51,253 bases of DNA, taken from positions 1 through 51,253 of the forward strand of contig JAFUGY010000122.1 of assembly GCA_017469115.1 (NCBI GenBank), given 5' to 3'. Both the position numbers and the translations under genes were made by a program. Shown in pieces: positions 1-51,253 of this stretch (position 1 is its first letter; every line of letters starts with the position of its first letter). Origin of the DNA: Oscillospiraceae bacterium. Its GTDB lineage: Bacteria; Bacillota; Clostridia; Oscillospirales; Oscillospiraceae. Below the pieces are notes generated by a model, which was given only the letters and a program-made list of their open reading frames with translations, made no database searches and was not told the origin of the DNA.

Positions 1-366
1 GATCAGGATCTGTGGGTAAAGCTCGGTGCAGCAGAAGGTGCCACTGAGGCAGACCTCCCGGCAGAGCCCGAGTTCGATCCGAACGAAGACTATGCATTCT
101 ACACGGTTGTTGAGTTCTCCATCGAGAGCATTGGTGTGGAAGACATGCCTGTAACCGTATCCGCAAATGAAGACTTTACCGAGTTCTACCTCGAGTGCAA
201 CTTCTACGGTGATGACCAGATGACCCGCACCAGCTACGACAAGGATGCAGCAGAAGGCGAGCAGTTTGAAGTCCTCGAAGACAAGACCGGCTTCATGAAG
301 GGCGACACCCCGACCGTTCTCCAGATGGCTCTTGATCAGGATATCTGGGTTCCCATCGCTGCATAA
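1..366 (+). CDS. C-terminal end of an acidic repeat-domain protein (partial)
   Basis: The reading frame is open from the first base of the window and stops at TAA 364-366, giving the last 121 residues of a longer protein. The piece is strongly acidic and rich in Asp, Glu, Phe and Tyr, with no cysteine cluster and no membrane segment. The first residues (DQDLWVKLGAA) resemble the last ones (DQDIWVPIAA) at a distance of about 111 residues. The visible part therefore looks like one complete domain copy preceded by the tail of another. I do not recognise the family. An intrinsic terminator follows directly, so this is the last gene of its transcript. A secreted or surface location would fit the composition, but the N-terminus is outside the window. 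Confidence 0.75.
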   Translation, partial: DQDLWVKLGAAEGATEADLPAEPEFDPNEDYAFYTVVEFSIESIGVEDMPVTVSANEDFTEFYLECNFYGDDQMTRTSYDKDAAEGEQFEVLEDKTGFMKGDTPTVLQMALDQDIWVPIAA

Positions 367-395
367 TTTCGATAAGGCGAATTCAACGCATAATT

Positions 396-426
396 AAAAA
401 AGGGTGCTCTTTTGAGCACCCTTTTT
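396..426 (+). terminator. Rho-independent terminator
   Basis: A perfect stem runs from 396-409 to 414-426 (core GGGTGCTC / GAGCACCC) with a TTTT loop and a T run at the 3' side. It lies between the stop at 366 and the ribosome site of the rhamnosidase gene at 433-439. No clear promoter is visible between this stem and the next gene, so some read-through may feed that gene. Confidence 0.9.
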
Positions 427-446
427 CCAAAGAAGGAGGAAATCAG

Positions 447-3400
447 ATGAAAACCAAGCGAATCCTGGCTTTGCTTCTCGTCGCTATGCTGTTGATCGGC
501 ACAGGAGCTTCAGGAATCTCCGCCAAGGCTTATGCCGATGAAGGAGCAATCATCCAGAATCTGAAGGTAAATGGTCGCATCAATCCAATCGGTGTGGATG
601 AACAACAACCGGAATTCTCCTGGCAGATGTTCTCTGAAGCGATCGGAGCAGCTCAAAAAGCATACCACCTGACGGTGAAAGAAGAAGGCGGAGAGACTGT
701 CTGGGACAGCGGCACTGTAGAGAGCCCGGTTTCAGTGGGCATCCGTTATGAAGGAAACCCACTGCAGAGTGCAACAGCTTATATCTGGACGGTTACTGTG
801 ACCGATGAAACGGGAACAGAGCTTGCTCCTGTTTCTGCATCCTTTGAAACGTCCCTGTTGGACTCCACGTTTGATGCATGGGACGGCGCACAATGGATCG
901 GCGCGGAAGAACTCCCGCTGGATGCTGCATCCAAGGCGGTGTTTCATATCTCAGCTGATGTTCAGCTTGAGAACGGCAGCAGCACAGCATCGTTTGTTCT
1001 CGGAGCGAATGACTTCCGCCTGCAGAACAAAGTATTCAATCCCTGGCTCAGCAAAGGGGAGAACTATGTGCACGTTGAGTTTGACTTTTCCGAAGCAACT
1101 GCTGACGGAGGAGCAAAGATCAATGTTTACCGCGCAGGCTATCTGGCATCCGATGACCCGGCTGTTCCCTTTGCAACAGTAGAGGGGAATGAGGCGCTCG
1201 ATTCTGTCCTTAATAAGGCAAATCAGGCAGATGCCCACCATGTAGATATATTCTGCACCTCCAGCACGCTTTCTTTCACGGTTGATGAAGTTCCCATTCA
1301 GTCGGGAGACATACTGATCAGCCCTCTGGGGGATTCCGTCAATACTTATCCAAATCTGAATAGTGTTGGATTTGCTTCCAGAGCCGGAGAGAGCGCAACC
1401 TTTACAAACTATGCCATTGAAAACGGCGGCCGGTTCGCCCGCGGCACCCTTCTGGATGCCGACACCGGAGCCACGTATGCGATTTTTGAAGGGCTCGATG
1501 GTATTTCTGTAGATGGTACTTCCATTACGGTAGATGGGGGAGAGCAAGGCGTGATATCCTATGCCGATCCCTCTTATGCAGCAGCTCCGATGCTGCGCAC
1601 TTCCTTCCGGGCTTCCGACGGCATCGCCAGGGCAAGACTCTATGCAACGGCACAGGGTATTTACAACTTGTATCTCAACGGGCAGGAAGTTGCATCGGAT
1701 GAATGGTTCAATCCGGGCTCCACGGAATATGACAGCATCCTGGCCTATAACTGCTATGACGTAACCGATCTCCTTCAGGCAGGGGAGAATGCCATGGGTG
1801 CGGTGCTCGGGGAAGGCTGGTGGACGGGCATGACAACGTTTGAGTGCCTCAATAACAACTATTACGGGGACCAACCCGCTTTCATGGCAAAACTTGTTAT
1901 CACCTATGATGACGGCTCTGTTCAGACGCTTGTGACCGATCCGGAATTCTGGCACAGCTATACAGACGGGCCGGTTCGTCTCGCTTCTCTCTTCCAGGGT
2001 GAGCGCTACGACGCGACAAAAGAAGCTGCCGTGGAAGGCTGGGCAGAGCCCGGATTTGATGACAGCGCATGGAATAACGCTTCTGTGATTGAGACGAGAA
2101 AGCAGTTTGCCAATCCTTCTCTCACAACCCGGTATGATGAGAGCGTCCACGTGACGGACATTACAACAGCAGTTGAATCCCTTGGTGAGACGAAAGAGGG
2201 CAGTGGATCCTGGCTCTATGATATGGGAGAAAACGTATCCGGTGTGCCCCTGATTACGATTCCGGAGGAGTACGCCAAACCCGGTGAGATGATCACGGTT
2301 CGCTTTGCTGAGATTCTCTATCCCGAGCTGGAAGAATACACGTCTGCCGGTGTTGACGGGCTTCTGATGGTGGAAAACTACCGTTCCGCTCTGGTGACTG
2401 ACTTTTACACCATGAAGGAGGGCGAAAACGTTTTTGCCCCGGATCTCACATTCCATGGGTACCGATATCTGGAAATCACCGGGCTGGATCGGGAGCTGCC
2501 GACCGAGTGCGTGCAGAAGCAGGTTCTCTCTTCTTTGGATGCGACAGCAAGCTATAACTCCTCCAATGAGCTGATGAACCGCCTCTTCCGCAATATCGTC
2601 AATTCTACAACCAGCAACTACCTCTCCCTCCCGACCGACTGCCCTCAGCGTGACGAACGGATGGGATGGACGGGAGACGCGCAGGTTTATGCGCTTTCTG
2701 CTTCCTATGTGGCAGATACTTACAACTTTATGCGGCAGTGGATGGACACCGTTCGTGCTGACTGCGGACCTACCGGCCTTTCCTCACAGTTTTGCCCGGC
2801 CTTCGTTAATTACAATCTCGAAGAAGATGAAACGATCCCCCACAAGGGGCAGAGCTTTGGCATTACCTGGAACTGCCTGGTCGTAACGATCCCCTATAAT
2901 CTCTATCTGCAGACGGGCGATCTCGCCATCCTGCGGGATAATATCGACAATATCTGCACCTATGTAGATCATCTTGCCGATACTCCATTGAAGTATAAGG
3001 ATGCAAACGGCGACAAACAGACGGATGACCGCCTCACCGGTGAAACCGGAACGCTCTGTGATCATCTGGCAAGAGTTCCGACGGACGGCGTTATGCTTGG
3101 TAATGCGGTGTATATTGCCTGCCTGGATGAAGCTGCCATGATGCTGGATGCTCTGGGGAATACAGAAAAAGCAGAAGAGTATCGCACGATTGCTGCAACT
3201 GCCAGAGAAGCCTGGAATGAGCTCTTTGTCGACCCGGAAACCGGTATGACCCGCAATGCGAAAGGCGTTATACAGAATACACAGGCGTCCTATGCCACTC
3301 CTCTTCGTTTTAACGTGTTTGATGCGAATAATCTGCCTCGCGCACTGGAACTCTATGAAAAGTCAATCATTGAGTCTGCCGGCGTTGACAGCGACGGGCT

Positions 3401-4067
3401 TGAAATCCCGCCCTACAGCATCACTACGGGCTTTAATGCAACGGGCAATGTGCTCAATGCTCTTTCTGAACATGGGCTCAATGATACGGCATACAGCTTA
3501 TTCGAATCGACGGAATATGCCTCATGGCTCTATCCTGTAACGCAGGGGGCTACCAGCATCTGGGAGCGGTGGAACGGATATACCAACGAGCTCGGATTTA
3601 ACGGCAACAACAGCATGAACTCCTTCAATCACTACTCCTTCGGTGCTGTTTATGAGTGGATGATGGCCTATCAGCTCGGCATCGCAGCCGATCCTGCACA
3701 GCCCGGTTATCAGCATTTTATCCTTCAGCCTACCGCCGGAGGAACATTTACCCATGTTGACGGCAGTTTTGACTCCGGTTACGGCAGAATTCTTTCCGGA
3801 TGGGTTGCGGAAGACGGAAAAATGATGTATTATGATGTAAAGGTACCTGCCAACACAACCGCAACACTGTATCTCCCCGCCACCGGCGAGGTGAATGCTC
3901 CTGATGAGGTGACAGTTGTCGGCACGGTGATCCACAACGGGATGGAAACCACGCAGATTGAGCTGCCATCCGGCAGCTGGCATTTTGGCATGGGTGAAGG
4001 CAGCATTCAGGCAGAATCCACCGCGTCCATCAGTTTTCCGAATGTCTGGAGCAGCCCTGCCGCATAA
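447..4067 (+). CDS. Secreted alpha-L-rhamnosidase, GH78 family
   Basis: A 1206-residue enzyme expected to release terminal alpha-L-rhamnose from plant or bacterial glycans outside the cell. It starts with a signal peptide (cleavage probably near residue 30, after AYA) and an N-terminal beta domain to about 135. A laminin-G-like or carbohydrate-binding insertion covers about 140-375. Then come the rhamnosidase N domain (about 380-540), the concanavalin-like domain (about 560-690), the six-hairpin barrel and a C-terminal beta domain. The barrel carries the GH78 signature CPQRDERMGWTGDAQ; Glu737 is the likely general acid. SIWERWNGY supplies the likely base Glu near residue 1040. AAGGAGG at 433-439 sets the start. 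No LPXTG or other anchor is present. The esterase gene begins ten bases after the stop, so the two probably act together. Confidence 0.93.
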   Translation: MKTKRILALLLVAMLLIGTGASGISAKAYADEGAIIQNLKVNGRINPIGVDEQQPEFSWQMFSEAIGAAQKAYHLTVKEEGGETVWDSGTVESPVSVGIRYEGNPLQSATAYIWTVTVTDETGTELAPVSASFETSLLDSTFDAWDGAQWIGAEELPLDAASKAVFHISADVQLENGSSTASFVLGANDFRLQNKVFNPWLSKGENYVHVEFDFSEATADGGAKINVYRAGYLASDDPAVPFATVEGNEALDSVLNKANQADAHHVDIFCTSSTLSFTVDEVPIQSGDILISPLGDSVNTYPNLNSVGFASRAGESATFTNYAIENGGRFARGTLLDADTGATYAIFEGLDGISVDGTSITVDGGEQGVISYADPSYAAAPMLRTSFRASDGIARARLYATAQGIYNLYLNGQEVASDEWFNPGSTEYDSILAYNCYDVTDLLQAGENAMGAVLGEGWWTGMTTFECLNNNYYGDQPAFMAKLVITYDDGSVQTLVTDPEFWHSYTDGPVRLASLFQGERYDATKEAAVEGWAEPGFDDSAWNNASVIETRKQFANPSLTTRYDESVHVTDITTAVESLGETKEGSGSWLYDMGENVSGVPLITIPEEYAKPGEMITVRFAEILYPELEEYTSAGVDGLLMVENYRSALVTDFYTMKEGENVFAPDLTFHGYRYLEITGLDRELPTECVQKQVLSSLDATASYNSSNELMNRLFRNIVNSTTSNYLSLPTDCPQRDERMGWTGDAQVYALSASYVADTYNFMRQWMDTVRADCGPTGLSSQFCPAFVNYNLEEDETIPHKGQSFGITWNCLVVTIPYNLYLQTGDLAILRDNIDNICTYVDHLADTPLKYKDANGDKQTDDRLTGETGTLCDHLARVPTDGVMLGNAVYIACLDEAAMMLDALGNTEKAEEYRTIAATAREAWNELFVDPETGMTRNAKGVIQNTQASYATPLRFNVFDANNLPRALELYEKSIIESAGVDSDGLEIPPYSITTGFNATGNVLNALSEHGLNDTAYSLFESTEYASWLYPVTQGATSIWERWNGYTNELGFNGNNSMNSFNHYSFGAVYEWMMAYQLGIAADPAQPGYQHFILQPTAGGTFTHVDGSFDSGYGRILSGWVAEDGKMMYYDVKVPANTTATLYLPATGEVNAPDEVTVVGTVIHNGMETTQIELPSGSWHFGMGEGSIQAESTASISFPNVWSSPAA

Positions 4068-4077
4068 GGGGTAAAAT

Positions 4078-5049
4078 ATGAAGGTAAAGCAATTCGTCCG
4101 GATCTCGATTCTTGTTCTTGTCGTTTTTGCAATTATTGCCAATCTCGGCCTGCTGCAGACGCTTGCCTGCAACATGACGGCACCGAAGCTCCCGCTGGAT
4201 GAAACCTTCAGTTGGAGAAACGGAAAGTACGAACGCATTTTTTACGGGGATTCCGATGCCCAGTATATTGATCTCTACGTGCCGAAAGATACGCTTTTCC
4301 CGCGCCTGTTTGTCATGGTGCACGGCGGAGGGTTTATCTTTAATGATGCACAGTCACGCCAGGCCCAGTTTATGTACCGCTATTTCCGGGATCATGGCTA
4401 TGCCTGCGCAAGTGTCAACTACCGGTTGGCGGGAGAGGCACCTTTCCCGGCCGCGTGTGACGACGTGCATGAAGCGGTTGTTTATCTCGCACGTCATGCA
4501 TCAGAATATGGTTACGATGCTTCACACATTGCTATTTGGGGAGAATCAGCGGGCGGATATCTTGCCACACGTGAAGCACTGACGGAGACGGATGCCCCAA
4601 TCACCGATCTTGTGAGTTATTACGGCATTTATGACTTCCAGTCTGCCGGAACGCAGTTCCGTCAGCAGGGAATCTCACGCTTTGTACGATCACTGGCCAA
4701 TTTCTGGGCAGTGGGAAATACGGAAGGCTATCCTTCCTTCGAAGAGTACTGGGTCAGAAAGCCTTACGAGGAATGGACGGATGCGGATAAGCAAATTATC
4801 AGCGTGCAGCATATTGCCGAAAGCGGCCCAGCAAACCGGAATCTCCGTGTGCTGCTGGTCCACGGCAGCACGGATATCACCGTTCCAAATCAGCAGTCAG
4901 CCAATCTGGCTGAGGCATTGAAAGCCTATTACGGTGATGAAAATGTTATCTTCGCCCTGATGGATTCCCGAATCCATGCGGACGACAGGCTCTTTACCGA
5001 TGAGATGCTTGGCCTTGTTGATGCGTTTCTGCAAGGCCGGCAACCCTGA
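4078..5049 (+). CDS. Alpha/beta hydrolase, esterase/lipase type
   Basis: A 323-residue protein with an N-terminal hydrophobic segment (about residues 5-26) that acts as a signal anchor or signal peptide, followed by an alpha/beta-hydrolase domain. Visible motifs are the oxyanion-hole sequence HGGGF (82-86), the nucleophile elbow GESAGG with Ser157, an acid residue at Asp266 in HGSTD, and a candidate catalytic His at about 300. The layout matches the hormone-sensitive-lipase/carboxylesterase group. It is translated from a start overlapping the tail of the rhamnosidase ribosomal footprint (AAGGGG at 4066-4071), so it is very probably co-transcribed. Inference: it removes acetyl or other ester groups from the rhamnose-containing glycan. 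The true substrate cannot be read from the sequence. Confidence 0.85.
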   Translation: MKVKQFVRISILVLVVFAIIANLGLLQTLACNMTAPKLPLDETFSWRNGKYERIFYGDSDAQYIDLYVPKDTLFPRLFVMVHGGGFIFNDAQSRQAQFMYRYFRDHGYACASVNYRLAGEAPFPAACDDVHEAVVYLARHASEYGYDASHIAIWGESAGGYLATREALTETDAPITDLVSYYGIYDFQSAGTQFRQQGISRFVRSLANFWAVGNTEGYPSFEEYWVRKPYEEWTDADKQIISVQHIAESGPANRNLRVLLVHGSTDITVPNQQSANLAEALKAYYGDENVIFALMDSRIHADDRLFTDEMLGLVDAFLQGRQP

Positions 5050-5072
5050 CAAGTTACTCTTGGAGGGGATGG

Positions 5073-5558
5073 ATGAAAGCCAACGATAAAACCAATGTTA
5101 TGCGTCTGCTGGACGGGAAAAAGATTTCTTACACTGCCCACACCTATGAGCAGGACCCGACCAAAACAGGAGAAGAGATTGCAGCCATTCTCGGAGAAGA
5201 TGCCGATCAGGTGTTTAAAACGCTTGTGACGCAAGGAAAGTCCGGCCAGTACTATGTCTTTGTTATTCCGGTAAAGGAAGAGCTGGATCTGAAAAAAGCT
5301 GCCCGGGCTTCCGGTGAAAAGGCAATCAGCATGATCAAACAAAAAGAGCTCCTGCCGTTGACGGGATACGTCCATGGCGGATGCTCTCCGATCGGCATGA
5401 AAAAGCAGTTTCCGACTTTTCTGCATGAAACTGCTATTCTGTATGACACGATCTGTGTCAGTGCGGGAAAAGTAGGCTATCAGATCGAGCTGAAACCGGA
5501 TGATCTGGTAGAAGCATCTGCCTGCAGGCTGGATGATCTGACCGTTTCATTTTCTTAA
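5073..5558 (+). CDS. ybaK: YbaK/EbsC-type Cys-tRNA(Pro) deacylase
   Basis: A 161-residue cytoplasmic protein matching the YbaK family in length and in conserved sequence: the TGEEIA segment, the Lys-containing VFKTLV, the FVIPV strand, KKAARASGEK, and the glycine loop YVHGGCSPIGMKK. The family hydrolyses cysteine mischarged onto tRNA-Pro by prolyl-tRNA synthetase. It is a housekeeping editing enzyme with no obvious tie to the two preceding genes apart from position. It has its own ribosome site (TGGAGGGG, about 5061-5068) 23 bases after the esterase stop. A tRNA-Pro gene lies elsewhere in the window, at 43220-43292, but the two are not linked. Confidence 0.92.
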   Translation: MKANDKTNVMRLLDGKKISYTAHTYEQDPTKTGEEIAAILGEDADQVFKTLVTQGKSGQYYVFVIPVKEELDLKKAARASGEKAISMIKQKELLPLTGYVHGGCSPIGMKKQFPTFLHETAILYDTICVSAGKVGYQIELKPDDLVEASACRLDDLTVSFS

Positions 5559-5567
5559 AAACGAACT

Positions 5568-5597
5568 CTGCGGTATCTTTCAATGCCGCAGGGTTTT
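5568..5597 (+). terminator. Probable intrinsic terminator after ybaK
   Basis: A stem with arms 5568-5576 (CTGCGGTAT) and 5583-5591 (ATGCCGCAG) has one G-T wobble and is followed by GGTTTTGTCCTTTTT. The T tract is interrupted, so the call is moderate. Confidence 0.6.
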
Positions 5598-5694
5598 GTC
5601 CTTTTTCGGCAAAGACAGAGTGGAGAGAAGCTTCTTGTCACTTTAACCATTAAAATAGCTAAAGTGCACCGTCAGGTTTGTGGACATTGGTGAA

Positions 5695-5722
5695 TTGTTT
5701 TTTCCGTCAGGAGTGGTATAAT
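5695..5722 (+). promoter_or_regulatory. Promoter of the TrpXYZ-like ABC operon
   Basis: The -10 box TATAAT at 5717-5722 is preceded by TG at 5714-5715, making an extended -10. A weak -35 (TTGTTT, 5695-5700) sits 16 bases upstream. I looked for a T-box leader in the short 5' region and found none. Confidence 0.75.
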
Positions 5723-5754
5723 GCATCCAAGTTCTTTGAAAGGAGACTTTAACA

Positions 5755-6714
5755 ATGAAAAAAGCACTTTCCATGATTCTTGCCTTTGCCATGGTCTTTG
5801 CACTTGGCGCATTTGCTCCTGCTGCTCTGGCGGAAGAGAGCTATACCGTCGGTATTTGCCAGCTCGTTCAGCATGTGGCACTTGATGCCGCTACCCAGGG
5901 CTTTATCGATGCCCTGACGGAAGAACTCGGCGATGCCGTAACCTTTGACAATCAGAATGCCTCCGGTGACATCTCCACCTGTGCCACCATCTGCAATAAC
6001 TTTGCAGCTTCCGGCGTTGATTTGATTCTTGCCAATGCAACCCCGGCTCTCCAGGCTGCTGTTGCCGCTACCGACAAGATCCCAGTTCTCGGCACTTCCA
6101 TCACGGAGTATGGCGTAGCACTTGACATTGATGATTTCAACGGCACAGTCGGCGGCAATGTTTCGGGCACTTCCGATCTTGCTCCTCTTGATCAGCAGGC
6201 AGAGATGGTTGTTGAGCTTTTCCCGGATGCCAAGAGTGTCGGCATTCTTTACTGCTCCTCTGAAGCAAACTCTGTCTATCAGGCAAAAGTTGTGAAGGAA
6301 GAGCTGGAAGCCAAAGGGCTGACGGTTGAGGTTTCCACCTTTGCCGACTCCAACGATGTAGCCCAGGTTACCCAGGCAATGTGCGATGAAGTAGATGTCA
6401 TCTACATTCCGACGGACAATACGGCTGCTTCCTGCACCGAGGCCATCAGCAACGTTGCTGAGCCTGCAGGCGTGCCGATCATCGCCGGTGAAGAAGGCCT
6501 TTGCCAGGGTTGCGGTGTTGCAACACTCTCCATCAACTACTATGATCTCGGCGTGACCACCGGCAAGATGGCAGCGAAAATCCTGAAGGGTGAAGCTGAC
6601 ATTTCTGAGATGCCCATTGAATACTTCCCCAACCCGGTGAAGAAATACAATCCGGAATTTGCGGAAGCTTTCAATCTTGAATTCCCCGATGACTACGTAG
6701 CAATAGAAGGATAA
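5755..6714 (+). CDS. ABC transporter substrate-binding protein (TrpX type)
   Basis: A 319-residue exported solute-binding protein of the ABC_sub_bind family (PF04392 type). A signal peptide covers about residues 1-26 and ends AALA-EE, a signal-peptidase-I site. There is no lipobox cysteine, although most Gram-positive binding proteins are lipoproteins. Two Rossmann-like lobes follow, with typical blocks GFIDALTEELGD, ANATPALQAAVAAT, VGILYCSSE and VIYIPTDNTAAS. It is the first gene of a three-gene importer with permease and ATPase downstream. Relatives (TrpXYZ) import tryptophan or similar small molecules. The substrate here is unproven. AAAGGAGA upstream supports the ATG at 5755. Confidence 0.92.
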   Translation: MKKALSMILAFAMVFALGAFAPAALAEESYTVGICQLVQHVALDAATQGFIDALTEELGDAVTFDNQNASGDISTCATICNNFAASGVDLILANATPALQAAVAATDKIPVLGTSITEYGVALDIDDFNGTVGGNVSGTSDLAPLDQQAEMVVELFPDAKSVGILYCSSEANSVYQAKVVKEELEAKGLTVEVSTFADSNDVAQVTQAMCDEVDVIYIPTDNTAASCTEAISNVAEPAGVPIIAGEEGLCQGCGVATLSINYYDLGVTTGKMAAKILKGEADISEMPIEYFPNPVKKYNPEFAEAFNLEFPDDYVAIEG

Positions 6715-6728
6715 TCATTTCAGTTTCC

Positions 6729-7688
6729 ATGAATTTTTTGAATCTGCTTTCCAGGATGCCCTCGGCTTGTGCCCAGGGCATCCTCTGGGGTTTAATGGCC
6801 CTTGGTGTTTACATAACATTTCGCGTTCTGGATATTGCCGACCTGAGTGTCGATGGTACATTTGCCACCGGCGGTGCGGTTACCGTCATGCTGATCATTG
6901 CCGGATTTCCGGCATGGCTGGCGTTGCTGATTGCAATTCTGGCCGGCATTGCAGCCGGGCTTTGTACCGGCCTTTTGCATACCAAACTGGGAATTCCGGC
7001 GATTCTCTCCGGGATTCTGACGCAGTTTGCCCTTTATTCGGTGAATCTTCATATTATGGGCATGAAAGCAAACCAGACTGCCAGCCTGAAAAAATACGGG
7101 ATGATCTTTGAAAACGGAAAGGGCTTTCTGGTTTCTTCACGCTATATCCCGGCTGCAATCGGCGTCGGTTTTGCCATTGCCTGTATCGTAATCTTCATTC
7201 TTTACCGCTATTTCGGCACCGAGCAGGGCAGCGCTATTCGCGCAACCGGCTCCAATGCTGCTATGGCAAGTGCGCAGGGTATCAACATCAACAATATGAA
7301 GGTGCTCGGGCTTTCCATTTCCAACGGAATTGTTGCACTTTCCGGCGGTCTGATGACGCAGTTCCAGGGCACGGCCGACGTCAACATCGGCCGCGGCGCC
7401 ATTGTAATCGGGCTTGCGTCCATCATTATCGGGGAAGTTTTTTGCGATATTTTCTTCCGCAAAGGCGCTAATTTTGCGGTGCGGATGACTTTTGTTATTT
7501 TCGGCGGAGTTCTCTACTATGTCGCGATGACGGTTATCCTCTGGCTGAAGATGGATCCGAATGACCTGAAGCTTTTTACGGCGATTATTGTTGCAATCTT
7601 CCTTGCCGTTCCGTATCTGAAGAATCAGGCAAAGACGTCCTTCGGACGGGCAGCAAAAATGGCTGCCAACGGAAAGGGGGAGAAGTAA
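6729..7688 (+). CDS. ABC transporter permease (TrpY type)
   Basis: A 319-residue integral membrane protein of the BPD_transp_2/LivH-like permease superfamily, with about eight to nine hydrophobic segments. Recognisable family blocks are LWGLMALGVYITFRVLDIAD followed by SVDGTF near the N-terminus and ATGSNAAMASAQGINI in the cytoplasmic coupling region. It forms the transmembrane channel of the importer with the binding protein before it and the ATPase after it. The ATG at 6729 lies 14 bases after the previous stop. The nearest purine-rich site (AGAAGGA, about 6705-6711) is too far upstream for a normal ribosome site, so translation may depend on coupling. The C-terminus runs directly into the start of the ATPase gene. 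Confidence 0.92.
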   Translation: MNFLNLLSRMPSACAQGILWGLMALGVYITFRVLDIADLSVDGTFATGGAVTVMLIIAGFPAWLALLIAILAGIAAGLCTGLLHTKLGIPAILSGILTQFALYSVNLHIMGMKANQTASLKKYGMIFENGKGFLVSSRYIPAAIGVGFAIACIVIFILYRYFGTEQGSAIRATGSNAAMASAQGININNMKVLGLSISNGIVALSGGLMTQFQGTADVNIGRGAIVIGLASIIIGEVFCDIFFRKGANFAVRMTFVIFGGVLYYVAMTVILWLKMDPNDLKLFTAIIVAIFLAVPYLKNQAKTSFGRAAKMAANGKGEK

Positions 7689-8483
7689 TTGCTAAAAGTC
7701 AGAAATATTTCCAAAACCTTCAACCCCGGAACCATCAATGAAAAGAAAGCCATTGACGGGCTGAATCTCAGCCTGAAAGAAGGGGACTTTGTAACCGTAA
7801 TCGGTGGAAATGGCGCGGGGAAAAGCTCCCTGCTCAATGCGGTGGCAGGCGTGTGGCCGGTGGACTCCGGCTCGATTGAACTGGCCGGAGAAGACATTAC
7901 CGGTCTGCCGGAATATAAACGGGCAAAGCTGATCGGGCGAGTCTTTCAGGATCCGATGATGGGCACGGCTCCGGATATGTGGATTGAGGAAAATCTTGCC
8001 ATCGCCATGCGGCGCGGAGAAAAACGTACTCTCAAGTGGATGGTTACCAAGCAGGACAGGGAACTTTACCGGGAAAGGCTCAGCGAACTCGGACTCGGTC
8101 TGGAAGATCGTCTGCAGGTAAAAGTCGGGCTGTTGTCCGGCGGACAGCGGCAGGCGCTGACGCTTTTAATGGCTACTCTGAAGAGCCCAAAACTGCTCCT
8201 TCTCGATGAGCACACTGCCGCGCTGGATCCGGCAACGGCAGCAAAGGTGCTTGAGCTATCCGACAGCGTTGTGGAGCGGAATAACCTCACAACGTTGATG
8301 ATTACCCACAACATGACGGATGCGATTCGCCACGGGAATCGGCTGATCATGATGAATGCCGGCCATATCATCCTTGATATTGAGGGAGAGGAAAAGCGGC
8401 ATCTCACCAAAAAGGAACTGTTGGACAAGTTTGCCGAAGTCGCCGGACATCAGGAAGAGACCGACGCAGTGCTGCTGTCCTGA
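7689..8483 (+). CDS. ABC transporter ATP-binding protein (TrpZ type)
   Basis: A 264-residue ATPase of the importer. It has Walker A GGNGAGKS at 39-46, a Q-loop in RVFQDPMMG, the signature LLSGGQRQ near 147-154, Walker B LLLLDEHTAALDP near 170-182, and the switch histidine in MITHNMTDA. The start is TTG at 7689, abutting the permease TAA without a gap. An AAAGGGGGAG ribosome site (7673-7682) lies inside the end of the permease gene. No ATG nearby fits the family N-terminus better. It closes the operon and is followed by a long perfect stem-loop terminator. Confidence 0.95.
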   Translation: MLKVRNISKTFNPGTINEKKAIDGLNLSLKEGDFVTVIGGNGAGKSSLLNAVAGVWPVDSGSIELAGEDITGLPEYKRAKLIGRVFQDPMMGTAPDMWIEENLAIAMRRGEKRTLKWMVTKQDRELYRERLSELGLGLEDRLQVKVGLLSGGQRQALTLLMATLKSPKLLLLDEHTAALDPATAAKVLELSDSVVERNNLTTLMITHNMTDAIRHGNRLIMMNAGHIILDIEGEEKRHLTKKELLDKFAEVAGHQEETDAVLLS

Positions 8484-8502
8484 ATATGTTTATCCAAATA
8501 AA

Positions 8503-8530
8503 AAACCGACCAGAATATTCTGGTCGGTTT
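8503..8530. terminator. Bidirectional terminator between convergent genes
   Basis: A 28-base perfect palindrome with arms 8503-8516 and 8517-8530 (core ACCGACCAGAAT / ATTCTGGTCGGT) is flanked by A runs on the left and T bases on the right. It serves the ABC operon on the plus strand and the convergent membrane-protein gene on the minus strand. Confidence 0.9.
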
Positions 8531-8552
8531 CATAAATTGTGAAGAGTTTATA

Positions 8553-9428
8553 TTATGCTGCAGGCTCTTCTGCAACTTCTTCTACGGCTTCTTCAACCGC
8601 TGCTGTCAAGGGAGCGGCGAGGCTGGAAATTGCACCATTGGGAGCAAGCTCAATATCGTAGTTCTTTGCACATGTTTTGCATAGACGAGTCTTACCAGCC
8701 TCAATAGCATTATCTACATTACCTTCGAAAAGATTAGTGCTGTTGGCAAGGTGCTGGCAGTCAGAATCAAGATGATATACACTGCCACCAGGTGTCCAAT
8801 AAACAGCTGTGTTTCCAAGAGTGGCTTCTGCTTGAGCTTTGCCCTCGGCAGAAACAGGACTATAAGTGTAGTTCAAGCCAATACCGAGTACTAAGGCAAC
8901 TGCAGCTACAATAGAAGCTACTTTCTTCATCTTTGGATCTGCATCTTTGTCAATTAGTAAAACATAAATTAAGAATGGGATGAAAGCAAAACAGCAGACG
9001 ATGACACCCATGTTATTCCAAAGCCAAAACTTTGTTTTGTTTTGTTCGGAAACTGGGTCAATACGGTTAGCTTGTTTCCAAAATTGAGCGCCGAATACAA
9101 CAAGAATAAAATCAAGTACAAGCAGACCTATTACTTGGGTAAGAGCAGTAGAGATATGCAGATTTACTTTGCCAACAAATACGAGAACAGCAAGAACTTC
9201 GCAGACGATAGCAAGCACCCAGAAAACAACCGCGAGAATGCGCTTGGTTTTTGCACTGCTTTTGTCAGCAGCGGTTGCCGGAGTGGCCTTCACGGTGGTT
9301 TTTGCAGCCGGTTTTTCAGCCGGGGTGGTAGCCTTTGCGGAATCTACTTTTGTAATGGTTTTGGCAGTCTTTTTGGGAGCGGCTTTTTTTTCCGAAGCTT
9401 CTGCCTCGGTCACTTTTTTCTCAGCCAT
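8553..9428 (-). CDS. Membrane protein with Lys/Ala-rich N-terminus and Cys/His motif
   Basis: A 291-residue protein I cannot assign to a characterised family. Residues 1-62 are low-complexity Lys/Ala/Thr, resembling histone-H1-like tails. Four hydrophobic segments follow (about 63-84, 93-118, 133-158, 168-188). The C-terminal region has a compact Cys/His pattern, YHLDSDCQHLANS then LCKTCAKNY, which looks like a small metal-binding knuckle and occurs at the ends of other Firmicutes membrane or secreted proteins. An AGGAGG site lies upstream of the ATG. I count 67 G+C in 180 bases at 8881-9060, well below the flanking genes. The transmembrane part may therefore have a different origin. Convergent with the ABC operon. 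Confidence 0.8.
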   Translation of the reverse strand: MAEKKVTEAEASEKKAAPKKTAKTITKVDSAKATTPAEKPAAKTTVKATPATAADKSSAKTKRILAVVFWVLAIVCEVLAVLVFVGKVNLHISTALTQVIGLLVLDFILVVFGAQFWKQANRIDPVSEQNKTKFWLWNNMGVIVCCFAFIPFLIYVLLIDKDADPKMKKVASIVAAVALVLGIGLNYTYSPVSAEGKAQAEATLGNTAVYWTPGGSVYHLDSDCQHLANSTNLFEGNVDNAIEAGKTRLCKTCAKNYDIELAPNGAISSLAAPLTAAVEEAVEEVAEEPAA

Positions 9429-9457
9429 AATGAGCCTCCTATATCAAGTTTGATGTT

Positions 9458-9485
9458 ATTATACTCTTTTTTTATCAGAATTCAA
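9458..9485 (-). promoter_or_regulatory. Promoter of the 8553-9428 membrane protein gene
   Basis: On the minus strand, -10 TATAAT (plus coordinates 9458-9463) and -35 TTGAAT (9480-9485) are 16 bases apart. The start codon lies about 30 bases downstream. Confidence 0.75.
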
Positions 9486-9515
9486 TATTTTCAGCGACTT
9501 TCTGAGAATCTTTTC

Positions 9516-9544
9516 TTGACGCGGACGGAGAAAAAGTGCATAAT
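9516..9544 (+). promoter_or_regulatory. Promoter of the DUF937 gene
   Basis: TTGACG at 9516-9521 and CATAAT at 9539-9544 have a 17-base spacer. It is divergent from the promoter at 9458-9485; the two -35 boxes are about 30 bases apart. Confidence 0.75.
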
Positions 9545-9599
9545 GTGATAAACCTGAAAACAGAGGTTGTTTATATTAAAAAAGAATAGGAGATTTAAC

Positions 9600-10373
9600 A
9601 TGGATCTTACCAGCCTTATGTCAGCTCTTTTGAGTGACCAGAACATCTCCGCAGTAGCGGGTAAAGCCGGTGTTTCGGAAGAAGAGGCGGCATCTGTTCT
9701 TGCAACAGCTCTTCCCGTTATGCTCAACGGCGCAAACGGTCAAGCCTCCGATGCAGCCACAACGGAAAGCTTTTACCAGGCTGTGACGGATCACGCAAAG
9801 AAAGATCCGGAAAAAGTGGATCTGGAAGAGGGCGGAAAAATCGTCGGCCATCTTCTCGGAACCGATGCTGAAAAAGCAGAAAACGCCATTGCGACCAGAG
9901 CTGGGATGAGTTCGGCCAATGTCGGCCTGATTCTGGCAGCCGCGGCTCCTCTGATCATGAATATGCTCGGTAATTCTACCAGCAGCTCCCACAGCTCTTC
10001 GGGTACAGCATCCCTTCTCAGCGCCCTCCTTGGCGGCGGGATGAACAGCAATGCCAGCAGCTCTTTGATGACGTCTGCGCTGACAAGCGTTCTCGGCAAC
10101 GCACTCGGCGGAAATTCTTCCTCCAACAGTTTGCTCGGCAGTGTCCTCAGCAGTGCACTCGGCGGTGGGATGCAGGCTAAGTCCCAGCCTTCTTCTGCCG
10201 GCCTTCTCGGTTCCCTCCTCGGCGGTGGAATGGGAAGCTCCCAGCAGTATTCTTCCGGCAATGCTGCTTCCAGTCTTCTGGGATCTTTGCTCGGAGGTTC
10301 TTCCAATCAACAACAGCAGTCTGGGTTGAATCTCGGTACAGTCGGTGGTCTGCTCAGCAGCCTGCTGAAGTAA
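9600..10373 (+). CDS. DUF937 family protein
   Basis: A 257-residue protein. Residues 1-125 match the DUF937 pattern: an alpha-helical repeat with VAGKAGVSEEEAASVLATAL and a second copy-like segment, LLGTDAEKAENAIATRAGMS. The rest is Ser/Gly/Leu-rich low complexity with recurring GSLLGGGM-like units. No signal peptide or membrane segment is evident. The function of DUF937 proteins is not established. The start is set by AATAGGAGA, seven bases before ATG 9600; an upstream in-frame TTG at 9567 has no ribosome site. It is monocistronic, with its own promoter and stem-loops downstream. Confidence 0.85.
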   Translation: MDLTSLMSALLSDQNISAVAGKAGVSEEEAASVLATALPVMLNGANGQASDAATTESFYQAVTDHAKKDPEKVDLEEGGKIVGHLLGTDAEKAENAIATRAGMSSANVGLILAAAAPLIMNMLGNSTSSSHSSSGTASLLSALLGGGMNSNASSSLMTSALTSVLGNALGGNSSSNSLLGSVLSSALGGGMQAKSQPSSAGLLGSLLGGGMGSSQQYSSGNAASSLLGSLLGGSSNQQQQSGLNLGTVGGLLSSLLK

Positions 10374-10404
10374 GAGAAAGCCTTTTAGCGGTTTTCTGTT
10401 CATA

Positions 10405-10432
10405 AAGGTCTCTGTAATCGGGCAGAGACCTT
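10405..10432 (+). terminator. Stem-loop between DUF937 gene and guaB
   Basis: A perfect ten-base inverted repeat has arms 10405-10414 (AAGGTCTCTG) and 10423-10432 (CAGAGACCTT). It lacks a T tract, so it could be a weak terminator or an operator. A smaller imperfect stem (about 10376-10399, AGAAAGCC / GGTTTTCT) lies just before it and may be the real terminator. I see no convincing guaB promoter in 10433-10526. Confidence 0.5.
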
Positions 10433-10493
10433 AACTATAACCTTTTACCCGGCTTCCGATGGATCAAGGATGCTGCAGCCCCTGAATGAATGA

Positions 10494-12005
<1,512 letters not shown>

Positions 12006-12008
12006 TTC

Positions 12009-13280
12009 ATGGAAGAACAACAAAAAAAGCCCTCCGGCCGGAATCGGCCGGAGGAGAAGGCACAGAAAAAGCCTGATTTCAAAAAAATCAAAAATACCAC
12101 CTTTTTGGTGGCATTTATCCTGCTGGGGATCTATTACTTTTACCTCCGCTTCCAGGAGCAACAGGCGATGCAGCAGGCTCCTTCAACGACGGTTACGCTG
12201 GCTACCGCTGCACCTGTTCAGCAGACTCCCGGTGCAACGGCAACACCTGCCGGCACACAAAAACCATCCTCTACACAAAAGCCTGTTGCTACAACAAAGC
12301 CAACTGCATCACCTTCTGATCCGCTGCCTTCTGCTCAGAGCATTCCCTTTGAGCTTGCCGGGTCAAACGGAGAAAAACGGTATGATTCCAACGGGAATCT
12401 GATTGATACTTCCAACTTCCTGGTTTCGGTCCACAGCTCTTCCGAGGTGCTGCCGAAGGGATTTTCTTTTCAAGATTTTCCTTCCTTTTCCGGTCAGGCA
12501 GTGGTCATCGTGAACAACAATGTGCCGTTTTTTACGCCGGAAGAGATTGCGCTTGCAAAGCAGGGTACGTTTGAATATTACGGGGAGCTGGATTCCCGCG
12601 GCCGCTGTACGGTTGCCTTTGATTGTTTGGGAAAGGACACCATGCCTGCCTATGGACAGAAGCGGGGCAGCATCAGTTCCATTCATCCTACGGGATGGAA
12701 ACAGGCGCGGTATGACTGTGTAGATTCCGAAACGGTGATGACACGAGCTCATCTTGCAGGGTATATGTTGTCTTCAGAAAACGCAAACCCGAACAATCTG
12801 ATTACGGGGACGCGTTACATGAATGCCGACACCATGCTCCCTTATGAAGAGAGCACGGCTGATTATCTTGATCATCACTCTTCCGGCCGTGTCCTTTACC
12901 GGGTCACGCCGTATTTCCGGGGAAGCAACCTCATGGCAGAAGGGATTCTGATGGAGGCCATGTCGGTGGAGGATCTCGGCAAAAGCCATCAGTACTGTGT
13001 GTTCGTTTATAACATCCAGCCCGGCTTAAACTTCCGGTATTCGAATGGGGCAAGTTCCTATGTTGGCATCTTCTTCGATGTGAAATCGGATACCGTTGTT
13101 ACCGATGGATTGAAGCTGAAAACCTATGGCATGGAATTTTCAACCCAAACGATTCACACGAAAAACTGCTCAAAATACAACGCGCTTCCTGCCTCAGACA
13201 AGGCTTCCTTTTATGGCGATTCCGCCATGAAATCCGAATGGCCTTCTCTGGGTTATCACTTTTGCTCCTGCATGCAATAA
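12009..13280 (+). CDS. Membrane-anchored DNA/RNA non-specific endonuclease
   Basis: A 423-residue protein with a short charged N-terminus, one membrane segment (about 32-50), a Thr/Pro/Ala-rich stalk (about 60-115) and an extracellular nuclease domain. The domain resembles streptococcal EndA-type ββα-metal nucleases: a TRAHLAGYM block with candidate catalytic His248, then NPNNLITGTRYMN providing the metal-ligand Asn. The family's usual DRGH core reads TRAH here, so activity is not certain. The C-terminus has paired cysteines (CSCMQ). Likely role: degradation of external DNA for nutrients, or DNA processing in competence. The start is four bases after guaB without a visible Shine-Dalgarno. The only nearby in-frame Met lies after the membrane segment, so 12009 is preferred. 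Confidence 0.87.
   Translation: MEEQQKKPSGRNRPEEKAQKKPDFKKIKNTTFLVAFILLGIYYFYLRFQEQQAMQQAPSTTVTLATAAPVQQTPGATATPAGTQKPSSTQKPVATTKPTASPSDPLPSAQSIPFELAGSNGEKRYDSNGNLIDTSNFLVSVHSSSEVLPKGFSFQDFPSFSGQAVVIVNNNVPFFTPEEIALAKQGTFEYYGELDSRGRCTVAFDCLGKDTMPAYGQKRGSISSIHPTGWKQARYDCVDSETVMTRAHLAGYMLSSENANPNNLITGTRYMNADTMLPYEESTADYLDHHSSGRVLYRVTPYFRGSNLMAEGILMEAMSVEDLGKSHQYCVFVYNIQPGLNFRYSNGASSYVGIFFDVKSDTVVTDGLKLKTYGMEFSTQTIHTKNCSKYNALPASDKASFYGDSAMKSEWPSLGYHFCSCMQ
12031..12054. other. Perfect GC-rich hairpin inside the first codons of the nuclease gene
   Basis: Arms 12031-12040 (CCTCCGGCCG) and 12045-12054 (CGGCCGGAGG) with loop GAAT, codons 8-16 of the nuclease. On the minus strand the stem is followed by a T run (complement of the A run 12022-12028), so in that orientation it has the form of an intrinsic terminator. 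Confidence 0.75.
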
Positions 13281-13290
13281 AGGCAGGAGC
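13264..13290 (+). other. Stem-loop spanning the nuclease stop codon
   Basis: Arms GCTCCTGC (13264-13271) and GCAGGAGC (13283-13290) enclose the nuclease stop codon. No T tract follows. It may slow read-through into the aminotransferase gene or protect the upstream message. Confidence 0.4.
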
Positions 13291-13314
13291 ATACTCTTAT
13301 TACAGGAGGATTTT

Positions 13315-14478
13315 ATGAGAGACTATGAAGCCCGCCGGCTGAAAAACTGCAGCCAGTCTCCCACAGTTGCACTCAACGCCAAAGGCATTGAAATGAAAGA
13401 GCAAGGGATTGATGTTTTATCATTCGCTGCGGGAGAACCGGATTTTGATACACCTGAGATCATCAAACAGGCAGCTTTTGAAGCAATCCGCAACAACCAG
13501 ACTCACTATACCAGCGCAGCCGGGCTTGTTACGCTCCGCAGAAGAATTGCCCTCAAGCTCCGGGAGGAAAACGGCATTGCAGTGGATGAATCGTGCATTA
13601 TTGTAACACCCGGGGCAAAGCTTGCTCTCTTTCAGGCTTTGATGGCTTTTCTGGAAGAAGGGGATGAATGCCTCGTGCCGACACCTGCCTATCCTTCCTA
13701 TCAGGCGATTATCCGAATGGCAGGAGCAACCTATGTTCCCGTTCCCTTGAAAATTGAGGATGGATTCCGCCTGACTGGGCAGATGTTGGAGGAAAAGGCC
13801 ACAGAGCGGACAAAAATGCTCATCATCTGTAACCCATGCAACCCGACAGGGCATGTTCTCTCCAGGGAAGAAGTAGAAGATATTGCAGCTTTTGCCCGGG
13901 AAAGGGAGATCCTCGTCATATCCGATGAGATTTATGAAAAACTCATCTATGATGGCAGAAAACACTACAGCCTCGGAGCAATCCCGGAAATAGCAGACAG
14001 GGTGATTACCTTGAACGGTTTTTCCAAAAGCGTTGCTATGACGGGATGGCGCATCGGTTATTCGGCTGCGCATCCTGCCTTGACAAAAGTGATGATGAAG
14101 CTGCAAACCAATACCGTTAACTGTACTGCTTCCTTTGTTCAGGTAGCTTCGATCGCTGCGTTTGACTGCGCGGAAGAGACCGAAGCTATGCGCCTGAGTT
14201 ATCTGGAGCGGAGAGACCTGATTTGTGACGGCCTGAATGCCATCCCGGGAGTTTTTTGCCCGCGATCGGAAGGTGCTTTCTATGCGTTCTTTAAAATCGA
14301 TTACCGGGATATGACAGCAGAACAGCTTGCGGATTATATCCTCGAAAAAGCGGGTATTCTTGTCGTTCCGGGCACAGGCTTCGGGGAGGGCGGAGAGAAG
14401 TGCATTCGCCTTTCTTTTGCAGCAGACAAAACGCAACTGAAGACAGCAGTAGAACGCTTGCGAAAGATATTTGCTTGA
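13315..14478 (+). CDS. Pyridoxal-phosphate aminotransferase, class I/II (aspartate aminotransferase-like)
   Basis: A 387-residue fold-type I aminotransferase. Visible motifs are SFAAGEPDFDTP near the N-terminus, the cofactor-binding NPCNPTGHV block, the SDEIYEKLIYDG strand, and FSKSVAMTGWRIGY with Schiff-base Lys238. Near the C-terminus the substrate-carboxylate Arg lies in KCIRLSFA. It resembles the Iγ aspartate/aromatic aminotransferase group of Firmicutes (AspC/PatA-like). Exact amino-acid preference cannot be decided. ACAGGAGGA at 13302-13310 sets the start. Its stop codon is overlapped by the -35 box of the next transcript. Confidence 0.93.
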   Translation: MRDYEARRLKNCSQSPTVALNAKGIEMKEQGIDVLSFAAGEPDFDTPEIIKQAAFEAIRNNQTHYTSAAGLVTLRRRIALKLREENGIAVDESCIIVTPGAKLALFQALMAFLEEGDECLVPTPAYPSYQAIIRMAGATYVPVPLKIEDGFRLTGQMLEEKATERTKMLIICNPCNPTGHVLSREEVEDIAAFAREREILVISDEIYEKLIYDGRKHYSLGAIPEIADRVITLNGFSKSVAMTGWRIGYSAAHPALTKVMMKLQTNTVNCTASFVQVASIAAFDCAEETEAMRLSYLERRDLICDGLNAIPGVFCPRSEGAFYAFFKIDYRDMTAEQLADYILEKAGILVVPGTGFGEGGEKCIRLSFAADKTQLKTAVERLRKIFA

Positions 14479-14503
14479 CAAGTAAAATGAATTCCGATAT
14501 ACT
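14475..14503 (+). promoter_or_regulatory. Promoter of the TRAP transporter genes
   Basis: Near-consensus promoter: TTGACA at 14475-14480, a 17-base spacer, and TATACT at 14498-14503. The -35 box overlaps the TGA stop of the aminotransferase. Confidence 0.85.
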
Positions 14504-14551
14504 TTACCGCGTTAAAACGATGAATTATCAGCCGGGAGGAAGAATACATCC

Positions 14552-16516
14552 ATGCCGCAGGAAGCAGAGGAAAAAGCCCAACAATTGATGGAGGAAACCG
14601 ATTCCGACAGCCGGACGCGAACCTATACCGGTTTGATGGATGGAATTATCACGGCAATCCTGGTTGGGTTTGCGGTGTTTCAGCTCTGGGCAAATCTCAC
14701 CGGAACGCTGGGCGCGGTCAAACTGCGGTCTGCTCATGTGATGATTCTGTTGCCGCTTGCTTTTTTGTTGTATCCCACGACAAAAAAGGAGCGGAGAACT
14801 CGCAAATGGATGCCGGTTTGGGATGTGGTCCTCAGCATTGCCGCTATTTTTTGTTTTGCCTATATTCTTCAACGCTATGATGCACTTGCTCGTACCGGCA
14901 GGCTGAACAGCACAGATGTCTGGATCGGCGTGGTGTGTCTGGTCCTGTGCTTTGAAGCAGCCCGCCGCACCAGCGGAAATCTCGCAGTGATAGCTCTGGT
15001 TTTTCTTTCCTATTTCGCAGTGTGGGGTAGATATGTCCCCGGTGTGTTTGGCACAGCTGCCTTCCCGCTCAAACGGGTGATCAAATCCCTTGTTTGGGAT
15101 ACAATCGGCATCCTCGGTACAGGCAGTGGGGTATCGGCTACCTATATTTTTGTTTTTGTCTTGTTCGGGGCTTTTTTGAAATACAGTGGGTTTTCTCAGT
15201 TTATCAACGATATTTCGCTCACACTTGTGGGCAGTTCACCGGGAGGACCGGCAAAGGTTTCGGTTATTGCCTCTGCCATGATGGGGATGATCAACGGCTC
15301 GGCAATTGCCAACGTAGCTACTACCGGAACGATCACCATCCCCCTGATGAAAAAGACCGGTTATAAAAAAGAATTTGCCGGAGCTGTTGAAGCAGTTGCG
15401 TCTACAGGCGGTCAGTTTACCCCTCCTATTATGGGAGCGGTCGGTTTTGTGATGGCGGAATTTATGGCCGTCAGCTATACCAAAGTGATGCTGGCTGCGG
15501 CAATCCCTGCAATTTTGTATTATGTGAGCCTGCTTTGGTCGGTTCATCTCGAAGCAAAGCGACTCGGACTTTCCGGGCTCGCACCGGAAAACATTCCCAA
15601 AGCTGCCGAAGTGTTGAAGACGCGCGGACACCTGTTGATTCCGCTGGTTGTATTGCTCGTGATGATGTTTCAGGGCTACACACCTCTGTATGCAGCCATT
15701 ATTGCTATATTTGTGACAATTCCGGTTTCCTGGTTTCGAAGAGAAACCCGTATGACACCAAAGATCCTTCTTCAGGCGGTAGTTGAAGGCAGCCGAAGCG
15801 CAATCGGAGTAGGTGTGAGCTGCGTCATTATCGGCGTGATCATCGGATCGGTGAATATGACGAGCCTCGGCGTTAATTTCGGGAGTCTGATTCTGAAGGT
15901 GGTCGGAGAAGGCCAGCTGTTCCTCGGCGGATTGATGGTTATGGTGATGTCTATCATCCTCGGGATGGGGGTGCCCGGTGTGGCAGCCTATGTGATTGTC
16001 TATGCCGTTGCAGTACCGGTGCTGCGCAACGTCGGCGCAACAGAAATGGCAGCCAACATGTTCTGCCTGATCTATGCCTGCCTCAGCAATATCACACCTC
16101 CGGTGGCCATGAGCTCTTATGTTGCCAGCGGTATTGCCGACAGTGACATGACAAAAACAAGCCTGATAGCCATCAAACTCGGCATTGCAGGTTTTATTGT
16201 GCCGTTTTTCTTCCTGAATAATCCTGTGCTGCTTTACGGCAGCACGGAAGGAGTTTCTTTAAGCACAACACTTTACTCTTTTGCTACGGCAGTAGTCGGT
16301 GTTCTTGCGCTTGCCAGCGGTCTGGCAGGGCTTCCGGTAAAGAAGGACGACAAAGTCATTGCCGCTTTGCGTCTCGTTTGTCGTGTCCTTCTGGTAGTTG
16401 CGGGGATCCTTTTTATCAGCCCTGCCCTTATCACGGACGGGATCGCCTTGCTCCTGATTGCAATACAGTTTGTGCTTTATCGCGTGGTGCTTGCCCGCCC
16501 CAATGCTTTGCCGTAA
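14552..16516 (+). CDS. TRAP transporter fused permease (4TM/12TM), TAXI type
   Basis: A 654-residue membrane protein in which the small (DctQ-like) and large (DctM-like) TRAP subunits are fused. The first about 160 residues hold four membrane segments. The rest holds the large subunit, with GGPAKVSVIASAMMGMINGS, the TGGQFTPPIMGAVGFVMAEF helix and the NITPPVAMSSYVASG block. TRAP systems drive solute uptake with a sodium or proton gradient. The TAXI-type binding protein is the next gene, so this is a complete secondary importer. Known TAXI substrates include dicarboxylates and glutamate-like acids; the substrate here is not determined. GGGAGGA lies 11 bases before ATG 14552. Confidence 0.95.
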   Translation: MPQEAEEKAQQLMEETDSDSRTRTYTGLMDGIITAILVGFAVFQLWANLTGTLGAVKLRSAHVMILLPLAFLLYPTTKKERRTRKWMPVWDVVLSIAAIFCFAYILQRYDALARTGRLNSTDVWIGVVCLVLCFEAARRTSGNLAVIALVFLSYFAVWGRYVPGVFGTAAFPLKRVIKSLVWDTIGILGTGSGVSATYIFVFVLFGAFLKYSGFSQFINDISLTLVGSSPGGPAKVSVIASAMMGMINGSAIANVATTGTITIPLMKKTGYKKEFAGAVEAVASTGGQFTPPIMGAVGFVMAEFMAVSYTKVMLAAAIPAILYYVSLLWSVHLEAKRLGLSGLAPENIPKAAEVLKTRGHLLIPLVVLLVMMFQGYTPLYAAIIAIFVTIPVSWFRRETRMTPKILLQAVVEGSRSAIGVGVSCVIIGVIIGSVNMTSLGVNFGSLILKVVGEGQLFLGGLMVMVMSIILGMGVPGVAAYVIVYAVAVPVLRNVGATEMAANMFCLIYACLSNITPPVAMSSYVASGIADSDMTKTSLIAIKLGIAGFIVPFFFLNNPVLLYGSTEGVSLSTTLYSFATAVVGVLALASGLAGLPVKKDDKVIAALRLVCRVLLVVAGILFISPALITDGIALLLIAIQFVLYRVVLARPNALP

Positions 16517-16532
16517 TCGTAAAAAGGATGAT

Positions 16533-16581
16533 ACGCCGGAGGGCGTTACATCAATAGGGATGCCTGTCCTGATCCGGGCAT
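16533..16581 (+). other. Small hairpins between TRAP permease and binding-protein genes
   Basis: Two short stems are visible: ACGCC (16533-16537) with GGCGT (16542-16546), and ATGCC (16560-16564) with GGCAT (16577-16581). Such intercistronic structures can stabilise the message for the binding protein. Neither has a T tract. Confidence 0.35.
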
Positions 16582-16620
16582 ACCGAAAAAAGATTTATTC
16601 AGAAAGAGAGGACATCAAAA

Positions 16621-17577
16621 ATGAAGAAGACATTTGCTCTGGTTTTGTGCATGGTCATTGTTTTTTCGGCACTGTTCACGGTTTCGGCTTCTGCAGCGGA
16701 AATCAACTTTGTCACAGCCGGAACCTCCGGAACGTTTTATGCCATCAGTGTGGAAGTGGCCAAACTATGGAATGATAACATTCCCGGAATGCATGCTGTT
16801 GCCACACCGTCCGGCGGTGGGGTGGATAACCTCAACCAGGCGAAAGACGGAGAGGCTCAGATCGGCATTGCCAATGCAAATCTGGTTTATCAGTCGATGA
16901 TGGGCACCGATGCCTTTGAAGGTGACGCCAATCCGGACATCCGTATTTTTGCCGGCTTGTACTATAACCCCAATCAGGTGGTTGTTACGAACGCCAGCGG
17001 AATCAATTCCTTTGCAGACTTTGCCGGGAAGCATTTTTCCGTCGGTGCAGCAGGTTCTACCACCATTGATGAGGCAGCCCACCATCTCGCTACGGCAGGC
17101 CTCACCCTTGATGATATGAAAACCGAGTATATGGATGTCGCATCCTCTGCCGATGCCATTCAAAACAAACAGCTTGACGGTGCATGGATTATGGCAGGCG
17201 CCCCCAATGCCGGTGTGACGCAGATTCTTACCAGCAGCGATGCAAAGCTTCTGCCGATTCCGGAAGAGGTTGTTGACGCTCTGAAAGCAGATTATCCCTG
17301 GTATGCTTCCTACACAATCCCGGCCGGCACTTATGCCAACCAGGATGAAGATGTGCCCACTTCAGCCGTTAAGCTTACACTTTTCCTCACGCCTGATGTT
17401 GATGAAGAAACAGCTTATCAGATGACGAAGGTTTTCTGGGAGAATTGGGACAGCCTGACGGAAAACTTTGCTGCCCTGAAGGCAGCCGATCCGGCCAAAG
17501 CCTGTGAAGACCTTGCAGGGGTTCCTCTCCATGAAGGCGCAGCCCGCTACTATCGCGAAATCGGTCTGATTGACTGA
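16621..17577 (+). CDS. TAXI family TRAP transporter solute-binding protein
   Basis: A 318-residue exported receptor. A signal peptide covers about residues 1-24, ending SASA-AE. It has no lipobox cysteine, so it would be released or held in a periplasm-like space rather than lipid-anchored. The mature protein starts INFVTAGTSGTFYAISVEVA, typical of TAXI (TRAP-associated extracytoplasmic immunogenic) receptors. It continues with GGGVDNLNQAKDGEAQIGIA and the LYYNPNQVVV strand. It delivers substrate to the fused permease encoded just upstream. GAGAGGA at 16606-16612 gives an eight-base spacing to the ATG. The transcript probably ends at the stem-loop centred on 17614. Confidence 0.95.
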   Translation: MKKTFALVLCMVIVFSALFTVSASAAEINFVTAGTSGTFYAISVEVAKLWNDNIPGMHAVATPSGGGVDNLNQAKDGEAQIGIANANLVYQSMMGTDAFEGDANPDIRIFAGLYYNPNQVVVTNASGINSFADFAGKHFSVGAAGSTTIDEAAHHLATAGLTLDDMKTEYMDVASSADAIQNKQLDGAWIMAGAPNAGVTQILTSSDAKLLPIPEEVVDALKADYPWYASYTIPAGTYANQDEDVPTSAVKLTLFLTPDVDEETAYQMTKVFWENWDSLTENFAALKAADPAKACEDLAGVPLHEGAARYYREIGLID

Positions 17578-17591
17578 AACGTCAGTTTTGT

Positions 17592-17649
17592 TTTTGATTC
17601 AGCAGCTCTGTGTTTGCAGGGCTGCTATTTTAGCGTTATTGAATCAAAA
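17592..17649 (+). terminator. Terminator with nested outer stem after TAXI gene
   Basis: The inner stem has arms AGCAGCTCTG (17601-17610) and CAGGGCTGCT (17617-17626), one wobble, followed by ATTTTAGCG. It is enclosed by a perfect ten-base outer repeat TTTTGATTCA (17592-17601) and TGAATCAAAA (17640-17649). Confidence 0.65.
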
Positions 17650-17672
17650 TTCAGGATTTGTTCATCTTTTCT

Positions 17673-17699
17673 TTAGCACTCTTGCCTTGACAGTGCTAA
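17673..17699 (+). promoter_or_regulatory. CIRCE operator (HrcA binding site) at ftsH
   Basis: TTAGCACTC at 17673-17681, exactly nine bases, then CAGTGCTAA at 17691-17699. The CIRCE consensus is TTAGCACTC-N9-GAGTGCTAA, so 17 of 18 arm positions match. The right arm overlaps the -35 box of the ftsH promoter, the expected place for HrcA repression. Confidence 0.88.
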
Positions 17700-17714
17700 A
17701 ACTGGTGGTATAAT
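17687..17714 (+). promoter_or_regulatory. ftsH promoter
   Basis: TTGACA at 17687-17692, a 16-base spacer, and TATAAT at 17709-17714 with an upstream TG (17706-17707). This is a near-ideal sigma-A-type promoter with extended -10, partly covered by the CIRCE element. Confidence 0.9.
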
Positions 17715-17747
17715 GCAGCCAGAATGTAAAAAAGGAGAAAGGAAAAG

Positions 17748-19595
17748 ATGAATGAAGTAAAACGACCGAAGAAACCGCTGGCACTTTTTTACTGCATTGC
17801 GGCCATTTTGCTGATGCTGTTTAATCTTTTTGTTATGCCGCGTCTCACGGAGGGACAGGTAAAAACCGTGGATTACGGCACGTTTATGTCTATGACAGAG
17901 GATGGGAACATCGGGCTGGTGGATATCACGGCTAATCGGATTATTTTCACTAACAAAGAGAAAACTGAGTTCTACCGAACCGGGCTGATGGATGATCCGA
18001 ATTTGACCGAACGGCTGTACAAGGCCGGGGCGGAATTTTCCTCTGAAATAGTAGAGGAAGCTTCTCCTCTGGTGAGTATGCTGCTCAGCTGGGTGCTGCC
18101 GGTAGTGCTGTTTATCGCTCTCGGTCAGTTTATGTCCCGCCAGCTGATGGATAAAGCCGGAGGCGGGGCCGGGTCTCTGATGTTCAACATGGGAAAATCC
18201 AATGCAAAAGTCTATGTAAAATCTTCGGAAGGCATTAAGTTTTCAGATGTCGCCGGAGAGGAAGAGGCAAAAGAGAATCTGACTGAAATCGTGGAATATC
18301 TGCATGATCCTGAGAAATACAAGGAGATCGGTGCTTCCATGCCGAAGGGGATTCTTCTCGTGGGCCCACCGGGCACGGGCAAAACGCTCTTGGCGAAAGC
18401 CGTTGCAGGTGAGGCAAATGTTCCGTTCTTCTCAATGTCGGGTTCGGAATTTGTAGAAATGTTTGTAGGGATGGGTGCATCCAAGGTGCGTGATCTGTTC
18501 CGCCAGGCGAAAGAAAAGGCTCCTTGTATTGTCTTCATTGATGAAATTGATGCCATCGGGAAAAAACGCGGCGGGCAGTACGGCGGCAATGACGAACGGG
18601 AACAGACTCTGAACCAGCTTCTTACCGAGATGGATGGTTTTGAAGGCAACAACGGTGTTATCATTCTTGCAGCTACCAACCAGCCGGAGAGCCTTGATCC
18701 TGCCCTTACCCGTCCGGGCCGTTTTGACAGACGCGTACCGGTTGAGCTGCCTGACTTGAAAGGCAGGGAAGAAATCCTAAAGGTTCATGGGAAAAAGGTT
18801 AAGCTGGAAGATACTGTTGATTTTGAAAAAATTGCACGGATGGCATCGGGTGCATCCGGTGCAGAGCTTGCCAACATCATCAATGAAGCGGCGCTGCGAG
18901 CAATTCGTAACGGGCGCAACCTGGTATCCCAGTATGACCTGGAAGAGAGCATTGAGGTGGTTATTGCCGGATACCAGAAGAAAAATGCTATTCTCACCGA
19001 TCAGGAAAAGAAAATTGTGGCGTATCACGAAATCGGCCATGCATTGGTTGCGGCAATGCAAACCCATTCTGCACCGGTACAGAAAATCACTATCATCCCG
19101 CGTACTTCCGGTGCATTGGGTTACACCATGCAGGTGGAGGACGGTAACCACTATCTCATGAGCAAGGAAGAAATCGAGAACAAGATCGCCACTTTTACCG
19201 GCGGCCGCGCTGCGGAAGAACTTGTGTTCGGCTCTATTACAACCGGTGCTTCCAATGATATTGAACAAGCCACCAAGCTTGCCCGGGCGATGATTACACG
19301 CTACGGCATGAGTGATGACTTCGATATGGTTGCCATGGAAACCGTAACGAATCAGTACCTCGGAGGAGATACTGCGCTTGCCTGTTCCGCTGAGACTCAG
19401 GCCGAAATCGACCGCAAGGTTGTGGAACTGGTAAAGAAACAGCACGAAAAAGCAAAGCGTATTCTACGGGAGAATCGCGCCAAACTGGACGAGCTGGCGG
19501 AAAATCTTTACGCCAACGAGACGATCACCGGCGATGAATTTATGGCAATTCTGAATGCAAAGGATGATCCTACTCAAAAGCTGGTTTCTCTTTGA
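17748..19595 (+). CDS. ftsH: ATP-dependent zinc metalloprotease FtsH
   Basis: A 615-residue membrane-bound AAA+ protease that degrades misassembled membrane proteins and short-lived regulators. It has two membrane segments (about 12-30 and 103-122) enclosing a short external domain. Walker A is GPPGTGKT (206-213), Walker B VFIDEID, and the second region of homology TNQPESLDPALTRPGRFDRR. The zinc site is HEIGH (427-431), with a downstream Asp ligand in SNDIEQATKLAR. Length is normal. The promoter region holds a CIRCE operator, so expression should rise under heat or protein-folding stress. GGAGAAAGGA precedes the ATG. Monocistronic by layout. Confidence 0.98.
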   Translation: MNEVKRPKKPLALFYCIAAILLMLFNLFVMPRLTEGQVKTVDYGTFMSMTEDGNIGLVDITANRIIFTNKEKTEFYRTGLMDDPNLTERLYKAGAEFSSEIVEEASPLVSMLLSWVLPVVLFIALGQFMSRQLMDKAGGGAGSLMFNMGKSNAKVYVKSSEGIKFSDVAGEEEAKENLTEIVEYLHDPEKYKEIGASMPKGILLVGPPGTGKTLLAKAVAGEANVPFFSMSGSEFVEMFVGMGASKVRDLFRQAKEKAPCIVFIDEIDAIGKKRGGQYGGNDEREQTLNQLLTEMDGFEGNNGVIILAATNQPESLDPALTRPGRFDRRVPVELPDLKGREEILKVHGKKVKLEDTVDFEKIARMASGASGAELANIINEAALRAIRNGRNLVSQYDLEESIEVVIAGYQKKNAILTDQEKKIVAYHEIGHALVAAMQTHSAPVQKITIIPRTSGALGYTMQVEDGNHYLMSKEEIENKIATFTGGRAAEELVFGSITTGASNDIEQATKLARAMITRYGMSDDFDMVAMETVTNQYLGGDTALACSAETQAEIDRKVVELVKKQHEKAKRILRENRAKLDELAENLYANETITGDEFMAILNAKDDPTQKLVSL

Positions 19596-19624
19596 TCACA
19601 TTTGCAAGCCCCTATATACCAAAC

Positions 19625-19655
19625 AATCCCTCCGGCGGCACCGGGGGGATTTTAC
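19625..19655. terminator. Terminator between ftsH and convergent small gene
   Basis: Arms AATCCCTCCGG (19625-19635) and CCGGGGGGATT (19641-19651) have one wobble, with TTTT on the plus-strand 3' side. Confidence 0.8.
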
Positions 19656-19658
19656 TTG

Positions 19659-19889
19659 TCAGTATATTGTTTTTATCGATTCTCTTTTTATGCTGTATTG
19701 CGAACAGAATTCTTCCAGATCTGTATCGCTGCGAATCAGCATAATCTCATGCAGCTTACCGGATTCCAGGCTGCGCATGCAGGCAACACGCTCCCCCGTG
19801 CAGATACTTGAGCGGATGACCGGCTCATATTCTGTCAGGGAGTAGGCCGGAAGTGCGTGCTTCTCTTTCTTTTGAAACAGTTTCATCAT
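19659..19889 (-). CDS. Small conserved hypothetical protein (76 aa)
   Basis: A 76-residue cytoplasmic protein with no membrane segment, starting MMKLFQKKEKHALP and ending SIKRESIKTIY. The middle reads YEPVIRSSICTGERVACM and then KLHEIMLIRSDTDLEEFC. This pattern is familiar from short hypothetical proteins in Clostridia, but I know no demonstrated function. The start was chosen at 19889 because AGGAGTGATTATCAAG places a ribosome site ten bases upstream. The longer frame to 19991 would begin upstream of the likely promoter. It is convergent with ftsH and divergent from pyrH. Confidence 0.7.
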   Translation of the reverse strand: MMKLFQKKEKHALPAYSLTEYEPVIRSSICTGERVACMRSLESGKLHEIMLIRSDTDLEEFCSQYSIKRESIKTIY

Positions 19890-19919
19890 CTTGATAATCA
19901 CTCCTGTCGGGATAATATC

Positions 19920-19949
19920 ATTATACAGGATTCCACACCAGCAATGCAA
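19920..19949 (-). promoter_or_regulatory. Promoter of the 76-residue protein gene
   Basis: Minus strand: -10 TATAAT at 19920-19925, -35 TTGCAT at 19944-19949, 18-base spacer. Confidence 0.65.
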
Positions 19950-20011
19950 GCCATTCGTGCAGGAATTCTGCCTTCTTTGCGCTTTGTTCATGAATTCGTA
20001 ATTGCTAAAAG

Positions 20012-20040
20012 CGGAACGGTATGGTAAAATAACTTAAATT
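20012..20040 (+). promoter_or_regulatory. Promoter of the pyrH-polC gene run
   Basis: TTGCTA at 20012-20017, a 17-base spacer, and TAAAAT at 20035-20040 with an extended -10 TG at 20032-20033. This is the only clear promoter I see for the following seven genes. Confidence 0.7.
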
Positions 20041-20063
20041 CAGAGAAAATACCGGAGGCAGTA

Positions 20064-20771
20064 ATGATCTATAAAAGAGTAGTTCTGAAAATCAGCGGAG
20101 AAGCGCTGGCGGGTGAAAAACATACCGGATATGATTTTGAGTTTGTTACGTCTGTTGTGAAGGCAGTCAAAAAATGCATGGCAGAAGGGGTACAGGTCGG
20201 TATTGTGATCGGCGGCGGAAACTTCTGGCGTGGCGTGAAGGACGGAGCAGGCCATGTTGAGCGCGTCAGTGCTGACAGAATGGGCATGCTTGCAACCTGT
20301 ATGAACTGTCTCGCTGTTGCAGATGTGTTCCGTCAGAACGGGGTTCCGGCTTCTGTGCAGACCTCTGTGGATATTCAGGGTGTCGGCGAACGATACGATA
20401 CGCTCAAAAGCATTCGCCTGATGGAAGAGGGCAATGTGGTGCTCTTTGCCGGAGGAACGGGGTTACCCTTTGTTTCAACTGACACGGCAGTAGTCCTTCG
20501 TGCGCTTGAAACTCATGCTGATGCTATTTTGCTCGCTAAAAATATCGACGCTGTTTATTCCGCTGACCCGAGAAAGGACCCCACAGCGGTCCGTTTTGAG
20601 GAGATTTCCTACGGGGAAGTTCTGGAGCGTCGGTTACAGGTGATGGACAGCACAGCCACTTCCATGGCGATGGATAATGCCATCCCATCCGTTGTGTTTG
20701 CCCTGGCAGATCCCGAAAATATCTGCCGTGTGCTCTCCGGTGAAAAAGTCGGTACATTGGTAACTCTTTAA
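20064..20771 (+). CDS. pyrH: UMP kinase
   Basis: A 235-residue amino-acid-kinase-fold enzyme that phosphorylates UMP to UDP. It begins VVLKISGEALAG and has the nucleotide-binding GGGNFWRG loop, the UMP-site segment near SADRMGMLAT, and the C-terminal DSTATSMAMDN block. Length is standard for bacterial PyrH. A CCGGAGG ribosome site sets ATG 20064. In most Firmicutes rpsB and tsf precede pyrH; here the upstream gene is an unrelated small protein on the other strand, so the cluster starts at pyrH. Confidence 0.98.
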   Translation: MIYKRVVLKISGEALAGEKHTGYDFEFVTSVVKAVKKCMAEGVQVGIVIGGGNFWRGVKDGAGHVERVSADRMGMLATCMNCLAVADVFRQNGVPASVQTSVDIQGVGERYDTLKSIRLMEEGNVVLFAGGTGLPFVSTDTAVVLRALETHADAILLAKNIDAVYSADPRKDPTAVRFEEISYGEVLERRLQVMDSTATSMAMDNAIPSVVFALADPENICRVLSGEKVGTLVTL

Positions 20772-20815
20772 TAAAATGCTCATGAAACAATCACGATAAA
20801 TAGGAGGAATTTGCA

Positions 20816-21367
20816 ATGTCTGAGTACCAGGAATTTGAAAAGAAAATGAAGAAGACCTGCGAGGCGCTGGAGGCGCAGTTCGCAACCATTCGTGCAGGCC
20901 GGGCCAATGCAGCTGTTTTGGATCAGATTACGGTGGATTATTACGGCTCTCCCACCCCGATTAATCAGGTCGCATCCATTGCCACACCGGATGCCCGTTC
21001 TCTGCTGATCCAGCCTTGGGATGGCTCCGTCCTGAAAGGAATTGAGAAAGCGATTCTCACCTCCGATCTCGGTATTCATCCCCAGAATGACGGCAGAATG
21101 ATCCGCCTTGTCTTTCCACCGCTGACAGAAGAACGTCGTATGGAACTTGTAAAACAGACGAAGAAGTACGGCGAAGAGGCGAAGGTCGCCGTGCGGAATA
21201 TTCGCCGTGACGCCATTGAAAAGTTTAAGAAGCAGCAGAAAGCTTCTGAAATCACGGAAGATGACTATAAAAATGTTGAAAAAGACATTCAAAAGCTCAC
21301 GGACGATTATACCAAGGAAATCGACAAGATTATGGCCAACAAAGAGAAAGAACTGAAAGAAATTTAA
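20816..21367 (+). CDS. frr: Ribosome recycling factor
   Basis: A 183-residue factor that, with EF-G, splits post-termination ribosomes. The family blocks FATIRAGRANAAVLD, VDYYGSPTPINQVASI, RLVFPPLTEERR and VRNIRRDAIEKFKK are all present and the length is canonical. ATAGGAGGA precedes the ATG. The final A of its TAA stop is the first base of the uppS ATG (TAATG), a translational coupling arrangement. Confidence 0.98.
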   Translation: MSEYQEFEKKMKKTCEALEAQFATIRAGRANAAVLDQITVDYYGSPTPINQVASIATPDARSLLIQPWDGSVLKGIEKAILTSDLGIHPQNDGRMIRLVFPPLTEERRMELVKQTKKYGEEAKVAVRNIRRDAIEKFKKQQKASEITEDDYKNVEKDIQKLTDDYTKEIDKIMANKEKELKEI

Positions 21368-22107
21368 TGGCGATATTCGAAAACATTACGGGGGAGGGGA
21401 AGTTTACCATCCCCCGTCATATTGCAATTATCCTGGATGGGAATGGGCGATGGGCAAAAAAACGCGGGCTTCCTCGTACTGCCGGTCATGCCGCCGGAGC
21501 GGAGACCTTCCGTAAAATTGCCACTTATTGCAAAAACATCGGGGTAAATTATCTCACGGTGTATGCTTTTTCCACCGAGAACTGGTCACGCCCGGAAGAA
21601 GAAGTCAAAACTATTATGAAGCTGCTTGACAAGTATTTGCATGAAGCAATTGCCACCATGGAGCGCGATCATATCAAAATGCGTATCCTCGGTGACGTCT
21701 CGGTTCTCTCGCCTTCCCTGCGGGAAGAAATAGAAGAAACCAACCGAATTTCCTCCCGTTACGACGGTTTTCAAGCCAATATCTGCCTGAACTACGGAGG
21801 CCGTGCAGAGATTCTGCAGGCTGCCAGGCGCTATGCGCTCGATCTGGCGGCAGGCAGGGCGACGGAAGACCTTTCCGAAAAAGGCTTTTCTTCTTATCTC
21901 TATTCCGCCGGTATTCCGGATCCGGAACTGTTGATTCGTCCGGGTGGTGAGAAGAGGATTTCCAACTTCCTGCTGTGGCAATGTGCCTACAGCGAGTTTT
22001 ATTTTTCCGATGTTCTCTGGCCGGACTTTACTCCGGAAGAGCTTGACAAAGCCATTGCGGAATTCAACCGGAGAGACCGTCGGTTTGGAGGCGTAAAAAA
22101 TGGTTAA
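21367..22107 (+). CDS. uppS: Isoprenyl transferase (undecaprenyl diphosphate synthase)
   Basis: A 246-residue cis-prenyltransferase that makes undecaprenyl diphosphate, the lipid carrier for peptidoglycan and teichoic acid synthesis. The diphosphate-binding IILDGNGRWAKKRGLPR with catalytic Asp, the TVYAFSTENWSRP segment, the ICLNYGGRAEI strand and the DPELLIRPGGEKRISNFLLW block are all visible. It overlaps frr by one base and dxr by eight. The gene usually found between uppS and dxr, cdsA, is absent. Confidence 0.98.
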   Translation: MAIFENITGEGKFTIPRHIAIILDGNGRWAKKRGLPRTAGHAAGAETFRKIATYCKNIGVNYLTVYAFSTENWSRPEEEVKTIMKLLDKYLHEAIATMERDHIKMRILGDVSVLSPSLREEIEETNRISSRYDGFQANICLNYGGRAEILQAARRYALDLAAGRATEDLSEKGFSSYLYSAGIPDPELLIRPGGEKRISNFLLWQCAYSEFYFSDVLWPDFTPEELDKAIAEFNRRDRRFGGVKNG

Positions 22108-23245
22108 TTCTATTTCTGTGCTTGGCTGTACGGGTTCCATTGGCCGGCAGACGATTGCCGTAGCCGAACACACGGGGATCCGCGTTGATGCACTCTCGGC
22201 CAATCGGAAAATTGATCTCCTCGAAGAACAGACCAGGCGGCTGCATCCAAAGCTTGTTGCGGTTTTTGACGAAGAAGCGGCAGACAATTTTCGCATTGCT
22301 GTGAAGGATCTGGATGTTCGGGTTGTCTCCGGGATGGAAGGGCTGATTGAAGCTGCCGTTTGCCCGGAGAGTGATTGTGTTGTGACAGCGGTTTCCGGCT
22401 CTGTCGGGCTCAAGCCGACGCTGGCTGCAATCCACGAAAAAAAACGGATTGCCCTTGCCAACAAAGAGACGCTTGTCTGTGCCGGTGAGCTTGTGATGGG
22501 CACGGCTGCAAAGGATGGTGCTGAAATCATTCCCGTTGACAGCGAGCATTCTGCTATCTTCCAGTGCCTAATGGGCAGAGAGAAGAAAGAACTGAAGAAG
22601 ATCCTTCTCACCGGTTCCGGAGGGCCTTTCCGCGGCAGAAAGCGCGCCGAACTCGAAGCAATCACACCTCAGCAGGCGGTCAAGCATCCAAACTGGAATA
22701 TGGGTGCCAAAATCTCGGTAGACAGCGCCACCATGATGAATAAAGGGCTCGAGTTCGTCGAGGCCATGCATCTCTTCTCTGTCACGCCGGATGATATTCA
22801 AGTGGTTGTCCATCCGCAGAGTGTGATTCACTCAATGGTAGAGCTCGTCGACGGGACGGTGATTGCCCAGCTTGGGGTGCCTGATATGGGGCTTCCGATT
22901 CAGCTCGCTCTTACCTACCCGGAGCGGAAGGAATCCATGTTTGAGCATCTTGATTTCACAAAGCTGCAGGGGCTGACATTTGAAGCCCCGGATCTGGAAA
23001 ATATGCCCTGTCTTGCGCTGGCGATGAACTGTGCCCATACGGGCGGCACGGCACCATGCGTGATGAGCGCTGCAAACGAGGTGGCAGTGCATATGTTCCT
23101 GCGAGGGGAAATCGGATATAACAGAATTTATGATGCTGCAGCTGCTGCTGTAGCTGCTATTCCGGCGGTGCATACCAATGACCTTGATGAAATTCTTGCC
23201 GCTGACCGGGAAGCCAGATCTTTTGTAAAGGCTTATTTCGCATGA
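22100..23245 (+). CDS. dxr: 1-deoxy-D-xylulose-5-phosphate reductoisomerase
   Basis: A 381-residue enzyme of the methylerythritol phosphate route to isoprenoids; it converts DXP to MEP with NADPH. It has the NADPH motif GCTGSIGRQT, the LANKETLVCAGE strand, the metal-site IIPVDSEHSAIFQCL, and the active-site block KISVDSATMMNKGLE. Length is normal. It overlaps uppS by eight bases and rseP by four (ATGA), so the three are translated as one coupled unit. With ispG downstream, two steps of the same pathway share this transcript with uppS, which consumes the product. Confidence 0.98.
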   Translation: MVNSISVLGCTGSIGRQTIAVAEHTGIRVDALSANRKIDLLEEQTRRLHPKLVAVFDEEAADNFRIAVKDLDVRVVSGMEGLIEAAVCPESDCVVTAVSGSVGLKPTLAAIHEKKRIALANKETLVCAGELVMGTAAKDGAEIIPVDSEHSAIFQCLMGREKKELKKILLTGSGGPFRGRKRAELEAITPQQAVKHPNWNMGAKISVDSATMMNKGLEFVEAMHLFSVTPDDIQVVVHPQSVIHSMVELVDGTVIAQLGVPDMGLPIQLALTYPERKESMFEHLDFTKLQGLTFEAPDLENMPCLALAMNCAHTGGTAPCVMSAANEVAVHMFLRGEIGYNRIYDAAAAAVAAIPAVHTNDLDEILAADREARSFVKAYFA

Positions 23246-24303
23246 TTGTATACATCATTATTGCAGTTCTTTTTTTCGGTATCCTTGTAGGTATCCATGA
23301 ATTCGGCCATTTTGCGGTTGCAAAGCTGTGTGGAATTCGGGTGGAAGAGTTTGCCATGGGGATGGGCCCGGCCATTTTCCAAAAGCAGAAGGGAGAGACA
23401 CTCTATTCTCTTCGCTGTGTTCCTTTTGGCGGATACTGCGCCATGACGGGGGAGGACGGAGAATCGGAAGATCCCCGTGCTTTTGTGAACCAGAAGGTAT
23501 GGAAGCGTCTTCTTGTCCTGGTGGCCGGGGCGTTTATGAACTTTCTGCTTGGTTTTGTCATAGTGTTTATCCTTTATACGGGAGCTTCCGGCTATGCAGT
23601 TCCGGCAATTGCCTCGTTTATGGACGGCTGCCCTTATGAGTCCGAAGAAGCTTTCCTCGCCGGTGACTGGCTCATCAGCATAGATGGACATCGGATCTAT
23701 TCCACGTCTGACGTCTCGGAATTTCTGAGAGAAAACACCCCGCAGAAGATCGTGCTGGTTCGGGATGGCGAAACCATCACGCTGCATGATTTCACCATGC
23801 AGAAGCAGGAGTACGAAGGCAGCGAAGGCAGATATTTCGGCTTCCGCCTCGGTTATGATTACCGGGAGGCAACGTTTGCCAACCATGTGAAAGCAAGCTG
23901 GGATCAGACCATGGAATTTGTCCGTCTGGTTTGGATGAGCCTTAAACAGCTTGTTACTGGGCAGGCAAAAGTAACCGATCTCTCCGGCCCTGTCGGAATT
24001 GTTGACATGATGGCCGAAACAGGGGAAAATGCTGAATCTGCCAGCGATGCAGCGTTCAACATTGCTTTTCTCGGTGCATTCATTGCAGTGAATCTGGCAG
24101 TGATGAATATGCTCCCGATTCCGGCGCTCGACGGCGGGCGGGTGTTCTTCCTGTTAATCACATGGGTGATTGAATCGCTGACGCACAAAAAGCTTGATCC
24201 CAAGTATGAAGGCTATATTCATGGGGCTGGGATGGTTCTGCTCCTCGCTCTGATGGGATTCGTCCTTCTGAATGATATTGTGAGGATTGTAAAAGGTGGA
24301 TAA
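23242..24303 (+). CDS. rseP: Site-2 intramembrane metalloprotease RseP (M50)
   Basis: A 353-residue membrane protease that cuts transmembrane regulators such as anti-sigma factors. Zinc-binding HEFGH lies in the first membrane segment (19-23). One PDZ domain covers about 100-185, with GDWLISIDGHRI. The second catalytic block is NMLPIPALDGGRVF, whose Asp completes the zinc site. The C-terminal membrane helix ends at the overlap with ispG. No matching anti-sigma factor gene was seen in the window. Confidence 0.96.
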   Translation: MIVYIIIAVLFFGILVGIHEFGHFAVAKLCGIRVEEFAMGMGPAIFQKQKGETLYSLRCVPFGGYCAMTGEDGESEDPRAFVNQKVWKRLLVLVAGAFMNFLLGFVIVFILYTGASGYAVPAIASFMDGCPYESEEAFLAGDWLISIDGHRIYSTSDVSEFLRENTPQKIVLVRDGETITLHDFTMQKQEYEGSEGRYFGFRLGYDYREATFANHVKASWDQTMEFVRLVWMSLKQLVTGQAKVTDLSGPVGIVDMMAETGENAESASDAAFNIAFLGAFIAVNLAVMNMLPIPALDGGRVFFLLITWVIESLTHKKLDPKYEGYIHGAGMVLLLALMGFVLLNDIVRIVKGG

Positions 24304-25360
24304 GAGAGAGACAACCAGAGAAATAACCGTCCGTAACCTCAAAATCGGCGGGAAAGCCCCGGTGACGGTGCAAAGCATGTGCAACACCAAAACCTGGGAT
24401 GTGGACGCAACCCTTCGCCAGATTCGTGCTTTTCAATCGGGCGGCTGTGATATTGTGCGCCTCGCTGTACCCGATGTACGTTCAGCCGAAGCGCTCTCTG
24501 CCATCCGGGAGGGGACGGACATGCCCCTCGTTGCCGATATCCATTTTGACTATAAGCTGGCCTTGATGGCAGCCGAACACGGTATCGATAAGATTCGCAT
24601 CAATCCGGGCAACATCGGTGGGGAGGATCATGTAAAAGCGGTGGCAGACGCGTGCCGGGCTCGGAATATCCCGATTCGTATCGGCGTGAATGCCGGAAGT
24701 CTGGAGAAAAAACTGCTGGAAAAGTACGGGCATCCCTGCCCGGAGGCGATGGTGGAGAGCGCAGAGAGCCATGCCCGGATGCTGGAAAAGTTTGACTTTG
24801 GTGATATCTGTCTCTCACTTAAAACTTCTTCTGTTCCCCTTACCATTGCCAGCTATCGTCTGGCAGCGGAAACATTTGATTACCCGCTTCACCTCGGTGT
24901 GACGGAAACCGGCACCGAGTATAACGGCACCATTCAGTCAGCTGTGGGCATCGGCACGCTGCTTTCCGAAGGCATCGGCAACACCATCCGGGTTTCTCTG
25001 ACGGCAGATCCGGTAAAAGAAGTTACAGCCGGCATAGCAATTCTGAAAGCGGCCGGCTTGCGGAAGGGCGGTGTCAGGTTCGTCTCCTGCCCCACCTGCG
25101 GGCGCACGGAAATCGACCTGATTTCCCTCGCTACAGAAGTGGAAAAGAGAGTTTCTTCCGTCAAGCGAGATATCACGGTTGCTGTTATGGGCTGTGTAGT
25201 CAATGGCCCCGGCGAGGCGCGCGAAGCCGATTACGGCATTGCCGGCGGCGTTGAAAAGGGTCTTATTTTTAAGAAGGGTGAAGTGGTTGGCACTTACCCG
25301 TATGACCGCCTTCTCGATGTCCTTATGGATATGATCGAAGGCGAAAACGAAGCGAAATAG
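24296..25360 (+). CDS. ispG: 4-hydroxy-3-methylbut-2-enyl diphosphate synthase
   Basis: A 354-residue iron-sulfur enzyme of the methylerythritol phosphate pathway that reductively opens MEcPP to HMBPP. The TIM barrel carries VQSMCNTKTWDV, DIHFDYKLAL and RINPGNIGG. The C-terminal part has the 4Fe-4S ligands in SCPTCGRTEIDL and AVMGCVVNGPGEA. Translation starts at GTG 24296, eight bases inside the end of rseP; no ATG fits the family start. This is the short bacterial form without the plant-type insert. Confidence 0.97.
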   Translation: MDKRETTREITVRNLKIGGKAPVTVQSMCNTKTWDVDATLRQIRAFQSGGCDIVRLAVPDVRSAEALSAIREGTDMPLVADIHFDYKLALMAAEHGIDKIRINPGNIGGEDHVKAVADACRARNIPIRIGVNAGSLEKKLLEKYGHPCPEAMVESAESHARMLEKFDFGDICLSLKTSSVPLTIASYRLAAETFDYPLHLGVTETGTEYNGTIQSAVGIGTLLSEGIGNTIRVSLTADPVKEVTAGIAILKAAGLRKGGVRFVSCPTCGRTEIDLISLATEVEKRVSSVKRDITVAVMGCVVNGPGEAREADYGIAGGVEKGLIFKKGEVVGTYPYDRLLDVLMDMIEGENEAK

Positions 25361-25404
25361 GCAGAAGGTAAAATCCGGTCTTCTGCAAAACGGAGGAACT
25401 CTAA

Positions 25405-28400
25405 TTGGCGAATACACCGTTTCTGGCACTGTTCCCTTTCCTTGGGGACAGGGTTAAACTGGCAGGCGGCCTGGATAAGGCGTATCTGTTGAATGCACAG
25501 GTAGATGAGAACGCACGCATGATTACCATGCGTGTGCATTTTGCTGCCGTTCCCTCCTTGTCAGATATCGGTACGCTGGAAGCCGGAGTGAAAGCGGCGT
25601 ATGACCTGACGGATTGTTCGATTCAAGCGGAATATCCGGCCTCGAATCCGGAGGAGCCGACGTTATCGCCGTCGTCATCTGCTGCTCCACAGGCAGCACC
25701 CACAACATCCGGAAAACCAGGGGTAAACACGGGGAAGGCATCTGCACCTGTCGGGAAGACTTTGATGGGTAGACCCTTAAAGCTGAAGCCTGTGCCGATG
25801 AAAACTCTTTCGCTGGAATCCGGCAAGGTAGCGGTAGAAGGGGACGTCATTGCAGTTACATCCAGAACGCTTGCCAAACGCGGCAGTGCGGTGCTCAGCT
25901 TTGATATGACGGATAATACAAACGCCATTCGGATTTCCAAATTTTTGAGGGATTCCGACGATCAGAGTATCATTGATGCCATTTCTGTGGGGGATCATCT
26001 CACAGTTTACGGAGACGTCACCTACTCAAAATATGATGACGATATGGTGCTGGATCCTAAATGCATTGTAAAAGGCAAGAAAAAAGTCCGCACAGATGAT
26101 GCACCTGTCAAGCGGGTAGAGCTTCACCTGCACACCAGATTTTCGACGCTCGATGCATTGACCGATCCTGCAGCTGTTGTCGAGCGGGCGGCCTATTGGG
26201 GGATGCCCGCCATTGCCGTGACAGACCACGGCGGAGCCCAGGCATTCCCGGATATGTGGAAAGCCGGGAAAAAACATAAAGTGAAAATCATATACGGCAT
26301 GGAGGCATATTATGTAAATGATATGGATGGCTCCAGTGCCGTTTCCGGCAGAAGTCAGCTTTCGCTGGATACGGAGTTCGTTGCCTTTGATACCGAGACG
26401 ACGGGCATCAACGCCCAGTCGGAGCGCCTGACGGAAATCGGTGCCTGTATTTTTTCTGCAGGCGAAGTGAAAGATGTTTTCAACACGTTTGTCAATCCCG
26501 GTATGCACATTCCGGAGAAAATAACGGAATTGACCGGCATTCGGGATTCCGATGTTGCCGGTGCACCGTCGGAAGAAGAAGCACTTCTTGCATTTATCAA
26601 TTTTGCCGGTGACAGGCCGGTGATTGCACATAATGCGTCTTTTGATATGAGTTTTCTCGGAGCAACTGCTTCACGGCATGGAATCCGTTATACGCCTGTA
26701 GTGCTGGATACGCTCGCCATGTCCCGCGGATTGCTGCCGGAACTGAAAACCCATAAGCTGGATGTTGTTTCCAAACATCTTGACCTGCCGAAGTTTAACC
26801 ATCATCGCGCCAGCGACGATGCCATGGTGGTGCAGCGCATTATGACGAAGTTTATCCCGATGCTTCGTGCCCGCGGAACCAAAACCATTGATGATATCGA
26901 TGCAGTCTGCCGCGCTACACAAAAGAAAGATTCCGGCAGAAGTCACCACATGATTCTGCTGGTAAAGAACAAGAGGGGGCTTAAAAACCTCTATGAGCTG
27001 ATCTCACAGTCTTTTCTGAAATATTATCACCGCACCCCGATTGTACCGAAAAGTATGCTCCAGCGCTATCGTGAGGGGCTGATTGTCGGCTCGGCATGTG
27101 AGGCGGGAGAACTGTACGGAGCGGTTGAACGCGGTGAGAGCGATGAGAATCTGGAGAGGATAGCCTCCGATTACGATTATCTCGAAATTCAGCCCCTTTG
27201 CAATAACATGTTCCTTGTGGAAAACGGCAGGGCTAAAAATGAAGAAGAACTGAAAACCTGGAACCGCAGAATCTATGATCTCGGCAAACGGCTCGGCAAA
27301 CCGGTTGTAGCGGCGTCTGATGTTCATTTTCTGGATGCGGAAGACGAAGAGTATCGTCATATTCTTCTCGCGGCAAAGCAGTTTTCCGATGCCGACCGTT
27401 CCTGCCCGATCTTTTTCCGCACCACAGAGGAAATGCTTTCAGAATTTGATTATCTCGGAGAAGAGATTGCCCGAGAAGTTGTAATTGATACGCCGCGCGC
27501 CATTGCCGATTTGTGTGACGAAATTGAGCTTCTGCCGAAAGATCTTTTCCCGCCGAAAATTGAGCATTCTGCCGAGCAGCTGCGCGATCTCGTCTATGAA
27601 AAGATGCACCGTATCTATGGGGAGAATCCGCCCCAAATCGTGCAATCACGTGTCGACACGGAGCTGAATACCATTCTTGATCATCATTACGATGTGATTT
27701 ACATGTCAGCGCAGAAACTGGTGGAGAATTCTCTGGAGCACGGATATCTTGTCGGAAGCCGAGGAAGCGTCGGCTCTTCCATTGTTGCCTTTATGTCCGG
27801 GATAACCGAAGTCAACTCTCTTCCGCCCCATTATGTTTGCCCCAAGTGCAGGTACAGTGAATTTATTACAGACGGTTCTTACGGCTGCGGTGCCGACATG
27901 CCGGAAAAAGACTGCCCGTCTTGCGGCACGCGGATGAATCGCGACGGTTTTGATATCCCGTTTGAGACCTTCCTTGGGTTCCCGGGTAATGAAAAGACAC
28001 CTGATATTGATCTGAACTTCTCCGGAGAGTATCAGGCACAGGCGCATAAATATACCGAAGTGCTCTTCGGGTCCGACCATGTCTTCCGTGCCGGAACCAT
28101 CGGTACGCTTGCGGAAAAAACAGCCTACGGCTATGTCAAAAAATATCTGGAGGAACGTGGCATCAAAGCCACAAAAGCGGAAGAAACTCGCCTTTCTCTT
28201 GGGCTTGTCGGTGTCAAACGCACGACCGGCCAGCATCCCGGCGGGCTTGTTGTTGTGCCGCAGGATATGGATGTGACGGATTTCTGCCCGGTTCAGCATC
28301 CCGCGGATGACCCGAATTCTGACATCATCACAACGCATTTTGAATATCACTGCATGGAGACAAATCTCCTCAAACTTGATGAGCTCGGCCACGATGATCC

Positions 28401-29457
28401 GACCATGATTCGCATGATGGAGGATATGACCGGTGTGGACGCAAAAAAGATTTCGCTCTCCGATCCGGGGACGATGTCCATTTTCACCTCTCCTGCAGCG
28501 CTTGGCCTGCCGGATGATGATCCGATTATTGGTAAAACCGGCACGATCGGCGTTCCGGAGTTCGGCACTGCTTTTACGCGCCAGATGCTGGTGGACACGC
28601 AGCCCGGCCAGTTTGATACGCTGGTTCGCCTGTCCGGGTTCTCCCACGGCACGGATGTGTGGGCAGGCAACATTCGCGACCTCGTAACCGGAGGCATTGC
28701 TTCTGTTAATGAAACCATCGGTTGCCGTGACGATATTATGATCTATCTCATCAGCAAAGGGATGACACCTTCCCTCGCCTTTAAAACGATGGAGGCTGTC
28801 CGAAAAGGCAAAGTAAAGAAAAGCGGCAGTTTTCCGGATGATGCAGAAGAACAGATGCGTGCCATGCAAGTGCCGGACTGGTGGATTGAATCTGCCAGAA
28901 AAATTGCTTATCTTTTCCCAAAAGCACACGCTGTCGCTTATGTGATGATGGCATTTCGTATTGCCTGGTTTAAAGTGCATGAACCTCTCGCATTTTACAG
29001 CGCCTATTTTTACCGCCGCAGTCAAAAAGGCGGCTTCGATGCCGAGAGCATGACCGGAGGGACTGACAGCGTGCGGAAGAAAATCAACGAGTATCGCCGT
29101 AAATCGGACCTTACAGCCAATGAAGAGGATCTTCTTGTTACACTGGAAGCAGTTTACGAATTTAATATGCGGGGGCTGGAGTTCTCGCCTATTGATTTTT
29201 ACAGGTCGGATGCAACACACTTTCTGATTACGGAGGATAAAAAGCTCCTTCCGCCGTTTGTTTCCATTTCCGGTCTCGGAGAATATGCGGCAATGGACCT
29301 TGTCCATTGCCGGGATTCCGGAAAAGAATTTGTCTCAATTGAAGAAATTGCAGCTGCCTGCCCTAAAGTCAGCCAGACGCATATGGAAATCCTCAAAAAG
29401 CTCGGGGCGCTCGGTTCACTTCCCGAGACCAGTCAGATCAACCTGTTCGATTTCTGA
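25405..29457 (+). CDS. polC: DNA polymerase III PolC, alpha subunit with 3'-5' exonuclease
   Basis: A 1350-residue replicative polymerase of the Gram-positive type. In order: a short N-terminal domain, an Ala/Pro/Ser-rich linker (about 80-125), an OB fold (about 140-225), and the PHP domain opening VELHLHTRFSTLDA. A DnaQ-like exonuclease is inserted at about 320-485 (FDTETTG, HNASFDMSFL, HRASDDAM). Then come the rest of PHP, a Cys-rich knuckle (CPKCRYSEF, CPSCGTR) and the palm with DIDLNFSGEYQ. The start is TTG 25405 with GGAGGA eight bases upstream. Most PolC proteins are about 1430-1450 residues; the N-terminal part is shorter here but the catalytic parts look intact. Confidence 0.98.
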   Translation: MANTPFLALFPFLGDRVKLAGGLDKAYLLNAQVDENARMITMRVHFAAVPSLSDIGTLEAGVKAAYDLTDCSIQAEYPASNPEEPTLSPSSSAAPQAAPTTSGKPGVNTGKASAPVGKTLMGRPLKLKPVPMKTLSLESGKVAVEGDVIAVTSRTLAKRGSAVLSFDMTDNTNAIRISKFLRDSDDQSIIDAISVGDHLTVYGDVTYSKYDDDMVLDPKCIVKGKKKVRTDDAPVKRVELHLHTRFSTLDALTDPAAVVERAAYWGMPAIAVTDHGGAQAFPDMWKAGKKHKVKIIYGMEAYYVNDMDGSSAVSGRSQLSLDTEFVAFDTETTGINAQSERLTEIGACIFSAGEVKDVFNTFVNPGMHIPEKITELTGIRDSDVAGAPSEEEALLAFINFAGDRPVIAHNASFDMSFLGATASRHGIRYTPVVLDTLAMSRGLLPELKTHKLDVVSKHLDLPKFNHHRASDDAMVVQRIMTKFIPMLRARGTKTIDDIDAVCRATQKKDSGRSHHMILLVKNKRGLKNLYELISQSFLKYYHRTPIVPKSMLQRYREGLIVGSACEAGELYGAVERGESDENLERIASDYDYLEIQPLCNNMFLVENGRAKNEEELKTWNRRIYDLGKRLGKPVVAASDVHFLDAEDEEYRHILLAAKQFSDADRSCPIFFRTTEEMLSEFDYLGEEIAREVVIDTPRAIADLCDEIELLPKDLFPPKIEHSAEQLRDLVYEKMHRIYGENPPQIVQSRVDTELNTILDHHYDVIYMSAQKLVENSLEHGYLVGSRGSVGSSIVAFMSGITEVNSLPPHYVCPKCRYSEFITDGSYGCGADMPEKDCPSCGTRMNRDGFDIPFETFLGFPGNEKTPDIDLNFSGEYQAQAHKYTEVLFGSDHVFRAGTIGTLAEKTAYGYVKKYLEERGIKATKAEETRLSLGLVGVKRTTGQHPGGLVVVPQDMDVTDFCPVQHPADDPNSDIITTHFEYHCMETNLLKLDELGHDDPTMIRMMEDMTGVDAKKISLSDPGTMSIFTSPAALGLPDDDPIIGKTGTIGVPEFGTAFTRQMLVDTQPGQFDTLVRLSGFSHGTDVWAGNIRDLVTGGIASVNETIGCRDDIMIYLISKGMTPSLAFKTMEAVRKGKVKKSGSFPDDAEEQMRAMQVPDWWIESARKIAYLFPKAHAVAYVMMAFRIAWFKVHEPLAFYSAYFYRRSQKGGFDAESMTGGTDSVRKKINEYRRKSDLTANEEDLLVTLEAVYEFNMRGLEFSPIDFYRSDATHFLITEDKKLLPPFVSISGLGEYAAMDLVHCRDSGKEFVSIEEIAAACPKVSQTHMEILKKLGALGSLPETSQINLFDF

Positions 29458-29492
29458 CAAAACGCAGAGCATTAGAAAAGGGAGATGTTTTT

Positions 29493-31220
29493 ATGAAAAA
29501 ATACAGCGGAAAATTTGCGCTAACCCTGGCAGCAAATCTTTGCCTTTGGCTGACCGCGCTCTTTTTCTCCTCTATGGAGATTTATTTCCGTAATCTTCCG
29601 GAATTTAACTTCCCGGTTCAACATGTCTGGTGGATTATGCTCGCCTTTGCTTTTGCTGTTGCGCTTGCTGTTGCCGCAATTGAAGCATTCCTGCCCGGGA
29701 AAGCTGTGCTCTGGATTGCTGCGATTACGGTGCTGGGCGGAATCTGTTTTTATGTGCAGATGCTTTTCCTTGACGGCCAGATGCTGGAGATGATGGGCGA
29801 AAACGTCCCCTTTTCGAAGAAAACAGTTGTCGTGAACCTCGCAATCTGGGCTGCAATCATTATTGGTTTCCTTTTGATTTGCATTCTGCTCCAAAAACAA
29901 GCGGGAGAAAGAAAGCTGAAAGAAGTCCTGATGCTGCTCTCGGGTGCGCTGATCATCATTCAGACGAGCGGGCTTGTTTCAACAAGGATGTCACTCACTG
30001 AGGAAGATCTGAACAAGGATCTCTATCTTTCCACGCAGGGGGAGTTTGAACTCTCTTCAACCTGCAATGTGCTTTATTTTATTCTTGATACCTGCGATCG
30101 CGAATATGTGGAAGCAGCTCTGGAAGCAGACCCTGATCTGTTTGAGGAATATACCGGTTTTACCAATTATCGGAATATGACTTCCAAATACAGCCGTACG
30201 TATCCCTCTCTTCCATTCCTCCTGACAGGGGAGAAGTGCTATTTCGACCTCCCGGATACGGAATATATCCGTCAGGCTTATGAAAACGGCACATTCCTTC
30301 CGGATATGGATGCTTCCGGTGTGGATATTCGGCTCTACACTGCTCTGAGTTATCTGGATAGAAACGCTTATGATATGGTAGATAATATTCTATCCTATCC
30401 GAGCGAGGCTCTCGGCTATCTCTCTGTTTCCAGCCTCATCAAAGCGATGATTCACCTGGGGGGATATCGTGAAATGCCATACCTTTTGAAGCCGTTGTTC
30501 TATTATACGCCGGATCCGATCAACCGCTCGGTCTTGAAAGCCCTTCCGGGCGATTACTTCACAATGACGAATAACAATTTCGAATTTTATGACAGGCTTC
30601 TTCGAGAGCAAGTCACCGTGAAGAGCGATCGCTCCTCCGCTTTTCGCCTTTACCATTTGTTCGGGCCGCATCCCGGCTGTTATATGAATGAAAAGGCACA
30701 GTACGATCCCAATGCCTCCCAGACGGATGCTGCTCGGGGTGATTTCCTGATTCTGGCTGAATATATCCGTTTCCTGAAAGAAAAGGGCATTTACGACAAT
30801 ACAGCCATTCTTGTTACGGCAGACCACGGCAATCAGAATGAAGCGGAAGATTTTGTTCTGCACAGTCCACCCTGCTGTGTAATGCTTTATAAACCGATCG
30901 GCGCAGACAGTTCTGCACCCATGACGGTGTCTGATGCTCCTGTCAGCCATGACGATCTGTTTGCCACTGTCCTGGATCAGCTCGGGATCGATAGCTCCGC
31001 TTATCCGCCTGCCCTTGATTCTCATCACGAAGGGGAAGACCGGGAGCGAATCTATTACTACACCGCACAGCGGTCCTGGGGTGAAGGGGAAGTTGCCCTT
31101 CGGGAGTACAGCATACGTGGGGATGCATCTGACCTTTCCAACTGGACGCTCACCGGCAATGATTGGGATATTCTTTACTCTGCCAATGCTGTTTCGAAAG
31201 AGCGGCTGAACAGAAATTAG
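29493..31220 (+). CDS. LtaS/sulfatase-superfamily membrane enzyme
   Basis: A 575-residue membrane protein with four N-terminal membrane segments (about 8-28, 45-66, 70-92, 108-132) and an external alkaline-phosphatase/sulfatase-fold domain from about 185. Candidate metal and catalytic residues are Asp199 in FILDTCDREY, Thr236 in RTYPSLPFLLTG (the place of the LtaS nucleophile), and Asp444-His445 in TADHGN. The architecture resembles lipoteichoic acid synthase and phosphoethanolamine transferases, though the N-terminal helices and nucleophile context are divergent. Likely role: transfer or hydrolysis of a phosphate-linked group on a cell-surface polymer. It begins 35 bases after polC with AAGGGAGA. 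No promoter or terminator separates them, so read-through from polC is possible. Confidence 0.8.
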   Translation: MKKYSGKFALTLAANLCLWLTALFFSSMEIYFRNLPEFNFPVQHVWWIMLAFAFAVALAVAAIEAFLPGKAVLWIAAITVLGGICFYVQMLFLDGQMLEMMGENVPFSKKTVVVNLAIWAAIIIGFLLICILLQKQAGERKLKEVLMLLSGALIIIQTSGLVSTRMSLTEEDLNKDLYLSTQGEFELSSTCNVLYFILDTCDREYVEAALEADPDLFEEYTGFTNYRNMTSKYSRTYPSLPFLLTGEKCYFDLPDTEYIRQAYENGTFLPDMDASGVDIRLYTALSYLDRNAYDMVDNILSYPSEALGYLSVSSLIKAMIHLGGYREMPYLLKPLFYYTPDPINRSVLKALPGDYFTMTNNNFEFYDRLLREQVTVKSDRSSAFRLYHLFGPHPGCYMNEKAQYDPNASQTDAARGDFLILAEYIRFLKEKGIYDNTAILVTADHGNQNEAEDFVLHSPPCCVMLYKPIGADSSAPMTVSDAPVSHDDLFATVLDQLGIDSSAYPPALDSHHEGEDRERIYYYTAQRSWGEGEVALREYSIRGDASDLSNWTLTGNDWDILYSANAVSKERLNRN

Positions 31221-31258
31221 TTTTTTATCTATTTTAGGAACGAGGGGCAGAACTGCCC

Positions 31259-31287
31259 TTGACAGAAGAAATCGCGATGTGTAAAAT
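31259..31287 (+). promoter_or_regulatory. Internal promoter before the small YIDP membrane protein gene
   Basis: TTGACA at 31259-31264, a 17-base spacer, and TAAAAT at 31282-31287. A short GGGCA/TGCCC hairpin lies just upstream (31246-31259). This would give the last three genes of the cluster their own start. Confidence 0.7.
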
Positions 31288-31321
31288 AAACTGTATTTTT
31301 GTGAAAAGTGGGGAAATGAAA

Positions 31322-31576
31322 ATGCTCAGAATGCTTTTCTATTTTGTTTGCTTTGCCGTGATCTGCACAGTCAGCGCGTCTGCGGATTACATTGATCCTT
31401 CTGCTGTTACCTATACAGCTCAGGCAATTGCCGCTGTTGTTGTTGCCATTGGAGCTCTGGCAACGGTTTTCCGTCATAAGATTGTTGCGTTCTTCAAAAA
31501 AGACAAGGGTGAGAGCACCAAGCGTGAAATCCATCTGAAAGATGACGAACAGGATTCTTCTGCGGCTGATAAGTAA
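31322..31576 (+). CDS. Small membrane protein with YIDP motif (84 aa)
   Basis: An 84-residue protein: a cleavable or uncleaved N-terminal hydrophobic segment ending near SASADYIDP, a second hydrophobic helix (about 33-50), a basic patch RHKIVAFFKK, and a charged tail. Short proteins with a signal-like helix followed by YIDP are, from memory, recurrent neighbours of sulfatase-fold or envelope genes, but I know of no proven function. The start at 31322 has GGGGA at a seven-base distance; ATG 31316 is also possible. A longer reading from TTG 31259 is unlikely because that triplet is part of the promoter. Confidence 0.7.
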   Translation: MLRMLFYFVCFAVICTVSASADYIDPSAVTYTAQAIAAVVVAIGALATVFRHKIVAFFKKDKGESTKREIHLKDDEQDSSAADK

Positions 31577-31585
31577 ACTCTTGTG

Positions 31586-32833
31586 ATGAAAAAATCCGGA
31601 AAGCGTGCGCTTTTGATGATTGTACTGCTTCTGGCAATTGTAGTTGTTGCAGGTGCTGCATGGGTTGGCTTGCATCTGATCAGCCATGAGAAGCGGCAGA
31701 ACAGTGACCTGGAAGCTCTTCAGAATCAGGTCGGATCGTTGCTTTCAGACTCGCCTGACAGCAAGCCGGAAATTCTTTCCGCCAGGCAGAGTTTCCTGCG
31801 GGAGATTGACAGCATTTTCGTTTCTGAGGGTGGCTTGAATGCCTATCAGAAGCTTGCCTGCGGGGAAGATATTCGCTTCCTCATTGTTGGCGATTCTATC
31901 GGTGCTCTGGAATGGACGAACGATGTGGCTTCTTGGATACAGGATAACTATCTCGTCCGTTGTGAGATCAAAAACATCTCCCTCGGCAGCAATACCAGCT
32001 ACAGCGGCTATGTCAGCGAAAAGCTTCTGGATGACGGCATTGCGTATGATCTCGTCCTGGTCTGTTACGGACAGAATGATGCACCACTGGGCTTTGCAGC
32101 GGATTACGAGGCTTTGATTCGTGAAGTTCTGACGAAAAACGACATGCCCTGTGTGATCTCCGTTCTGGAGAGTTCTCAGCGCGAATATACCGAAAAGATG
32201 CAGGACATCGGCAAAATAGCGGATTATTATGGCCTGCAAATAGCGGATACCATAGAAGCGTTTGAAAACAGCGGCTATTCTTACGAAGTCCTCTCATCTG
32301 ACGGGGTTCACCCCAACGGAATCGGGCAGAGCATTTATGCCCAAACAGTCAAAGAAGTAATTCGCAATTGTGTCACAGAAGAGTTTGAACGAAAAAGCCG
32401 CCTGATTTCTAAAGCCCTGCAACAAGGCAGCCCATATGCTCCCGAGGATTACTGCGTTTCGCATACGCTGCCCGAACCGATGGATCGGGAGGGAGTAGCT
32501 CCGTTTGAGCACTTTCGTTATGTCCCTTCTGCTGACTTTCAAAGAATCAGCGATACGGAATGGGTCATCCATTTTGATCATCCACAGAACGGCATTCTCG
32601 GTATCAACCGCAGCCGCTGCCCGGGAGAAAACCTCTTTGAAATCTATCGCAACGACGAGCTTTATTATTTCGAAGAAGACTATCTGAGCATCGGTTATTA
32701 CCTGATGAAAATCAGTAAAGTATCGGAAACGGCTGAAACATTCACCGGAGATCTTCGCGTGAAGTTCCTTCAGAAAGATCATGCCGATCACTTTTTCGGC
32801 ATCATATTTACAGACTATGAGGAAGCAGACTGA
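31586..32833 (+). CDS. SGNH/GDSL-type hydrolase, membrane-anchored
   Basis: A 415-residue protein with an N-terminal membrane anchor (about 8-28) and an external SGNH domain. Block I is FLIVGDSIG with Ser104, block III is CYGQND, and block V is SSDGVHPNGIG with Asp239 and His242. A C-terminal beta-rich extension of about 140 residues follows the catalytic domain. Such enzymes add or remove acyl groups on cell-wall or surface glycans. Its place between the LtaS-like enzyme and the YidC-transferase fusion suggests polymer modification (inference). GTG at 31583 is an alternative start; no strong ribosome site is visible for either. Confidence 0.83.
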   Translation: MKKSGKRALLMIVLLLAIVVVAGAAWVGLHLISHEKRQNSDLEALQNQVGSLLSDSPDSKPEILSARQSFLREIDSIFVSEGGLNAYQKLACGEDIRFLIVGDSIGALEWTNDVASWIQDNYLVRCEIKNISLGSNTSYSGYVSEKLLDDGIAYDLVLVCYGQNDAPLGFAADYEALIREVLTKNDMPCVISVLESSQREYTEKMQDIGKIADYYGLQIADTIEAFENSGYSYEVLSSDGVHPNGIGQSIYAQTVKEVIRNCVTEEFERKSRLISKALQQGSPYAPEDYCVSHTLPEPMDREGVAPFEHFRYVPSADFQRISDTEWVIHFDHPQNGILGINRSRCPGENLFEIYRNDELYYFEEDYLSIGYYLMKISKVSETAETFTGDLRVKFLQKDHADHFFGIIFTDYEEAD

Positions 32834-32836
32834 TTT

Positions 32837-34654
32837 ATGGAGTATTTGGGAAGATTTTTCGGCATCCTTTTAAACTGGTGTAATGGCCTTACCGGGAATT
32901 TCTGGTGGGCCATTGTTGCCTTTACTCTGCTTACGAAGATCATTCTCCTGCCGGTCTCCGTCCTGGTGCAGAAAAACTCCATCAAGATGGTAAAAATGTA
33001 CCCGGAGATGAATCGCATTAAGGCGAAGTACTTTGGCAACAAAGACAAGATCTCCGAAGAGCAGTATCAGCTCTACAAACGGGAAAACTATCATCCGATG
33101 CTCGACCTGATTCCGACGATTTTACAGCTCGTGATTCTGATGGGTGTGGTCCGGGCAATCCCCGCCTCGGAAGAGCGTTCTCCCCTTTATATGCCGGTGC
33201 TGGCGGCGCTGTCTGCACTGGTTATGTGTCTTGCACAGAATCGCTCGAATGTGCTGCAGTCAGAGCAGAGCAAAGCCAATCAGTGGGGTACGCTTGCTTT
33301 TTCTGTTGCTCTCTCGCTTTATCTTGGCCTGTTCGTATCCAAGGGTGTGGCTTTCTACTGGATCTGCAGCAATCTGATGGCAACAGCCCAGATGTATTTG
33401 CTCAATGCCTGTATTAATCCCAAAAAATATATCGATTATGAGGCTCTTGCCGATAGCAGGGAAGAGCTTTCCAGAGTAGAAAAATTATCTGCCGTCACGA
33501 AGCATAAGCGTCCGAAAGAGCTCATTCGGCGTGAGAAGGCAGACTATAAACGTTTTTTGTCTTTTGAAAACAAACAGATTGTGTTTTATTCCGAAAAGAA
33601 CGGATTCTATAAGTATTTTCGGGATGTTATTGAAACCATTCAGCGCCGCACTGATATTATCATCCATTACATTTCTTCTGACCCGGAAGATGAAATTTTT
33701 TCTCTGACGAGTGATACCTTTCAAACCTATTATATCGAAGAAAAGCTGATGGTTCTCATGATGCGTATGGATGCAGATATCGTTGTCATGACCACTCCGG
33801 ATTTGCAGAAGTATTACATCAAGCGATCCATGGTGCGGGATGATGTGGAGTATGTCTATATGGATCACGGCATGAACAGCGTCAACCTGATGCTCCGCAA
33901 AGGAGCTCTTGATGCTTTTGATACCGTCTTCTGCTCCAATGAACGCGTCTATGAAGAAATCCGTGCACAGGAAAAATGTTATGGCTTGCCGGAGAAAACG
34001 CTGGTGAAATACGGATATGCAATGATCGACAATATGATTCGATCCTATGCCGAACAGCCTCCTGTTCACAACGATCCGCCTGTGATTCTCATTGCCCCGT
34101 CCTGGCAGGAGGACAACATCATGGACACCTGCATCGAGCCTATTCTGCAAAGCCTTCTCCCGGAAAACTATCAGGTTCTGGTTCGCCCGCATCCGCAATA
34201 TGTCAGGCATAATCCTGAAAAGCTGGAAGCTCTGAAAAATCGCTTCGCGTCCTGGCAGAATTTCTGCCTGCAGACCGACTTTTCATCCAACCAAACCGTT
34301 TTCAATGCCGACATTCTGGTAACCGACTGGTCAGGGATTGCCTATGAGTATTCCTTTACCACGCTCAAGCCCTGCCTGTTCCTGAATACGCCGATGAAAG
34401 TGATGAATCCTGACTACCGGGATATCCCGGTCGAGCCCTTTGACCTCACCATTCGCAATGAAATCGGGATTGCCCTTCAGCCGGAGGAAGCCGGGACAAT
34501 TGCTGCCGCAGCCGACCGTCTCCTCCGTGAACCGGGCTTTTCAAAAGAGAGCATTGCTGCCCTGCGGGAGAAATCCCTTTATCAGATCGGGCATGCAGCT
34601 TCTGTCGGGGCCGATTATCTGATCAAAAGGCTGATCGAACGTTCAAAACAGTAA
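32837..34654 (+). CDS. YidC/Oxa1-like domain fused to CDP-glycerol glycerophosphotransferase-like domain
   Basis: A 605-residue fusion. Residues 1 to about 210 follow the YidC/Oxa1 insertase core: FWWAIVAFTLLTKIILLP, then YPEMNRIKAKYFGNKDKI, an amphipathic loop, HPMLDLIPTILQLVILMG and two more membrane segments. The conserved Arg of the first core helix is Lys34. Residues from about 240 form a GT-B-like domain with features of TagB/TagF enzymes that polymerise glycerol phosphate from CDP-glycerol: the HG pair in VYMDHGMNS, LIAPSWQED, VRPHPQY, and ADILVTDWSGIAYEYSF. No frameshift or internal stop separates the parts, and no ribosome site for a separate second protein is seen. Likely role: membrane-anchored synthesis of a teichoic-acid-like chain. 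It is the last gene of its operon. Confidence 0.87.
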   Translation: MEYLGRFFGILLNWCNGLTGNFWWAIVAFTLLTKIILLPVSVLVQKNSIKMVKMYPEMNRIKAKYFGNKDKISEEQYQLYKRENYHPMLDLIPTILQLVILMGVVRAIPASEERSPLYMPVLAALSALVMCLAQNRSNVLQSEQSKANQWGTLAFSVALSLYLGLFVSKGVAFYWICSNLMATAQMYLLNACINPKKYIDYEALADSREELSRVEKLSAVTKHKRPKELIRREKADYKRFLSFENKQIVFYSEKNGFYKYFRDVIETIQRRTDIIIHYISSDPEDEIFSLTSDTFQTYYIEEKLMVLMMRMDADIVVMTTPDLQKYYIKRSMVRDDVEYVYMDHGMNSVNLMLRKGALDAFDTVFCSNERVYEEIRAQEKCYGLPEKTLVKYGYAMIDNMIRSYAEQPPVHNDPPVILIAPSWQEDNIMDTCIEPILQSLLPENYQVLVRPHPQYVRHNPEKLEALKNRFASWQNFCLQTDFSSNQTVFNADILVTDWSGIAYEYSFTTLKPCLFLNTPMKVMNPDYRDIPVEPFDLTIRNEIGIALQPEEAGTIAAAADRLLREPGFSKESIAALREKSLYQIGHAASVGADYLIKRLIERSKQ

Positions 34655-34659
34655 AAAAG

Positions 34660-34716
34660 CGCTGAATAAATCTGCAACCGGAATACAGGCAGCAATTTAT
34701 TCAGCGTTTTTCATTT
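34660..34716. terminator. Bidirectional terminator between the two halves of the surface-polymer island
   Basis: Arms CGCTGAATAAAT (34660-34671) and ATTTATTCAGCG (34695-34706), with inner CTGC/GCAG pairing, are flanked by an A run on the left and TTTTTCATTTTTT on the right. It terminates both convergent transcripts. Confidence 0.88.
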
Positions 34717-34723
34717 TTTATAT

Positions 34724-36493
34724 TTACAGGTGGTATTCTTTCATCAGATACCCGGAATACCGTTTTGCCATGACTCTCCAGTTGTAGAGAGATTCTCCCA
34801 TCACCGCTCCGCAGGCTTCCCGATACAAAGCCCAGACATACCAGTAATACGATATAACGGCAGTATAGGCGAGATAATGAAAAATCAGCCTGCTGCTGTT
34901 TTCTTTTCCCAGGTATTCCTGAATAAACGCCTTTGCCTGGTCAATCTCCCACATGGAGTCCATAATATAGGTTCCGATGTCACAACCGGGGTCGGCGTTT
35001 CCGGCATATTCCCAGTCAATCAGAATGGTGTCGCCTTTTTCCGTGAGCATCCAGTTTGGGGCGTATGTGTCACAGTGGCAAAACCGTTCCCGTACGCCGT
35101 CACCGTCACAGGCGGCAAGGCACTTCCCGACGTGTTCTTTGAGTGTGTCAAATTCACGGTCGACGATCCCGTCTTTTCCGGTTCGAAGCAGAGCCTCAAT
35201 TTTTGCAGCTTCCTCCCAGGGATGAAACGCCCAGTCCACGCTGAGCTCCTTTTTATGCAGTTTTTTGAGCACAGCCAGAATTCGTTTGGAATCTTCAAAA
35301 CTGTTGTAATCAGGTGTTCGGATTCCCTCTACGAAAGTGGAAATTTTCCACCCTTCCCGATCATCCATCGTCAGGTAAGTGGGGTCAACGCCGGTCGCGC
35401 GGGCAATCTCCAATGCCTTTTTTTCATGGCTGCGGGAGATAATCATTTCGGTTCCTTCTCCCGGATGCCGGTAGACGTATTTCTTTCCCCGCACTTCAAA
35501 AACAAAGGAAGTATTGGTCAACCCTTCCTTGATTGCCTGAAAATGCAGAATTTCGTTTTCTCCGCATTGCAGCACGGTGGCGATGTTTCGCATGATTTTG
35601 CTGTGCGTGTGATGAATATAATATTCGTCAAAGGTGCGCAGTTCATCCAGCGAATCGAACTCAAAAATGCTGCCGGCAGGATATTCCTTGATTTCCATGG
35701 GCGGCAGATCTTTCACATGCTCTGCCAGCACCTGCTCCCACAACACCTGGGCATAGTTCCCGACGCTCTGATCCTTTTCCAGCAATTCCAGCATCCCGCG
35801 GCTGAAAGCTTCATCCCAGTAGACGTGCCCGAGCATAATGCTGCCCTCGTCTCCGGCCTTTTTTACTTTTGCAATATTCCCTTTGGAATCGGGAATCATA
35901 TACCATTCATTGGTTTTCTTAAAAACATGAACGGCTGAATAATAAGCCTGATAGACGTATGCATCAAACGGGTTTTCTTCAAAATAATCATCCGAAGAGC
36001 AGATATAGCTGTTTCTGATGCAGTCTCTGGCGAGAAAGAGCGTATAGGTGTTATTTTTTGTGTTGTATTCCGGGTTGATGATGATTTTCAGCCCGTCGTA
36101 TTTGCTTTCCAGATAGAAAAATGCTTCTTTTTTATAGCCGAGCACCAGAATAATCTCCTGAATGCCCGCTTCACGGAGCTGTTCAATCTGCCGTTCAATC
36201 AACACCTCGTTTTTTACGGTAAGAAGCCCTTTCGGTTTTTCAAGCGAGAGCGGTACAAATCGGGAGGAAAGCCCTGCAGCCATAATAACGGCATTGTCAA
36301 CTTTGTAAGGTGCCAGGGCTTCCAGCCCTTTTTCCGTGATTCCCTCCGCATTGAGATACCCGTTTTCCTGGAATTCTTTTACCGCCCGGGAAATAAACCC
36401 GGTAGACACACCCGCATGCTCCTTCAATTTCCGATAACTCTGCATGCCGTGTTTCTGAATGGCATATAATAAATTAAACTCGTTTCGGGTCAT
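34724..36493 (-). CDS. HTH - LicC-like cytidylyltransferase - LicA-like choline kinase fusion
   Basis: A 589-residue three-domain protein. Residues 1-70 are a MarR-like winged helix (SYRKLKEHAGVSTGFISRAV, then ITEKGLEAL). About 70-280 is a nucleotidyltransferase with VIMAAGLSSRF, EKPKG and NPEYNTKNNTYTLF, closely recalling pneumococcal LicC, which makes CDP-choline. About 300-589 is a choline/ethanolamine-kinase-type phosphotransferase with GLTNTSF, HCDTYAPNW (His473, Asp475) and ILIDWEYAG. One polypeptide could thus phosphorylate choline, activate it to CDP-choline and bind DNA. The start is the second ATG (36493): the GGAGG at 36501-36505 is seven bases from it but only one base from the first ATG. 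It lies 21 bases after the transporter gene. Confidence 0.88.
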   Translation of the reverse strand: MTRNEFNLLYAIQKHGMQSYRKLKEHAGVSTGFISRAVKEFQENGYLNAEGITEKGLEALAPYKVDNAVIMAAGLSSRFVPLSLEKPKGLLTVKNEVLIERQIEQLREAGIQEIILVLGYKKEAFFYLESKYDGLKIIINPEYNTKNNTYTLFLARDCIRNSYICSSDDYFEENPFDAYVYQAYYSAVHVFKKTNEWYMIPDSKGNIAKVKKAGDEGSIMLGHVYWDEAFSRGMLELLEKDQSVGNYAQVLWEQVLAEHVKDLPPMEIKEYPAGSIFEFDSLDELRTFDEYYIHHTHSKIMRNIATVLQCGENEILHFQAIKEGLTNTSFVFEVRGKKYVYRHPGEGTEMIISRSHEKKALEIARATGVDPTYLTMDDREGWKISTFVEGIRTPDYNSFEDSKRILAVLKKLHKKELSVDWAFHPWEEAAKIEALLRTGKDGIVDREFDTLKEHVGKCLAACDGDGVRERFCHCDTYAPNWMLTEKGDTILIDWEYAGNADPGCDIGTYIMDSMWEIDQAKAFIQEYLGKENSSRLIFHYLAYTAVISYYWYVWALYREACGAVMGESLYNWRVMAKRYSGYLMKEYHL

Positions 36494-36514
36494 TCGCATT
36501 CCTCCGGGAGATAT

Positions 36515-37951
36515 TCATACAATGTCAAGTTCATTCCTGTCCCTCAGCATATACGATCTCAGGGGGGTCAGGCTTGCAAGCCAATAGAGCAGCCCGCCGC
36601 AAATTGCCGTATAGCCGCTACCTGTCACGGCGAGGAAAATCGGGCTCTTGATTTCTGCCGTGAGAGGATTATAGATAAACACCACACAAGTGACAAAAGA
36701 AATCAGAATGCATCCGAGGCCGACGAGATTGAATCCGTTGGTGAAAGCATAGGCATTTTTCCCGTCAATCTGATAAAGCGATTTCAGAGAAATCTTGCGC
36801 TTTTTCACAATCAGGTAATCGACAACCGTCATCCCGATAATGGGACCTTGAATATAGGCAGCACACGAAATGAAGCTTCCGAAGTGATCCATCACCCATC
36901 CCCAGATCGTCAGTGCGCTGACGTAAATCATCGCCAGAAATACCAACAGCTTATAACTGACGTTGGGGAGACCGCTTTTTACGATCATGCAGTTAACATA
37001 AGACCCTGTCCCCTGCGTTCCGATGTTGGCAAAGGCAACCATCAGCAGGCTGAGCAGAGAAAAGCCGGGGCCGGCGAGCGTGGCGAGCATAACGGTGGGG
37101 TCACTCTCGTAGTAGCCTGCCTTTACAAACATGGCAATTGCCATAACGCCTCCTGCTGCAACGAAAAACGGAGCTACAACGCCGTAGGCGAGAGAGGTTG
37201 CCCAATATCCCGATTTCTCACTGCGTGCAAGCCGCGGCAGAACGAGAGCCTGTGTCGACCAGGAGAAGGCAAAAGCCACATTCCCTTCCGCCGAAAGCAT
37301 AAAAGCGCCGAGCCTTGTGCTGTAAAGGCTGGTGTCCGGCTGCACGGCGAGCATCTCTTTGATCGGCACTGCCGTAAAACAGATCGCCACAACAATTGCA
37401 CCGACGATCAGCAGCGCCGTAACCAGAAATCGGTTCGTCCATTTGATCACTTCCGGGCCGCCCAAGGCAATCAGGGTTCCCAAAACCACACATAGGACTC
37501 CCAGAACGGGCTTCCAGAATGCTGCATTCATCGTGATGCCGAAAGCACCGAACAAATTGATCATCGAAGAGGCAAACAGCTGCGAGTCCACTGCGTACCA
37601 ACCGAAGTTTGCCATGCTGATCACCGTTGCCAGAATGGCAACGCCCTTTCTGCCGAGAACCGACCGGAGCCAGATCCACAAATCAATTCCGTAGCGAACA
37701 CTGAAAAAAACCGGGATGCATTCTATCATCACCCAGATGATGTTGAAGCAGAAGATGTTGATCAGCATCTGCCGGAAGGAGAGATATTGTGCAACATAAG
37801 CGCCCTGCGTGTAACACCATGTTGCAATCGAAAACCCGCTTGTCGTAAGAAAGAGATCCCAAAAACTGTATTGCCGGTCTTTTGCCACCATCGGCACGGT
37901 TCCGGTAATGGTTTCCTGGCGGATATATTCATTATAGCCTGTTTTAGCCAT
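36515..37951 (-). CDS. NCS1-family transporter (candidate choline or amine importer)
   Basis: A 478-residue membrane protein with about twelve helices and the NCS1 (cytosine/purine permease) pattern: an N-terminal RQYSFWDLF segment, GNVAFAFSWSTQALVLPRLA in the middle, and SYVNCMIVKSGLP. Characterised members import cytosine, purines, hydantoins or thiamine-related compounds. Here the gene sits directly before the HTH-LicC-LicA fusion, where lic operons carry the choline permease LicB. I therefore suspect an amino-alcohol or amine substrate. That is inference from context. The start at 37951 follows GGGGGT; its ATG overlaps the stop of the preceding small gene (TAATG). Confidence 0.87.
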   Translation of the reverse strand: MAKTGYNEYIRQETITGTVPMVAKDRQYSFWDLFLTTSGFSIATWCYTQGAYVAQYLSFRQMLINIFCFNIIWVMIECIPVFFSVRYGIDLWIWLRSVLGRKGVAILATVISMANFGWYAVDSQLFASSMINLFGAFGITMNAAFWKPVLGVLCVVLGTLIALGGPEVIKWTNRFLVTALLIVGAIVVAICFTAVPIKEMLAVQPDTSLYSTRLGAFMLSAEGNVAFAFSWSTQALVLPRLARSEKSGYWATSLAYGVVAPFFVAAGGVMAIAMFVKAGYYESDPTVMLATLAGPGFSLLSLLMVAFANIGTQGTGSYVNCMIVKSGLPNVSYKLLVFLAMIYVSALTIWGWVMDHFGSFISCAAYIQGPIIGMTVVDYLIVKKRKISLKSLYQIDGKNAYAFTNGFNLVGLGCILISFVTCVVFIYNPLTAEIKSPIFLAVTGSGYTAICGGLLYWLASLTPLRSYMLRDRNELDIV

Positions 37952-38130
37952 TATACAATTACCCCCGTCATGCAAAGCAGAATCAGCACGGCACAGCCTG
38001 CAACCAACAGAAGAATAGCTGCGGCGTCTTTTTTGTCGGCTTTTTCCGGAAAGGGATAATCCTTTACGCTCATTTCCTGCAGCCGGAGGGAGGTTTCTTC
38101 TGTGATTACTTCTTCAATTGACTTTTCCAT
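37951..38130 (-). CDS. Single-pass small membrane protein (59 aa)
   Basis: A 59-residue protein starting MEKSIEEVITEETS. It has a charged N-terminal half and one C-terminal membrane helix (about 41-58, AAILLLVAGCAVLILLC). GGAGG lies nine bases upstream of ATG 38130. Its stop overlaps the start of the NCS1 transporter by one base, so the two are coupled. It could be an accessory subunit or regulator of the transporter. I recognise no named family. It is the first gene of the three-gene lic-like operon, just downstream of the operator at 38151-38191. Confidence 0.78.
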   Translation of the reverse strand: MEKSIEEVITEETSLRLQEMSVKDYPFPEKADKKDAAAILLLVAGCAVLILLCMTGVIV

Positions 38131-38150
38131 GAGAGATCCTCCAAAGTAAA

Positions 38151-38191
38151 ATCGTTCATTCTTGTGCAATTTAACACTAAAAATGAACGAT
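38151..38191 (-). promoter_or_regulatory. Inverted-repeat operator of the lic-like operon
   Basis: Perfect ten-base arms ATCGTTCATT (38151-38160) and AATGAACGAT (38182-38191) are separated by 21 bases and bracket the -10 and start region. A third partial copy (AATGAACG, 38231-38238) lies just upstream. The winged-helix domain of the kinase fusion in the same operon is the obvious candidate to bind it. Confidence 0.75.
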
Positions 38192-38196
38192 GTCAA
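38169..38196 (-). promoter_or_regulatory. Promoter of the lic-like operon
   Basis: Minus strand: -35 TTGACA at 38191-38196, a 16-base spacer, and -10 TTAAAT at 38169-38174. One operator arm lies within the spacer next to the -35, the other at about the transcription start. Confidence 0.75.
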
Positions 38197-38238
38197 GAAA
38201 AAGTTCAAATTCAAAGAAGAGATGATGAAAAATGAACG

Positions 38239-39702
38239 CTATTCTTTTACCACAATCGAGGCTTTTCCGTAAAAGGTAGCAGTATCCTCATTTTCGTAAG
38301 AAGTCGGATCGGCCGTCATGTCGGTAAAGAAGAGGATATACGGTTTCGTATCAAAAGGCGTGAATTCACACGCTGAAATGCCTGGGTCTTCCAGAACTTT
38401 TTGTCGTTCGGTTGCCTGTATATAATAGTGTTGTGCTTCACCGCTTCGCAGTTCACTGAGCGCCGCGACGGAAGTGATTGTACCATGGAACAATAATACG
38501 GAACCGGCAAGGCATAGGACAGCCGGAGCGGAAAAACCACAAAAACTCTTCCATGAAATTCCGTTTTCTTTCTCCCTGGTTTCTGCTCTTTTTCTGCTGA
38601 TCCAGCCCAGCCACCAGAACAGATTCAAAACGCTGAAAATCAGAAAAGCAAAATAGAGGATGTTTTTTAATCTCTCCGGCCCATCGCTGCCCAGCGCGTA
38701 CAGGTGAGGGGTGAAGAGCGATGCAAACAGGCAGAAGCTGAATGCACTTACCGCTCCGGGGAGAATAAACGAAAAGCTGCTCTGCTTAGCCCCATTCCAA
38801 AGAAACGGCAACAGGAAAAACACACATGCAGCAAAGCGAAGATCCATCCAGTGCAGCGCATTTTGCCCTGCAGCGAGAAACGATTGTAAAATCGCCTTTA
38901 CGGCGTCGGGGTGTGTTTCGGATAGCCCCTGTCTCACGGCATTGCCCGGTGCCCGTATGCTCACCACAAAAGCGATGAACAGCAGAGCAGTCGGGAGCAG
39001 AAGCACACTCCATCGTCTGTCTTTTTTCCAAATCAATCCGGTAAGAAGCAACACTTCACAGATGCAGGCGAACAGAGCTGTAATATAATTGCTTCCTCCG
39101 ATCACGATGCTCAAAACAGCAGCAATGCCGATTCTCCACCATTTTCCGTAAAGCAGATATCCGATCATCACGGAAAACAGTACAAGCAGCACGGCAAACG
39201 TAAAGGTGTAGTAGACGGCTCCGTTATACCAGTAAAAGCTCTGATTCGGAGAGGGGAGGAACTGTGTGCACGCTATGGAAACAACTGTTGCCATGATTGC
39301 TGCCAACGTCTTTGAAACACCGAAAACCCCATGCATCAGCCGGTGAAAGAAAAAGAAGATCCCACCGATCAGCGAAAACACCATCAGCCACGTCGTCAAG
39401 CCGTAACGGCTCAGCCCCCAGATAGCCGGCTGGAACGCCATGAGAAATACGGCCGCAAATGACCCCTGCCACGTGTCATAAACCATACGGGTTTTCTCTG
39501 CGGCACCGGCAAGAAGGTTCAGAAGAGAGCCTCCGTCACGAACAGAGGCATGAGTTTCACAGCTGAAGCTGAAGTCGTCCGCTGCCGGCACGTCATACCG
39601 TGCAATCACAAGCATCGGGATCAGTAGAATCACCAACGCAGCCAGAAGGAGAATCAAGATACAGCGATAGGAGATAAAATGCCTTTCATTCTTCGTTTTC
39701 AT
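38239..39702 (-). CDS. Multi-pass membrane protein, DUF6056-like (possible glycosyltransferase)
   Basis: A 487-residue membrane protein with about ten to eleven helices. A first external loop carries YDVPAADDFSFSC, and a later FYWYNGAVYYTFTF segment recalls DUF6056 proteins. An acidic pair in the first loop is also typical of GT-C glycosyltransferases that use lipid-linked sugars, so that role is possible but not shown. The C-terminal 80 residues form an external domain. ATG 39702 has AAAGG eight bases upstream; earlier in-frame Met codons overlap or precede this site. The start overlaps the end of the O-antigen-ligase-like gene by 17 bases. No terminator separates its stop from the lic-like promoter. 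Confidence 0.78.
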   Translation of the reverse strand: MKTKNERHFISYRCILILLLAALVILLIPMLVIARYDVPAADDFSFSCETHASVRDGGSLLNLLAGAAEKTRMVYDTWQGSFAAVFLMAFQPAIWGLSRYGLTTWLMVFSLIGGIFFFFHRLMHGVFGVSKTLAAIMATVVSIACTQFLPSPNQSFYWYNGAVYYTFTFAVLLVLFSVMIGYLLYGKWWRIGIAAVLSIVIGGSNYITALFACICEVLLLTGLIWKKDRRWSVLLLPTALLFIAFVVSIRAPGNAVRQGLSETHPDAVKAILQSFLAAGQNALHWMDLRFAACVFFLLPFLWNGAKQSSFSFILPGAVSAFSFCLFASLFTPHLYALGSDGPERLKNILYFAFLIFSVLNLFWWLGWISRKRAETREKENGISWKSFCGFSAPAVLCLAGSVLLFHGTITSVAALSELRSGEAQHYYIQATERQKVLEDPGISACEFTPFDTKPYILFFTDMTADPTSYENEDTATFYGKASIVVKE

Positions 39703-40966
39703 GAACATCACCTTTGGAAGGAAGCGTACAAACCATGGCAGCAATCTGCGCAATCAGAAATACGGGATACCAGGTAAACCAACTTGTGATGGATGACTGC
39801 ATCATGATCAGCTCTGCAAAAATCACTGTAGTGAAAAAGCCGGCCAGCTTTCTGTCAGGGCTTTTTTTCAAGATTCCCGATGTGAAAACCAGAACCGCAA
39901 CCGCACCGCAGGTGGTTACGAACCCACCTTCATAAAGCGTCTGAAGATAGGCGTTGTGGGCATTGTAGCTGAGGCTGGTGTTCGGGCGCTGGAAAAATTC
40001 CGCCTGTTCTCCCAGCCCGTATCCGAGGATAGGCTTCTTTACTATGAGTGCCAATACGCCGTTCCAGATAATAAAACGGATATAAAGCGATTTCAGCAAA
40101 TCGAGCAGATGGTCCATCAGCCGAAAACCGAGCTCGGTGTGGAAGTAGAACCACGAACAAAAGCATAAAAGCGCACAGAGCAGAATAGAAAGCAGCACAA
40201 ACAACGTCAGCGATTTTCTCTCCATCAGTTTGCGGATACGGGGGAAAAACAGAGAGATGCCCAGAATTGCTCCGGCAATCATCGCACTGGCGCAATGAAT
40301 CAGAATCTGATTGGCAAAAAAGAGAATAAAATACAGAATACAACGAAATTCATTTCGGTTATACTTCAGATCCAGCAGTGCAAGCACAGCGCCAAACAGA
40401 AGCGGAAAGCCGGTCAGGTTATCAGCCGAGAGCAGAAAATCCGGTTCCCAGTCGGTAAAAAAGTGGTAGAGCTGCGGGTGAACCGTAAAAGCGATGTTCA
40501 ACAGTGCCAGCAGTATATAAACGTCACTCCCGACGCGGCAAAACCGCCTGATTCCCCTTTCCGTGCTGCACATCATCGTGACAAACAGAAGCATCACCAT
40601 GGGGTACAGAGTGGTGTTCCCCCACCGGGCAGGAAATTCCCCGTTGCTCTTGAGCAGCGAAGTGAGCAGATACAGAAGATAAGCGCCGCAGATGGGGAGC
40701 AGTGCTCCAAAACGGAGAGAAGTCCGCTTCACCCACAGCCAGACAAGAAACCCGGCCGGAATGAGAACCGTGAAACAACGGTGGGCATGGAGATAAAGTG
40801 CCATAAAAACATCCAGTGCTCTCTTTCCTGTGTCATACAGGAAAAAGAAATACAGGTTTTCCAGGCATCTGTCCATCGTCAGGAGAACAGCAATGATCAA
40901 AAGGCAGAGCCCCGCCTCTTTCAGAATTTCCCAAACCGATTTATGTTTTGCCAAAAAACCTGTCAT
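39686..40966 (-). CDS. O-antigen ligase/Wzy-like membrane protein
   Basis: A 426-residue protein with about eleven to twelve membrane helices. The large loop near the C-terminus contains the Wzy_C signature: a GYGLGEQAEFF segment then YNAHNAYLQTLYEGGF. Family members join or polymerise glycan chains on a lipid carrier outside the membrane. In Gram-positive bacteria related proteins act in capsule or wall-polysaccharide assembly. GGGGG at about 40975-40979 lies eight bases before ATG 40966, which is preferred to an upstream Met at 40987. It is the first gene of a two-gene unit with the DUF6056-like protein. Confidence 0.85.
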   Translation of the reverse strand: MTGFLAKHKSVWEILKEAGLCLLIIAVLLTMDRCLENLYFFFLYDTGKRALDVFMALYLHAHRCFTVLIPAGFLVWLWVKRTSLRFGALLPICGAYLLYLLTSLLKSNGEFPARWGNTTLYPMVMLLFVTMMCSTERGIRRFCRVGSDVYILLALLNIAFTVHPQLYHFFTDWEPDFLLSADNLTGFPLLFGAVLALLDLKYNRNEFRCILYFILFFANQILIHCASAMIAGAILGISLFFPRIRKLMERKSLTLFVLLSILLCALLCFCSWFYFHTELGFRLMDHLLDLLKSLYIRFIIWNGVLALIVKKPILGYGLGEQAEFFQRPNTSLSYNAHNAYLQTLYEGGFVTTCGAVAVLVFTSGILKKSPDRKLAGFFTTVIFAELIMMQSSITSWFTWYPVFLIAQIAAMVCTLPSKGDVHENEE

Positions 40967-41012
40967 CAAGCTGCCCCCGCGTTTCATCCCAAACCGATTT
41001 TCAGTCCTTTAT

Positions 41013-41041
41013 AATATATCATATTTCACTTTGCTTGCCAA
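41013..41041 (-). promoter_or_regulatory. Promoter of the O-antigen-ligase-like gene
   Basis: Minus strand: TTGGCA at 41036-41041, a 17-base spacer, and TATATT at 41013-41018. Confidence 0.7.
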
Positions 41042-41076
41042 TCATCAAATTATTTTGCTTCCTTTCAACTTCCCTG

Positions 41077-41105
41077 TTGAAATCCAACGAAAAAAGTGTT
41101 ATTAT
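41077..41105 (+). promoter_or_regulatory. Promoter of the zinc-ribbon/TPR-like gene
   Basis: TTGAAA at 41077-41082, a 17-base spacer, and TATTAT at 41100-41105. It is divergent from the promoter at 41013-41041. Confidence 0.7.
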
Positions 41106-41153
41106 GTCAACTCAGAAAGCTGTCACAAGCGAATTCTTGTAGGGGGCGGTTTT

Positions 41154-43160
41154 ATGGCGGAAAAGAATAACAAAAAAATAGACTTGTATACTTTACCAAC
41201 GGCACTTTATACCAAAGATTCTCCTGTGTTAATCTACAGTGGGGTTCTCGTGATGGACAGATTCTCAGAGAAAGTATCCGTGAATCTTCATCTGCGGAAT
41301 ATCGATGAAAGAGAAGTCATAGCAGCCACGGTTTATATCCAGCCCTACAGCCCATGGGGTGATCCGTATCCTCAGGAGGTTATCTATCGTTATAATTCTC
41401 TGAAAGTGTTGCATGATCAGGAATTCGGCAGCAGAAAGCTGATTCCCATGCCGGATAACAACGTCCGTTCCTTTATGGTGTTCGTCTCCGAGGTAACCTT
41501 CGGCGATTACAGCACCTGGAAAAACGAAAAGGGGTTTGAACCGGTCGGCCGGGCAAAACCGTTGGAAGAAGCGCTCGGCAGCGAAGAAGCCGCGCGGATG
41601 TTCACCGCCCGATATGGGCGTGACGGCGCGTATATGCCTCTGCTTGAAAAAGACATCTGGTATTGTACCTGCGGAGCCATCAACCGTGCAGACAAAGAAA
41701 AATGTTATAACTGTCGCCGCAATAAAGATGCTTTTCAGACGGTGAATTATGAAACACTGAAATCGGATGCCAAAAAGCGTGCCGATGCTGAAAAGAAGGA
41801 AGACGAGCAGATTCATAAGGAAAAGAAAGAGAAAGGCCGGGTCTTCCTGAAGGTTGCCATGATTGTCTTGCCGCTTCTTCTCGCGGCTGCGCTGATCTTT
41901 TCCACGGTTCCTCCTTTCCTTGCCCGCCGAGAAGCCTATGCCAACGCCCAAACAGCATTGGAAGAAGGCAAGTACGACGAAGCCCGGCAGCTCTTTGAAG
42001 ATCTCGGTGATTATCTCGATTCCCGGAACTACGCGGAAAATGAAATCCTCTATCGGAAAGCTATGGCTGTTTATAAAGGGGCACAGAAGAGTGATGCTTC
42101 CGTGTTGCCGCTTGCCGGCCTTTCCAGAAGTGACATTTCTGATTCCGATGATCTCGGAATGGTGCTTTACGGCAAAGCAAAGGAACTCCTGGAGCCTCTG
42201 GGCGACTACCGGGATGCGAAAGAAACCATCCGCAGCATCGATGCAGCCTTTCAGGCTTTTGAGGATCAGAAAATTCTGGATCGTTATCATGCTGCCGTCA
42301 AACTGCTTGAAGATGGGGAATACCTCGGCGCGAGAGACGCCTTCCTGGCCCTCGGCGATTACCGCGATTCTGCCGACATGGCAACGGAAGCTCTTTACCG
42401 GCGTGCCTCCGCGGCTCTCGCTTTTGTGGAGAGCAACAAAACGCGCGGTATCTATCTGCTCCCCAGCAGCGATAAAGAGGTAAAATCAATTGTTTCGATG
42501 CCGGGTTCTGTCCTCACTGCCCTCGGCAGCGATCATGTTTATCAGCTCAAGCAGTGTTTTACCAAAGACGGTGTTGAATTTATCTATGAAGAAGCTCCTT
42601 CTCAGCAAGGCATTCTCCCCGTGTGCGAAGCGGTAGCGGCAGAATTCGAGGCGCTGGGCGATTATAAAGACAGCAAAGATCTCGCTCTCCGCGCCCGCGA
42701 AGCCGGGAACTACACCGCGGAATTTTACGATCTCCTTGCTGCCGGCGAGCTGGAAAAGGCTCATCAGTGGCTGCAGGACTATGACGATGACTTTCCTGAT
42801 CGTGAATCTTACGATGAATGGCTCTTTACCTATTACGCGTATTGCGGCAATTGGAAGTTCCTCGGCGGCGATATTGCCCTGATTCCGTATTCAGCCGGAG
42901 AGGGTTCGGAAGAGCCTCTGTTGAATTTGACGACGCGCGTAACGATATCCGACAATGAGGTGACGCTGCATCTTCTGGATGCTGACGGTTCGAATCATGT
43001 TGAGATGAAAGCAGAATTCGGGAGCACCGATTTTGTTTACCATGCGGATGACGGCACCTATTACAAAATCTATATTAGCTATGTCAATCACCTGGTTTAC
43101 AGCCGCCACTATGATACCGATGGGACGGAACTTACAAATTGTGAATATGAACCGGCATAA
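41154..43160 (+). CDS. Membrane protein with zinc ribbon and TPR-like LGDYxDS repeats
   Basis: A 668-residue protein. Residues 1-165 form a beta-rich domain of unknown type. Four cysteines follow in a C-x-C ... C-x2-C arrangement (171, 173, 184, 187; YCTCGAIN and CYNCRR), a small zinc ribbon. Next are a charged linker, one membrane helix (about 228-252) and an external region with at least four helical repeats built on LGDYxDS: FEDLGDYLDSRNY, LEPLGDYRDAKET, FLALGDYRDSADM and FEALGDYKDSKDL. The last about 120 residues are beta-rich. The architecture suggests a scaffold or sensor spanning the membrane. AGGGGGCGG precedes ATG 41154; the frame continues upstream through the divergent promoter region, so earlier starts are rejected. 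Confidence 0.82.
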   Translation: MAEKNNKKIDLYTLPTALYTKDSPVLIYSGVLVMDRFSEKVSVNLHLRNIDEREVIAATVYIQPYSPWGDPYPQEVIYRYNSLKVLHDQEFGSRKLIPMPDNNVRSFMVFVSEVTFGDYSTWKNEKGFEPVGRAKPLEEALGSEEAARMFTARYGRDGAYMPLLEKDIWYCTCGAINRADKEKCYNCRRNKDAFQTVNYETLKSDAKKRADAEKKEDEQIHKEKKEKGRVFLKVAMIVLPLLLAAALIFSTVPPFLARREAYANAQTALEEGKYDEARQLFEDLGDYLDSRNYAENEILYRKAMAVYKGAQKSDASVLPLAGLSRSDISDSDDLGMVLYGKAKELLEPLGDYRDAKETIRSIDAAFQAFEDQKILDRYHAAVKLLEDGEYLGARDAFLALGDYRDSADMATEALYRRASAALAFVESNKTRGIYLLPSSDKEVKSIVSMPGSVLTALGSDHVYQLKQCFTKDGVEFIYEEAPSQQGILPVCEAVAAEFEALGDYKDSKDLALRAREAGNYTAEFYDLLAAGELEKAHQWLQDYDDDFPDRESYDEWLFTYYAYCGNWKFLGGDIALIPYSAGEGSEEPLLNLTTRVTISDNEVTLHLLDADGSNHVEMKAEFGSTDFVYHADDGTYYKIYISYVNHLVYSRHYDTDGTELTNCEYEPA

Positions 43161-43178
43161 TTCCGGATATGGGAATAA

Positions 43179-43214
43179 GAAAAACCTCTTAAGCAAAAGC
43201 TTAAGAGGTTTTTC
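43179..43214. terminator. Bidirectional terminator between convergent gene and tRNA
   Basis: A perfect 16-base stem (arms 43179-43194 and 43199-43214, core ACCTCTTAAGC / GCTTAAGAGGT) with an AAAA loop, A run on one side and T run on the other. It ends the zinc-ribbon gene and the minus-strand tRNA. Confidence 0.92.
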
Positions 43215-43219
43215 TTCAA

Positions 43220-43292
43220 TCCGAGTGACTGGACTTGAACCAGCGGCCTCCTGATCCCAAATCAGGCGCGCTACCAGCTGCGCTACACCCGG
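43220..43292 (-). tRNA. tRNA-Pro, anticodon UGG
   Basis: The minus strand folds as a complete cloverleaf. Acceptor stem: CCGGGTG with CACTCGG. D stem: GCGC with GCGC. Anticodon stem: CCTGA with TCAGG around loop TTTGGGA (anticodon TGG). T arm: GCTGG-TTCAAGT-CCAGT. Discriminator base A. CCA is not encoded. Length is 73 bases. A promoter lies upstream at 43334-43362. Confidence 0.96.
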
Positions 43293-43333
43293 AGATGACC
43301 TGAGAGATGCTTGCCAAATCTCAAGCAGGAGGT

Positions 43334-43362
43334 ATTATACACGATTCAAAAGAATTTCGCAA
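43334..43362 (-). promoter_or_regulatory. Promoter of tRNA-Pro
   Basis: Minus strand: TTGCGA at 43357-43362, a 17-base spacer, and TATAAT at 43334-43339, about 42 bases before the mature tRNA 5' end. Confidence 0.75.
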
Positions 43363-43371
43363 TAATTTTTA

Positions 43372-43400
43372 TTGCTATTTTCCAATTTTTGTTGTTTAAT
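43372..43400 (+). promoter_or_regulatory. Possible trmB promoter
   Basis: TTGCTA at 43372-43377, a 17-base spacer, and TTTAAT at 43395-43400. The region is AT-rich, so a chance match is possible. The same -35 sequence occurs before pyrH. Confidence 0.45.
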
Positions 43401-43438
43401 AAAAAAGTTATTTTGACAATTCCGGCAGGTGACAGTTT

Positions 43439-44149
43439 ATGAGAATGAGAAAAAAGCCGAATCTTGATACGAGAATGGACAATTGCACAGCCTTGATGAT
43501 TGCCGAGCCCCGGGCTTTCAAGGGGATCTGGCGTGAAAGATTTCCGGATTTTGCCGAAATCCGGCTGGAGATTGGCTGCGGAAAGGGTCGTTTCACGGCG
43601 GAAACAGCTAAAAATCATCCCGAAATTCTTCTGTTGGCGATCGAGAAAGTGCAGAGCGCCATGGTGATGGCGATGGAGCGTGTACAGAGTGAAGGGCTGA
43701 AAAACGTCCGGTTCATCGATGCCGATGCTGCCGGTTTGGGTGAGATGTTCTCCAAAGGAGAAATCAGCAGAATCTATCTCAACTTCTGCGATCCCTGGCC
43801 AAAAAGCAGAGATGCAAAATTCCGCCTGACAGCTCCCGGCTTTTTGCGCTCCTATGCAGATGTTCTTCCCCTCGGCGGAGAGATTCATTTTAAGACGGAC
43901 AATCTGCCGCTCTTCCAATGGTCTTCTGAAATGATGGAAAGCGAGGGGTGGGTGCTGCAGGCTGTTACGCTGAACCTGCATGAAAACGGCTCTGTCGGGG
44001 TGATGACGGATTATGAAGCCCGTTTTGCAGCCGAAGGTGTTCCCATCAAACGTCTCGAGGCGGTGAAAACATCTTCCACGAAGGATAGCTCCGCTGGCGT
44101 ACCCCCACGGCTTCGCAATGCAGCACTGTCCGATGCCCGCAACTGCTGA
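43439..44149 (+). CDS. trmB: tRNA (guanine-N7-)-methyltransferase
   Basis: A 236-residue SAM-dependent methyltransferase that makes m7G46 in tRNA. The SAM motif LEIGCGKGRFT, the AIEKVQSAM segment, the catalytic-site FCDPWPKSRDAKFRLT and the HFKTDNLPLFQW block are diagnostic. The core normally ends near IKRLEA, here about residue 208. The remaining 28 residues (KTSSTKDSSAGVPPRLRN and onward) are unlike the family and may have been added by sequence inserted before the old stop. AGGTGA lies six bases before ATG 43439. The stop is four bases from the preferred dus start. Confidence 0.95.
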   Translation: MRMRKKPNLDTRMDNCTALMIAEPRAFKGIWRERFPDFAEIRLEIGCGKGRFTAETAKNHPEILLLAIEKVQSAMVMAMERVQSEGLKNVRFIDADAAGLGEMFSKGEISRIYLNFCDPWPKSRDAKFRLTAPGFLRSYADVLPLGGEIHFKTDNLPLFQWSSEMMESEGWVLQAVTLNLHENGSVGVMTDYEARFAAEGVPIKRLEAVKTSSTKDSSAGVPPRLRNAALSDARNC

Positions 44150-44153
44150 AACC

Positions 44154-45125
44154 ATGGCTGCAATCGGCAATGTAAAGGTGCAAGGGCGGTTTTTCCTTGC
44201 TCCGATGGCAGGTGTGACGGATTATGCATTTCGTAAAATCTGCCGGGAACTCGGCGCTGCCTATACCGTAACCGAAATGGTCAGCGCAAAAGCTCTTGTC
44301 TTCGGGGACGAAAAAACAGCCTCGCTTTTGTATATCCCGCCGGAAGAACATCCTTCAGCAGTGCAGATTTTCGGTCATGAGCCGGATGTCATGGCGGAAG
44401 CTGCCGTAAAAGCGCTTGCGCTTTCCGGTGCAGATGTTCTCGATATCAACATGGGCTGCCCCGTCGGGAAGATTGTGAAGTCGGGTGACGGCAGCGCCTT
44501 GATGTTGAAGCCCGATCTGGCAGAAGAGATTCTGAAAGCTGTGGTCCGTGTGGTGAAAGCTCCGGTTACGGTCAAGTTTCGAAAAGGATTTGACAATGGT
44601 AATGTCAATGCTTTGGAGTTTGCCAAAATGGCAGAAGGCGCCGGCGTTTCGGCAATAGCGGTTCATGGCAGAACGAGAGCGCAAATGTATGCCGGGCGGG
44701 CTGACTGGGATTTGATCCGTGATGTCAAAGCAGCCGTGAGCATTCCGGTCATTGCCAACGGTGATGTTTTCTCGCCGGAAGATGCCGTGCATCTTCTGCG
44801 TTATACGGGAGCCGATTTTGCCATGATCGGCCGGGGCAGTTTCGGCAATCCCTGGCTGTTTGCTCAGGCAAATGCAGCTCTGGCCGGAGACCCTGTTCCG
44901 GCTCTTCCGCCGCTGGATGATCGCATGGATACGGCTGTCAGGCAGATTCGTCTCCTCGCTGAGCAGAGAGGGGAGCGGGCTGCCTGCCTCGAAGCAAGGC
45001 ACCAGATGGCGTGGTATTTGCATGGAGTGCCTCATGCAGCGTATTATCGGCAAAAGCTGGTACAGGTTACTACCTTGGAAGAGATTGATGCGGTCGTAAA
45101 GGGTGTCAAGCGAGATCTTTGCTAA
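44154..45125 (+). CDS. dusB: tRNA-dihydrouridine synthase
   Basis: A 323-residue flavoenzyme that reduces uridines in tRNA D-loops. Family markers: FLAPMAGVTDYAFRKI at the N-terminus, DINMGCPVGKIVKSGDGSAL with the catalytic Cys, the FRKGFD strand, HGRTRAQMYAGRADW and MIGRGSFGNPWLF. ATG 44154 is preferred because family members begin about ten residues before APMAGVTD. ATGs at 44118 and 44133 would overlap trmB. No Shine-Dalgarno is visible for any of them, so re-initiation after trmB is likely. The assignment to DusB rather than another bacterial Dus subgroup is tentative. Confidence 0.93.
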   Translation: MAAIGNVKVQGRFFLAPMAGVTDYAFRKICRELGAAYTVTEMVSAKALVFGDEKTASLLYIPPEEHPSAVQIFGHEPDVMAEAAVKALALSGADVLDINMGCPVGKIVKSGDGSALMLKPDLAEEILKAVVRVVKAPVTVKFRKGFDNGNVNALEFAKMAEGAGVSAIAVHGRTRAQMYAGRADWDLIRDVKAAVSIPVIANGDVFSPEDAVHLLRYTGADFAMIGRGSFGNPWLFAQANAALAGDPVPALPPLDDRMDTAVRQIRLLAEQRGERAACLEARHQMAWYLHGVPHAAYYRQKLVQVTTLEEIDAVVKGVKRDLC

Positions 45126-45173
45126 AAAGATAAAAAATCCACGATAAAAACCATAAAAGTTGCGAATCAGCTC

Positions 45174-45201
45174 TTGCAAACTTTATTTTTTATGGTATAA
45201 T
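45174..45201 (+). promoter_or_regulatory. rex promoter
   Basis: TTGCAA at 45174-45179, a 16-base spacer, and TATAAT at 45196-45201 with extended -10 TG at 45193-45194. I found no clear Rex-type palindrome around it. Confidence 0.8.
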
Positions 45202-45272
45202 CAACGTGTGTTTTAAAAGTAAAAAATGTGCAATATATGGATTGCAATAGAATTGATAAAGGAGAGATTGGG

Positions 45273-45917
45273 TTGAAAAAAGAAAAAATATCGAATAATG
45301 TGATTCGCCGTTTGCCGAGATATCTTCGCAAGCTGGATGAGCTGAAGACTGCGGGCATTAACCGCATTTCTTCTACGGAGCTTGGTCAGCAGCTTGGTTT
45401 CACGCCTTCCCAGATCAGGCAGGATTTCAACTGTTTTGGTGAATTCGGCCAGCAGGGTTATGGCTACAACGTTCCTCTCCTGAGAGAACAGATTGCCTCT
45501 ATCCTGGGGATGGACCGTGGTTATACAGCAGTCCTGATCGGAGTTGGGCACATCGGCCGCGCACTTGTCGATAATTTCTGCTTCCAGGAATGGGGCTTCA
45601 ATCTTCTTCAGGCGTTTGATGTCGATCCGGGTCTTGTCGGGAAAGACGTCAGCGGTGTTCACATTTCTCCGATGGAAGCTCTTCCCGATTTCCTGAAAAA
45701 CAATAAGGTTGATATCGTGGTTCTCGCTGTGCCCAGAGATGCAGCACTGCCTACGGCCGAAATGCTCATCGATAACGGCGTGAATGCGATCTGGAACTTC
45801 ACCAATGTTGAGCTTGTCGAGCCCGACAGCAAAGTGATTGTTGAAAATGTTCACTTCTCCGATAGCCTCCTTGCTTTGAGCTATTTCGTCTCTGACCGTT
45901 ACGATTCCCAAAAGTAA
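45273..45917 (+). CDS. rex: Redox-sensing transcriptional repressor Rex
   Basis: A 214-residue NADH-responsive repressor of anaerobic and fermentation genes. The winged-helix N-terminus reads NVIRRLPRYLRKLDEL, then LGQQLGFTPSQIRQDFNCFG. The Rossmann domain has the NAD motif LIGVGHIGRAL and the C-terminal domain-swapped helix ending LALSYFVSDRY. The start is placed at TTG 45273, which has AAAGGAG (45258-45264) nine bases away and matches the usual N-terminus (KKEKISNNVIRR). An ATG at 45228 in the same frame lacks a ribosome site. Confidence 0.96.
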   Translation: MKKEKISNNVIRRLPRYLRKLDELKTAGINRISSTELGQQLGFTPSQIRQDFNCFGEFGQQGYGYNVPLLREQIASILGMDRGYTAVLIGVGHIGRALVDNFCFQEWGFNLLQAFDVDPGLVGKDVSGVHISPMEALPDFLKNNKVDIVVLAVPRDAALPTAEMLIDNGVNAIWNFTNVELVEPDSKVIVENVHFSDSLLALSYFVSDRYDSQK

Positions 45918-45942
45918 TTTAATAAACAAATAAACAAAAACC

Positions 45943-45974
45943 AAAGAGCTGTCCGCGCGGGCAGCTCTTTTGAA
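45943..45974 (+). terminator. Terminator between rex and mnmE
   Basis: Arms AAAGAGCTGTCC (45943-45954) and GGGCAGCTCTTT (45959-45970) have one wobble and loop GCGC, followed by a short T run. The mnmE ribosome site follows immediately. Confidence 0.78.
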
Positions 45975-45984
45975 TGGAGGACAA

Positions 45985-47346
45985 ATGAGTGAACCGATTG
46001 CCGCCATTGCAACAGGATCGGCTGTCTCTGCCATCGGAATTGTCCGCATCTCCGGTGACGGGGCAATTCAAATCACCGAACGCCTGTTCACTCCTCTCAC
46101 CGGCGGGAAACTGAGCGATCGTCCCGATCGAAAACTGATCTATGGACAGCTGACCGGGTGTTCCGGCAAATTGCTGGATCTCTGCCTCTGCACGGTCAGC
46201 CACGGTCCGTCTTCCTACACGGGGGAGGACACTGCCGAGCTCCAGTGTCACGGTTCGCCGACGCTTTTACGTGCCGTTCTCGAAGAGCTGTTTGCTCTCG
46301 GCGTCCGGCAGGCGAAACCGGGGGAGTTCACCAAAAGGGCTTTTTTAAACGGTCGTCTGGAACTCACGGAAGCTGAGGCGGTTGCCGACCTCATTGACGC
46401 CGAAACCATTGAAGCGGCAGAAAATGCTGCCGGCCAGCTCTCCGGCGCTATCGGGAAAAAATCCGATGCCATTTATTCAGCCCTCACAGACATCTGTGCC
46501 CATTATCATGCTGTGCTCGACTATCCGGATGAAGATATTGAGCCTTTTCTCCTTCAGAATTATCAGGCTACCCTGAAAAGTGCAGAAAACACTCTTGCTT
46601 CGCTTCAAAAAACATACGCTCGAGGCAAATTGATGAATTCCGGCATCCCGACGGCTATCATCGGCAGGCCGAATGCAGGGAAGAGTTCTCTGTTAAATGC
46701 TCTTTTGGGCTATGACAGGGCAATCGTCACCGCCATCCCCGGCACCACCCGAGACACCATTGAAGAAAAAATCCGCATCGGGCAGGTTCTCCTTCGCCTG
46801 ATCGATACCGCCGGCATCCGCGAAACGGCTGACGAAGCGGAAAAGCTCGGAGTCGAGCGTTCGTTCGCTGCCATCAGCAACGCATCCCTTGTTCTTGCCG
46901 TGGTTGACGGTGCCTCCGCCTTTACCGATGAAGATGCTGCCATCCTCCGCTTTGCCGAGCAGGCGCCGAAGGCAATTGTCGTGGTTTCCAAGCAGGATCT
47001 TCCCGGCTTCAGCTCTGCGTCCGTCAAAACGGACCTTCCTGTTGTCGAGATCAGTGCCGAAACCGGAGAAGGGCTTGATCGTCTCGAGAGTCTCATTCAG
47101 CAGCTCTTCCCCTTGCCCTCCGTTCCTGCGGGAGAAATCCTCACAAATGCCCGTCAGGCGGAAGCGGTTTCGCTCGCCCTCGACTATATTCGTGCTGCGC
47201 TCAACGCCTTATCCATGGGGGAGACCCCCGATATCGTCCTCACGGAAGCCGAAGGTGCCATGCAGGCCATCGGCGAGCTCTCCGGCAGAACCGTCCGTGA
47301 AGATGTAACCGAGAGGATTTTTGCGCGCTTTTGTGTAGGCAAATAA
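45985..47346 (+). CDS. mnmE: tRNA modification GTPase MnmE (TrmE)
   Basis: A 453-residue GTPase that with MnmG builds the (carboxymethyl)aminomethyl group at U34 of tRNAs. The N-terminal folate-binding domain starts EPIAAIATGSAVSAIGIVRI. The helical domain is interrupted by the G domain with P-loop GRPNAGKSSLLN, G2/G3 region TTRDT and DTAGIRETAD, and a SKQD G4 motif. The C-terminus ends FCVGK, whose Cys corresponds to the conserved catalytic Cys in the usual C(I/V/L)GK tail. GGAGG at 45976-45980 fixes the start at 45985. mnmG is not in the window. Confidence 0.97.
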   Translation: MSEPIAAIATGSAVSAIGIVRISGDGAIQITERLFTPLTGGKLSDRPDRKLIYGQLTGCSGKLLDLCLCTVSHGPSSYTGEDTAELQCHGSPTLLRAVLEELFALGVRQAKPGEFTKRAFLNGRLELTEAEAVADLIDAETIEAAENAAGQLSGAIGKKSDAIYSALTDICAHYHAVLDYPDEDIEPFLLQNYQATLKSAENTLASLQKTYARGKLMNSGIPTAIIGRPNAGKSSLLNALLGYDRAIVTAIPGTTRDTIEEKIRIGQVLLRLIDTAGIRETADEAEKLGVERSFAAISNASLVLAVVDGASAFTDEDAAILRFAEQAPKAIVVVSKQDLPGFSSASVKTDLPVVEISAETGEGLDRLESLIQQLFPLPSVPAGEILTNARQAEAVSLALDYIRAALNALSMGETPDIVLTEAEGAMQAIGELSGRTVREDVTERIFARFCVGK

Positions 47347-47389
47347 CCCTCCGGAAATGCGAAGAAACGAAACGGCAGTCCTGGATTTT

Positions 47390-47413
47390 ACATTGCGCAA
47401 AAGGATGCAATGT
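47390..47413 (+). promoter_or_regulatory. Inverted repeat within the promoter of the flavin oxidoreductase gene
   Basis: Perfect seven-base arms ACATTGC (47390-47396) and GCAATGT (47407-47413) cover the -35 and spacer. They are placed like a repressor or activator operator. The regulator is unknown. Confidence 0.5.
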
Positions 47414-47421
47414 GTTATAAT
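47393..47421 (+). promoter_or_regulatory. Promoter of the flavin oxidoreductase gene
   Basis: TTGCGC at 47393-47398, a 17-base spacer, and TATAAT at 47416-47421 with extended -10 TG at 47413-47414. Confidence 0.78.
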
Positions 47422-47490
47422 CCAAAAGTAAAATACCTGATGTGCGCGATCAGCGCCGTCTGCTATCAATACACGAAAGGAAAGATTTCT

Positions 47491-49557
47491 ATGAGCATGA
47501 ACAAAAAATATGAGCCCCTGTTCACCCCGTGGAAAATTGGAAATGTCGAAATCAAAAACCGTATCGTCCAGTGCTCCATGGGTGGAACCTCCCTTTTCGG
47601 CTGGCTGGAACCGTGCCACTTCGATAAGGAAGCCGCAAATCACCTTTTGGAAAGATCCAAGCATAACGTAGGCCTTGTGCTCCCAGGCATGCAGTGCGTG
47701 CGTGATACCATGGGAAAACGCTGGCTGTATCAGAATGATCGTATGTTCAAAGAGCTCGCCGAGTGGATGCCTGAGTTCCATAAGTATGGCGGCAAGCTGT
47801 TTATCCAGCTGGCTGCCGGCTTTGGCAGATCCATGGCTGTGAACGGCATGATGGTGAACCTCCTGAAGAATCCGACCCTCGGTAAAATTGCAAAACCCTT
47901 CCTCGATGTTGAATATTGCTGCGCATCCGCATCCGAAACGCCGAACCGCTGGGTGGAAGGCGTCAATTCCCGCCCGATGACGGTTGAAGAGATTCATGAG
48001 ATGGTGGAAGCCTTCGGTAAAACCGCGAAAAAGCTTCGCGATGCCGGGGTTGACGGTGTAGAAATTCATGCTGTCCACGAAGGTTACCTGCTCGACCAGT
48101 TCACAATTGCCAACTGGAACTACCGGACGGATGAGTACGGCGGATCCTTTGAAAACCGTTTCCGTTTCCCGGTTGAAATCGTCCAGTGCATCCACAAGTA
48201 TGCCGGGGATGACTTCCCCGTATCCCTGCGTTACTCTGTCGTCTCCAAGACGAAGGGTTGGTACAAAGGTGCCATGCCCGGGGAAGACTTTGTAGAATTC
48301 GGCCGTGACATGGCAGAATCCGAAAAGGCAATCAAGTACCTCGAAGAAGCCGGCTATGCCATGTTCAACTGCGACAACGGCACTTACGATGCCTGGTACT
48401 GGGCGCATCCGCCTCAGTATATGCCCGATAACTGCAACATCCCCGATGTCGAGCACATCAAGAACTTCACCAATGCCCCCGTCGTCTGTGCCGGCCGTAT
48501 GGAGCCTGCCTTTGCCGCACAGGAGATAGCCGCCGGTCGCATTGATGCAGTCGCCATTGCCCGCCAGAACCTCGTTGATCCCGAGTGGATCGATAAGATC
48601 CTCGATGGCCGGGAAGACGATATCAAGCCCTGCATCCGCTGCCACAACGGCTGCTTCAACTTTGCCAAGTACAAAGGCACCGCAAACATCCAGTCTATGG
48701 AAGATTCGCTGCATCTTGCCCGCTGTGCTCTGACGCCGCCCACCATGCAGCATAACAGATACAAAATCGTTCCTACCAACAAGCCGAAGAAGGTCGCAAT
48801 TGTCGGCGGAGGCATCGGCGGTATGGAATGCGCTCTCGTGCTGAAGCAGCGCGGCCATGTTCCCACCATTTTTGAGAAGACTGACGTTCTCGGCGGTATG
48901 TTCCTCACAGCCTCCGCCATGAGCTTCAAAGAGAATGATAAAGAGCTTGTTCAGTGGTACCTCAGAGAAATCGAGCGTCAGGGCATCGATGTCCGCTTCA
49001 ATACCGAAGTCAACGATCTTGGCACGCTCCGCGGCTTTGATGAAATCATTGTTGCCACCGGTTCTGTACCGCGCAATATGCCTGCCGTCAAAGGCTTTGA
49101 CAAGACCATCACCCTCACCCAGCTCCTTCGCGAGAAGAAAGAAGTCGGCGATAAAGTCATGTTCTTCGGCGGCGGCCAGTCTGCCTGCGAAGCTGCCTAT
49201 GAGATGATTCTCCAGGGCAAGCACCCGTTGATTGTGGAATATGCGAAGGACCTTGTCCCTGCACAGAATGTCTGCCTGGCCAATGCATCCTTCCTGCGTG
49301 ACATGATGGAATATAAAAATGTCCCTGTCTATCTCGAATCCACCATCACCGAGATTGGTGACGGTTATGTTATCGTCCGCCATAAAGACGGTACGGTTGA
49401 AAAAGTCGAGTGCGATGATGTTGTCAACGGCATCGGCTTCGTTCCCACCCCGGTCGGCGAAAAGAAGCGCAACGTTCACCGTGTGGGTGACTGCGTTGCG
49501 ATCGGCAACCTGCGCACTGCCATCTGGCGTGCATGGGATGTCTGCATGAAGATCTGA
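47491..49557 (+). CDS. Old Yellow Enzyme/2,4-dienoyl-CoA reductase-type NADH:flavin oxidoreductase
   Basis: A 688-residue cytoplasmic flavo-iron-sulfur enzyme. Residues 1 to about 385 form an FMN TIM barrel (LFTPWKIGNVEIKNRIV; GVEIHAVHEGYLLDQF; YGGSFENRFRFPVE). Cysteines in CIRCHNGCFN with a further Cys downstream hold a 4Fe-4S cluster. Two nucleotide-binding domains follow (KKVAIVGGGIGGMECAL, then VMFFGGGQSACEAAYEM). This matches FadH/TrimethylamineDH-like reductases, which reduce activated double bonds of fatty acids, steroids, cinnamates or related molecules. In FadH-like enzymes the barrel has Tyr-His catalytic residues; the HAVHEGYLLDQF segment holds candidates. The substrate cannot be decided. 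GAAAGGAAAG precedes ATG 47491. Monocistronic. Confidence 0.92.
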   Translation: MSMNKKYEPLFTPWKIGNVEIKNRIVQCSMGGTSLFGWLEPCHFDKEAANHLLERSKHNVGLVLPGMQCVRDTMGKRWLYQNDRMFKELAEWMPEFHKYGGKLFIQLAAGFGRSMAVNGMMVNLLKNPTLGKIAKPFLDVEYCCASASETPNRWVEGVNSRPMTVEEIHEMVEAFGKTAKKLRDAGVDGVEIHAVHEGYLLDQFTIANWNYRTDEYGGSFENRFRFPVEIVQCIHKYAGDDFPVSLRYSVVSKTKGWYKGAMPGEDFVEFGRDMAESEKAIKYLEEAGYAMFNCDNGTYDAWYWAHPPQYMPDNCNIPDVEHIKNFTNAPVVCAGRMEPAFAAQEIAAGRIDAVAIARQNLVDPEWIDKILDGREDDIKPCIRCHNGCFNFAKYKGTANIQSMEDSLHLARCALTPPTMQHNRYKIVPTNKPKKVAIVGGGIGGMECALVLKQRGHVPTIFEKTDVLGGMFLTASAMSFKENDKELVQWYLREIERQGIDVRFNTEVNDLGTLRGFDEIIVATGSVPRNMPAVKGFDKTITLTQLLREKKEVGDKVMFFGGGQSACEAAYEMILQGKHPLIVEYAKDLVPAQNVCLANASFLRDMMEYKNVPVYLESTITEIGDGYVIVRHKDGTVEKVECDDVVNGIGFVPTPVGEKKRNVHRVGDCVAIGNLRTAIWRAWDVCMKI

Positions 49558-49593
49558 GTGAACGCCTGGTCTTCAGGCTTGTTTCTGAATGGA

Positions 49594-49625
49594 ACCCCCC
49601 TTCCGAAACCGGAAGGGGGGTCTTC
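49594..49625 (+). terminator. Terminator after the flavin oxidoreductase gene
   Basis: A stem of about twelve pairs, CCCCCCTTCCG (49595-49605) with CGGAAGGGGGG (49610-49620), is followed by TCTTCAT. It is strong in GC but weak in T tract. Confidence 0.75.
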
Positions 49626-49686
49626 ATATCGCCGCATCAGATGTAAACGAGAAAAAAGTCACATAAAATAAACATTTTGCAACTTT

Positions 49687-49739
49687 TACCCCTTTAAAAA
49701 TGACAAATAAAGACGTTGACATAAAGCGGTAAAGGGGTA
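49687..49739 (+). promoter_or_regulatory. Inverted repeat flanking the promoter of the secreted repeat protein
   Basis: Perfect ten-base arms TACCCCTTTA (49687-49696) and TAAAGGGGTA (49730-49739) are 33 bases apart. The left arm is upstream of the -35 box and the right arm overlaps the spacer and first -10 bases, a typical layout for a looping or cooperative repressor. Confidence 0.6.
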
Positions 49740-49743
49740 TATT
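49716..49743 (+). promoter_or_regulatory. Promoter of the secreted repeat protein gene
   Basis: TTGACA at 49716-49721, a 16-base spacer, and TATATT at 49738-49743. Transcription would start near 49750, leaving a leader of about 155 bases. Confidence 0.78.
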
Positions 49744-49753
49744 ATTTACATAA

Positions 49754-49861
49754 TCAGATTTACAGTAGCAGTTTTGCGCCATTTTGTAAGAAAAAGCAAC
49801 ATATTGCTGCTTAAATCTGAATAACCACTATAAGTTGTATTATCTGCTTTTTCAAGGCAGA
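49754..49861 (+). other. Structured 5' leader of the secreted repeat protein gene
   Basis: Long imperfect stem: TCAGATTTA then AGCAG (49754-49771) against CTGCTTAAATCTGA (49807-49820). A small hairpin follows: TCTGC (49843-49847) with GCAGA (49857-49861). It matches no riboswitch class I can recognise by eye. There is no other gene in the 347 bases between 49558 and 49904. Confidence 0.4.
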
Positions 49862-49904
49862 ACTACAGGATTATCCCAATACGCATTGCAAGGAGAGAGT
49901 TGCC

Positions 49905-51253
49905 ATGAGTATCAAAATCAAGAGAGTTAGCGCATGGATACTGACGTTGGTCATGCTGATGAGCATGTTCCCCGTCAGCGTCTTTGCGGAAGAGCAGCAG
50001 GAAGTAACTTCCAATGTTATCACTTTCGATAGCATCGGAGCCGTTGCCGACGCTGTCGTTTCTGCAGAAGGAGCTTCTGAGACATCTGCTCCGGCAGAAG
50101 AAGCTTCCGGGACGCCTGCTTCAACAGAAGAAAGCGAACCGTCCTCACAGGAGGAGGCACAGCAGCCTTCTGATGAAACGACGCCGGAGAAAGAGCCTTC
50201 TGCTACGGAACCCGGTGAAGCAGAGAAGCAGATGGATGCTTCTCAGGCTCTGCCTGCGCAGAATGCTTCCGAGCAAACGGTTGAAGAGCCGGAGTATGAC
50301 GAAATCGTCATCAATCAGATGATTGAGTATCAAGCCGATCCGGAAGTCAAGCAGACGCTTCGCCTGATTCTCAAGGAGGATACAAATCTTCACCTCTTCA
50401 TTGACGGCATGGATCTCCGTATCGAAGCCTACAATGAATATTATAAAGATGAAGAGTTCGAGCCGACGGATCTTCTTGAGCACAATGATTATATCCTTCA
50501 GATGCCGGCCGGCAGTTATCTGCTGTCCTTCCAGCCGGTGAAGTGGGTGTACGGCAATGTTGCGCTCTACTTCATGGATGATGATACGGCTGAGGCTTTC
50601 TATGCTACTCTGCGCCGGCAGCGGGAAGAAGCCGTTGTGCCGGATTACCGCGCTGCCTCCCATGACGCAGGCGACTTCAATTCCTATCTTGACAATCTCT
50701 TCACCAATGAGAGCGAGCAGGAAGAAGAGATTGAAAAGCTTGAAGAATCCGACGAACCGATCGTCGAGGAACCCAAGGAAGAACTCAAAGAGAAAACGGA
50801 AAACAGTGATACAGTAGCCGCAGAAGACGATATTACTCCTGTGGCAAATGACGCTTCTGCGGATGAGAAGCAGGACGTTGACACAACTGTGACGGATGAC
50901 GTGAAAGAGAACGTTCAGGAAACGACCGATGCAACGGAGACCGTTCCTCAGCAGGACGTTATCCCGACAGATGAACCGGAAACAATAGAAAACATTGACA
51001 CTTCCGCGACGGAACAGAAAGAGAACACTGACACTTCCGTAACGGAACCGAAAGAAAACACTGACACTTCCGCAACTGAACCGAAAGAAGACACTGACAC
51101 TTCCGCAACGGAACCGAAACAAGATGCTGATAATTCCAATACGGAAACAGAAGAAACAGCCGATGAACCGGCCGGCCCTGCCGACCTCAGCAACGGACCC
51201 TTCTATTATATATTAAAGAATGAACCGGTAACGCTGGACGAAGTTTTCACAGC
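49905..51253 (+). CDS. Secreted acidic repeat protein, N-terminal part (runs off window)
   Basis: The frame is open from ATG 49905 to the window end, at least 449 residues. A signal peptide covers about residues 1-28 (AWILTLVMLMSMFPVSVFA-EE). It is followed by a Glu/Ser/Pro/Ala-rich region, a folded-looking segment (about 125-245, with LHLFIDGMDLRIEAYNEYY and MPAGSYLLSFQPVKWVYG), then a long acidic low-complexity region ending in five 11-residue repeats of the type NTDTSATEPKE. A new folded domain seems to begin near PADLSNGPFYYILKNEP. It is probably a large cell-surface or secreted adhesin-like protein; function is unknown. AAGGAGAG lies nine bases before the start. Confidence 0.85.
   Translation, partial: MSIKIKRVSAWILTLVMLMSMFPVSVFAEEQQEVTSNVITFDSIGAVADAVVSAEGASETSAPAEEASGTPASTEESEPSSQEEAQQPSDETTPEKEPSATEPGEAEKQMDASQALPAQNASEQTVEEPEYDEIVINQMIEYQADPEVKQTLRLILKEDTNLHLFIDGMDLRIEAYNEYYKDEEFEPTDLLEHNDYILQMPAGSYLLSFQPVKWVYGNVALYFMDDDTAEAFYATLRRQREEAVVPDYRAASHDAGDFNSYLDNLFTNESEQEEEIEKLEESDEPIVEEPKEELKEKTENSDTVAAEDDITPVANDASADEKQDVDTTVTDDVKENVQETTDATETVPQQDVIPTDEPETIENIDTSATEQKENTDTSVTEPKENTDTSATEPKEDTDTSATEPKQDADNSNTETEETADEPAGPADLSNGPFYYILKNEPVTLDEVFT
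50991..51155 (+). repeat. Five tandem 33-bp coding repeats
   Basis: Units start at 50991, 51024, 51057, 51090 and 51123, each encoding a variant of NTDTSATEPKE. Units 2 to 4 are almost identical at the DNA level; the first and last have diverged. They lie in frame inside the secreted acidic protein. Confidence 0.9.

Follow-up and report, generated by a model that had tools for sequence, protein, structure and literature searches.

A YidC-fold domain fused to a PF04464-type transferase as a candidate component of a cell-surface decoration machine

A single open frame of 605 residues (32837..34654, forward strand), located in a stretch of 51,253 nucleotides that is referred to here as the window, joins a YidC fold to a GT-B transferase. 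The chance is about even that this fusion acts as the membrane-bound transferase of a machine that decorates the cell surface, supplied with a CMP/CDP-activated donor and assisted by an LtaS-like partner outside the cell. The fusion itself, its conservation, its linkage to particular genes and domains, and the retention of putative active-site residues are direct observations. An earlier note on this DNA had proposed that the insertase fold was recruited into polymer synthesis at the envelope, where it would anchor the enzyme in the membrane or handle lipids. Our results support that proposal as a lead, while the glycerol-phosphate substrate that accompanied it is not supported.

The two domains that the earlier note had read in one frame, a YidC-like core and a TagB/TagF-like transferase, were confirmed by Pfam: PF02096 matched residues 22-190 (103.3 bits, cut-off 35; E 1.7e-29) and PF04464 matched residues 240-515 (52.2 bits, cut-off 22.1; E 6.1e-14). 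The YidC/Oxa1-type domain, delimited by the former match together with the helices of an AlphaFold2 model, occupies about residues 1-200 (32837..33436, forward strand), and the TagF-type GT-B domain occupies residues 244-605 (33566..34651, forward strand). In the model, an amphipathic helix (residues 2-19) is followed by TM1 with Lys34, the C1 hairpin, TM2, TM3, the C2 loop (residues 138-146), TM4, and TM5, names which we take to follow the anatomy of YidC. This predicted helix pattern fits a YidC core; it should be noted that the pTM of the model was 0.64, the arrangement of the domains being correspondingly poorly defined, and that the fold-search rows span mainly residues 244-604, so that the YidC half is hardly covered.

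A scan of one genome per species (84,980 species) returned 497 encoding stretches, the best 80 of which, a set biased toward the kind found in the window, belong mostly to Lachnospiraceae. With custom HMMs, both domains were located in a single ORF in 78 of these best 80 relatives, which rules out an assembly artefact or a chance fusion. The 78 include one locus in which the YidC part is split over two frames (L120) and two that run off the contig end (L093 and L100). Regarding the two misses, the contig cuts the 5' end of L115, and in L085 the gene caller chose an antisense ORF. In a draw of 398 genomes from the phylum, 6 contained a match at E <= 1e-30, including the window's own genome, although not all of these are fusions. 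Phage or plasmid origin was likewise rejected; no plasmid record spans 80% of the query.

The relationship of the fused domain to canonical YidC was then analyzed. On the fusion, the NCBIfam YidC domain model TIGR03592 scored 82.9 bits and narrowly missed the 84.3 required, and the listed YidC equivalog models all remained below their cut-offs. The canonical yidC gene beside rnpA, for which the earlier note had proposed to look, is present on another contig of the same genome in the apparent order rpmH-rnpA-yidD-yidC-jag (genes named from sequence). The fusion is therefore an extra YidC paralogue, and replacement of the canonical protein can be ruled out. A quickly computed tree separated the YidC domains of 32 fusions from 25 canonical YidCs by one branch with an SH-aLRT of 100; 32 of the 67 aligned fusions entered this tree and 20 entered a second one. 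The canonical set combined the window's genome with members of the same genus and of further families in that order. The 67 aligned fusions (alignment A3) represent the 86 fusion ORFs after exclusion of duplicate, near-identical, open-ended, sulfatase-fused, and frameshifted ORFs.

Across the 67 fusions, invariant polar residues are kept in TM1, TM3, C2, and TM5. Conservation of the C2 loop is far higher in the fusions (0.84) than in canonical YidCs (0.40), and that of TM2 is about equal (0.67 and 0.69, respectively). Tyr174 and Trp175 are invariant in canonical YidCs as well. Lys34, which had previously been read as compatible with a changed role, is a genuine feature of the groove, the position being K in 64 and R in 3 of the 67 fusions and thus positive in all. 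As a mark of a changed role it had to be discarded, since the 25 canonical relatives vary at that position (K in 12, N in 11, and R in 2). In the genome of the window, the canonical YidC (L001:1298-2617) itself carries Asn at this groove position, which is usually Arg.

In the transferase domain, His344, R450-P-H452-P, T496-D-W-S499, and E504 are invariant in all 67 fusions. The catalytic histidines of TagF are reported as H444 and H584 (PMC5974469, PMC11666461). His344 and His452 may correspond to the pair of histidines used for catalysis by TagF-like enzymes, as parts of a putative active site; His452 aligns with a His of TarL, and His344 is assigned by motif only. TagF and TarL were among the best structural matches of the domain, with UDP-GlcNAc 2-epimerases equal to TagF in fold-search score. 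The top Foldseek rows, SPY and the UDP-GlcNAc 2-epimerases, were regarded as neighbors in GT-B fold and were not taken as functional relatives. A second PF04464 protein is encoded in the window's genome (L003). Neither this locus nor those of two distant stand-alone relatives, L040 (G004) and L041 (G021), contained a YidC in the DNA examined with the custom HMM; in L040 the transferase itself escaped the gene caller.

The genes surrounding the fusion in the window provide further information on its possible role. Upstream, an LtaS-like membrane transferase (29493..31220, forward strand; PF00884) was modeled with a pLDDT of 88.9 as transmembrane helices (residues 2-166) followed by an AlkP-fold domain. 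Among solved proteins, LtaS is its best match by sequence (E 6.9e-10). Structure alone does not single out LtaS among AlkP-fold enzymes, and the likeness is drawn because sequence and layout match, not from the fold alone. Asp199, Thr236, Asp444, and His445 are invariant in 35 LtaS-like sequences (alignment A4, 35 of the 53 sulfatase-like sequences listed), and presumably represent the Thr nucleophile and metal ligands known from LtaS/EptA chemistry. A small YIDP membrane protein follows (31259..31576, forward strand), with a signal-peptide-like N-terminus, the motif YIDPSAVTY, one transmembrane helix, and a basic tail; translation probably begins at an internal ATG of this ORF. Immediately upstream of the fusion lies an SGNH/GDSL-type protein (31583..32833, forward strand; PF13472), a gene found in three loci, namely the window, L042, and L043.

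On the opposite side, two genes of the reverse strand are partners of each other: a fusion of a winged-helix domain, a LicC-like nucleotidyltransferase, and a LicA-like choline kinase (34724..36499; PF01047, PF00483/PF12804, PF01633), and an NCS1-type permease (36515..37975; PF02133). The presence of the LicA-like kinase and LicC-like nucleotidyltransferase of Lic tailoring is established at the level of Pfam only, and the kinase also scored against thiamine-kinase and GntI models, all below cut-off. A MarR/HTH winged helix fused N-terminally to a LicC-like nucleotidyltransferase was observed not only here (34724-36499) but also in L043, L116, L118, and L131. The permease has an 846-bit match in L169, where it likewise stands beside a LicC-LicA gene. 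Further along the reverse strand are a DUF6056 protein (38239-39753) and an O-antigen-ligase-type Wzy_C protein (39686-40987), a pair found only in the close relatives L042 and L043. A 776-residue ORF without any Pfam match occupies 40830-43160; a relative of it adjoins the fusion in L035, similar-looking ORFs are located near the fusion in L042/L043, and it may be part of the same surface system.

Searches of the window's genome, which is 89% complete, returned no match to LicD (PF04991), none to glycerol-3-phosphate cytidylyltransferase (TIGR01518), and no PEP mutase in the profile search. The LicC-LicA gene and the NCS1 permease, in the absence of these three, make CDP-choline or another CDP-amino alcohol of similar kind the most likely donor in the window, with the LicC-LicA gene as its source. 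The lack of a cytidylyltransferase match, together with relatives located near AEP/CMP-AEP or LicC/LicA-type genes, indicates that the CDP-glycerol reading of the fusion made earlier is probably wrong. We are confident, short of certainty, that the donor for the transferase is a phosphonate or an amino-alcohol phosphate activated with CMP/CDP.

Donor genes were counted in 84 fusion loci with custom HMMs, up to 10 kb per side. This set drops L044, which shares a contig with L035, and L122, which is the window itself, as well as L085 and L115, which have no callable fusion. Gene positions were obtained with a simple longest-ORF caller, and spurious ORFs may be counted. PEP mutase was present in 41 of the 84 loci, within five genes of the fusion in 40; it was accompanied by PhnW in 39 and by Ppd without PhnW in 2. 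The other loci contained a long nucleotidyltransferase (9), LicC-LicA (2), a nucleotidyltransferase alone (7), PhnW alone (3), or Ppd alone (2), and 20 displayed no donor gene within this distance, some of them being cut by the contig end. Representatives of PEP mutase, phosphonopyruvate decarboxylase, and 2-AEP aminotransferase scored above NCBIfam cut-offs, as did genes of L142, L129, and L139. In L036, an Fe-alcohol dehydrogenase takes the place of PhnW and points to hydroxyethylphosphonate. The fusion of L043 shares 84% identity with that of the window; in this locus a nucleotidyltransferase adjoins an importer whose nearest matches are 2-AEP transporters, all of them under cut-off.

Four long nucleotidyltransferases were examined with Pfam. 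PF00155 (aminotransferase class I/II, PLP) was detected in three; L119 had none at threshold and scored weakly with a CobD model. The PLP domain is nearest to threonine-phosphate decarboxylase, under cut-off, and phosphoethanolamine or aminopropanol phosphate can be offered as guesses. Nucleotidyltransferases fused to a CobD-like PLP domain are those of L046, L088, and L101, which perhaps make CDP-ethanolamine or CDP-aminopropanol from an amino-acid phosphate.

Regarding partners other than donor genes, an LtaS-like gene was detected in 53 of the 84 loci, as the next gene in 13, within three genes in 38, and within five in 49. In 6 other loci the LtaS-like domain is fused, C-terminally in five and N-terminally in one (L084), and Pfam backed a sulfatase-type domain in three of the four LtaS-fused proteins tested. 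The YIDP protein was found in 54 of the 84 loci, being the immediate neighbor of the fusion in 51, and in L130 the LtaS-like protein itself carries a fused YIDP segment. Transferase relatives with 47-50% identity were also encountered in three unannotated records from human faeces labeled 'Bacteriophage sp.' (MT836947, MT838376, and MT836777), which are possibly bacterial contigs labeled as phage.

A second layout of the same parts was recognized in G305, G511, G591, and other genomes, in which the YidC domain is carried by an LtaS-like protein. Among 15 such proteins examined, PF02096 was present in 15 and PF00884 in 13 (E <= 0.001); alignment A5 comprises 15 of the 16 sequences. The transferase nearby starts with YIDPGTGSM or a near variant, followed by a transmembrane helix, and is homologous to that of the window (hhalign 99.9%, one compared). 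The YidC parts of this layout, when added to the second tree, formed a branch of 4.84, too long to be placed and thus compatible with either one or two recruitments of YidC. G305 has two such systems, one within a full AEP operon (L142) and the other (L131). In the latter (9370-16784), genes for a BCCT transporter, an MttB-type methyltransferase, and LicC-LicA lie beside the pair of YidC-LtaS-like protein and transferase, a neighborhood that suggests a choline or betaine link. In L169, LicC-LicA and the relative of the window's permease adjoin the second layout. As a control, 30 ordinary PF04464 loci, drawn from 52 genomes with PF04464 matches, had no YidC or YIDP segment within 1.5 kb; second-layout loci at the same width had YidC in 8 of 14 and YIDP in 14 of 14.

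The linkage was also assessed in a sample of 250 genomes of one family, in which 20 genomes encoded the transferase in 23 genes. Two G942 fragments were counted as one gene and two G789 segments likewise, although neither pair was joined. Nine of the 23 are fused to YidC, and among the remaining 14 a YidC-LtaS-like gene stands next to 12, so that a YidC domain is fused or next door in 21. No YidC was found in the DNA examined around both transferase genes of G747, nor around that of L129. The latter locus (3694-12724) is an AEP operon with a fusion of PEP mutase and nucleotidyltransferase, a stand-alone transferase, and then an AlkP-type gene and a look-alike of that gene. PEP mutase was detected in 23 of the 250 genomes; 8 of these also had the transferase, close together in 5, and 15 were without it. 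Co-occurrence was significant (Fisher p 9e-5, relatedness not corrected); the two draws were taken as the same 250 genomes from shared identifiers, the non-matching genomes being listed only in part. Conversely, PEP mutase was present in 8 of the 20 transferase genomes, and donor genes were mixed: AEP/HEP, LicC/LicA, a long nucleotidyltransferase, or none seen.

From these observations, a route for the head group can be proposed, in which the identity of the donor in the window, the acceptor, the lipid intermediate, and translocation are points that we infer. The C-terminus of YidC is cytosolic and the catalytic domains of LtaS-type enzymes are outside the cell. The transferase would consequently be placed together with the nucleotide donors and the LtaS-like enzyme outside, with the YidC domain between both steps as a recurring membrane module. 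The cytosolic GT-B domain would take a phosphonate or phospho-amino-alcohol group from the CMP/CDP-activated donor, probably CDP-choline or a similar LicC-LicA product in the window and CMP-aminoethylphosphonate in about half of the relatives examined, and would place it on a membrane-bound acceptor. The lipid-linked product would most likely be held in the YidC groove while its head group crosses the bilayer, and the LtaS-like enzyme would then move this head group to a surface polymer. We know of no natural system that exploits YidC-type lipid scrambling. According to a preprint, E. coli YidC, Oxa1, and Get1 scramble lipids in vitro, and every Oxa1-family member simulated in silico did so (PMC10491306), a result also cited in a review (PMC7618853). 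Taken together with the conserved C2 loop, this favors a lipid-handling role over a plain anchor, and by analogy a YidC module acting as a lipid head-group translocator is plausible. We give slightly less than an even chance to the domain doing more than anchoring the enzyme, by moving or handling the lipid-linked head group. The YidC-less cases in L129 and G747 count against translocation, and several observations count against the decoration machine: no more than 13 of the 84 loci have the LtaS-like gene as immediate neighbor of the fusion, 20 have no donor gene in the DNA examined, PEP mutase lies close to the transferase in only 5 of the 20 transferase genomes of the family sample, 15 of the 23 genomes with PEP mutase are without the transferase, and the window's genome encodes a second PF04464 protein.

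Other explanations of the YidC domain have to be weighed. It might be only a membrane anchor and scaffold beside the LtaS-like partner, with lipids moved by another protein. This is the less likely account, although it has to be taken seriously: transferases without a fused YidC have a simple YIDP-TM anchor, and the loci of L129 and G747 manage without a YidC in the DNA examined. Yet one transmembrane helix would be enough for anchoring, whereas the whole polar-groove fold is retained with its invariant polar residues, and among the 14 family-sample genes in which the transferase has its own transmembrane anchor, 12 still have a YidC domain, now carried by the LtaS-like partner. Small single-span proteins are typical YidC clients, and the frequent position of the YIDP gene next to the fusion (51 of the 54 loci that have it) would accord with a dedicated insertase or chaperone for this small protein or for the LtaS-like enzyme. 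We regard such a function, which the earlier note had also offered for the neighboring membrane enzymes, as improbable, given that the genome already has a canonical YidC, that the YIDP segment belongs to the transferase itself in the second layout, and that the transferase replaces the C-terminal tail of canonical YidC, which in many of these proteins binds ribosomes.

For the transferase half, the alternative is a TagF-type glycerol-phosphate (teichoic acid) polymerase with an added membrane domain, as the PF04464 match and the presence of TagF and TarL among the top structural matches could imply. This is the least credible of the alternatives: the neighboring genes make other CMP/CDP donors, the 89%-complete genome has no match to glycerol-3-phosphate cytidylyltransferase, and the TagF-type His-Gly pair is retained as HG in only 25 of the 67 fusions. 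Differences from TagF/TarL also include the N-terminal YidC domain, the donor genes, and an identity of 16-18% in structural alignments.

The proposed machine shares parts with several known systems. LtaS/AlkP-superfamily transferases resemble its recurring partner, for which LtaS is the closest solved protein by sequence, but here they are fused to YidC or to the YidC-transferase in some genomes. In three-component surface glycosylation of the CsbB-GtcA-YfhO type, a lipid is loaded in the cytosol, flipped, and used for extracellular transfer. This logic may be shared, with CMP/CDP phospho-groups in place of sugars and the YidC fold in place of GtcA. The Lic phosphocholine pathway is approached by the fused LicA-like kinase and LicC-like nucleotidyltransferase adjoining the gene, and departed from by the lack of a LicD match in the genome, the NCS1-type permease, and a PF04464-type transferase with a YidC domain. 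Many relatives lie near the genes of the Pnt pathway (PMC6697681), that is, PEP mutase, Ppd, AEP transaminase, and a LicC-like nucleotidyltransferase. In that paper (Rice et al. 2019) transfer after CMP-AEP is left open and the steps to surface phosphonate modifications are called unknown; it names LicD-like phosphotransferases and glycosyltransferases, and its main text makes no mention of insertase, Oxa1, PF02096, or PF04464. A further difference is that the window is without PEP mutase. The lipid scramblases of PMC10491306, among them E. coli YidC acting in liposomes, belong to the same superfamily but are ordinary insertases, not enzyme fusions. Literature on YidC with glycerophosphotransferase, teichoic acid, phosphonate, phosphocholine, or LtaS gave no description of the fusion in a title or opening of an abstract among the matches listed, which mostly do not cover subscription journals.

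The proposed machine would be a YidC-domain variant of Lic/Pnt-type tailoring. The transferase family is a strong candidate for the transfer that follows CMP-AEP in part of the Lachnospiraceae and their relatives, which include many gut commensals, and cultured members exist, such as Roseburia inulinivorans DSM 16841 (L099). It is tentatively proposed, at somewhat less than even chance, that the YidC fold serves as a dedicated translocator of lipid-linked head groups that rides on either the transferase or the LtaS-like enzyme, and that this constitutes a general surface-decoration machine in gut Clostridia, providing many of their phosphonate operons with the transfer route that is missing. 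If translocation is true, the YidC fold would have a non-protein job, a use categorically different from those known.
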